Assembly: GCA_027449865.1 (NCBI GenBank)
Contig: DAIDKV010000212.1
Location: forward strand, 1 to 40,473
DNA from: Planctomycetales bacterium
Lineage (GTDB): Bacteria; Planctomycetota; Planctomycetia; Isosphaerales; Isosphaeraceae
Direction of reading: 5' to 3'
Length of the DNA: 40,473 nucleotides
Every line of letters starts with the position of its first letter. Position 1 is the stretch's first letter. Below are positions 1-40,473 of this stretch, one piece after another. The position numbers were made by a program, and so were the translations under genes. The notes beneath the pieces were generated by a model. The model made no database searches and was not told where the DNA came from. It saw only the letters and a list, made by a program, of their open reading frames with translations.

Positions 1-1
1 G

Positions 2-109
2 TATGAGACGGGCCGCAAATGCACCGCGGGCTTCAAGGAGTCGATGAAGATCGTGTTCGACGAGATCCTCCCCAAGTGGAACTATACGGCCGTCCCTCAG
101 CCCGCATGA
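2..109 (+). CDS. Transposase, C-terminal fragment (possibly ISAzo13-like)
   Basis: An open frame enters from the left edge and stops at TGA 107-109, giving the last 35 residues of a protein. It ends in the motif PKWNYTAVPQPA. A tail with a WNYT motif close to the C-terminus is what I recall from ISAzo13-type (Rhodopirellula transposase DDE) enzymes, so I read this as the 3' end of such a transposase gene. Only the tail is visible, so no catalytic residue can be checked. The complete IS630-type element begins about 150 bases downstream, which makes this an insertion-rich edge. It could instead be the tail of an unrelated protein. Confidence 0.45.
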   Translation, partial: YETGRKCTAGFKESMKIVFDEILPKWNYTAVPQPA

Positions 110-253
110 GATCGGGAAGTTATCCCTGGCCTATTCCTAAGTACAGTCGCAACCCCTCCCCCTCAATTTCTGGGGTCTCCGGCATCCGAAACGGCGCTCT
201 CGGATAGCTACTTACAGCGGCCAGGTTTGGTGAAGGACTTATAAACCAGACAT

Positions 254-1351
254 CTAGTGTCCTGAGTTAGAAATTCGCTCGCAAACCCTCTTGACCCGAT
301 CCAGGATCAGGTCGGCGTTGGCGGTCCACACGAACGGCCGGGGATTCTCGTTATGTGCGGCCAGGTATTCCATGATCGCCTTCTCCAGCGCCGCTACGCT
401 GCGGAACACCCCGCGGCGAATCCGCCGCTCGGTGATCGCCGCGAAGAACCGCTCCACCTGGTTGAGCCACGAGCCGCTCGTCGGTGTGAAATGCAGGTGG
501 TACTCGGGGTGCCGCTCGAACCACCGCTTCACCGCCGCCGTCTTATGCGTCCCGTAGTTGTCCAGAATGATGTGGATCTCCACTCCCGTCTCCCTCACGA
601 CCTGGGCATCGATCTCATTGAGGAACTTGAGGAATTCCTGCTGCCGATGCCGCCGGTAGCACTTGCCGATCACCTGGCCCGTGGCGACGTTCAGGGCCGC
701 GAACAGCGAGGTCGTCCCGTTGCGGACGTAGTCGTGCGTCCCCCGCTCGGCCTGCCCCGGGGTCATCGGCAGCAGGGGTTGCGTGCGGTCCAGGGCCTGC
801 ACCTGACTCTTCTCATCAACCGACAGGACGATGGCCTTCTCCGGCGGGCTCATGTACAGCCCGACGACGTCGCGGACCTTCTCGACGAAGAATGGGTCGG
901 TCGAGAGCTTGAAGGTCTCGCTGAGGTGCGGCTTGAGCCCGAAGGCACGCCAGACGCGGGAGATGGCCGTCTGGGACAGGCCGACGGCCTCGGCCATACT
1001 GCGGGTGCTCCAGTGGGTGGCGGCCTTGGGCTTCTCCTCCAGGGTCTTGGTGACGACACGCTCGACGACCTCGTCGGTAATGGAGCGCGGGGCACCGGGG
1101 CGAGGCTCGTCGGCCAGGCCATCGAGCCGCAGGTCGAGGAACCGCCCCCGCCATTTGCCGACGGTGGCGGCATGGATACCGAGCCGGGCGGCGACGTCCT
1201 TGTTGTCCAGCCCCTCGGCGCAGGCCAGGACAATGCGTGCGCGGGTGGCGAGGCGCTGGGTGCTCTTGGGTCGGCTGGCCCAGGTCTCGAGCTTCTGCCG
1301 CTCGTCGTCGGTGAGGGTCAGCAGGGGCTTGGGGCGACCGCCTTTCTTCAT
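254..1351 (-). CDS. IS630 family transposase
   Basis: This 365-residue protein has an N-terminal helix-turn-helix region (about residues 45-75, including AARLGIHAATVGKWRGRF) followed by a DDE catalytic domain. The likely catalytic acids are D179 (LSVDEKS), D264 (IILDNYGTHK) and E300 (SGSWLNQVERFF), matching the usual IS630 DDE pattern. Length is normal for the family and no frameshift is seen. The coding frame runs through the left terminal repeat. Its stop codon TAG uses the duplicated target TA plus one base of flanking host DNA, position 254. Upstream of the ATG there is about 80 bp to the right repeat, enough for a weak promoter. Confidence 0.95.
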   Translation of the reverse strand: MKKGGRPKPLLTLTDDERQKLETWASRPKSTQRLATRARIVLACAEGLDNKDVAARLGIHAATVGKWRGRFLDLRLDGLADEPRPGAPRSITDEVVERVVTKTLEEKPKAATHWSTRSMAEAVGLSQTAISRVWRAFGLKPHLSETFKLSTDPFFVEKVRDVVGLYMSPPEKAIVLSVDEKSQVQALDRTQPLLPMTPGQAERGTHDYVRNGTTSLFAALNVATGQVIGKCYRRHRQQEFLKFLNEIDAQVVRETGVEIHIILDNYGTHKTAAVKRWFERHPEYHLHFTPTSGSWLNQVERFFAAITERRIRRGVFRSVAALEKAIMEYLAAHNENPRPFVWTANADLILDRVKRVCERISNSGH

Positions 1352-1430
1352 CGTAAGTCTCCTTTATGGGATCATACGATGAGTTCGACGATCGCGCAAG
1401 GTTGATTGGCGAATTTCTAACTCAGGACAC
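257..1430 (-). mobile_element. Complete IS630-family insertion sequence
   Basis: The element is bounded by a perfect 22-bp inverted repeat, 257-278 on the left (starting GTGTCCTGAG) and 1409-1430 on the right. Both ends are flanked by TA (255-256 and 1431-1432), the duplicated target dinucleotide expected for IS630/Tc1-mariner elements. It carries one transposase gene on the minus strand that fills nearly the whole element. Intact ends, an intact frame and an identical target duplication suggest a recent, possibly still mobile insertion. It does not visibly split a gene: the flanking bases read into a short non-coding stretch on each side. Confidence 0.93.
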
Positions 1431-1565
1431 TAGTCCGGGTTGGCCTTCTGAAGCGGACGTGAACGGACCTCCATGTCGATACTGAAATCACAAACTGCCT
1501 CACTTTCTTCCCGGATTTTGAGTACGGATGTGAAAACCGGTTTCCTGATTGGGAGATGCCCTGCG

Positions 1566-2600
1566 ATGAGAGCCATGATCCTTACTTGCTTTCTCGTGAT
1601 TTACATGGCTTCCGCTCCTCAGATGGCGTATAGCCAGGAGGATTCGCTTCGGAGGAGGTTTCTCGCTGAGTATCCCGGCGTTATCAAGGCATGGGAAGCA
1701 AAATGCGCCAGAGTCGAGGGAACAGTGAGATATGAAGGAACCAGGCTCGTGAAGGGTGAAAAAATTCATCGTGATACCATGTACTCGTTCAAGTGCAATT
1801 TTCCTGATCTGGCATTGCTAACAACCACAACACGTGACGCAAATGGATATGACCAGGAAGTAGATTGTTTTAACAAGGATTACTTTTTCTCCCTTATGAG
1901 GCGGGATGAGACACAGGAATACTCCATAATTTCGATATCGGAAATGAGCAATAAGAATCACGTACCAGACAACTTCCCAACTAACGTTTGGTTGAGGGCA
2001 TTCTTGCTAGTTCCCTACTCAAGTCTCGGGATAGATAACAGGAAACTTGTGGATAATCCTAACATGTCGATTTATAAGATTTCCCCACTGACACATAATG
2101 GTAAAAATCTCCTAAAAGTTGAGTTCGAGTTGGCGAGCAAAGGGAATCGGGTGGCCTCTCCGAAGAAAGGCCTGAGACAGACGGGAGGACATGAGGGCTT
2201 CCTTGTCGTGTCTCCCGATGAGAAGTGGGCCATCTATGAATATGGGTATCGGGAGAAAACGGGAGGCCGTCTGTACAAAAGAGCGGTACATTACAAGGGT
2301 GTCATTGATGGCTTTCCCATTCCAGAACACGTCTCCGGCGAGACCTTGAAGCTACCAGAAGGAGAGGTAGTAAACTCGTATGCTTACCATTTTGTCGATT
2401 TGAAGTTTGATTCTAGTCATCCTAAAAATGATTTTACTCTGTCGGCTTTCGGTATCCCTGAGTCTGTATTACGACCCTCGAATGTTGCCCGCGCTTCGCG
2501 ATTAGGCTATTGGATTCTGGGCCTCGCGTTCACCTCCCTTATCGCAGCGATCACGTTCAAAATCCTTGCGTCTCGGCACGAACGAGCGTCCCGGCCCTGA
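1566..2600 (+). CDS. Secreted/membrane-anchored protein of unknown function
   Basis: I do not recognise the family. From ATG 1566 the protein is 344 residues with a clear signal peptide (MRAMILTCFLVIYMASA, likely cut after AYSQ) and one C-terminal membrane segment (GYWILGLAFTSLIAAITFKIL) followed by a basic tail, so the bulk should lie outside the cytoplasm. The frame stays open upstream to an ATG at 1473, but that start would bury the signal peptide behind 31 extra residues; GGGAG upstream of 1566 supports the later start. The body is rich in beta-strand-like stretches and could be a LolA-like fold, but this is a guess. Its codons are clearly AT-richer than the neighbours, and it sits beside the IS630 element, which together suggest acquisition by transfer. 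Confidence 0.75.
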   Translation: MRAMILTCFLVIYMASAPQMAYSQEDSLRRRFLAEYPGVIKAWEAKCARVEGTVRYEGTRLVKGEKIHRDTMYSFKCNFPDLALLTTTTRDANGYDQEVDCFNKDYFFSLMRRDETQEYSIISISEMSNKNHVPDNFPTNVWLRAFLLVPYSSLGIDNRKLVDNPNMSIYKISPLTHNGKNLLKVEFELASKGNRVASPKKGLRQTGGHEGFLVVSPDEKWAIYEYGYREKTGGRLYKRAVHYKGVIDGFPIPEHVSGETLKLPEGEVVNSYAYHFVDLKFDSSHPKNDFTLSAFGIPESVLRPSNVARASRLGYWILGLAFTSLIAAITFKILASRHERASRP

Positions 2601-2676
2601 TCGGGGCCTGTTCGCGAAATCCGGCCCGAAAAAAATGCGGTGGCTTACTCCCATATTTCGGATTGGTCAGGGTGCC

Positions 2677-3750
2677 ATGGCGCATTGTCTTCTTCGAATT
2701 CGAGAGAAGGCCTTCAGCCTCATCGAGGTCCTAGTCTCGATCACAATCATCTCCTTACTCCTCGCTCTCCTCCTTCCTGCTATTCAGTCCGCCCGCGAGT
2801 CGGCCCGCCGTACTCAATGCTCCAACAACCTCAAACAATTCGGCCTGGCCCTGCAAAACTATCAAGACGCCTTCGGTTCGCTCCCTCCGGGCCGAATGAA
2901 ATCCTACGATCCCCGTTACTCGGGGCCGAAACCGCCCTGCACGTCAACGATCGTCGACAAGAGCCTGGAGGTCTTCACGCTGGCATTCCTGGAACAGTCG
3001 GCCGTCTACAACGCGATCAACCAGGATCTCGCAATCATCGGCGGCGAGAACAGCACCGTCCATTCGATCGCGGTCCCCACCTTCGCCTGTCCGAGCGACA
3101 CCGCGGCGGGAACTCCGCACATCCTCAACCCCGGCGCTCTGACGAAGTACGGCGTGCCCGACCCGGCGCTCATGGTCTTCACGAGCTACGCCGGCATGAT
3201 CGGATCGACACCTGTCCTCGCCCAGCCGCTCCCTCGCACGGGTTGCAAGGTGGCTCCGTCCCTGATCGCGCAGTGCAATGGGGTCTTCAACGACCTCTCG
3301 CCGATCCGCCTCGCCTCCGTGACCGATGGCCTGAGCAATACGGTCTTCATGGCTGAGAAGTCCGTCACGATCCTCCAGGAGTTGAACGTCCTCGATCCTC
3401 AATACGCTGCTCAGCACGGTTGGTGGATTACGGGCAACTGGGGCGATACGCTGGTCACGGCGCTCTACCCGCCGAACGCCTGCGACAGGGTTGCGATGGC
3501 CACCATGACGGCCTGGACCAACTCGGCGTCGAGCATGCATCCCGGCGGGCTCAACGTCCTGATGGGTGACGGCTCCGTCCGGTTCATCAAGGAGACGATC
3601 CAGACCTGGCCGTTCAACCCGATGTCCGGCAATCCGTCGGGTGCCTCCCAGAATGGGCAAGGGGCCTGGGTCAATTTGCCACCGTCGGGTGTCTGGCAGG
3701 CTCTATCGACCCGGTCGGGCGGCGAGGTGGTCAACAGCGAATCTTTTTGA
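2677..3750 (+). CDS. DUF1559 domain protein (prepilin-like, H-X9-DG tail)
   Basis: The protein starts with a type II/IV pilin-like N-terminus: a short basic leader, then FSLIEVLVSITIISLLLALL with the conserved Glu at +5 after the Phe, typical of prepilin peptidase substrates. A DUF1559 region follows (SARRTQCSNNLKQFGLALQN), and the C-terminus carries the H-X9-DG motif (HPGGLNVLMGDG). Planctomycetes encode many such proteins; they are thought to be exported pseudopilin-like proteins, but individual roles are unknown. I place the start at ATG 2677 (AGGG about 6 bases upstream). An in-frame ATG at 2635, and one at 2566 that overlaps the previous gene, are alternatives that lengthen the leader. 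Length, 357 residues, is usual. Confidence 0.93.
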   Translation: MAHCLLRIREKAFSLIEVLVSITIISLLLALLLPAIQSARESARRTQCSNNLKQFGLALQNYQDAFGSLPPGRMKSYDPRYSGPKPPCTSTIVDKSLEVFTLAFLEQSAVYNAINQDLAIIGGENSTVHSIAVPTFACPSDTAAGTPHILNPGALTKYGVPDPALMVFTSYAGMIGSTPVLAQPLPRTGCKVAPSLIAQCNGVFNDLSPIRLASVTDGLSNTVFMAEKSVTILQELNVLDPQYAAQHGWWITGNWGDTLVTALYPPNACDRVAMATMTAWTNSASSMHPGGLNVLMGDGSVRFIKETIQTWPFNPMSGNPSGASQNGQGAWVNLPPSGVWQALSTRSGGEVVNSESF

Positions 3751-3779
3751 GAGACACGATTTTCCACGAGGGATCGCCG

Positions 3780-6700
3780 TCAATCCGGGAGCGTCCCGGG
3801 GACGAGCGGACGGAAGGTCCCGGGGGCGATGGGAATCACGGTCCGATCTCCGGCGGCGATCGGCCCGCCCGCCGGAAGGATGCCAAGCTGTCTCTGGTCG
3901 CGTTCCGCGCCGTCGGCCCGGTTGCGGACGTGCAAAACGCCGTCGCCGGTCAGGGCGATGAGCGAGGAGCCGCGGACCATCGGGGCGCCGACGGCCTCCG
4001 AACCAAGGCTGATCGACCAGGTCTTCCGGCCGTCGCGCCCGAATGCCTGGATATTTCCCGAGCGGTCGAGGACCAGGCCGCCGTCCCCCATCGAAACCGG
4101 CCGTCCGGCGATCGCCGCTTCCATCGGCCAGGCCCCGATCGGGCTCAGGTCACGCGCGGCGAGCGATCGGATTTGACCGTCCTCGGTCGCGAGCAGAACG
4201 GCCGAGCCGATCGCGAGCGGGTCGGCGATGATCCGGCTATCGAGGGTTCGCTCGGCCTCCGTGACGAGTCTCGGCACGGGCATGGTTCGAACGGCGAGCC
4301 GATAGACCCGCCCCACCTCGTCGGCCACGATCGCGCTCGAGGCGTCGAGAACCGAGGCCCCAAGCCATTTCCCCTGGCGGTCGCGGTCAAACTTCGGAAC
4401 AAACGGCTCGGCCTTCGACCGCCCGCTCACCGGGTCGATCAGGTAGACCCGCGCGTCCTTCGCCGGAATCAGGACACCGTCTTGCCAGGCGACCGGCTCG
4501 GCCGCCACGGGCGAGGGCAGGGTCTCCTCGCGCCATCCCTCGCGTTTGGAGGAATCCTGGACCCAGAGACTCCCGGTATAGGGGCGCGGGACGACCACGC
4601 TGGCCGACTTTCCGCCCTCGCGATCAAACCGAAGCCGGAGCCCCGCCGGTAGCGAGAAGATCCCGCGAGGCGCCATCGAGAGGACCACGAATCCGCCGTC
4701 CGCGACGCGATCGGGACCGATGATCACCTCCCGGCCGTCTCGGCCCAGGGTCGCCAGCGCGCCGGCCGTCGGCGCCGGTGCCAGCGCGGTCGGCCAGGGC
4801 GTGCCGACGACCGTCTTCCAGACGACCTCCGCCGATTCGGGGTCCAGACCCAGGAGGGCTGTGCCTCGAAGCTCGCGGTCCTCGAACGTCGCCACAATCC
4901 GCTTGCCGACCGATTGCAAGGGCGCCCGCGCCGGGCCAGGACCGCTCAATGGGGTCACCTGGATCGTTCCGTGCTCGGGGTCGAGCTGGTACCGTCCCGT
5001 ATGCCCCGAGGCCGACCAGAGCTCGCGCTCCGACCGGGACATCGCGAACGCCGGGCCCGTCGCCCGAGCATCCGGCGTCATCTTCGCGACCGAGCGGAAC
5101 GGAAGCTTGCTTCCGTACTCGCCCACGGAGAACGCCTCGAACGCTCCCCGGTCCCCGATCGCCCAGAGGAACGGCCCCGAGGCCGTCGGCGTCTGCCAGG
5201 TCCAGCCCTTCACTGGGACCTCCTGCACCGGACGAACATGCGATCCGTCCTCGTCGAGCAGGAGGATCTGCCAGAGACTATCCGAGAGCGTCTCGTTCCG
5301 CGGGACGATCAAGTAACGCCCGAGGATCGCCGGGGCGCAGGGGATCGAGCCGTCGGGATGGCCCAGGTACTCGACGGCCGCGCAGCCGAGGGGATCTCGG
5401 TTGAGGATGTAGAGAATATCCTGTCGGCCCAGCACATAAAGATGCCGGCCGGATTCGTCGCCGACCGGAGTTCGGGCCAGTGGCCGGCCGAGGTCCATCG
5501 TCGCCTGAAGGTCGCCCGACTCCAGCGCGAGAAAGAGCAGCTTGCCCGAGGGGAGCACCTGCACGAGCTGATTGCCGAGGACCAGCGGCGGCGAGGCGAC
5601 TCGCTCGCCCACTCCGAGCCGCCAGGCGACCACTCCGGTCCGGGCGTCGAGCCGGATCAGCTCGTCGGCCCGGGCGTCGAAGGCGATCGCGGCGTCCTCG
5701 CCCGGGATCGGCTGCGGGACGAACGGCGAGGCCAGACCCAGGTCAAGCTGCCAGAGCGGGGCGCCGGTCGCGCCGTCGATCCCGTAGCCGATCCCCTCGG
5801 CCAGGGCGAAGGCGATCGACTCGCCGGCCGGTCCCGCCGTCTTGCTCGCGGGCTGGAGGCGGTCGCCCACCCGAAGGATCACTCCCGTCGCCGGACCAAG
5901 CACCTCGGTTCGGGGCCCGCGTTCACCCGGGCGCCTCGTCTCCTTCACGGTCACCGCCTTGCGGATCAACTCGCTGGCCGAGGTCATCCGGACGATCAAT
6001 TCGCGATCCTGCGTCAGGTCGGGATACAGATCGACGAGCCGGTCGCGAGCGTCGTAAACGCCCGCGGCCGAGGATTCCGCCAGCGCCCGGTCCATCGCGG
6101 CGAGCGCCTCGCCGCGGGCCTTCGCCTTGCGAACCGCGGCCCTCGCGCGGTCGAGCTTGCCCGGAAGGGGCGACTTCGCCAGGAGTCCGGCCGCCGCCTC
6201 GCCCACGATCTCGCGATGCAGCGCGACCGACGACTCGGCCTCCGCCAGTGCCTTCGGCTCGGCCGTCCCGCGGGCCCGGTCGGCCAGCCCCTCGCCGATC
6301 CGGAGAACCAGCTCGCCCAGTTCCATCTTCTCGTCACGAAACGCCTCGGCGAATTCGCGCCCGCCCCGGCCGTATTCGTCCAGCATCTCCCGGGCGGCTT
6401 CGAGTGCCGAGGTCCAGGTCGCCCCGTTCGGAGAGACGTACTGCCGAACGTTCGCCAGCGCCCGGATCACCCGGGCTTTCGGAGCGCGGGCGTCATCCGG
6501 GTAGTCGCGAGTAAACGCCCCGAAGTCGCGAATCGCGGTCCGATAATCGCCGTCCTCGAAGCTCTGCATGGCCCGGTTGAACGTGCGCTCGGCGATCGTC
6601 GCCGAAATCACGCTCCGGAGCCAGAAGCCCATCCCGACGAGCACCCCGAGCATCAGCACCAGGCTGACAACCAGGGGCGAGGAGATAATCCGCTCCTGCC

Positions 6701-7325
6701 CGGGAGCCGCGTCCTGTGGAAGCCACTTTCGAAGCGCCCGGCGGAACCGGGCTCGAAACCCGTCGGCCGCCTCCGGGACCGGGCCGGATCCCGATGCCTC
6801 GGTCCGGAGCCGGCCCTCGGCCACCTCGCGAGCCCAGGCCGGTTTCTCGGCGGCCATCTCCCCCGGGCGCACATACTTCGACCGGCTTCCCTTCTCCGTC
6901 GGCGGAGGGCCATATCGGGCGGCACCGCCACCGGCACCGGTACCGGCCCCGGCCACGGGCGGCGGGGCGACCACCGTGCGGCCCTCCTCGACAGAGGCCG
7001 CCCGGCTCGGCCGTCCGGCCGGCTCGGCCGACTCCTCCACCCGGAGCAAGAAGAACCGGCAGGGGCCGACGGCCACCTCGTCGCCGACTCCGATGCTGCC
7101 GCTCGCCATCTTGTGGCCATTGATCAGAACATATTCGGCGTCGGGCGACGCCTCGATCTTGAACCGCCCGCGCTTCCATCGGATCCGCCCGTGGACCGGG
7201 TTGATCCCCGCGCCTTCGAGGATCAACTCGCAATGCGGGCTCGACCCGAAGAGAACCGGATGGTCTCGCTCCAGCTCGACGAACTGAACGCGGCCCTGTG
7301 CGTCGTGGACTTCCAGTGTGGCCAT
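3780..7325 (-). CDS. FHA domain - membrane segment - PQQ-like propeller protein
   Basis: This 1181-residue protein has four visible parts. Residues about 20-97 form an FHA phosphothreonine-binding domain (FGSSPHCEL, NPVHGRI, INGHKM). Residues 100-210 are a low-complexity Pro/Gly/Ala linker ending in a basic patch. A single membrane helix lies at about 214-236 (VVSLVLMLGVLVGMGFWL), with a TPR-like stretch just after it (FNRAMQSFEDGDYRTAIRDF). From about 470 to the end are repeated PQQ-type beta-propeller blades (for example GYGIDGATGAPLWQLDLG and LDARTGVVAWRLG). The topology implied is cytoplasmic FHA and periplasmic propeller, so the protein could couple internal phospho-signals to an external scaffold. 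It is last in a three-gene minus-strand operon, 15 bases after the preceding gene. The function is unknown. Confidence 0.9.
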   Translation of the reverse strand: MATLEVHDAQGRVQFVELERDHPVLFGSSPHCELILEGAGINPVHGRIRWKRGRFKIEASPDAEYVLINGHKMASGSIGVGDEVAVGPCRFFLLRVEESAEPAGRPSRAASVEEGRTVVAPPPVAGAGTGAGGGAARYGPPPTEKGSRSKYVRPGEMAAEKPAWAREVAEGRLRTEASGSGPVPEAADGFRARFRRALRKWLPQDAAPGQERIISSPLVVSLVLMLGVLVGMGFWLRSVISATIAERTFNRAMQSFEDGDYRTAIRDFGAFTRDYPDDARAPKARVIRALANVRQYVSPNGATWTSALEAAREMLDEYGRGGREFAEAFRDEKMELGELVLRIGEGLADRARGTAEPKALAEAESSVALHREIVGEAAAGLLAKSPLPGKLDRARAAVRKAKARGEALAAMDRALAESSAAGVYDARDRLVDLYPDLTQDRELIVRMTSASELIRKAVTVKETRRPGERGPRTEVLGPATGVILRVGDRLQPASKTAGPAGESIAFALAEGIGYGIDGATGAPLWQLDLGLASPFVPQPIPGEDAAIAFDARADELIRLDARTGVVAWRLGVGERVASPPLVLGNQLVQVLPSGKLLFLALESGDLQATMDLGRPLARTPVGDESGRHLYVLGRQDILYILNRDPLGCAAVEYLGHPDGSIPCAPAILGRYLIVPRNETLSDSLWQILLLDEDGSHVRPVQEVPVKGWTWQTPTASGPFLWAIGDRGAFEAFSVGEYGSKLPFRSVAKMTPDARATGPAFAMSRSERELWSASGHTGRYQLDPEHGTIQVTPLSGPGPARAPLQSVGKRIVATFEDRELRGTALLGLDPESAEVVWKTVVGTPWPTALAPAPTAGALATLGRDGREVIIGPDRVADGGFVVLSMAPRGIFSLPAGLRLRFDREGGKSASVVVPRPYTGSLWVQDSSKREGWREETLPSPVAAEPVAWQDGVLIPAKDARVYLIDPVSGRSKAEPFVPKFDRDRQGKWLGASVLDASSAIVADEVGRVYRLAVRTMPVPRLVTEAERTLDSRIIADPLAIGSAVLLATEDGQIRSLAARDLSPIGAWPMEAAIAGRPVSMGDGGLVLDRSGNIQAFGRDGRKTWSISLGSEAVGAPMVRGSSLIALTGDGVLHVRNRADGAERDQRQLGILPAGGPIAAGDRTVIPIAPGTFRPLVPGTLPD

Positions 7326-7340
7326 GCTGAGGGCTCGCCC

Positions 7341-8318
7341 CTAGCGCAAGGTTTCCTGCGCGATCACCTTGAAATCGTAGGAGTTCCCCGATGGGACGAC
7401 CTGGAACCGCGTCTGGCGGACCTCGCTCGGTTGCCGGCCCCGGTAAGCCATCTCCAGCCGGGCCAGCCGGTCCTCGACACCGGCCGGGTAAAATTGCAAG
7501 ATCGGCGAGCTTTCGCCAACCTCGATCCCCGCCTTCTTCAGCAGCGCCAGGTCGGAAGCCTTCCGCCCCGCTCCCTGCCAGAGGAAGTAGAGCCGATTAT
7601 CCCGCCGTCCGCTCGCGTAGCGCTTGGTCGGCTGGTCTCGGGAAAAGTTGGAAACGTAGGTCAACTGATCGGCCCCGGTGACGACGGCGAGCTCCACCTT
7701 CAGGGCGTCGAGCTGGCGCGCGTACTCCTCGGCCGACTGCCCGGGATTGTAAATAATGCTCCATCGCTGTTCGCGAGAGAAGCCCCCATCGCCTGGCCCG
7801 AAGCCGAGCCCGGGTCCGCCGGTCCCGAGTTTCGACGACTTTCGACCGGTCGCCACCGGTCCACCGCTCGGCATCACGGCGCCGACGTCGACCTCGGCCA
7901 TGTCCTGGCTGGCGTCCTGAAGGGCGTCGAGCAGCGAGGCCGGTGTCTGCTGGAGCGAGGGTTCCTCGAAATCGGTCGCCTCCTCGGTGTTGTTTGAGGC
8001 AAACGCGGTCGCCTCGGCGCCTGTGACCTCAATTTTCTCGATGGAGCCGGATGTTCCCTCGGGGCTTCCGCCGCCACCGCCGCCGATGTCGATGATCTGC
8101 AACGGGGGTGTCACCCGGGAGGCGAACGCCTGGTTGCTCAGGTAGATGAGTGTCAGCCAGCCGACCACGAGGAAGGCCCCGAGGACGGTCGCCATCAGCA
8201 TCGAGGTGACCCGGTCGTAGGCCGACTCGCCCCGAACGCGGGCCTCGACCGTTGAGGACGGCTCGGCTTTCGGGGGCTGCTGGGCCTTTGGGACGGCTCG
8301 CGGATCGACCCGGCTCAT
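7341..8318 (-). CDS. Single-pass membrane protein, unknown function
   Basis: A 325-residue protein with a Pro-rich cytoplasmic N-terminus, one membrane helix at about residues 42-63 (MATVLGAFLVVGWLTLIYLS), a glycine run (IIDIGGGGGGSPEG), an acidic low-complexity section and a folded C-terminal half (about 180-325, containing RWSIIYNPGQSAEEYARQL). I recognise no characterised family. The single helix near the N-terminus recalls ExbD/TolR-like anchoring, but the rest does not support that assignment. Its ATG overlaps the stop of the upstream gene by four bases (ATGA, 8315-8318), and it is followed after 15 bases by the FHA/PQQ gene. The three products are therefore probably made together and may form one envelope complex. 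Confidence 0.85.
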   Translation of the reverse strand: MSRVDPRAVPKAQQPPKAEPSSTVEARVRGESAYDRVTSMLMATVLGAFLVVGWLTLIYLSNQAFASRVTPPLQIIDIGGGGGGSPEGTSGSIEKIEVTGAEATAFASNNTEEATDFEEPSLQQTPASLLDALQDASQDMAEVDVGAVMPSGGPVATGRKSSKLGTGGPGLGFGPGDGGFSREQRWSIIYNPGQSAEEYARQLDALKVELAVVTGADQLTYVSNFSRDQPTKRYASGRRDNRLYFLWQGAGRKASDLALLKKAGIEVGESSPILQFYPAGVEDRLARLEMAYRGRQPSEVRQTRFQVVPSGNSYDFKVIAQETLR

Positions 8319-9931
8319 GGCTGGGGCCTCCCCTCGGCCGAGGGTCCGCGCTGAGGCTCGTCTTCATCCAGGTCGAGCGGCTTGATCGCGGTGAACCATT
8401 CGCGCCACTGGGCGGCGGCCTCTTTCCGCTGTTCGATGGTCGAGGGTGAGGGTGGACCCAGGCCCTCGATCTTCCGGCTGATCATCTGCAAGCCGAGCCG
8501 GGCCGAGTTCACCACGTCGTCGTCCGGATCCTCGATCGCCTGGATCAGCGCGGGAACGACGTCCATGTCGCCGGTATGGGCGAGGGCCCAGGCGGCCACC
8601 CGGCGGACGCCGGGGTCGCGGTCGCCAAGCATCTTCCGAAATCTCGGCTTGTACGGTCGAAGGCTCGATGGTCCCTCGCGATAATACCGATCGACCAGTC
8701 CGGCCGCGGCGGCGTCGGCCTGGTCGGCCCGGGGATCCTCGAGCACCGAGAGCATTCCCTCGATCGCCCCGTTCATCGGCCGGCTAACGACCCGGCCTCC
8801 AGCGATGGTCATCGAGGTCAGGTCTTTCGGCAGCCCTCGACCGCCGAGCAATGTCCCCGCCCCCAGGCGCTGGATCTGGATGCGGCGGATGGTCTTCGCC
8901 GTGGATTTCGTGATGAAGAGAACGGCCCAGGCCGTGTTCGGCTCGACTCCGTGCGCGGCATTCCAGGAGCCGTCGGCCTGCTGGCTCGATCGGATGAAGT
9001 TACCTCCGCGCTGATACCAGTCGAGGCGGCCGAGTGTCTGCCTGTCGGCCAGCGCACCGATTCGCTCGATCCCGTAAAGCATGTAGTACGGCGAGGCTCC
9101 CGAGAGCGGCGGGTTGGTCGTGAAATGGGCCGAGAGCCAGGAGATTCCTCGACGGGTCGCCTGCTCGAATTCGGCCTCCTTGATACTCGGCTTGAAGTCG
9201 CTGCCGACCTCGGCGGAGAGCCGGACCAGGAGCGGGCTAACCTCCCGATGCGACTGGCGATACGGTTCGAGCTGCCGACGGCAGATCAGCAGGCTACCGA
9301 GCGCCGCGGCGGTCATCGAGCAGGTCTCGCTCGCGTTGCCGCCGCCCTCGTCGGGGTGGTAACACCAACCGCCGTCGCCCCTCTGGGTAGAGATCAGCCA
9401 GGAGGCCAGGCGCTCCCAGTTCGAGGGATGGACAGGGACGCCGCAGTTCTCGGCCTCCCAGAGACCGAGAACTCCGTACTGGGTGATCGAGGTGTCGCCG
9501 CTGTTCCGGTTCGTGTAGTCCCACGTCCCGTTGGCGTTCTGGTTCGTGGTCAGATACGAGGCGATGAGCGCCAGGTAGCCGCGGTTGGCGACCGGGTCCT
9601 CGGTGGCCAGGGCCATCGCGCAGGCGCCCGCCTCATAGGTTCCGACCCCACTCTGTCGCTCGGGGACGAACTCGTTGCTGGTAAACCGCGATCGGATTTT
9701 CGCGAGGTAAGTGGCCAGCGCCGGGTCAGTCGCGGGGACCTCGGCCTTGAGCATTGCCAGCGCCATCAGGGCCGACTCGCCGAGTCCCTGACTTCCGGCC
9801 CGTGATCGCATGTACTGGATCGCCCGCTGAACGGCGGCGTCCTGCTCGGCCCGCGCGGGGACGCCAGGGCTCGTTGCGAGGAGACCGCAGAACAGGGCGA
9901 TCGCCGCTCGTTTCCCGCACTTCCCGATCAT
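8315..9931 (-). CDS. Prenyltransferase/squalene-oxidase-fold and HEAT-repeat protein
   Basis: I choose ATG 9931, which gives 538 residues starting with a signal peptide (MIGKCGKRAAIALFCGLLA, cut near VPARA). The frame is open further upstream but that part looks non-coding. Residues about 35-370 contain alpha/alpha-barrel repeats of the prenyltransferase/squalene oxidase type, with QW-like motifs such as NGTWDYTNRNSGDTSITQYG, RGDGGWCYHPDEGG and QADGSWNAAHG. The C-terminal part has HEAT-like repeats (DRDPGVRRVAAWALAHTGD, EDPDDDVVNSARLGLQMI). The acidic DXDD motif of a true cyclase is not evident, so this is more likely a binding or structural protein than an enzyme. It is the first gene of the operon with the membrane and FHA/PQQ proteins. 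Confidence 0.88.
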   Translation of the reverse strand: MIGKCGKRAAIALFCGLLATSPGVPARAEQDAAVQRAIQYMRSRAGSQGLGESALMALAMLKAEVPATDPALATYLAKIRSRFTSNEFVPERQSGVGTYEAGACAMALATEDPVANRGYLALIASYLTTNQNANGTWDYTNRNSGDTSITQYGVLGLWEAENCGVPVHPSNWERLASWLISTQRGDGGWCYHPDEGGGNASETCSMTAAALGSLLICRRQLEPYRQSHREVSPLLVRLSAEVGSDFKPSIKEAEFEQATRRGISWLSAHFTTNPPLSGASPYYMLYGIERIGALADRQTLGRLDWYQRGGNFIRSSQQADGSWNAAHGVEPNTAWAVLFITKSTAKTIRRIQIQRLGAGTLLGGRGLPKDLTSMTIAGGRVVSRPMNGAIEGMLSVLEDPRADQADAAAAGLVDRYYREGPSSLRPYKPRFRKMLGDRDPGVRRVAAWALAHTGDMDVVPALIQAIEDPDDDVVNSARLGLQMISRKIEGLGPPSPSTIEQRKEAAAQWREWFTAIKPLDLDEDEPQRGPSAEGRPQP

Positions 9932-10272
9932 CGTCGTGAAGCCCTGTAAGCCCGGTCGGGCGTCGGACGCGAGACGCGGCGCCCTCCCCTCATTCCCTCG
10001 TCCCCTTACGATTGTAGCCAGGCGGACCAGAATTGCGAACGGAATGCGACTGGATTGTGGCGGGTTCGCGTGATACAAACAAGGGTCGAGCGGCCCGCGG
10101 GTGGGCCGCGGACTACCAGACCGCACCGCACGGGACCGGATCTCACCTCTCCTCCGGCTTTCGATCGCGTGTCGGCCCGTTTGCGGCCGCGCGCCTGTGG
10201 ATTGGCCCGATCCGTCTCCACCGGCTTGGGCCCGGTCTTTCCGCTCACCCTGCCCGATGGGCCGGGGGCACG
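9932..10272. promoter_or_regulatory. 341-bp divergent intergenic region with a 7-bp hairpin
   Basis: This gap separates two divergent operons, so it should hold promoters in both directions. I see no convincing -35/-10 pair. A perfect hairpin lies at 10090-10109: GCGGCCC, a six-base loop, then GGGCCGC. It has no T-tract, so it is not a typical terminator and could be an operator or an mRNA leader structure of the ATP-grasp gene. No small gene is supported here. Confidence 0.35.
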
Positions 10273-11745
10273 ATGCTGGCTCCCCAGGTTTCCGAAGACA
10301 CCGCACTGTTTGGCCGATACCGTCTCGCGGCCTACGACGAGATGTTCGACCCGCGCGGGAGGCCCCGCGCGCACTATCGTGCGCTGCACGATCGGCTCCT
10401 CAGGCTCGGGCCCGAGGAACTCGACCGCCGGCACCGCCTCGCCGACCTCTCGATGCGACAGCAGGGCATCACCTTCACGGTCTACGGCCGCGATCAGGGG
10501 GTCGAGCGGATCATCCCCTTCGACCCGATCCCCCGCCTCGTCGACGCCGACGAATGGTTGACCATCGAGCGCGGACTCCAGCAGCGAGTCCGGGCGCTCA
10601 ACCTCTTCATCCGCGATGTCTACCACGACCGAAAAATCCTCAGGGACCGCGTCGTCCCTCCCGAACTGGTCTTCGGCGCCAGTGGCTACCGGCGCGAGTG
10701 TGTGGGGCTTCGGGTCCCGCGCGACGTCTACATGCACGTCTCGGGTATCGACCTGATCCGCGGTGAGGACGGCCGCTTCCTCGTCCTGGAGGATAACTGC
10801 CGAACCCCCTCGGGCGTCAGTTACGTCCTCAAGAACCGGCAGGTGATGAAGCAGGTCTTTCCGGCTCTCTTCGAGCAGCACAACGTCCGCCCGGTTGACG
10901 ACTACACCGACAACCTTCTGGCGATGCTTCGATGGATCGCCCCGCCCGGATGCGACGACCCGGCCATCGTCGTCCTCACGCCCGGTGTTCACAACTCGGC
11001 CTATTACGAGCACAGCTTCCTCGCCCGGCAGATGGGCGTCGAGCTGGTCGAGGGCCGCGACCTGGTTCTCGACCGCGGCCAGGTCTTCCGGCGCACGACT
11101 CGGGGCCTTCAGCGCGTCGACGTGATCTACCGGCGGATCGACGACGACTTCCTCGACCCCCTCACCTTCCGAACCGATAGCCTCCTGGGCGTCCCGGGAC
11201 TGATCGCCGCCTATCACGCCGGGAACGTCGGACTCGCCAACGCCCTGGGCACCGGCGTGGCCGACGACAAGGGAATCTATCCCTTCGCCCCGGATATCAT
11301 TCGGTATTACCTCGGCGAGGAGCCGATCCTGGGGAATGTCGAGACGTTCCGTCCGCTGGTCCCCTCGCACCGGCAGCACATCCTGGCGAACCTCGACCGC
11401 CTGGTGGTCAAGGCCGTCGACGCCTCGGGCGGATACGGGATGCTGATCGGTCCCGCCTCGACCCGCGAACAGCGCGAGGAATTCGCCCGCAAGATCGAGC
11501 AGAACCCGCGCGGGTACATCGCCCAGCCGACCATCCAGCTCAGCCGGCATCCCACTTTTATCGACGGATCGCTCGACGGCCGGCACGTGGACCTCCGCCC
11601 GTTCGTCCTCTATGGCGAGGAAATCCAGGTGCTCCCCGGCGGACTCACCCGCGTGGCTCTCCCCGAGGGAAGCCTCGTCGTGAACAGCTCGCAGGGGGGC
11701 GGGACGAAGGACACCTGGGTCCTCAGGGGCGCCGAGAATGCTTAG
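10273..11745 (+). CDS. Circularly permuted ATP-grasp protein (type 2)
   Basis: From ATG 10273 the product is 490 residues, normal for the CP-ATP-grasp type 2 family (formerly DUF404/DUF407). Signature stretches are present: [14 protein letters not shown] near residue 175, [28 protein letters not shown] and [11 protein letters not shown]. These proteins are predicted to form amide bonds using ATP. Upstream codons in frame exist but look like non-coding sequence, and family members begin close to this methionine ([15 protein letters not shown]). The gene overlaps the next one by eight bases, and the pair is followed by a transglutaminase-like gene. This trio is a widespread bacterial cluster predicted by comparative genomics to make or modify a peptide; no substrate is known. 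Confidence 0.93.
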
Positions 11746-12700
11746 CCGCGTCGCCGAAAGCCTCTTCTGGACCAGCCGCTACATCGAGCGTGCCGAAAAT
11801 GTCGCCCGACTGCTCGACATCGGCCTCAACCTGGAACTCGACGCCGGCGTCCAGGCCGGACCGGGCGATTCCTCGCCGGTCGAGCTGGCGCTGAGCATTC
11901 TCGCCTCTCGCGAATCCTTCCAGGCCGGAAACCCCGGCGCCGATCGGACGGCGGTCCTCGAATACCTGACGTTCGACCGTCGGAGCCCTCAATCGATCCT
12001 CGGCATGGTTTCCCGGGCAAGGGAAAACGCCCGGAGCACGCAGGAGGTCATCGGCGTCGACGTCTGGCGGCAGATCAACCGCCTGTACCTGTACCTGGGC
12101 GGTCAGCGTGCCCGACGACGGTTCGTCGCCAGCCCCTCGGGCTTCTACACGGCGATCAAGGAGTCGTGCATCCTGTTCGAGGGCCTCATCCAGAACACGC
12201 TCCCAAGAGACGAGGTTTACCACTTCCTCCAGCTCGGTCGCTACCTGGAGCGAGTGGACATCATGGGGCGGATCCTCCACGCGAGGTGCCAGTCGCGAAT
12301 CGAGCCCCCCGACCCAACCTCCGGCGAGACCGGACTGGACCTCGTCCGATGGACGGGCCTCCTCCGCAGTTGCTCGGCCTACGGGACGTACCTGCGCTCC
12401 GAACGCGACCGAATCGAACCGGTTGGAGTCATCCGCTTCCTGGTCCTCGATCCCGACTTCCCCCGCGCGATCCGGTTCTGCGTCGCCCGATGTCGCGAAT
12501 CGCTCAAGGAAATCGTCGGCGGTGACGACGACGAGGTCGCCAGCTCGGCCGAACGCCTGCTCGGCCGGCTGGAGAGCGAACTCCGCTACATCGACGTCGC
12601 CGAGATCTTCGACCGCGGCCTCCTTCCGTTCCTCGACGGAATCCAGACCACCTGTCGACGCGTCGGCGAGGAGATCCAGCGCACCTTTTTCCTGGTCTGA
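11738..12700 (+). CDS. Alpha-E domain-containing protein (DUF403)
   Basis: A 320-residue, mostly helical protein that begins with the diagnostic [20 protein letters not shown], the hallmark of the alpha-E family, which occurs almost always next to the circularly permuted ATP-grasp gene. Other conserved stretches include [20 protein letters not shown] and the C-terminal IQRTFFLV. No catalytic residue is established for the family; it is presumed to act with the ATP-grasp partner. The start codon lies inside the end of the upstream gene (overlap 11738-11745), so translation is probably coupled. Length is typical. Confidence 0.94.
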
Positions 12701-12736
12701 GCCCTCGGTCCTTTCTCCGGGTCAAGGAGATTTCAT

Positions 12737-12801
12737 ATTTCAGATTTCAGAAAGCGAATCGTTGTCCAGCAAGCTTAAATCCGCAAGCTTGAATCTGAAA
12801 T
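12737..12801. repeat. Intergenic inverted repeat, 10-bp arms
   Basis: ATTTCAGATT at 12737-12746 is exactly complementary to AATCTGAAAT at 12792-12801, with a 45-base loop. Inside and beside the loop, AAGCTT-AAT-type words recur (12771-12779 and 12785-12793). The block is AT-rich in a GC-rich genome and sits between the alpha-E and transglutaminase genes. It lacks a T-tract, so it is not a standard terminator. It may be a copy of a dispersed intergenic repeat. Confidence 0.5.
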
Positions 12802-12845
12802 CTTGAATCCCAACTCCCTCCACCCCTCACCACCGAGCCGAACCC

Positions 12846-13859
12846 ATGCTCCTCCGCGTCCAGCACGAGACCCGGTTGTCCTATACGGAACCTGTTTCCG
12901 AGACGGTCTTCGAGGTCCGGATGTCGCCGCCTTCGGACGAGGACCAGACAAACCTCGGCTACCACCTGAGCACGTCGCCCCCGGCGCCGGTGACGGTCTA
13001 TCGCGATGGCTTCGGCAATCGGGTCGATCTTTTCAATATCCTGACGCCCTATCGCGAGTTACTGATTCGCTCGACGTCGATTGTCCGGACGCACCGGGCG
13101 GCCGAGGCTTCGCGGAAGCGGCTGGCCGAGACGCGGTTCCAGCCCGAGGGCGACGCCTTCCGGGGTGCCTCGACGATCGAGTATCTCCAGCCGAGTCCAC
13201 TGGTGAAGCATGGGGCGGAGGTGGATGCGTTCCTCGATGCGCTGCCGTCGTCGGAGGGGTCGGTCGCGGATGTGGCCTTCCGGCTGATGGAGGCGGTGCG
13301 TTCGCGTCTGGCTTATGAGAAGACGGTGACGACCGCGCGGACCCCGGTGGCCGAGGCGCTCCGGCTTGGGCGTGGAGTCTGCCAGGATTTCGCTCACCTT
13401 TTCCTGGCCGCGGCGAGGGGGATTGGGCTGCCGGCCCGGTATGTCAGTGGATACGTCCACCAGCCGGGCGAGCTGGCGACTCACGCCTGGTGCCAGGTCT
13501 GGGATGGCCGGGGGGGTTGGATCGACCTCGACCCGACCCACGGCACCTTCCCCGCCGACGATTACGTGAAGATCGGGATTGGCCGGGACTATTCCGACGT
13601 CCCGCCGAACCGGGGTGTCTGGAAGGGCCGAGGTCAGGAGTCGATCGCGGTCAGCGTGAAGGTCGAGGCGATCGAGCGCGTTCCGCCGGACTGGGGCGAG
13701 TGGTCGACGACTCAGTCTCCCTGGTCGTCGGGCGCCTGGCTTCAATCGCAACGACAGGGACGCAAGGGGAAGGCGGGCCAGCCCTCGGCTTACCGTCAGC
13801 AACAGGGCCAGCAGCAGCAAGAGCCATCGCGGGTCATCCCTTTTCGGCCGGAGGCTTGA
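12846..13859 (+). CDS. Transglutaminase-like cysteine protease family protein
   Basis: A 337-residue protein with an N-terminal beta domain usual for bacterial transglutaminase-like proteins (VQHETRLSYTEPVSETV) and a papain-fold core. The catalytic triad appears complete: C179 in GRGVCQDFAH, H213 in ATHAWCQVW and D229 in WIDLDPTHG. It forms the third gene of the ATP-grasp/alpha-E cluster and might hydrolyse or transfer amide bonds of the product made by the ATP-grasp enzyme. The tail (about 290-337) is Gln-rich and low-complexity. A 145-bp gap with an inverted repeat separates it from the alpha-E gene. Its 3' end overlaps the convergent DUF1080 gene by 26 bases. Confidence 0.93.
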   Translation: MLLRVQHETRLSYTEPVSETVFEVRMSPPSDEDQTNLGYHLSTSPPAPVTVYRDGFGNRVDLFNILTPYRELLIRSTSIVRTHRAAEASRKRLAETRFQPEGDAFRGASTIEYLQPSPLVKHGAEVDAFLDALPSSEGSVADVAFRLMEAVRSRLAYEKTVTTARTPVAEALRLGRGVCQDFAHLFLAAARGIGLPARYVSGYVHQPGELATHAWCQVWDGRGGWIDLDPTHGTFPADDYVKIGIGRDYSDVPPNRGVWKGRGQESIAVSVKVEAIERVPPDWGEWSTTQSPWSSGAWLQSQRQGRKGKAGQPSAYRQQQGQQQQEPSRVIPFRPEA

Positions 13860-14577
13860 TGGGCCGGACCCGGACGTTCCGGAAGGCGACCGGCCCGTGA
13901 TCGCCCTGGAGAAACAGGGGGCCCTCGGCGACTTCCCTGTCGTGCCAGGCGTGACCGGTTGGAGTTTTCAGCGGGACGTTTTCGTGGATGACCTGCCCGT
14001 TGAGCACCGCGCGCACGAGCCGGGCGTCCTCGGTTTTCTTTCCGGACGAGTCGAATCGGGGGGCCTGAAAAACGGCGTCGAGGGTCTGCCACTCGCCGGG
14101 TGGCCGGGCGGCGTTCACGAGTGGGGCGATCCCGTCGTCGAGGTATCGATAGCGAGGAAGAAGTTCGGCCCTCGGGTAGATCCCGCCGCAGTGCTTCCCG
14201 GTCGGCCTGGCGACGCCGTGGCTATCGAGAATCTGGATTTCATAAAGCCCCTGAAACTTCACGCCCGAGTTCGACCCCTTCGGCACCAGGAATTCGAGGT
14301 GAAGCTCGATGTCGCCGAATCGCTCGCGGGTGACGAGATTCCTGGCCCGGCCGACCCGTCCGGTGATGACGACACCACGCCCCTCGACGGGAACCAGTTT
14401 CCTGGGATTGGACGGGTCGATCCTGGCGTCTCCAGCCTCCGACCATCCGGCGGCCGGCGAGCGCCAGGCTTCGAAGGGTTTTTCTCCCGTAAGCGCGATC
14501 CAGCCTTTTTCATCGGCGGCGAGGCTCGGAGCGCCCAGTTCAAGCGCGGCGGCGAGGGCCATCAGGAACCGCTTCAT
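13834..14577 (-). CDS. DUF1080 (3-keto-disaccharide hydrolase-like) secreted protein
   Basis: A 247-residue protein with a signal peptide (MKRFLMALAAALELGAPSLA) and one DUF1080 domain, a concanavalin-like beta sandwich. Recognisable stretches are NLVTRERFGDIELHLEFLVP, GSNSGVKFQGLYEIQILDS and HCGGIYPRAEL. Members are abundant in planctomycetes, and some are 3-keto-disaccharide hydrolases; which sugar this one handles cannot be told. I prefer the second in-frame ATG (14577), because GGAG lies nine bases upstream of it but only three before the ATG at 14583. The gene runs convergent to the transglutaminase gene and overlaps its last 26 bases. Confidence 0.92.
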   Translation of the reverse strand: MKRFLMALAAALELGAPSLAADEKGWIALTGEKPFEAWRSPAAGWSEAGDARIDPSNPRKLVPVEGRGVVITGRVGRARNLVTRERFGDIELHLEFLVPKGSNSGVKFQGLYEIQILDSHGVARPTGKHCGGIYPRAELLPRYRYLDDGIAPLVNAARPPGEWQTLDAVFQAPRFDSSGKKTEDARLVRAVLNGQVIHENVPLKTPTGHAWHDREVAEGPLFLQGDHGPVAFRNVRVRPIKPPAEKG

Positions 14578-14731
14578 CAGCATTTTCTCCCCGGTGCGGG
14601 TTCAGACGGGATGATCCGCTTCTGATGGTAAGGAGCGCCGGGTCTCTGGGCAACGAGGCAGAGGCGATTTGCCTGGCGGGCCGCCATCGCGTAAGCTGGA
14701 TTCTCTCTCGAACACCCACCGGAGCCGCACC

Positions 14732-15652
14732 ATGCCTGGCCCTCTCCTCGGCCTGATCCCCGCCACTCACACCCCGTTCGATGCCGACGGGCGCCTCAAC
14801 CTGGCCGCTGTCCCCCGGCAGGCCGAGCTTTTCCGCGAGTCGGGGATCTCGGCCGTTTTCGTGGCCGGAACGACCGGCGAATGGGCCTCGATGACGGTCG
14901 ACGAGCGGATGGCCCTCTGCGACCGATGGACCGAGGCGGCCGGCGATGCGCTCTCGGTCGCCGTTCACGTCGGCCACCATTGCCAGTCCGAGGCCATCGC
15001 GCTGGCGAAGCACGCGAAGGAATCGGGCGCCTCGGCCATCGCGGCGGTGGCGCCGAGCTATTACCGCGCCGCGACCGCCTCCGATCTCGTCGATTTCCTC
15101 GCCCCGATCGCCGAGGCCGCCGGTCCGCTCCCGTTCTACTATTACGAAATCCCGATGATGACCGGCTCGAAGCTCCTCACCTCGGAGGTGCTTCACGAGG
15201 CCCGGAAGGGAATCCCGACCCTTCGCGGGATGAAGTTCTCACACGGCGATCTGATCGACCTCCAGGAATGCGTCCAGTTCGACGGTGCCGCGCTCGACGT
15301 CCTCTTCGGGATGGACGACTACCTGACCGCCGGTCTCGCCATGGGCGTTCGAGGAGCGATCGGGGCGACCTACAACTTCGCCGCTCGCCACTTCCAGGAA
15401 TTGATCCGATCGTTCGAGGCCGGCGACATCCGGACAGCCCAGGATCGACAATACGCAGCGGTTCGTCTGGTGAAGATCCTCGGGCGTTACGGGTTCTTCT
15501 CAGCCTCGAAGGCCGTGATGGGAATGATCGGCGCCGACTGCGGACCGGTCCGTCCCCCACTTCGCCCCCTCGGACGTGACGAGATCGCCGCTCTCGCGAG
15601 CGAGTTGAAAGCCCTCGAAATCCTCGATCGACCGATTCGCTTTCAGGAATAA
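14732..15652 (+). CDS. DHDPS/N-acetylneuraminate lyase family aldolase
   Basis: From ATG 14732 (GGAG seven bases upstream) the protein is 306 residues, the standard length of this class I aldolase family. The Schiff-base lysine is K168 in RGMKFSHGDLIDL and the active-site tyrosine is Y138 in FYYYEIPMMTG; GTTGEW near residue 46 is the substrate carboxylate loop. The KFS-x-x-D-L and YY-x-IP-x-x-TG patterns are closer, as I recall them, to N-acetylneuraminate lyases than to dihydrodipicolinate synthases, so cleavage of a sialic-acid-like keto acid to pyruvate is my first guess. No sialic-acid transport or kinase gene is adjacent, so the substrate stays open. Confidence 0.88.
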   Translation: MPGPLLGLIPATHTPFDADGRLNLAAVPRQAELFRESGISAVFVAGTTGEWASMTVDERMALCDRWTEAAGDALSVAVHVGHHCQSEAIALAKHAKESGASAIAAVAPSYYRAATASDLVDFLAPIAEAAGPLPFYYYEIPMMTGSKLLTSEVLHEARKGIPTLRGMKFSHGDLIDLQECVQFDGAALDVLFGMDDYLTAGLAMGVRGAIGATYNFAARHFQELIRSFEAGDIRTAQDRQYAAVRLVKILGRYGFFSASKAVMGMIGADCGPVRPPLRPLGRDEIAALASELKALEILDRPIRFQE

Positions 15653-15727
15653 GGCGATTGGAGCTTGACTTTGGGGGCCGACGACCCCAAGATGATATCT
15701 CTTCCAGAGCGAATGAGAGATGCCCGC

Positions 15728-15814
15728 GCCGGAGTGGCGGAATTGGCAGACGCGCCAGCTTGAGGGGCTGGTGAGCTAACCATGCTCGTGCAGGTTCAAG
15801 TCCTGTCTCCGGCA
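15728..15814 (+). tRNA. tRNA-Leu (anticodon GAG)
   Basis: The 87-nt sequence folds as a class II tRNA. The acceptor arm GCCGGAG (15728-15734) pairs with CTCCGGC (15807-15813), with discriminator A at 15814. The anticodon stem CCAGC/GCTGG encloses loop TTGAGGG with anticodon GAG, which reads leucine CUC/CUU. A long variable arm (GAGC/GCTC) and a T arm with loop TTCAAGT follow. CCA is not encoded. A TTGACT hexamer at 15665-15670 is the only promoter-like element upstream and lacks a good -10. Confidence 0.97.
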
Positions 15815-15851
15815 TTCATCCCACAGAACTCCCCATCACGGGGGCCTCGCC

Positions 15852-17462
15852 ATGTTCGGACGATCGATGGACCGACGCGAGGCCATGCGCCTGGGCCTTT
15901 CCGGATGGACGGGCGGCGGGATCGCCGCCGCCCTGGCCTCCGGGGGGATCGGGGCCGCGCCGCCCGCCACGGACGAGCTGGCGATCAATGTTCTGCTCGA
16001 CGAGCCGATCGGCCGGATCGAGCCGGCCATCTACAGCCAGTTCGCCGAGCATATCGGCGGCGTGATTTACGATGGCATCTGGGTCGGCCGCGACTCGAAA
16101 ATCTCGAACGTCGGTGGGATTCGGCGCTCGATCATCGACCATCTGAAGCGGATCGGTCCTGTCGTCGTCCGGTGGCCGGGCGGCTGCTTCGCCGATCGTT
16201 ACCACTGGCGCGATGGGATCGGCCCCGTCGATCGCCGCCCCAGGCGGTTTGGTCGATGGCGAGAGGAAACCGAGACCAACCAGTTCGGCACGCACGAGTT
16301 CCTGGAATTCTGCCGGCTCTGCGAGGTCCAGCCGTACCTGGCCGCGAACGTCGGCACGGGCTCGCCCGAGGAATTCCAGCAGTGGGTCGAGTATTGCAAC
16401 GCCCCGGCCGGCTCGACCACCCTGGCCGACGAGCGAGCGGCCAACGGCCACCCCGAACCGTTCCAGGTCAAGTTCTGGGGGGTCGGTAATGAAAGCTGGG
16501 GATGCGGCGGCCATTTCATCCCCGAGGACTACTGTAGCGCCTATCGACGGTTCGTCGAGTGGGTCCCAAACTACCAGACGCCCCCGTTCCTGATCGCGGC
16601 CGGTCCCAACAGCAATGACCTCGACTGGACCCGTCGCTTCTTCACCCGATGGGCCGACGGCGCCCGCGCCAAGATCGACGGATGGGCCCCGCATTACTAC
16701 TGCGGGACCACGGGCCACGCCCTGAAATTCAGCGTCGATCAGTGGTACGAACAACTGCACCGGGCAAGCGTGATGGAGTCGCTCATCAAGGATCAATGGT
16801 CCGTGATGGGTGAGTTCGACCGCGGGCATCAGATCCGGCTGGTGATCGACGAGTGGGGAAGCTGGCACCCGCCAGGCACCGAGATCAACCCGCGCCACCT
16901 CTTCGAGCAGATGGGAACCCTCCGCGACGCGATGGTCGCGGCCATCTCCCTGGATACGTTCAACCGCCACGCCGAAAAGGTTCGGATGGCGAACATCGCG
17001 CAGCTCGTGAACAACCTGCACTCGCTCTTCCTGGCCGACGGCGACCGATTCGTCCGCACGCCGACGTTCCACGTCTACGAGATGTATCGAGCCCACCAGA
17101 ATGCGAAGGCGGTCCGGATCGACGTTCGGGCTCCCGACGTCCCGTTCCGGATCGGGAAACGATCCGAGCGAATCGCGCGGATCGCCGGATCGGCCTCGAG
17201 GACCGACGACGGACGGGCGATCGTGACCCTATCCCACCTCCACGCGACCGAACCCGCCGACGTCGTGATCCGCCTCCACGGCGCCCGCGCGCGAGAGATC
17301 CGGCACAACCTTCTCACTCATCCGGATCTGAACGCGCACAACACCTTCGAGCATCCCGACGCGGTCGTCCCCCGATCGAGCCGTCGGGAGGCGACCGGCG
17401 AGGAGATCCGGCTGACGCTCGCGCCTGCCTCGATCCACGCGGTCGAAATTTCACTCGGCTGA
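15852..17462 (+). CDS. GH51-type alpha-L-arabinofuranosidase, Tat-exported
   Basis: A 536-residue glycoside hydrolase. The N-terminus has a twin-arginine signal (MDRREAMRLGLSGWTGGG followed by a hydrophobic stretch to about residue 37). The catalytic domain shows the GH51/clan GH-A pattern: VVVRWPGGCFADRYHW, acid/base E214 in VGNESWG, and nucleophile E334 in VIDEWGSWHPPG. The C-terminal beta domain completes the usual layout. The expected reaction is release of arabinofuranose from plant polysaccharides in the periplasm. The gene starts 37 bases after the tRNA-Leu gene and appears monocistronic. The start could also be the ATG at 15867 (MDRRE). Confidence 0.92.
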   Translation: MFGRSMDRREAMRLGLSGWTGGGIAAALASGGIGAAPPATDELAINVLLDEPIGRIEPAIYSQFAEHIGGVIYDGIWVGRDSKISNVGGIRRSIIDHLKRIGPVVVRWPGGCFADRYHWRDGIGPVDRRPRRFGRWREETETNQFGTHEFLEFCRLCEVQPYLAANVGTGSPEEFQQWVEYCNAPAGSTTLADERAANGHPEPFQVKFWGVGNESWGCGGHFIPEDYCSAYRRFVEWVPNYQTPPFLIAAGPNSNDLDWTRRFFTRWADGARAKIDGWAPHYYCGTTGHALKFSVDQWYEQLHRASVMESLIKDQWSVMGEFDRGHQIRLVIDEWGSWHPPGTEINPRHLFEQMGTLRDAMVAAISLDTFNRHAEKVRMANIAQLVNNLHSLFLADGDRFVRTPTFHVYEMYRAHQNAKAVRIDVRAPDVPFRIGKRSERIARIAGSASRTDDGRAIVTLSHLHATEPADVVIRLHGARAREIRHNLLTHPDLNAHNTFEHPDAVVPRSSRREATGEEIRLTLAPASIHAVEISLG

Positions 17463-17783
17463 AGCCGGGCCGAAACGCGACACCGAATCCTCGTTAACCC
17501 GCACGGCGATTTCCCGTGATCATGGGCTCTCGCCTGTTTCCTCTTTTATGTGAAAATCCGTTCGGGTTGCTCGGAAAATTTTTTTCAGCAAATTTGCTGA
17601 TTCCGGTGATGCACCCTTGACTCGGCCATTTGCCCCCGGTAGCTTCACCTCGTTCGATCCGGTTTCGTTGCGAGCAGACCGAGATCGTGCACCAGGCCAT
17701 GTCGCTCGGAAGTGGGGCGTTCCGTTCTTGGCACGCCATTGACAGAGAGCATCTCTGACACCTCATCCCGACGGGGGGTTTCC
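17463..17783. promoter_or_regulatory. 321-bp upstream region of DUF1559 gene, with palindrome
   Basis: No gene is supported here. A perfect 16-bp palindrome, TCAGCAAATTTGCTGA, lies at 17585-17600 just after an A4-T7 run (17574-17584). A possible sigma-70 pair follows: TTGACT at 17617-17622 and TAGCTT at 17640-17645, spacing 17. The -10 match is weak. The palindrome could be an operator for a dimeric repressor. The downstream start codon at 17784 is preceded by a run of six G at 17773-17778. Confidence 0.35.
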
Positions 17784-18743
17784 ATGCAAGGCCCGACCCA
17801 TCCGCGTTCCCGCCTGCGCGCATTCACACTGATCGAATTGCTGGTCGTCATTGCGATCATTGCGGTTCTGATCGCCCTGTTGCTTCCCGCGGTCCAGGCG
17901 GCCCGCGAGGCCGCCCGGCGCGCGCAGTGCACCAACAACCTCAAGCAGATCGGGTTGGCATGTCACAATTATGTGGATGTGAACAGTAGTTTTCCATCGC
18001 AGATCGCCGGCTACAACTACAGTGGGGGATGTGCCTGGTTCGGAAACTCGGATTACCGGACGAGCTGGCTCGTCCAGATCCTGCCGCAGATGGATCAAAC
18101 TCCTCTGTTCAACTCGTACAACTTCACGGGCGACCGGGCGGAATACTCCTGGAACAATGTCACGGTGATTGGACTTCAACTGAACGTGGTGATGTGTCCG
18201 AGCTACGCGGGTCCGATGCTCCAGCAAGGGCAATCCGACTGGAACAGCTATGCGGGGTCGGAGACGGCCTCGATGGCGAGTTGGTACATCGCCGGAACCT
18301 GCTACAAGGGGAGCATGGGCGACAACACCACGGGGATCTGGCCCGGATCGACGAACACACTCGGCGATTGCTCCAACAACCAGCCGACCGCGACGGGCAT
18401 CTTCTGGCGGGCCCAGATGCTCGTAACCATTCAGGCGGTGACCGACGGGCTGAGCAACACGATGCTCGCTGGTGAGGCGTTGCCCAACATGTGCAACTGG
18501 AACGCCTGGACCGAGAGCAACTCGTCGGTCGCCACCACCTCGATCCCGATGAACCAGCAGACCAATCTGAACCCGAAGGCGTGGAACTACTGCTTCGGAT
18601 TCCGAAGCCAGCATCCCGGAGGCATGAACGCCGCCGTCTGCGACGGCTCGGTTCGGTTTCTCAAGTTGACCATCAACCAAAACATCTACCGGGCCATCAG
18701 CACTCGGGCCAAGGGAGAGGTGGTCAGCGGCGACTCGTACTGA
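17784..18743 (+). CDS. DUF1559 domain protein (prepilin-like)
   Basis: A 319-residue protein with an archetypal prepilin N-terminus (RAFTLIELLVVIAIIAVLIA) followed by AAREAARRAQCTNNLKQIGL, the DUF1559 signature, and a C-terminal H-X9-DG motif (HPGGMNAAVCDG). Compared with the other DUF1559 protein here (2677-3750) it is 38 residues shorter and closer to the family consensus. The start at ATG 17784 is supported by a G6 run five bases upstream; an in-frame ATG at 17712 would put 24 non-pilin residues before the leader. It is followed by a small lipoprotein gene, a pairing common in planctomycetes. Confidence 0.95.
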   Translation: MQGPTHPRSRLRAFTLIELLVVIAIIAVLIALLLPAVQAAREAARRAQCTNNLKQIGLACHNYVDVNSSFPSQIAGYNYSGGCAWFGNSDYRTSWLVQILPQMDQTPLFNSYNFTGDRAEYSWNNVTVIGLQLNVVMCPSYAGPMLQQGQSDWNSYAGSETASMASWYIAGTCYKGSMGDNTTGIWPGSTNTLGDCSNNQPTATGIFWRAQMLVTIQAVTDGLSNTMLAGEALPNMCNWNAWTESNSSVATTSIPMNQQTNLNPKAWNYCFGFRSQHPGGMNAAVCDGSVRFLKLTINQNIYRAISTRAKGEVVSGDSY

Positions 18744-18867
18744 ATCGCGGACGCGAGCGGGGCCGGTCGGGTGGCATGGCCACCCCACCCCATCCGACCG
18801 GCGGAACGCGCGCTCACCCTCGGAAAAAGCCATCTTCGACCGTTATTCGCTCAGGAGATTCCAACCC

Positions 18868-19335
18868 ATGTCCTTCTCCAAGGCTTCAGGCCCGGGGACG
18901 TTCCCAGGGCTCCCTGACCTGATGCTCGTGATCGTGACGGTGGCGCTGGTCCTCGGAACGTTGGCGGGATGTACCGAATCGATCGATCGTCCCAAAACCT
19001 TCCCGGTCAGCGGAAAGGTGACGTACAAGGGACAGCCCGTCACTCGGGGGACCATCACCTTTCAGTCGGATCAGGGCCACGCCTCCGTCGCCGAGATTCA
19101 GTCGGACGGAACATACCGCCTCAGCACCTTCGGCGAAGCCGACGGCGCGGTGGCCGGACATTATCGCGTTTACGTCATCTCCAACACCGCCGATCCCAAC
19201 CTGATGCCCGGCTCGAGCCCCGGCTGGAAACCGCCCAAGGATCTGGTTCCGACGAAGTACGCCAAAACAGAGACTTCCGGGCTGGAAACCACCGTCAGCG
19301 AGGATAAGAAAGAATACGACTTTCATTTGGAGTAA
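18868..19335 (+). CDS. Small lipoprotein, carboxypeptidase-regulatory-like
   Basis: A 155-residue protein with a lipoprotein signal ending in the lipobox LAGC (cysteine near residue 35), then one beta-sandwich domain: PVSGKVTYKGQPVTRGTITF, IQSDGTYRLSTFGEADGAV, GHYRVYVI. This pattern resembles the carboxypeptidase regulatory-like/transthyretin-like domains found in many planctomycete lipoproteins encoded directly after DUF1559 genes. The gap to the DUF1559 gene is 124 bases, so co-transcription is plausible. It may assist or anchor the pseudopilin-like protein at the envelope, but nothing direct shows this. Confidence 0.85.
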   Translation: MSFSKASGPGTFPGLPDLMLVIVTVALVLGTLAGCTESIDRPKTFPVSGKVTYKGQPVTRGTITFQSDQGHASVAEIQSDGTYRLSTFGEADGAVAGHYRVYVISNTADPNLMPGSSPGWKPPKDLVPTKYAKTETSGLETTVSEDKKEYDFHLE

Positions 19336-20138
19336 AAAGAGAAAGGGAGTTCGTAAAGCCATCGGAGGGTTTCTGTCCCTCGGGCGTGCGAGATCTGGCT
19401 GACCATCCTTCCCTTCCACCCGCCTCGTCCCCCTCCACCACGATAAGCGACCCGAGGTCGATTTCGAACTCCTCCGGAGACCCGCGACGTAGCGGGCTCT
19501 GGAGTGATTTACGTGTCCGCTGATGGTGTCCGACCGGATCGCTTGTCGAAGCCCGCTCCCGCCGGCGATCTTCGCGAGACCTTCGGCATCGTCCGGGACG
19601 ATGACCGATGTAGGAGCCGGCTCCAGCCGGCGATCTTCGCGAGACCTTCGGCTTCATCCGGGTCGCCAGCTTGAGCTGGCTCCTACACGGGCTATGGGCC
19701 TGGTTCTTCGCGATTGGACGATCGTTTGACTCCCGCCGGCGATCTTCGCGTGACCAAAGGCATCGGCCGGGTCGCTAGCTGGAGCTGGCTCCGACACCGG
19801 CCACCGACGGGCTAATCCCGGCGGGAAGGACGTCGGTCAGGCATTCCAGCCGGATCCGCACGAAACGTTCAGGCCCGAAAGTCGGACCGACCCACGCATC
19901 TCTCGCCTGGCCCAGAAGTCTTTCCTTTGTTCTCTCCTTCGGGAAAGACGTTCTATGTTACCCATATCCGTAGCCTTCGATATGGCCGTACGAGCAGGAA
20001 GTCGTTGAGTGGCGAGGTTGACGCGCGCATCCAGTGCCGAGGTCCATTCGACGCCCTGGAGCGAGAGACGTCCCGGATCGGCATCGAAGGTTCTTGCACC
20101 ATCGGGGTACTTCCACCCAGGGGAAGGGCTGCGTCACC
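19336..20138. other. 803-bp intergenic region with REP-like repeats
   Basis: No convincing gene lies here. The left half holds the REP-like repeat cluster described separately (19551-19796). The right half (19800-20138) is the leader of the collagen-like gene; it has no clear promoter, only a weak TTGTTC (19927-19932) with TTCTAT 18 bases on. Confidence 0.6.
19551..19796. repeat. REP-like palindromic repeat cluster (three copies)
   Basis: A 27-base word starting GCCGGCGATCTTCGCG occurs at 19561-19587, exactly again at 19626-19652, and with a few changes at 19735-19761. Around the middle copy, TGTAGGAGCC (19609-19618) and its exact complement GGCTCCTACA (19678-19687) form the ends of a two-headed unit of about 79 bases. 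Each head is itself an imperfect hairpin. A diverged head recurs at 19772-19796. This is the architecture of bacterial REP/BIME elements, and the TGTAGGAGC start resembles the REP families known from Pseudomonas. Confidence 0.8.
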
Positions 20139-21446
20139 ATGCGTCAAAAGAAGCGCCGGAGTGTCGATGTCGGGGTCCGTCGGATCGAGTTCCTGGAAGA
20201 GCGACAACTCCTGAGTGCGACCTCGGAGAGCCTCCAGCAGGTCCTGCTTCTACGCTCCTTTGGGATTCCGACGGCGGCCCCTTCGCACGTTCAGAGTCCG
20301 ACGGAGGGCGGGCACACCGCGCTGGCCGTCAGTCATCGACCGGCGCGGATGCACTCGATCAGGGCGGAGGCGCATGGCGGGCATCTCGCGGCCGTGAATG
20401 CCAACCTCGTCTCGGTCACTCCCGCCTCGTTCAACCTCTCGTTCCGCGCCAGTCTTCCGACGATCGCCAACGGGCGGGCCACGGTCCACTTCAAGATCTA
20501 CAGCCAGGCGCAGGGTGGCACGCCTCTCTTCTCCGAGACAGAGCGGGTGACCGTGCGAAATCACGGTTTCTCGACGCTGGTCGGGGCGTACACGCCGGGC
20601 GGTATCCCGTGGAGCATTTTCGCTCAGAACCCGAACGTTTACATCGCCTACACGACGGCCTCCCGGCCCAATCTTGAAATGGGGCCCCGGACACCCGTCA
20701 ATGTGAATCAGGCGATGGGTCCTCAGGGGCCCATGGGCCCGCAAGGTCCGAACGGAGCCACGGGCGCGACGGGTCCAATGGGTCCAATGGGAGCCACGGG
20801 CGCGACGGGTCCAATGGGTCCAGCAGGAGCGACAGGCGCGACGGGCCCGGCCGGTCCAACCGGAGCGACGGGAGCGACGGGTCCGACCGGAGCAACGGGT
20901 CCCGCGGGTCCGACCGGCGCGTCAGGAGGTTCCTCGATCATCCCGTTCTCTTCAGGTCTCGATGGGACCATAACGACGATCGCGGGCGGGCTCTCGGGTT
21001 TTGGGGTACTTGTCGGTTTCGGAAACTCGGCGCAAACGACTTCCCCTCTCGGAGCGACGATTGATCTGACAGGCAGTGCCGGGCAAAACCTGGATGAAGC
21101 CTTCTCGGTGCCGCGAGACGGCACGATCACCTCGATTTCGGCCTACTTCAGCACGACCCAGGCGCTCTCGCTGATCGGCACGACCCTCACCGTCCAGGCC
21201 CAGCTTTACGAGTCGACGACGCCGAACAACACTTTCACACCGGTTTCGGGTGCCGTGGTTACCCTCTCGCCGTCGCTCACGGGTGTATTGGCGACTGGGA
21301 CCGTCGCCAACGGGATCGTGACCGGTCTGAGCATCCCGGTGACGGCTCAGACCCGGCTGGTCCTGGTTTTCTCGAGCACGGCCTCGGGGCCTTCCCTCAT
21401 CAATAACGTTTCCGGTTACATGAGTGGCGGGGTCGGTATCTCCTGA
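20139..21446 (+). CDS. Collagen-like protein with BclB-like C-terminal domain
   Basis: A 435-residue protein in four parts. The N-terminus is basic and has the planctomycete-type surface motif [12 protein letters not shown]. Residues about 85-180 form an unassigned beta-rich domain ([29 protein letters not shown]). Residues 194 to about 264 are some 23 uninterrupted G-X-Y triplets rich in GAT, GPM and GPT, a predicted collagen triple helix. The last 170 residues ([56 protein letters not shown]) closely resemble, from memory, the BclB C-terminal domain of Bacillus exosporium proteins, which would act as a trimerising head. It is probably a cell-surface trimer. The start at ATG 20139 follows GAAGGG by ten bases. 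The 3' end overlaps the convergent oxidoreductase gene by 31 bases. Confidence 0.9.
20718..20930 (+). repeat. Collagen-type tandem repeat in coding DNA
   Basis: The stretch encodes about 23 consecutive Gly-X-Y triplets. At the DNA level, 18-base units such as GCCACGGGCGCGACGGGT recur with small changes, so the tract is prone to length change by slippage or recombination. Confidence 0.9.
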
Positions 21447-22924
21447 TCCTGACCGGACGGAAGCAGCAGGGCCCCGTTCCGATGCGAGCGAAGCGCGGCC
21501 CTTGCTGCATAATAGCCGCAGAGACCGTGAACGCCGCCGCCTGGCGGCGTCGACGACGAGCAGAGGAAAACGCCCGGAATCGGCGTCGAATACGGAACGA
21601 TTCGGGCCACCGGTCGGGTGAATAGCTGTCGGAGGTCCTGGGCGCCTCCGTTGATGTCGCCGCCGACGTAGTTCGCGTTATACGTCTCGAAGTCGGCCGG
21701 TCGCATCACGTGCCGCGCCAGGATGAGGTCGCGAAACCCGGGCGCGAACCGTTCGACCTGTCCCTCGATCCGGTCGGTCATGTCGACGGTCGAGCCGTTG
21801 GGAACATGGCAGTACGCCCATCCCGTATGCTGGCCCTCGGGGGCGCGGGTCGGATCGAAGAGGCTTGGCTGCGAGACTAGAACATACGGCCGCTCGGGCG
21901 CCTCGCCGCGTCCGAGTGAGCCCTCCGAGGCCGCCAACTCGTCGAGCGTCCCGCCCAGGTGAACGGTGCCCGCCCGGGCGCATTCGGACGACTTCCAGGG
22001 GATTGGACCGGCGAGCGCCCAGTCGAGCTTGAACGCCCCGGCGCCCTGGCGGAACCGCCCGAGCCGCCGGGCATATCCCGACGGGAGCCGATCCCCGGCG
22101 ATCCGGAGGAAGGCTCGCGGACCAATGTCCAGCATCACCACCCGAGAGGGCGGCAGCTCGGCCAGCGAATCGACCCGCCATCCCGTGACGATCTCGCCGC
22201 CGAGCGACTGAAAAAACGAGGCCAGCGCCTTCGCCAGGTTCTGCGATCCACCCCGGACGACCGGCCATCCCGCGACGTGCCCGGCCAGGCCCAGCACCAA
22301 CCCGATCGCCGAGGTCGACCAGAGTTCCAGCGGAAGAATCGCGTGCGCGGCGAGCCCCGCCAGCAGGGCCCGCGCGGGCTCGTCGGCAAACCATCCGCGC
22401 GCCAGGGCCGTCGCCGGCTGGATCGCCCGCATCCCGAAGCAGGTCGCCAGCATCGGATGCCTCGGCACCTTGAGCGGACCAATCAGGTCGGCGAACAACT
22501 CCTCCGCGCTCTCGACAAACGGGCCGATCAGGCGGGTATAGGCGTCGGCGTCGGGACCCAGCGATCGCGCGGTCGCCTCGACCGAGCGCTCCAGCATCGC
22601 CGTTCGGCCGTCGTCGAGCGGGTGCGCGAGCGGCGCCAGCGGATGTACCAGTTCCAGCCCGTGCTCGGCGAGCGGGAGCGACTTCAGGAACGGCGAGGCG
22701 GTCGCAAAGGGATGCACGGCCGAGCAAATGTCGTGGCGAAAACCAGGAAGGGTCAGCTCGGCGGTCCGGGTCCCGCCGCCGATGGTCGCCGCGGCCTCGA
22801 TCACCAGCACCGACAGACCCTCGCGCGCCAGCGTGATGGCGGCTCCCAGCCCGTTCGGGCCCGAGCCGACGACGACGGCATCATATCGCGGTGAGGTGTG
22901 GCGGGGCTCCGTCCCGACTGGCAT
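21416..22924 (-). CDS. FAD-dependent oxidoreductase (phytoene-desaturase-like)
   Basis: A 502-residue flavoprotein. The N-terminal Rossmann dinucleotide-binding motif is clear ([20 protein letters not shown], then [16 protein letters not shown]), and the C-terminal part has the second FAD contact ([20 protein letters not shown]). The overall form matches the phytoene dehydrogenase/carotenoid isomerase-like NAD(P)/FAD oxidoreductases, which are common and mostly uncharacterised. No carotenoid gene is adjacent, so a carotenoid role is not supported. It is convergent with the collagen-like gene and overlaps it by 31 bases. Its start lies 53 bases from the divergent Cys-cluster gene. Confidence 0.9.
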
Positions 22925-22977
22925 CGGCGAGGGTCTCCTGTTCTCGGCGCGGGTCGTCCTGGTATCCTGGTTCCATC

Positions 22978-23325
22978 ATGAACCCATCAGCCGATCTACC
23001 CGTGGTCGAATCCTGCGAGGGGTGTGGCGCCTGCTGCCTGGTCGTCACGCACCCGCCGTTCTACAGCGTCTTTCAGGGGCTCGGCGAGGCGGGCTGGGAA
23101 CGGCTGAAACGCGAGCGCCGGGATCTCGTTCTGGAGATCGTCGCCGATCACCGCGCCCGACGATCGGCGGGAGAGCCCCTTTCCGGAACGCCCTGCCTCT
23201 GGTACGACCTCGAATCCCGACGCTGCCGCCATTACGACTACCGCCCGCTCGCCTGCCGGGAGTTCGAGGTCGGCGAGGAGGATTGCCGGGACGTCCGACG
23301 ACGCCACGGCATCGAGCCCTACTGA
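22978..23325 (+). CDS. YkgJ-type cysteine-cluster (metal-binding) protein
   Basis: A 115-residue protein with an N-terminal CEGCGACC cluster (C13, C16, C19, C20) and further cysteines in GTPCLWYD, RRCRHYDYRPLACREF and EEDC. This is the zinc/iron-chelating YkgJ/Fe-S oxidoreductase-like family. Biochemical roles are poorly known; some members may insert or carry metals. The start at ATG 22978 gives the usual length. The upstream in-frame extension overlaps the divergent oxidoreductase gene and is less likely. It ends seven bases before the convergent small gene. Confidence 0.88.
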   Translation: MNPSADLPVVESCEGCGACCLVVTHPPFYSVFQGLGEAGWERLKRERRDLVLEIVADHRARRSAGEPLSGTPCLWYDLESRRCRHYDYRPLACREFEVGEEDCRDVRRRHGIEPY

Positions 23326-23332
23326 AGCCCTC

Positions 23333-23641
23333 CTACTCCTCGACCCGAACGTGCTGAACTCCGTGTTTGTGGAGCCAGGCGACGAGCGTCTCCTGCTCGT
23401 CGCTCAGTTCGACCTCGGTGGCATTGGCCGAGTCGAGTGGAGAGACGAGATAGATCACGCCCTCGTCGAACCATCGGGCGACCTCGTCCTTCGCGAACCA
23501 GAACTCGTCCTCGCGAAGCTCGGGAATTCCGGCCGAGCCGGGCGGGGTCATGAAGTACACCAGTTGCCCCCGAAGCTTCGCCGAAATGGAGAGCGGTGGA
23601 GCCTCGGGGCGATCGATCGCCACCAGTCGCGCGGGGTTCAT
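23333..23641 (-). CDS. Small conserved-looking protein, unknown function
   Basis: A 102-residue soluble protein without signal peptide, membrane segment or a motif I recognise. The start is well supported by AAGGAG six bases before ATG 23641. It contains RGQLVYFMTPPG, EFWFAKDEVARWFDEGV and an acidic C-terminus. The gene follows the mfnE-like gene on the same strand after 46 bases, so it may be the last member of the cofactor operon, but its content gives no link to C1 metabolism. Confidence 0.75.
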   Translation of the reverse strand: MNPARLVAIDRPEAPPLSISAKLRGQLVYFMTPPGSAGIPELREDEFWFAKDEVARWFDEGVIYLVSPLDSANATEVELSDEQETLVAWLHKHGVQHVRVEE

Positions 23642-23687
23642 ACGGTTCTCCTTGTCTGGGGGATTGTCACCGAGACCCCGGCAAGCG

Positions 23688-24311
23688 TCAAGGCGGCGCG
23701 CTTCTCGAACGACCGAGCTCGATCGCTCGGGTTCTCGGATCGCGGAGATTCACGTACTCGACTCGATCGACGCGCCGTGAGGCGGTCGGGAAAAACGGGT
23801 CGACCCGCCCGAGCCTCGCCGCGTCCTCGCGCGTGGAACCTTCCGCGATCGAGGCACTTTTGAGCAGGATCAGCGACCGAGCGTCCAGGCGATCGGCGAT
23901 CCAGGCGGCGATCGAGTCGGAGGTCACGTCCCAGCAGCAGGGCAGGGGGTCGGGATCGTTCGCTTCCATCGCATCGAAAATCCGACCGGGAACCAGGATC
24001 GCGAGCTCTCCCGAGAGCGAGTGGGCGACATCTTCGAGACGATCGAGGATCCGGGCGTCTGGGAAGAGCCGACCCAGAACGTCGGCGAGAAGGTCCATCG
24101 ATCGGATCGCCAGTCGATGCGAGGCGACCTCGCCGAGGCGATGGACGCGATCAAGCTGGCGGACGACATCGGCGAACGGCCCGCCGCCGCCGAGCAAGAC
24201 CGGCTGGATGTCAGGCTCCCGCTCGCGCAGAACCTTGAGGAACCCGGTCAGGCGATGGGGAAACTCAGGCCAGTCGAGCAGGCTGCCGCCGACCTTCACG
24301 ATCGCGATCAA
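23688..24311 (-). CDS. mfnE: Amino acid kinase family protein, MfnE-like
   Basis: A 207-residue member of the aspartate/glutamate/uridylate kinase superfamily: KVGGSLLDWP at the N-terminus, VLLGGGGPFADVVRQ as the phosphate-binding loop, and CCWDVTSDSIAAWIADRL, the stretch typical of the small kinases linked to H4MPT/methanofuran clusters. In methanogens MfnE phosphorylates (5-aminomethylfuran-3-yl)methyl phosphate to the diphosphate, the substrate of MfnF. Its ATG overlaps the stop of the mfnF-like gene by four bases, which fits exactly that pair of consecutive steps. Assignment is by family plus context. The product may be a methylofuran-type cofactor rather than archaeal methanofuran. Confidence 0.85.
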   Translation of the reverse strand: MIAIVKVGGSLLDWPEFPHRLTGFLKVLREREPDIQPVLLGGGGPFADVVRQLDRVHRLGEVASHRLAIRSMDLLADVLGRLFPDARILDRLEDVAHSLSGELAILVPGRIFDAMEANDPDPLPCCWDVTSDSIAAWIADRLDARSLILLKSASIAEGSTREDAARLGRVDPFFPTASRRVDRVEYVNLRDPRTRAIELGRSRSAPP

Positions 24312-25387
24312 GACCGATCCTCCACCCCGGCCGGCTGGAAGGCGTCGACGTCGAGCTTCTCGGCCGCGAGGCGAACGACCGCGAAGGCGCAGCCCGATGC
24401 CGAGCCAGCCGGTCCCCAGGCGTCGTTGAGGCTGAGGATCGGCCCGGATGTTGGGATCAACTCGCGCGCGACCCGAGCCGCGAGGAACTCCCCCGATCCC
24501 GCCACGATCGCCGCCCGAGGCGGTCCGACCGTGGCGAGGCAGGCGCGATGCGCCTCCTCGACGAGGCGATCGGTCAAAACGCGGTCGGCGGCCATCGCCA
24601 GATCGCGGGCGTCCGCCATCGAGAAGCCCTCGCGATCGGCACCGATCATCCGGGCGAGTCGATCGCGGGCCGCATCGAGAGTCGCGGGACGGCCGTCGGC
24701 CGTCGAGAGGTCCGTCGGCTCGGCCGGAAGATCGCCCAGGATCAGGTAAAGGTCGAGCGTCGAGGCGAAGAGCTCGGCGGCCAGGCCCGTCGGCACCCCC
24801 CGATGAGGGAGCCTGGTCGCCAGGGCATGAATCGGCGTTCGACGGACCCCGGCATAGACCAGCTCGCCCGTCTGAAGGCGTTCGGTATCGGTACGTCCCC
24901 GGGCGGCGACCTCGCCCCTCGCGATCGGAATCAGATCGGTGGTCGTCGATCCGATGTCGATCAGGATCGCGGGTTCCTCGGGAACGAGCCGGGCCGCAAG
25001 CTTCGCCAGGGCCAGCCAGTTCGCCGCGGCGGCAAGCATCGGATCCGCTCGGATCACCTCGATTCGATGGAAAACCCCGTCGACCCCCCAGATCGCCATC
25101 GCCCGACCCGAGAGCGCCCGAACCGAGGCATCGAGCACCGCCCCCACGCCAACCCGCCGGGTCGGGTAACAGTCGCAGAGCTCGGCCGTCATCGTCAGCG
25201 CCACGCCTCGACTCGCCGGCAGGCTCGCGACAATCGAGCGGATGACGTCCGAGAGCTCATCAGGTCGCTTCCAGACCTCGAACGGAACCACCTTCGCCAT
25301 CCCGTCGATGTGGGCGGCCTTGATGTTCGCCCCGCCAATATCCAGGCCAATCCAGTCGCCAGCTCCGGGTCGAGTCTCCGTCTTCAT
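24308..25387 (-). CDS. mfnF: H4MPT-linked C1 pathway protein, MfnF-like
   Basis: A 359-residue hydantoinase/oxoprolinase-like protein with an actin-like ATPase fold: WIGLDIGGANIKAAHIDG at the start (phosphate 1 loop) and ILIDIGSTTTDLIPI in the middle (phosphate 2 loop). This is the family long annotated as a probable H4MPT-linked C1 transfer pathway protein. The archaeal member MfnF joins aminomethylfuran diphosphate to gamma-glutamyltyramine in methanofuran assembly. It lies between mfnD-like and mfnE-like genes with four-base ATGA overlaps on both sides, so the three are almost certainly co-translated. Confidence 0.9.
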   Translation of the reverse strand: MKTETRPGAGDWIGLDIGGANIKAAHIDGMAKVVPFEVWKRPDELSDVIRSIVASLPASRGVALTMTAELCDCYPTRRVGVGAVLDASVRALSGRAMAIWGVDGVFHRIEVIRADPMLAAAANWLALAKLAARLVPEEPAILIDIGSTTTDLIPIARGEVAARGRTDTERLQTGELVYAGVRRTPIHALATRLPHRGVPTGLAAELFASTLDLYLILGDLPAEPTDLSTADGRPATLDAARDRLARMIGADREGFSMADARDLAMAADRVLTDRLVEEAHRACLATVGPPRAAIVAGSGEFLAARVARELIPTSGPILSLNDAWGPAGSASGCAFAVVRLAAEKLDVDAFQPAGVEDRS

Positions 25388-26451
25388 GAGGCCGCCTCCT
25401 CGCGATCGAGGATCGTCCCGGCCGCGTCAAACGCGATCGCGCCTCCCGCCCGGACCTCGTCAGCCAGCCCCTCCAGCAAAATCGAATCGGGAGGCGACTT
25501 CCACGCGCCCAGCCACGCCGACGCCAGTTTTCCAGGCGAGAGAAGCCGAACGATCCCGACAACCGAGGTGGTCGGCCGAGGATTGATCTCCAGTACTTGA
25601 ACATCTCTCATTGATGGATTCCAGACGAAATCAAGGCCGACCAGCCCGCGCAAGCCCGCGACGGAATCGACGGCTTTCCGAATCGGAACGAGATCCACGG
25701 GCCCCGGAGCGGGGATACGACCTCCACGATACGCGAACCGACCCCCGGAAACGACGATGTTTTGCGAGGCGATCGCGAGAAGCCATGAACGACCGTGGAG
25801 ATCGACAAGAAATGTCGCGCTCATGGGCTGTCCGGAAATGTAAGGTTGCAGGAGGGCCTGTTCCAAGGCAAAAAAGTCCTGTGGAGTCTCGTGGAGTCCA
25901 GGGATGAGGTAGGTATCGATCGACCCCGCTCCGTCGATCGGTTTGAGGACGGCGGGGTAACGGGCCTCGCGGGGAAGGCCATCCGAGGGTCGAACGGCCT
26001 GCGAGGGAGGCGTGGGGATCCCTCGGGCCGAGAGGTGATTCGCGAGCGCGAGCTTGTCGCCGGCCAGTTCGACGGCCTCGGCCGATGAGCCGATGAGCCG
26101 TGCGCCGGCCGCTTCGAGCATCCTGGTTTGATGGACGAGAATTCCCGATGTCTCGGGCGCGATCAGCAGGGTAAGATCGCATTGCCGGGCGAGGCATGCC
26201 ACGCGATCGGCTTTGTCGACGACTCCGATCGGCTCGATGATCCAGGGCCCGGGGTCGTCGGAGAGTCGATCGTCGAGGGTGACGACGACGCGCAACCGGC
26301 CGCCTGGGATCGCGGCGAAGTCACGAGCGAGGGCACGTCGCATGGCGGTTCCCTCGTTGGCCATCGACGAGGGGATCGGTGAACCGGCGAGGCCGCCGCC
26401 GGTTATCCATTCGTAGATCAGAAGGCTTCGGACCGATGGCGATGGGGTCAC
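25384..26451 (-). CDS. mfnD: ATP-grasp ligase, MfnD-like (tyramine/tyrosine-glutamate ligase)
   Basis: A protein of about 355 residues with ATP-grasp features: GDKLALANHLSARGIPTPPS, YPAVLKPIDGAGSIDTYLI, and the metal-binding end GLDFVWNPSMRDVQVLEINP. The N-terminal LLIYEWITGGGL fits the MfnD type, which in archaea attaches glutamate to tyramine for methanofuran. In bacteria with methylofuran the acceptor may be tyrosine. I choose GTG 26451 (GGAAG nine bases upstream) over the ATG at 26499, because the latter would overlap the divergent HisA-like gene by 44 bases. The stop overlaps the mfnF-like start by four bases. Confidence 0.82.
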   Translation of the reverse strand: MTPSPSVRSLLIYEWITGGGLAGSPIPSSMANEGTAMRRALARDFAAIPGGRLRVVVTLDDRLSDDPGPWIIEPIGVVDKADRVACLARQCDLTLLIAPETSGILVHQTRMLEAAGARLIGSSAEAVELAGDKLALANHLSARGIPTPPSQAVRPSDGLPREARYPAVLKPIDGAGSIDTYLIPGLHETPQDFFALEQALLQPYISGQPMSATFLVDLHGRSWLLAIASQNIVVSGGRFAYRGGRIPAPGPVDLVPIRKAVDSVAGLRGLVGLDFVWNPSMRDVQVLEINPRPTTSVVGIVRLLSPGKLASAWLGAWKSPPDSILLEGLADEVRAGGAIAFDAAGTILDREEAAS

Positions 26452-26455
26452 GACC

Positions 26456-27196
26456 GTGGGCTTCCAGATCATCCCCGTGATCGACCTGAAGGGAGGCATG
26501 GCCGTTCATGCCGTCGGTGGTCGAAGGGACCAGTATCATCCGATCCGAAGCGTCTGGCAAGCGACCGCCGACCCAATCGCGCTGGCAAGGTCGATTCGCG
26601 AGGGGACTGGCCTGCAAACCCTCTACGTCGCCGATCTCGACGCGATTGAGGGCCGGCCCGATCATGCGGCGTTCCATGGAGCCCTGGGCCCCATCTGGCT
26701 CGATGCGGGCCTTCGCCATCGCAAGGATCTCGATCGTTTTCTCGATCGAGCGACGTTGGATTTCGTGGCCGGACTGGAGAGTGTCAACGGCCCTCGAAGT
26801 CTGGCGGGCCTCCTCGAAGCGGCCGGGGCCGATCGCCTGATCTTCAGCCTGGACCTCGACGACGGCCGACCCAGAATCGCCCCAGGCGCCGACTGGCCGG
26901 GGGTCGATCCGTTCTCGATCGTGGCCCAGGCGATCGACCTGGGTGTCCGCCGCCTGATCCTGCTCGACCTGAGGCGAGTCGGAACCGGTCGAGGCATCGG
27001 GACGGAGGAGCTTCTTTCCGAGATCCGCGCGCGATATCCTGCCGCCGAGATCGTGGCGGGAGGCGGAATCCGGGGGATGGAGGATCTCCGGTCGCTCCGC
27101 GATCGAGGGGCCTCGGGCGTCCTGATCGGCTCGGCGCTCCACGATGGGCGGATCGGCCCGACCGAGCTGGACGCATTCTTATCGAGTGGCGGTTGA
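26456..27196 (+). CDS. HisA/HisF-related TIM-barrel protein of H4MPT clusters
   Basis: A 246-residue (beta/alpha)8 barrel related to HisA: IIPVIDLKGGMAVHAVGG at the start with the first catalytic-type Asp, LIFSLDLDDGRP with the second, and AGGGIRGMEDLRSL and ASGVLIGSALHDG for phosphate binding. HisA-related proteins of this kind accompany H4MPT genes in methylotrophs and methanogens and are presumed to act in cofactor biosynthesis; the reaction is not established. True HisA of histidine synthesis is less likely given the neighbours. The start is GTG 26456, five bases from the divergent mfnD-like start. It is the only plus-strand gene in this stretch and overlaps the convergent PTPS gene by 18 bases. 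Confidence 0.88.
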   Translation: MGFQIIPVIDLKGGMAVHAVGGRRDQYHPIRSVWQATADPIALARSIREGTGLQTLYVADLDAIEGRPDHAAFHGALGPIWLDAGLRHRKDLDRFLDRATLDFVAGLESVNGPRSLAGLLEAAGADRLIFSLDLDDGRPRIAPGADWPGVDPFSIVAQAIDLGVRRLILLDLRRVGTGRGIGTEELLSEIRARYPAAEIVAGGGIRGMEDLRSLRDRGASGVLIGSALHDGRIGPTELDAFLSSGG

Positions 27197-27691
27197 CTCG
27201 CCGGCGCGGTGCTCGACGCGGGCCGACTGGCCAAAGCTCTCCTCCACCTCGACACGGAGCACGCGGGGCGTGGATAGGCCTGCTTCTCGAAGGGACGTCG
27301 CCAGCCGCCCGGCGATGTAGTCGGCGAGCAGCTCCGCGGTCGTGTTGGCGATCGGAAGAAGCACACACTCGTCGCGCGGGAAGCTCCAGTAGCGATCGCC
27401 GTATCGTGCCCGAATGTTCGATCCCTCGTCTTCGAGCCGAATGAGGCGGCTCTGAGTCGGGAGCATCATCCGGTGATCGAGCTCGTCGAGAATGGTCTTC
27501 GTCAGGTCTTTCAGCGCGATGAAGTCGATGACGTAGTGGTTCTCGTCGAGGTCACCCTCGGCCTCGACGGCGACCCGGTAATTATGCCCGTGAATCCGCT
27601 CGCACTGGCTGCCCTGATAGGTGATGAAGTGCCCCGAGCAGAAGACGAGGTAGTCCTTCGTGACGCGGACCTGGAAGGTGGCGGCTGGCAT
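27179..27691 (-). CDS. 6-pyruvoyl-tetrahydropterin synthase family protein
   Basis: A 170-residue T-fold protein from ATG 27691. The zinc site is recognisable: H21 in CSGHFI and H34/H36 in HGHNYRV. C30 in the C-x3-HGH motif is at the place of the catalytic cysteine, and LDHRMM carries the further conserved His. PTPS/QueD family enzymes convert dihydroneopterin triphosphate. In this cluster a role in the pterin half of H4MPT is likely, though it might instead serve queuosine synthesis. It lies 19 bases after the CitG-like gene on the same strand. Confidence 0.9.
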   Translation of the reverse strand: MPAATFQVRVTKDYLVFCSGHFITYQGSQCERIHGHNYRVAVEAEGDLDENHYVIDFIALKDLTKTILDELDHRMMLPTQSRLIRLEDEGSNIRARYGDRYWSFPRDECVLLPIANTTAELLADYIAGRLATSLREAGLSTPRVLRVEVEESFGQSARVEHRAGESTATR

Positions 27692-27710
27692 GGCGGGCGT
27701 GTTCCTCGGC

Positions 27711-28586
27711 TCAAACTTCGTCGATCGATCCGCCGGCGCGATGCGAGGGGACCGGCACCGGAATTGTCCCATCCCGGAGCGCCGCGTACAAGGCGGCCGT
27801 GACGAGGTCGGCGGTCGTTCCCGGATTGAATCGGCGGTCGGGATGGCGCAGCCAGTCGTCGAACTCGGCACAGCGACGAGCCGCCTCGGGGCGATTCGGC
27901 CAGCCTGCCGAGAGGATCGCCTCGGCTCGATGGGAGACCTCTCTCGCCCGGTCGAGCCCCGCCTTCCGCGCGATCAATGAGTCGGGATGCTTCGCCAGCA
28001 AGTTCAGGTGCGCCGCGACGACGGCCGTCTCGACAGGCCAGCCGCTTCGCAGGGTCGAGGCGATTGCGGGCAGGGCCTCGTCGAGAACCTCGCGGTATCC
28101 GTCCGCGTACTGGCGGGCGACGAGGTCACGGTCGGCGGCCATTGCCATGACCTCGCGAAGGGGAAGGGTTGGCTCGTCGGCGATGTCCTGATCGGAGACG
28201 GTTCCCATCCCGCCCGGATGGGCGAGGCGAATCGCTCGATAGACAGCGCGGGCGTCTTCGATGGTCGTGGTTCCCAGCACCGATTGCAGGCTCTCGCGAA
28301 GATCGATCCCATCGGGAACGGCCGCCATGGGGGCCAGCAGAAGAATCATCCCGAGGTTCGTATTCGTGGCGACGACCTTTCGCGTTTCGATCACCGCGCG
28401 TTCGACGGCCCGACCGATCCCCACGTCCCGGGTGGAATCGAGAGCCTCGCCGATCGCTGTCGCGCTGGCGAGGAAGTCGAGGAACGTCAGGCCGGGGAGA
28501 TCCCGCGAACGATGGACGTTCCCTGGCTTCGGCGCCATGACTTCGAGCAGAGAGGCCAACTGAGCTCGACGTCCCGGCCCGATCAT
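27711..28586 (-). CDS. Triphosphoribosyl-dephospho-CoA synthase-like protein (CitG family)
   Basis: A 291-residue all-helical protein of the CitG/MdcB family: LEVMAPKPGNVHRSRDL, TNTNLGMILLLAPMA and HPGGMGTVSDQDI are the diagnostic stretches. Classical CitG makes the ribosylated prosthetic group of citrate lyase, but no citrate or malonate lyase gene is nearby. Homologues of this kind are regular members of bacterial H4MPT clusters, where a ribosyl-phosphate transfer step in cofactor assembly is a reasonable guess. I place the start at ATG 28586, which overlaps the upstream stop (ATGA); the in-frame ATG at 28613 lies inside the preceding gene. Confidence 0.9.
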   Translation of the reverse strand: MIGPGRRAQLASLLEVMAPKPGNVHRSRDLPGLTFLDFLASATAIGEALDSTRDVGIGRAVERAVIETRKVVATNTNLGMILLLAPMAAVPDGIDLRESLQSVLGTTTIEDARAVYRAIRLAHPGGMGTVSDQDIADEPTLPLREVMAMAADRDLVARQYADGYREVLDEALPAIASTLRSGWPVETAVVAAHLNLLAKHPDSLIARKAGLDRAREVSHRAEAILSAGWPNRPEAARRCAEFDDWLRHPDRRFNPGTTADLVTAALYAALRDGTIPVPVPSHRAGGSIDEV

Positions 28587-29476
28587 CGTTTTTTCCCTCG
28601 GTCGAGCAGGCATTCGAGAACCGCGGTGGCGACGTCCAGGCCCGTGACCCGTGAAATGGCCCGCCAGCCTGGGACGGCGTTGACCTCCAGAACGACCGGC
28701 CGATTCCGATCCAGGTCATGGATCACGTCGACTCCGGCGACCACGGCACCGACCGCGCGGGCGGCCCGGATCGCGAATTGTTCCTCGGAGGAATCAAGCC
28801 GGAAGGCTTCCGCGTGTCCGCCGAGTGAGATGTTTGTCCGCCACTCACCCATCGGCGCCGATCGCTTCATCGCGCCAAAAACGACCCCGTCGATGACAAG
28901 GACACGGAGGTCGAAGCCAGGATGCCGAACGACTCGCTGCAAATAGAGAACACCTCCAGTTCGCTCGATCGCGTGGAAGGCCCGCCAGGCCAGTTCGCGA
29001 TCGCCGACTCGCAGAAGCCCGCGTCCCTCCGAGCCAAAGAGCGGCTTGACGATCACGTCGCCGCCCATCGCCTCGAACACCTCCATCGCCGAGGCCGCCG
29101 ACTGACCGGCCCACGACTCGGGGACTTCGAGGCCCTCGGCTTCGATCAACGCCAGCGAAAGATACTTGTCCACGGCGGCCTCGACCGCGCGGGGAGGGTT
29201 CACGATCGGCACGCCCGAGGCCGCGAGACGGTGCAGCATGTCCATCCGGAAGACGATCGGCTCCAGACCGCCGGGAGGCATCATCCGAACAAGAACTCCA
29301 TCGACCTGTTTCAGATCGATCGATCCGGCCCGGATCTCGCGACGGCTTCCGACGGTCGCCGAGACCTCGCCGAAGGGGATCGCGTGCAGTTCGACGTCAA
29401 GCCGACGCGAGGCCCGTTGCAGGTCCTCGACGTGCCAGCCGAGCCCGGATACGAGCGCCGCCACGGTTTTCCTCAT
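28583..29476 (-). CDS. RimK-type ATP-grasp ligase, MptN-like
   Basis: About 297 residues from ATG 29476 with the RimK/ATP-grasp layout: VNPPRAVEAAVDKYLSLALI, VIVKPLFGSEGRGLLRV (the ATP-binding loop) and FDLRVLVIDGVVFGAMKR, ending in VVAGVDVIHDLDRNRPVVLE. RimK-like enzymes add glutamate to a carboxyl group; the archaeal MptN adds glutamate to tetrahydromethanopterin. In bacterial H4MPT clusters a tail-modification role is assumed. The frame is open to ATG 29551, but that would overlap mch by 58 bases and adds a non-family extension. Coupled to the CitG-like gene by an ATGA overlap. Confidence 0.87.
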   Translation of the reverse strand: MRKTVAALVSGLGWHVEDLQRASRRLDVELHAIPFGEVSATVGSRREIRAGSIDLKQVDGVLVRMMPPGGLEPIVFRMDMLHRLAASGVPIVNPPRAVEAAVDKYLSLALIEAEGLEVPESWAGQSAASAMEVFEAMGGDVIVKPLFGSEGRGLLRVGDRELAWRAFHAIERTGGVLYLQRVVRHPGFDLRVLVIDGVVFGAMKRSAPMGEWRTNISLGGHAEAFRLDSSEEQFAIRAARAVGAVVAGVDVIHDLDRNRPVVLEVNAVPGWRAISRVTGLDVATAVLECLLDRGKKR

Positions 29477-29493
29477 CGTCTCCGAAGTCCCGA

Positions 29494-30438
29494 TCAAAGG
29501 AAGAACGACCGCTCCAGGACGCCGGGCTCGAGCCGTCCGAAGGTCCAGCATCGGCCCGTTTCCACGTTCTGAAACGAGACCTGCGCGGGACTGAAGAGGT
29601 GCGGATCGACGGCGTAGAAGTCGTGATTGTATCGCGCGAAGATCTGGGCGAACGGCTCGCCGTGGTCGCGCGAAGCCATCGACGGTACCTTCGGCCCCAT
29701 TGCTTCCAGGCTTGCGTCGTCGCCCGAGACCATGAGGACGACTCTCGCCCCATAGAGGATCGCGTCGTTGGTCCGGCCGATCGCGGCGAGGTCGCTGGCC
29801 GCGACCGGGGGAAGAGGTGCCCAGCCATGCGCGGAGAGGATCCGCGACAGATCAAATTTCAGTTCGGCGAGCTTGTGCAGCGCCGTCTCTACCGACCGCG
29901 CCACAATCTGAACGCCCCCAGCGAGGCTTGCCGTCGGCGCGGCGAGCAGGGTCACGGCCGAGGGTTTCACCCGGCACGCCTCGGCGATCTTTTCGAAGAC
30001 CGCGGCTGTCGGCGGCTTGCTGGTCTCCAGAATCCCGACGACAAACGAAGGCTCCTCGCGATGACCGATGGTCTCGAAAATCGCCTCGGTTCCGGCGGCG
30101 GCCCGCATCGGCCCCGATCCCATCGCGAAGAACTTTCCCTCCTGGATCGACCATCCGGCGTACTGGCTCGCCAGGCAGGCGCGGACCGGATGGTCGGTCA
30201 CGACATGAACCATCGATACGGGATGACCGGCCACCTCACCGGGGATCAGCTCAACGTCGGCCAGCGAGGCGAGGCAGCACCTCGCCAGCTCGATGCCTGT
30301 CCTCAGGCCCCCGCGGACAGAGATTCCGCAGTCGATGAACCGGCCACCGCCCTCGATCGGATAGACCACGGTCCGGTAATCGTCGGACATCATCGCGAGG
30401 ACCTCGGCGATCCCCATGGCTTCTTCGTTGAGACTCAT
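29494..30438 (-). CDS. mch: Methenyl-tetrahydromethanopterin cyclohydrolase
   Basis: This 314-residue protein matches Mch in length and sequence character: SLNEEAMGIAEVL at the start, VYPIEGGGRFIDCGISVRGG, ASQYAGWSIQEGKFFAMGSG and LLAAPTASLAGGVQIVARSVE. Mch hydrolyses methenyl-H4MPT to 5-formyl-H4MPT in the cytoplasm, the step just before formyl transfer by the Ftr/Fhc complex encoded directly upstream. The ftr stop is 44 bases before this start and the RimK-like gene begins 17 bases after its stop, so it belongs to the same transcription unit. I see no disrupted motif. Confidence 0.96.
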   Translation of the reverse strand: MSLNEEAMGIAEVLAMMSDDYRTVVYPIEGGGRFIDCGISVRGGLRTGIELARCCLASLADVELIPGEVAGHPVSMVHVVTDHPVRACLASQYAGWSIQEGKFFAMGSGPMRAAAGTEAIFETIGHREEPSFVVGILETSKPPTAAVFEKIAEACRVKPSAVTLLAAPTASLAGGVQIVARSVETALHKLAELKFDLSRILSAHGWAPLPPVAASDLAAIGRTNDAILYGARVVLMVSGDDASLEAMGPKVPSMASRDHGEPFAQIFARYNHDFYAVDPHLFSPAQVSFQNVETGRCWTFGRLEPGVLERSFFL

Positions 30439-30482
30439 CGTTTCGCCTCCGAACGCGGAATCTTGCGGCCGCGGAAAGCCGA

Positions 30483-31385
30483 TCAGACCGGCTCTCCATA
30501 TCGATCGAGCACGTCGAGCAGGCGGATGTGAAAGGGCCCGAGGTTCCCTCCGTAATTGCCGGCGGTCACCCCGAGCACCCCAGGTTGCCCGGCCGCCGTC
30601 TGAACCCCGACCGCCGTGGCACGCTCGACCGCTTCCATGGTCAGACCATCGATCACGATTTCATACGCACAGGTGGCCTCCGCTGGAAGATCGGTCGTGA
30701 CCACTCCGCGGAGCATGGGAGCGAACGCGGTGTTCGTGCTGGCGCGCAATGCCCTGTACTTGCTCCCGACCTTTGAGCCCGACCGTGCGATCCCGCCCGG
30801 GAACGGCAGGATCACGTCACGGCATCTCGCCCGAATGGCCTGGACGGCCGACTCGGTGGCCGCGAGCGTCCGCGAGGGATCGTTGCCCATCACGATCAGG
30901 TTCCCGCCCGCGACGCCCTTGACCGTGCCGAAGGCTTCTTCACAGAGGAATTCGCCGTCCATGACCGGGATTCGCCAGTATCGACGCTCGCCGATCCATT
31001 TCGAGATTTGCCATCCGTCACCGAAGTAGCGGAGCCGTCCACCAACCACGATCGACTTTTCCGCGACGGGAAGTCCGTTATAGCAGGCGGATGTCGGGCA
31101 GGTCATCACACACTGGCCGACGCGATTTGTCAGAGATTTCTCCAGCGCGTCGCGCGAAAAAGCGAAGACGAGGACGCTGCAACCGGGGCGTCCGTCGGGG
31201 GTCTCGGCGGGATCGAGGATTCGTTCCAGTGCGGCCTCGGCGTCGCAGGCGATCACGCTGGTCGCGTAGCCCGACATCGTCCGCGCGGCGGTCTCGGCCC
31301 AGGCGGGCGTATCGGCCGTCAGGATCGCTCGGGCGGCGGTCATTGGAAACGCCTCGGCGAAGGTGTCGACGACGATCGGGATCAC
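30483..31385 (-). CDS. fhcD: Formylmethanofuran-H4MPT formyltransferase (FhcD/Ftr)
   Basis: A 300-residue protein, the usual length for Ftr. It starts at GTG 31385, which overlaps the fhcA stop by four bases (GTGA) and gives the family-typical start VVDTFAEAFPM. Other conserved stretches are FGDGWQISKWIGERRYWRIP, GTVKGVAGGNLIVMG, FPGGIARSGSKVGSKY and the C-terminal GNYGGNLGPFHIRL. The enzyme moves the formyl group between H4MPT and the furan cofactor. As part of the bacterial formyltransferase/hydrolase complex it works with FhcA, B and C to release formate. Confidence 0.97.
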   Translation of the reverse strand: MIPIVVDTFAEAFPMTAARAILTADTPAWAETAARTMSGYATSVIACDAEAALERILDPAETPDGRPGCSVLVFAFSRDALEKSLTNRVGQCVMTCPTSACYNGLPVAEKSIVVGGRLRYFGDGWQISKWIGERRYWRIPVMDGEFLCEEAFGTVKGVAGGNLIVMGNDPSRTLAATESAVQAIRARCRDVILPFPGGIARSGSKVGSKYRALRASTNTAFAPMLRGVVTTDLPAEATCAYEIVIDGLTMEAVERATAVGVQTAAGQPGVLGVTAGNYGGNLGPFHIRLLDVLDRYGEPV

Positions 31386-32986
31386 GGGACAACCTCCGAT
31401 TCTCCGATCGTATCGGCCTCCACGGGGTAGTTCCGCCACCGGATCGAGTACGAGCTCTCAAACCATTTTTGCAGATCGGGCTCGACACCTCGGTCGTAAT
31501 CGGGCGCGACATGCAGCGTTCTTCCGCGCGTCGCCTCCCGTATCTCACCCTGCTCGACGACAATACGCCCTCGGTGGATCACGTACCGGGGCAGGGCAAA
31601 CATCACTTCGGGATCGGGGTCGGGCGTGTAGATCGTCACGTCGGCGTCGGCACCGATACCGAGGTGGCCCTTGTTCGTCAGTCCGAGCATCCGGGCCGGG
31701 CCAGCCCGGGTGATGATCGCGATCTCAGAGAGACTGTATTGCCGATCCAGATCGCGCAGGACCGACCGCTCTCGGACCTCGGCGGGCAACGCCGCGAGGG
31801 CGTCTTTCCGGAACGTCGCATCCATCAAAAGCTTGATGATCCGCGGATAGGCGAGGAACGACCCGCCGTTGGGATGATCGGTGCTCATCGCGATTCGCCA
31901 GGGGTCGCGTGCGAGCAAGAACCATTCCAGGCCGATGGCCCATTGCCAGGCGTGGACCGCGGTTGTATTCCGGTACTCGATCGGCGCGACCCCGCAGCCG
32001 GTCTCCTGTTCGATGTCGTTGCTGTACCACTTCGTCCCATACAGCCGACCGAGAAAGTGACCGACTGGCCCATCCGCCGTCATCCCGATCGCCGGCCCGA
32101 AGACGATCTGCCCGACGTCAACCGTCAGGTTCGGATGATCGTTTAAATACTCGACCAGCGGACCAACCTTCGATCCAAAGGTGGATTCATCTCCGTCGCC
32201 GCCGTCGTAGCTGTGGAACTGAATGTGCGCCATGTGGGCACGATGGCCCTCGAGACGCTTCATGGTTTGAAGCGTCGTGGTCCAGTTCCCCGGTAGGCCG
32301 AGGTTCAGCGTATGCACATGGACCGGATGTGGAAGTCGCAGCTCGTCAGCCGCCCAGGCCACCGAGGCGAGAATCTGGCCAGGCGTCACCTCGAAATGAT
32401 CGACCCGCGTCTCGAGATCGCGGGCGTTCCCCTCGGGCCGATTCTTCCAGTTCTCGACACCGCCCGGATTCACCAGCTTGGCCGCGAATCCCTTCGAGGC
32501 ACCGAGCAACCAGCCGACAAAGGCCTTTAGCCGGTCCGGCTCATTCTGCCGGATCGCTCGCATGATGTAGTGATTATTTCCCATCAGGGCAAAGAATCCG
32601 CGATCGATGCAGGGCGTGTCGACCAGTTCCTCGTGGGCATGCCGGGCGGCAAGCGGGGCAATCGCGGCGTCAAAGGCGGTCGTATAGCCGAGTCCGGCGT
32701 AGCGGAGTCCGGTGCTGGTCGTGCTCGGGATGATCTCCCCATGCTCGGGGCACATCATCCGCGCGGCGTTGACCTTCGAGCCCACGATATGGCAGTGCAT
32801 GTCCACACCGCCGGGCATGACGACCAGTCCCTTGGCATCAATCGTCCGTGCCGGCCGGGTCTCGAAATCGCTCGGGGCTTCAACGATCTTCCCTCCGGAC
32901 ATCCAGAGGTCGCGCACCTCTCCATCGATCCCGTTAGCCGGGTCGTACACCGTCCCACCGGCGATCTTCAGGAATTCCGGGATCAT
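31382..32986 (-). CDS. fhcA: Formylmethanofuran hydrolase subunit A (FhcA)
   Basis: A 534-residue amidohydrolase-fold protein. The metal-binding HxH is H64/H66 in GGVDMHCHIVGS, and K170 in GFAAKLVNPGG is at the place expected for the carboxylated lysine bridging the two metals. HPVHVHTLNLGLPGN and IAMSTDHPNGGSFLAYPRII supply the further His and Asp ligands. Subunit A hydrolyses the formyl-furan cofactor to formate. Both junctions are four-base overlaps (fhcC upstream, fhcD downstream), which fits a tight stoichiometric complex. The length matches FwdA/FhcA proteins. Confidence 0.97.
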   Translation of the reverse strand: MIPEFLKIAGGTVYDPANGIDGEVRDLWMSGGKIVEAPSDFETRPARTIDAKGLVVMPGGVDMHCHIVGSKVNAARMMCPEHGEIIPSTTSTGLRYAGLGYTTAFDAAIAPLAARHAHEELVDTPCIDRGFFALMGNNHYIMRAIRQNEPDRLKAFVGWLLGASKGFAAKLVNPGGVENWKNRPEGNARDLETRVDHFEVTPGQILASVAWAADELRLPHPVHVHTLNLGLPGNWTTTLQTMKRLEGHRAHMAHIQFHSYDGGDGDESTFGSKVGPLVEYLNDHPNLTVDVGQIVFGPAIGMTADGPVGHFLGRLYGTKWYSNDIEQETGCGVAPIEYRNTTAVHAWQWAIGLEWFLLARDPWRIAMSTDHPNGGSFLAYPRIIKLLMDATFRKDALAALPAEVRERSVLRDLDRQYSLSEIAIITRAGPARMLGLTNKGHLGIGADADVTIYTPDPDPEVMFALPRYVIHRGRIVVEQGEIREATRGRTLHVAPDYDRGVEPDLQKWFESSYSIRWRNYPVEADTIGESEVVP

Positions 32987-33810
32987 GCCAGCCCACCACC
33001 CTCCCGCGTCCAGATTTCACCCTTGCCCAGCGAGAGCAGGTCCCCATGATAGAGATCCAGTTTCCCGCTCGGCCAGTCTACCCCCGCGAAGCCCGTGCGT
33101 CGGAGCTCCCGTTCGATGAGGGCCAGAAATTGCGGTCGAAATCGACCGGCTCGCCGGAAGGTCGGGAGCAACGGGACCGGTCCGCCGCCGAAGAGCCCGA
33201 TCGTCCCGCGCCGCATCTCCGCGCCCGGATATCGCCCGCATGACCCAAAAACGAGGATCGTCCCGGCGATCATTCCGAGCCCGGCGTGATCGCCGCAAGC
33301 GCCGCCGATCGCGATCGTCCCTCGTCTCATGGACCGGCCGATCTCGGCTCCGGCGGAACCCCCGACCAGGATCGTTCCGTTCGTCATCCCGCGCCTCGAG
33401 CCGGGGTACGAGGCTCCCACGAGATCTCCGACAGACCCGCATATTGATACGTGGCCATTTGTCATTTCGGCGCCGACCCAGTCGCCGGCATCGCCGGAGA
33501 CCTCGATCGTTCCCCCGCTCATTTGTGCCGCTAGGTGCCACCCAGTGCAACCATCGACGACGATTCGCCCCGCCGACATCTGCGCGCCGATTCGATGAAC
33601 GTTCCGGAGATTTCCCTCGAAGTCGATCCGCTCGTCCGAGGGATCGCCCTTGATCTGGAAGACCTCGGCGAGAGGAACGGTGCGGTTCCCGTGCCGAATG
33701 GGAAATCGCCCGATCTCGGCCGGGGGCATACCGCGAAGTCGATCGGGCCGGACACCGATGACCTCGATGGGAAGGTCGGATTCGTCGGTTCGCCTCAGGA
33801 GGAGTGCCAC
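32983..33810 (-). CDS. fhcC: Formylmethanofuran hydrolase subunit C (FhcC)
   Basis: A 275-residue protein with the right-handed beta-helix repeat of FwdC/FhcC and glutamate-synthase alpha C-terminal domains: repeated motifs such as GAQMSAGRIVVDG, GTIEVSGDAGDWVGAEMTNG, GTILVGGSAGAEIG and GTIAIGGACGDHAGLGM. It has a structural role in the formyltransferase/hydrolase complex, holding subunits A, B and D together. The start lies three bases after the fhcB stop and the stop overlaps the fhcA start. Confidence 0.96.
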   Translation of the reverse strand: MALLLRRTDESDLPIEVIGVRPDRLRGMPPAEIGRFPIRHGNRTVPLAEVFQIKGDPSDERIDFEGNLRNVHRIGAQMSAGRIVVDGCTGWHLAAQMSGGTIEVSGDAGDWVGAEMTNGHVSICGSVGDLVGASYPGSRRGMTNGTILVGGSAGAEIGRSMRRGTIAIGGACGDHAGLGMIAGTILVFGSCGRYPGAEMRRGTIGLFGGGPVPLLPTFRRAGRFRPQFLALIERELRRTGFAGVDWPSGKLDLYHGDLLSLGKGEIWTREGGGLA

Positions 33811-33813
33811 GGC

Positions 33814-35103
33814 TCAGGCCCTCCGCTCGCGGACGCGATGCTCGATCGATCGAAGGACGGCCTCAACTGTAGGGAATCGCGAGGCAACCACGGCCCGCAA
33901 GGGCAGGGGGACGCCGTCCATCCGGTAGACGGTGCCGCTCGTTTCGATGCCGAAGGCGGCCGTCCGGATGACCACCTCGGCGGCTTGCGGATGGGGTTCC
34001 TGGTTTCCTGTCAGCAGGACTCGGGGAATCTTGCGTCTGACCTCTGTTGTCGGCTCGTTGTCCATCACCATCGGATTACCTGAGACGACCAGCACCGCGT
34101 CAGCCGCGGTCGCAGAAGGCAGTCCGGCGTCGGATGAAAGAGGTCCTTGACCCTCAACGAAGCGGACCGCGCCCGGGAGGCCCGTCCGCCAGGTCAGCAC
34201 GTTCCGCGCTCCGACCCCATTCCCCCCAGAATGGAGCGGCATGACGACGAACCGCGTCCTTTCGTTGAGCTCGCGCACCAGCGAATGGATTCCTCGAACC
34301 GAGAGGCCATTCGAGCGGCCGTCGTAGAGGATCGCACCATAACGTGCCGCACGAAATCGCTCGACCAGGGCTTGCCAGTCCTTGAGGGCCACTCCCGCGA
34401 TCTGTTCGGCCTCGATTGCGATCCCCTTGACCAGCGCGCGAAGTAACCAGAGAGCCTCGACCTCGGCACCCTCGTCCATCGGGATCGCCAGGTCGGCCTC
34501 TTTCAGGGTCGTCGTCTCTCGGATGTCGACGACAGCCAGGAAGCGATCGTTGCGACCGCCTGGGAGAAAATCGCTCCTGGGCTCGAGCACGTGTCGGGAG
34601 AATAGGCGGGGGTGTGTTCGAACCGGATCGGCCCGCCAGATGAGCACGAAATCGGCCCGGTTCTGAATTTCGCCCAGGGTGCACGTCACCTCGCCGACCG
34701 ATTGGAGCGATAAGATTGTCGCGGAAACCCCGGGGACTTCGAGGCCTCCCCCGATCGACTCGGCAAGCTCGACCGCAGCTCGATGACCCTCGGTCGTGCA
34801 TTCCTGCAAACCGATCACGAGCGGGCAGGAAGCCCCGGCGAGTAGGATCGCGGCTCGTTCGACAGCCTCGTCGAAGTTTGCCGGCTCTCCATGAATCCAG
34901 GCTTCAGGACCATCGCCCCGACGATTCCCAAGGAAATGCCCCTCGCCAATCGAGCAGGCGCCCTGGGCCTCGAGAATCCGGTCTCCTTTGACTTTCACCA
35001 CGATGTCGTCGCAGAGGCATCCACACGCGGTGCAGACCGAGTCGGGCCAGATCCTCCGATCATCGACCGTCCGACTCGGGTCCATCTTGCTCGCACCCTC
35101 CAC
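33814..35103 (-). CDS. fhcB: Formylmethanofuran dehydrogenase-like subunit B (FhcB)
   Basis: A 429-residue protein homologous to the molybdopterin-type subunit B of archaeal formylmethanofuran dehydrogenase. The N-terminal motif C24-x2-C27-x3-C31 and C50 (DSVCTACGCLCDDI, GACSIG) look like the [4Fe-4S] ligand set. The segment corresponding to the archaeal metal-ligand cysteine reads IGLQECTTEGHRAAVE, where I align Thr rather than Cys at the ligand position, so it is probably not a redox catalyst, as in the other bacterial hydrolytic complexes. First gene of the operon; GTG 35103 (AGGA close upstream) or ATG 35085 (GGAGG about 11 bases upstream) are both possible starts. Confidence 0.94.
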   Translation of the reverse strand: MEGASKMDPSRTVDDRRIWPDSVCTACGCLCDDIVVKVKGDRILEAQGACSIGEGHFLGNRRGDGPEAWIHGEPANFDEAVERAAILLAGASCPLVIGLQECTTEGHRAAVELAESIGGGLEVPGVSATILSLQSVGEVTCTLGEIQNRADFVLIWRADPVRTHPRLFSRHVLEPRSDFLPGGRNDRFLAVVDIRETTTLKEADLAIPMDEGAEVEALWLLRALVKGIAIEAEQIAGVALKDWQALVERFRAARYGAILYDGRSNGLSVRGIHSLVRELNERTRFVVMPLHSGGNGVGARNVLTWRTGLPGAVRFVEGQGPLSSDAGLPSATAADAVLVVSGNPMVMDNEPTTEVRRKIPRVLLTGNQEPHPQAAEVVIRTAAFGIETSGTVYRMDGVPLPLRAVVASRFPTVEAVLRSIEHRVRERRA

Positions 35104-35187
35104 GGTTCCTTCGAGACTTTGGCAATATGAGGACTGGTTCCGATTCTGCGAGGGGCCTGTTCCCGTCTTGTCGGAGCCGCTCGGCGG

Positions 35188-36425
35188 TCATCTTACCGCA
35201 GCCGCCGCGGGATCGCCACGATCAGAGCCTTGTCCAGCCGCTTCGAGCGACGCGATCGCCTCGCGTGCGATGGATTCGGCAATCACCTCGTTACCCGCCT
35301 CCGTTGTGTGGCAATAATCGATGAAGAGGAGACCAGGATGATTGTCGAGGGCGTGACTCAGGTCGTGGAAACAGGGAACGGTTCGTAGACCATTGGAGAC
35401 CCGAACGGCCTCGTAAACCTCCAGAAGGAAGGGACGGGCCCAGGCGAGCTGCTCGGCCGCTTCTCGCTCGAAGGGGACGGTCCGCTTCTTCTCAAAAACA
35501 GTCGGGTGCCAGAAGTGGAGCGAGCGGAAGCCGAAACCTTTTCCGAGTTGTTCCACCATACGCAAGGTTGGCCTGGTATCTTCGGACGACCTGGGCGGCC
35601 AGTTCGTGTCGACGCTCGGGTGCAGGTAAGGTCGACTCTGGACCTCTGGGAGGCAAGATCCGGTAGCCAATGGATTGAGCCAGTCGAAGGCTGGCGGAAT
35701 CTCCGACCAGTCGGCCGATCAGGGCGGCCCCAAGGCCGAGACGGCGACCGTCGGATGTTGAACTCAGCGAGGCGGTTTCGCTCGTTCGTCGTCAGACCGG
35801 CCTCGCCTTCAAGCAGCGCCGAGGTACTCTCATTGACGCCGTCGTAAAAAATGACCAGGGCGGGAGGGCCACCCGATTGAAGTTCACGCACCAGCGCGAC
35901 GACCTCCTGCGTACTGACTTAACCAATCTCCGAGAAGTTGCCCACGATGGCCTGGATTCCGTGTGCATGGATCTTTTGGGCGACGAGCGAGGGGATGGTC
36001 TGGTCGTCGCGCGCTCCGAATCCCCAGAGCGACGAACCGCCGAACATCCAGATCCGTGACGGACGACGATGGGCATCCGCGGTCGGATCACGGGGCGATT
36101 GCCATCTCTTTCGGAATCCTCGCTCGTCGATCGTGATCGTCTGGCCGGCGATGGGACGCTGGCGAAAGTAGACGTAGGGCTCCCACCTCACCGAGAGACG
36201 TTCGAGTTCCTGGTAGTGCCGGATCGGCCAGGTCTCGCCCCCATACCCCTCGGCAATCACCCGAGGATCGGGGATCGTTCTGCCTGCCATCTGGTCCTTG
36301 ACGAAAAAGACCAGGCGCAGGCTTCCCTCGAGAAAGAGAATAACGAACAGCGTCAGGCCGACGATCATCCACGCCGATCCCATCCAGCGGAAGACACCCT
36401 GGGTTCGTCGTAGGAAGCTGGTCAT
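35188..36425 (-). pseudogene. Broken SGNH/GDSL-type hydrolase gene
   Basis: Reading from ATG 36425 gives an N-terminal membrane segment (WMIVGLTLFVILFLEGSLRL) and a hydrolase start (RIWMFGGSSLWGFGARDDQT). An in-frame TAA at 35919-35921 cuts the frame after NFSEIG; the same frame then resumes with VSTQEVVALVREL and PPALVIFYDGVNE. Near 35757 coding sense moves to another frame (SDGRRLGLGAALIG), and near 35563 to a third (MVEQLGKGFGFRSLHFWHP), ending with LLFIDYCHTTEAGNEVIAES, the usual catalytic Asp-His block. One nonsense codon and two one-base shifts make about 412 codons non-functional. The family is common in planctomycetes. The lesions could in part be assembly errors. Confidence 0.85.
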
Positions 36426-36524
36426 GGGGTTCTCTCGGCTTGTCGGCGCCTGAGGTTGGGGATAACGTGGAGCTTGCGATAAAAAACTCTATGTCAACCA
36501 GGCATCGCGGGGCCAGGGCAGTCC

Positions 36525-37313
36525 GTGTCCCGAGCTTGCCGATCCGGGGTCGAGACGTTGGAAGCTAGAGGCTGTCGAGCGATCGTGCTGGGCTCGACGT
36601 CGGGAATCGGGCGTGCCGTGGCTCTCGAACTGGCCGCCGCCGGGGCTGACGTTATTGTCCACGGGCATCGTGCTCCTGAGGCGGCCGAGGAGGTTGCCGA
36701 CCGGGTACGCCGGTATGGCGTCCGCTCCCATGTTTTGATGGCCGACCTGGCTGATCGAGAGGCTGGCGACGATCTGGTTCGAAGCGCCTGGTCCATCTGG
36801 GACGGACTTGATGCGTGGCTCCACATCGCCGGTGCCGATACCCTGACGGGCCCAGGGGCTCAGCTTTCGTTCGACCAGAAACTGGATCGTCTCTGGGCTG
36901 TCGACGTGGCCGCTACTGTTCGCTTGTGCCGGTCTGTGGGACGTCTGATGAAGGCGGCCGGCGGTGGTCGCATCGTGACGATGGGCTGGGACCAGGCCGA
37001 GACAGGCATGGAGGGAGACTCGGGCGAACTCTTCGCGGCGACGAAGGGTGCGATCATGGCCTTTACTCGAAGTCTGGCCTTGAGCCTCGCTCCGGAAGTC
37101 CTGGTCAATGGCCTCGCTCCGGGCTGGATTCAGACGAGCTGGGGTGAGTTGGCCTCGTCGACCTGGCAAGACCGCGTCGTACGCGAGACGCCAATGGCGC
37201 GATGGGGCACGCCGGAGGATGTCGCCCGCGTCGCCCGGTTTCTGGCTGGCCCCGGGTCGAACTTTCTCACCGGGCAGATCCTCCGCGTCAACGGCGGCGC
37301 CGTCCGAGGCTAG
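36525..37313 (+). CDS. Short-chain dehydrogenase/reductase with altered active site
   Basis: A 262-residue SDR-fold protein. The NADP-binding loop is present (VLGSTSGIGRAVALELAAAG), and the C-terminal NFLTGQILRVNGG is typical. The catalytic tetrad is not: Tyr is replaced by Phe (F170 in LFAATKGA, K174 kept), no Ser is seen at the usual place (VTMGWDQAE), and the helix-4 Asn appears to be Asp (WAVDVAAT). It heads a four-gene plus-strand H4MPT operon, so reduction of a pterin intermediate such as dihydromethanopterin is a possible role. The start GTG 36525 has AGGG eight bases upstream; TTG 36555 is an alternative. Confidence 0.87.
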   Translation: MSRACRSGVETLEARGCRAIVLGSTSGIGRAVALELAAAGADVIVHGHRAPEAAEEVADRVRRYGVRSHVLMADLADREAGDDLVRSAWSIWDGLDAWLHIAGADTLTGPGAQLSFDQKLDRLWAVDVAATVRLCRSVGRLMKAAGGGRIVTMGWDQAETGMEGDSGELFAATKGAIMAFTRSLALSLAPEVLVNGLAPGWIQTSWGELASSTWQDRVVRETPMARWGTPEDVARVARFLAGPGSNFLTGQILRVNGGAVRG

Positions 37314-37331
37314 TTGGGAGCCAACCTGCTC

Positions 37332-38768
37332 ATGTCGGATCGGCCGCGATACCTGTTCGTCACGGGACGGCTCGCCGAGTTTGCCCTCCGGGGTATTCTC
37401 GAGCGGATGGCTCCAACCGCCGCGTTCACGGCTGAGGTTGCCGTCATGCCGATTACCGTCGCGGCCTTGATGACCCCGAGATGGGTCGCTCGAAATCTTG
37501 AGGTTCCCCCGGGCATCGATCGGGTGATTCTCCCTGGGCTCTGCGCCGGCGACCTGCAACCTGTTCGCGATCGCGCACCCGGAATTCCCGTCGAACGAGG
37601 ACCGGCCGATCTGGGCGACCTGCCCCGTTTCCTCTCACAAGACGACCGCGTGCTCGACGATTACGGCGACTATCGGATCGAGATTCTTGCAGAGATCAAC
37701 CACGCCCCCCGGCTCTCGATCGACGAACTGGTCCGTCTGGCAAGGCAATTTCAGACGGAGGGTGCCGACGTGATCGACCTCGGATGCGATCCCGCTGCAC
37801 GTTGGAAAGCCGTGGGTGATGCCGTCTCCGCCCTGAGAGACTCTGGATTGAGGGTCTCGATCGATAGTTTCCATGGCGATGAGGTGGCCGATGCGACGGC
37901 TTCGGGAGCTGAGCTCGTATTGAGCGTCGATGGCACAAACCGGGAGTCATCGGTTGACTGGGGTGTTGAGGTCGTCGCGATCCCCGATCGACCCGGTACG
38001 CTCGATGGGCTCGACGAGACAGTCGAATTCCTCTCGGCTCGCGGTGTGCGATTTCGAATCGACCCGATCCTCGAACCCATCGGGTTTGGCTTCGCCGCGT
38101 CGCTCGGACGTTACCTCGAAACACGCCGACGCTATCCCGAGGCGCGGATGATGATGGGGATCGGCAATCTCACCGAGCTGACGGACACGGATTCGGCGGG
38201 CGTCAACACGCTCCTTATCGGCTTCTGCGAGGAACTGGCGATCGAGAGCGTTTTGACAACCGCCGTGATCAACTGGGCGCGGACCTCTGTCCGCGAGATC
38301 GACCTGGCACGTCGCCTGGCTCATTACGCCGTCGCCCGTCGTAGGCTTCCCAAGCACGTTGAGCCCCGGCTTGTGATGCTCCGAGATCCCAGGCTCACCG
38401 AGCAGGGGGCCGCGAACCTCGAAGAACTCCGGCGCCGAATTCGGGACCCGAACTGGAGGATCTTCGCCGAGGGCGGTGAGATCCACGCTCTGAACAACCA
38501 GCACTATCTGCGCGGCCGCGATCCCTTTGTGCTGTTCGAGCAGACGGGTGTCGAGGATGCCTCGCATGCCTTCTATCTCGGGCATGAGATGATGAAAGCC
38601 ACCACCGCCTTGACGCTGGGGAAGAATTACCGGCAGGATCAGGCGCTGGAGTGGGGCTTTCTGACCGTCCCGGAAGTCAGTCATCGCGAGCGTCGGAAAA
38701 GAGACCGCGAACCCAACGCCGCGCCGGGATCCTTAGCGTCGCCGAATCAGGCCGAGGAGCCGGTGTGA
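37332..38768 (+). CDS. DUF6513 / dihydropteroate-synthase-like protein
   Basis: A 478-residue protein from ATG 37332. It has an N-terminal domain of the DUF6513 type (YLFVTGRLAEFALRGILERM) and a dihydropteroate-synthase-like barrel beginning AEINHAPRLSIDELVRLARQ with GADVIDLGCDP and LRVSIDSFHGDEV. The long C-terminal part (about 320-478) contains NWRIFAEGGEIHALNNQHYL. Such proteins are constant members of bacterial H4MPT clusters and are thought to join the pterin to the ribofuranosylaminobenzene unit, the analogue of folate DHPS. A TTG at 37314 is an alternative start. The stop overlaps the DUF447 start by four bases. Confidence 0.92.
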   Translation: MSDRPRYLFVTGRLAEFALRGILERMAPTAAFTAEVAVMPITVAALMTPRWVARNLEVPPGIDRVILPGLCAGDLQPVRDRAPGIPVERGPADLGDLPRFLSQDDRVLDDYGDYRIEILAEINHAPRLSIDELVRLARQFQTEGADVIDLGCDPAARWKAVGDAVSALRDSGLRVSIDSFHGDEVADATASGAELVLSVDGTNRESSVDWGVEVVAIPDRPGTLDGLDETVEFLSARGVRFRIDPILEPIGFGFAASLGRYLETRRRYPEARMMMGIGNLTELTDTDSAGVNTLLIGFCEELAIESVLTTAVINWARTSVREIDLARRLAHYAVARRRLPKHVEPRLVMLRDPRLTEQGAANLEELRRRIRDPNWRIFAEGGEIHALNNQHYLRGRDPFVLFEQTGVEDASHAFYLGHEMMKATTALTLGKNYRQDQALEWGFLTVPEVSHRERRKRDREPNAAPGSLASPNQAEEPV

Positions 38769-39376
38769 TACTCGAAGGGATCGTGACAACCCTGAATGCC
38801 AGCGATTCGGTGAACGTGGCTCCGATGGGCCCTGAAGTCCCTGATATGGGCGTTCTCGAGCGGTTCGTCCTCCGTCCGTATCGCAGTTCTACCACTTACG
38901 CCAATCTCAAGGCCCGAGGTGAAGGTGTACTGCACGTCACTGACGACGTCCTTCTGCTCGCACAGACGGCGATCGGCGTGACCCCCAACCCCTTCCCGAC
39001 TGTCCGACCTGCAAGTGTCGTCGAGGGCGCCATCCTCTCGGATGCCTGCCGATTTTACGAATTCCGGGTGATCGAGCTGGATGATCGGGAAGACCGCACC
39101 CTGATCGTGGCCGAGACTGTGGCAGAAGGCCGCCAGCGCGACTTCTTCGGTTTCAACCGGGCCAAGCACGCCGTACTGGAAGCGGCTATCCTCGCCACTC
39201 GCACGGCCTGGCTCCCGGTTCGAGACCTCCTCCTCGAATTCCGGAAGTTGGAAATCCTGGTACACAAGACAGGCGGGGCGTCTGAACATGCCGCCTTCAC
39301 CCTCCTCCAGAATTACCTGCGCGAGGCCGCGAAAAGCCAGGGGCTCGATCCCGACCTGAGGCCCTCACCGCCATGA
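38765..39376 (+). CDS. DUF447 family protein
   Basis: A 203-residue protein starting at GTG 38765 in a GTGA overlap with the preceding gene: VILEGIVTTLNASDSVNVAP. It matches the DUF447 family, known from methanogens and H4MPT-using bacteria, which has a split-barrel flavin-binding-like fold. Its function is not established. In this operon, directly between the DHPS-like gene and mptG, a role in H4MPT synthesis is likely. A frame open upstream to 38651 lies wholly inside the previous gene and is not used. Confidence 0.92.
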   Translation: MILEGIVTTLNASDSVNVAPMGPEVPDMGVLERFVLRPYRSSTTYANLKARGEGVLHVTDDVLLLAQTAIGVTPNPFPTVRPASVVEGAILSDACRFYEFRVIELDDREDRTLIVAETVAEGRQRDFFGFNRAKHAVLEAAILATRTAWLPVRDLLLEFRKLEILVHKTGGASEHAAFTLLQNYLREAAKSQGLDPDLRPSPP

Positions 39377-40344
39377 GCTCCGAAAGGTTGACCATCAGGA
39401 CTCCGGCCCGATTGCACTTCGGCTTACTCGGCTGGGGACCGGGACTGGCTCGGCAATTCGGCGGGCTCGGTCTGATGATCGAGGAGCCAGCCATTGAAAT
39501 CCTCGCGGAATGCTCGTCAAAAACGCGGATCACGGGCCTGCTTGCCGAGCGTGCCGCTCGAATCCAGGAAATCGTGCGAGCGCGCCTCGCCGATCAAAAT
39601 ATCAAGGTTCCATGCTTTCATCTCCAGATTTCCAAGGCTCCGCCGGAGCATGTCGGACTCGGGGTTGGAACACAACTGAGCCTGTCGATTGCCGCGGCAG
39701 CCTACCATCTTGCGGGACAATCTGTGCCCCCAGCGAGCCATCTCGCTCGATTGACGGGTCGTGGGATGCGTTCGGGGATCGGCCTTCACGGCTTCGATCA
39801 CGGCGGATTGATCGTCGATGGAGGCCGCAAAGGCTCCGACGATGTACCAGCCATGATCATTCGACTGGAATTCCCGCTGGAATGGTCAATCGTTGTCATA
39901 CGTCCTCTCAAGGAGCGAGGGCTCCACGGCCAGCAGGAAATCGAGGCGTTTCGTGACCTACCCGCAGTTCCGCCGGGTTTCACGGAAAAGCTCTGTCGGA
40001 CGATCCTCCTGGATCTACTGCCAAGCGTTGCGGCGGCGAATCTTCTGGATTTTGGCATGGCACTCGAGGAACTCCAGCGCGAGGTTGGTGGTGCCTTCGC
40101 ACCGGCGCAGGGCGGGATTTTTCAGCCGCGGCAAGCCCATGAGATCTTCGAGGAATGCCGAAAGGCCGGGCTGGTCGGATGCGGTCAGAGTTCCTGGGGA
40201 CCGACAATCTATGCCTTCAGTGAACAACCACGATCCGAGGTCGAGCGATTGGTGCGGAAACTCGAGGAAAGACTCGGTATCGGGAACAGCTCAATCATGA
40301 TCACCAGAGCCACGAATCGTGGTGCGGAGATTCTCGCAAAGTGA
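39373..40344 (+). CDS. mptG: Beta-ribofuranosylaminobenzene 5'-phosphate synthase
   Basis: A 323-residue GHMP-kinase-fold protein. RTPARLHFGLLG at the start and PPEHVGLGVGTQLSLSIAAA in the nucleotide-type loop are diagnostic of RFAP synthase. It condenses 4-hydroxybenzoate or 4-aminobenzoate with PRPP, releasing CO2 and pyrophosphate, the first committed step on the arylribose side of H4MPT. The ATGA overlap with the DUF447 gene shows tight coupling. Last gene of the plus-strand operon; no terminator of its own is visible before the minus-strand hairpin at 40397-40430. Confidence 0.95.
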   Translation: MSSERLTIRTPARLHFGLLGWGPGLARQFGGLGLMIEEPAIEILAECSSKTRITGLLAERAARIQEIVRARLADQNIKVPCFHLQISKAPPEHVGLGVGTQLSLSIAAAAYHLAGQSVPPASHLARLTGRGMRSGIGLHGFDHGGLIVDGGRKGSDDVPAMIIRLEFPLEWSIVVIRPLKERGLHGQQEIEAFRDLPAVPPGFTEKLCRTILLDLLPSVAAANLLDFGMALEELQREVGGAFAPAQGGIFQPRQAHEIFEECRKAGLVGCGQSSWGPTIYAFSEQPRSEVERLVRKLEERLGIGNSSIMITRATNRGAEILAK

Positions 40345-40388
40345 AAGTCACGGGTTACAAGCGAGAAAAGTCATGCTGGTACGAGCGC

Positions 40389-40430
40389 AAAAAAAACCGC
40401 CCGCCAGCGAGGATTCTCGCGGGCGGGCGG
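40389..40430 (-). terminator. Rho-independent terminator (minus-strand transcript)
   Basis: CCGCCCGCC (40397-40405) pairs with GGCGGGCGG (40422-40430), and the inner GCGAG/CTCGC extends the stem around a GATT loop with one mismatch between. On the minus strand the hairpin is followed by eight T (A8 at 40389-40396 on the plus strand). On the plus strand only GG-TTGGG follows, so it works mainly for the presumed rRNA operon arriving from the right. Confidence 0.92.
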
Positions 40431-40440
40431 TTGGGTGGAT

Positions 40441-40473
40441 GATCCCGGCGATGACCGACTTTCGCGCCGAAGC
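40441..40473 (-). rRNA. 5S rRNA, 3' end (partial)
   Basis: Read on the minus strand the edge sequence includes GTCGGTCATCGCCGGGAT, which resembles the conserved 3' end of bacterial 5S rRNA (compare the AGTAGG...GCC-GGG pattern before the terminal stem). It lies about ten bases upstream of a strong terminator of the same strand, as expected for the end of an rRNA operon. Only about 33 bases are visible, so the call is by pattern only. Confidence 0.6.

Follow-up and report, generated by a model that had tools for sequence, protein, structure and literature searches.

Gene content and order of the island

The window, which is the whole stretch of DNA that was analysed (40,473 nucleotides), is the entire contig C212 of a Planctomycetales MAG (G000; 8.48 Mb, 278 contigs, 99.4% complete). 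Genes were called by profile matches to curated models, and the scores are given against the equivalog cut-offs. An earlier note on this DNA had named at least 13 genes for H4MPT and furan-cofactor synthesis and for the formyl branch of C1 oxidation within 17 kb. All of them were found where they had been placed, with curated-model support, and positions 23688-40344 contain 16 C1 and cofactor genes in intact form and one further gene that is broken:

23688..24311, minus: mfnE-like, amino-acid-kinase fold (proteobacterial Orf21); PF00696 40 bits; NF040622 (MfnE) 77 bits, below the cut-off of 300
24308..25387, minus: mfnF-like/Orf9, H4MPT-linked C1 pathway protein; TIGR03123 271 bits, above cut-off; NF040623 177 bits
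25384..26499, minus: mfnD-like ATP-grasp, MyfA/OrfY counterpart; PF02655, PF18301; NF040722 74 bits, below cut-off
26456..27196, plus: Orf17, HisA/HisF-like; PF00977 109 bits; TIGR00734 114 bits
27179..27772, minus: PTPS/QueD-family pterin enzyme; PF01242 83 bits; start set by codon scoring
27711..28586, minus: CitG-like, triphosphoribosyl-transferase family; PF01874 232 bits; putative role in cofactor synthesis
28583..29551, minus: RimK-like glutamate ligase, MyfB/Orf5 or MptN counterpart; NF040720 237 bits (cut-off 350); TIGR00768 184 bits
29494..30438, minus: mch, methenyl-H4MPT cyclohydrolase; TIGR03120 386 bits, above cut-off; PF02289 389 bits
30483..31439, minus: fhcD, formylmethanofuran:H4MPT formyltransferase; TIGR03119 412 bits, above cut-off
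31382..32986, minus: fhcA, hydrolase subunit; TIGR03121 659 bits, above cut-off; aligned to the 8rja FwdA-type chain
32983..33810, minus: fhcC; TIGR03122 252 bits, above cut-off
33814..35103, minus: fhcB; TIGR03129 289 bits, below the cut-off of 327.8, still clear; aligned to 5t5i_B
35188..36425, minus: broken SGNH-hydrolase-like gene between fhcB and SDR; in-frame stop near 35919 and a frameshift
36525..37313, plus: short-chain dehydrogenase/reductase (SDR); PF13561 148 bits
37314..38768, plus: dihydropteroate-synthase-like (DHPS-like); TIGR00284 162 bits, below cut-off; PF20123, PF14251
38765..39376, plus: DUF447 protein; PF04289 65 bits; PF20766 42 bits
39373..40344, plus: mptG, beta-RFAP synthase; TIGR00144 173 bits, above the cut-off of 113.5; NF040726 191 bits, below cut-off

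The minus strand carries fhcB, fhcC, fhcA, fhcD and mch, followed by the RimK-like, CitG-like, PTPS, mfnD, mfnF and mfnE genes; the HisA-like Orf17, between PTPS and mfnD, is on the plus strand and opposed to its neighbours. The SDR-DHPS-DUF447-mptG block is on the plus strand and divergent from fhc. The features of a bacterial H4MPT/methylofuran island are present: fhcABCD and mch occur together, the H4MPT synthesis genes mptG, DHPS-like and PTPS are all there, and mfnD/E/F, Orf5 and Orf17 lie in the window, with mfnB on contig C184 of the same genome. Several of these cofactor genes score below the equivalog cut-offs, although MfnE, MfnD and the RimK-like protein are still clear matches. The Mch-located loci of other planctomycetes contain the same gene set, and several keep the order, down to the reversed Orf17 and the SGNH-like gene. 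The family scores and the gene order kept across related genomes exclude a chance origin. The earlier note was right to see a planctomycete H4MPT/furan-cofactor and Fhc/Mch island. It is the Isosphaeraceae form of the bacterial 'archaeal-like' H4MPT/methylofuran C1 set, ordinary for the family and of a known kind.

The island of Methylorubrum extorquens shares with the window fhcABCD, mch, an mptG-type synthase and the orf5/orfY/orf9/orf17/orf21 set; G000 has mfnB (orf22) away from the island. However, the FhcB of the window is longer, with the N-terminal Cys motif, and fae and mtd were not found in the assembly, whereas the PF09176 dehydrogenase of its relatives is encoded at a separate locus. 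H4MPT genes of planctomycetes, including MtdC, were described by Chistoserdova and colleagues (PMC5020050, PMC3505017). The pathway and the phylum are the same here and PF09176 is common among the relatives, whereas the G000 assembly is without mtdC and canonical fae.

Beyond mfnE, three genes at 21416-23641 (an FAD oxidoreductase, a YkgJ-like protein and a 102-aa protein) are syntenic in the locus L020, and the gene of the 102-aa protein also follows mfnE in L027 and L030. A protein with collagen triple-helix repeats (PF01391) is encoded at 20034-21446, and a transposase-like open frame with high GC3 is found at the contig end (254-1351).

Cofactor synthesis and the Fhc complex

In proteobacterial methylotrophs, methylofuran requires Orf5 (MyfB), OrfY (MyfA) and Orf17, the last shown in Methylorubrum; Orf9, Orf21 and Orf22 correspond to MfnF, MfnE and MfnB (PMC8141765). 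By sequence, the best fits in the window are the RimK-like protein for MyfB (Orf5), the HisA-like protein for Orf17 and the mfnD-like protein for MyfA (OrfY). The CitG-like protein, by analogy with CitG chemistry, could form a ribosyl glycosidic bond of H4MPT. A pterin carbinolamine dehydratase (PCD)-like gene is located on contig C113. Afp is unrecognised in planctomycetes (PMC5020050), and dihydromethanopterin reduction could fall to the SDR or the DUF447 protein. Among the relatives the SDR has 72-79% identity, and their alignment showed Phe at the position of the catalytic Tyr in YxxxK. A role as substitute dehydrogenase is unlikely, since relatives from a family that normally has MtdC carry this SDR too.

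FhcA aligns with FwdA along its whole length (8rja FwdA-type chain), and the HxH, Lys, His and Asp positions, which we take to be the metal ligands in FwdA, are kept. FhcB matched archaeal-type FwdB with 215 bits and the short chain 6s6y_B with just 62 bits. In the alignment to 5t5i_B the position of FwdB Cys118, presumably the tungsten ligand, is a gap in FhcB; the N-terminal Cys motif is retained, as it is in FhcB of two related genomes (G002 and G005). The window thus shares subunits A, B and C with the archaeal formylmethanofuran dehydrogenase Fwd/Fmd, and its FhcB is nearer to the archaeal-type FwdB; however, the tungsten-ligand Cys is missing, and the formyltransferase FhcD is encoded alongside, as in bacterial Fhc. 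Because the metal ligands of FhcA are kept and FhcB is without this Cys, the complex is expected to hydrolyse rather than oxidise, and FhcB would have no redox activity. Fhc should be a formyltransferase/hydrolase linking formyl-H4MPT and formate.

Together, the island would encode the synthesis of H4MPT and of the furan cofactor, plus the formyl branch. Mch would interconvert methenyl-H4MPT and formyl-H4MPT, the furan cofactor would receive the formyl group through FhcD, and hydrolysis by FhcA would yield formate, if the flux runs in this direction. In most relatives canonical Fae and MtdC would make and oxidise methylene-H4MPT.

Entry enzymes in the source genome and its relatives

Neither fae nor mtd lies within the window, just as the earlier note had observed. 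It had suggested that the entry of carbon must be encoded elsewhere or be different, and the former proved right for the relatives: nearly all have an MtdC-type dehydrogenase at a locus apart from the island, usually beside canonical fae. This locus often has the order fae1-mtdC; DUF1464 follows downstream, and the fae side carries a small gene, an ATP-grasp gene and a Zn-peptidase gene. In the G000 assembly no such locus was found. The proposed genome search for fae, mtd and methanol dehydrogenase returned no match to the MtdA/B/C-type dehydrogenase (PF09176) or to the archaeal-type Mtd (PF01993) in G000, no MtdC by protein search and no canonical Fae with the catalytic His; the sole Fae homologue is the His-less paralogue Fae2 on contig C18 of this MAG. 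A concatenated query of G000 found DUF1464 (C110) and PCD, and did not find MtdC, canonical Fae or the ATP-grasp neighbour. The PQQ proteins of G000 scored below the methanol-dehydrogenase cut-off (TIGR03075), and the highest-scoring of them is a better match to TIGR03074, although it misses that cut-off as well. The C89 protein, a PQQ dehydrogenase, was set aside as a methanol dehydrogenase, since the glucose/quinate group fits better.

PF09176 was found in 135 of the 148 relatives' genomes, including the congeners G002 and G004. The relatives with mch and without PF09176 are G005, G118 and G129, plus the less complete G001, G011 and G025; six other PF09176-less genomes are also without mch. 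Therefore, mch without mtdC is uncommon and not unique. G118 has both Fae1 and Fae2, whereas G129 has mch and no match to PF09176 or to any Fae, a state similar to that of G000. For G005 a second loss and a gap are equally likely, since its contig begins with a neighbour of fae1.

In G000 DUF1464 adjoins groEL, as in the sister genome G001. Two flanks of the locus have other surroundings. The Zn-peptidase gene (C261), which G001, G002 and G003 have in linkage with the ATP-grasp gene, is in the interior of a 59-kb contig with an esterase-like gene upstream, and the counterpart (C97) of a glycosyltransferase-like gene that neighbours mtdC in G003 is interior to a 160-kb contig without mtdC. Since both flanks are internal to long contigs with other neighbours, rearrangement and loss are favoured. 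The explanation that we prefer, and regard as moderately probable, is that the entry of formaldehyde was lost in this species: the fae1-mtdC locus would have disappeared after local rearrangement, leaving a Mch/Fhc module that is kept under selection. Against it, the MAG is fragmented into 278 contigs, and, with no input step recognised, it is metabolically hard to see why intact mch and fhc genes would be kept under selection unless something feeds the module.

A fae1-mtdC segment of about 4 kb might be present in the organism and missed by assembly or binning, and the pathway would then serve ordinary formaldehyde oxidation or detoxification as in the relatives. The wide occurrence of PF09176 among the relatives fits this, and such a segment is easily lost among so many contigs. 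Moreover, the sister contigs break exactly at these genes (G001 ends in fae1, G003 starts in mtdC, and G005 begins with the neighbour of fae1), so this segment may easily be lost in assembly. However, no partial fae1 or mtdC match was found at any contig end of G000, both sister-defined flanks lie inside long contigs, and the completeness is 99.4%. We consider a gap a serious candidate, although somewhat improbable. Formaldehyde oxidation, against which the earlier note would have counted the absence of any dehydrogenase or fae from the complete genome, is likely the family-wide role; for this assembly it is not supported.

The island might instead be a decaying remnant of the lost pathway. 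The SGNH-like gene is broken here, whereas two relatives have it unbroken (407 and 426 aa) in the corresponding place, and fae1 and mtdC were not found. However, none of the 16 C1 and cofactor genes has a disrupted open frame, and dN/dS between G000 and its sister species is low: 0.035-0.043 for mch, 0.06-0.08 for fhcA and about 0.15 for fhcD, with the partner loci (L017 and L018) assigned to G001 and G003 because contig numbers and coordinates match. Strong purifying selection has acted on mch and fhcA, and the module has been kept in this lineage, as averaged over the time since divergence, a measure that is blind to the date of a recent loss. Decay is thus highly improbable, and the loss of the entry step from a module that is kept under selection is still the preferred reading.

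The Fae2 paralogue and the input of the module

The Fae homologue on C18 has 182 aa; it shares 35% identity with Fae1 and 81-94% with Fae2 of the closest relatives. Aligned to the Fae structure of Methylorubrum (1y5y), it has AEPE in place of the AHID motif, and Glu replaces the His that we take to be catalytic in Fae. This His is absent from all Fae2-type sequences aligned, including plasmid homologues of Methylobacterium, Azospirillum and Phyllobacterium. Nevertheless, the C18 protein passes the NCBIfam Fae cut-off (124 vs 118 bits), and automated annotation could therefore wrongly call the pathway complete. This misleading paralogue and the apparent absence of the pathway entry from G000 are what is new here.

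Across Isosphaeraceae Fae2 is conserved, with 73-94% identity in most genomes. A 62%-identical homologue is encoded on a plasmid of Methylobacterium (DM1), beside genes annotated as glutamine amidotransferase, glxC, glutamate synthase and glnT, which are probably N-methylglutamate-pathway genes. In Methyloversatilis, Fae3 was proposed as a C1 shuttle (PMC5023235). It is conceivable that Fae2 feeds the pathway, as an active enzyme or by shuttling C1 units, and that another dehydrogenase oxidises methylene-H4MPT, for example FolD, for which G000 has one clear gene. However, the catalytic His is replaced in every aligned Fae2-type sequence, most relatives have Fae2 in addition to Fae1 and MtdC, and the fae2 and fae3 mutants of Methyloversatilis grow normally, whereas the fae1 mutants do not (PMC5023235). 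Feeding by Fae2 is therefore clearly improbable.

The role of H4MPT/methanofuran reactions outside methylotrophs and methanogens has been called enigmatic (PMC5020050). If a genome carried the formyl branch and both cofactors yet no known entry, the two parts of the pathway would be set apart and a direct test would be at hand. Rather doubtfully, a selected Mch/Fhc module without canonical Fae or a known methylene-H4MPT dehydrogenase may connect formate with formyl- and methenyl-H4MPT; the His-less Fae2 might serve it as a carrier or shuttle. Partial copies of Fae2 were also observed near fae2 in G003 and G004, and the locus L003 contains, 0.9 kb downstream of fae2 (12130-12225), a 32-aa piece that is 88% identical to the Fae2 C-terminus.
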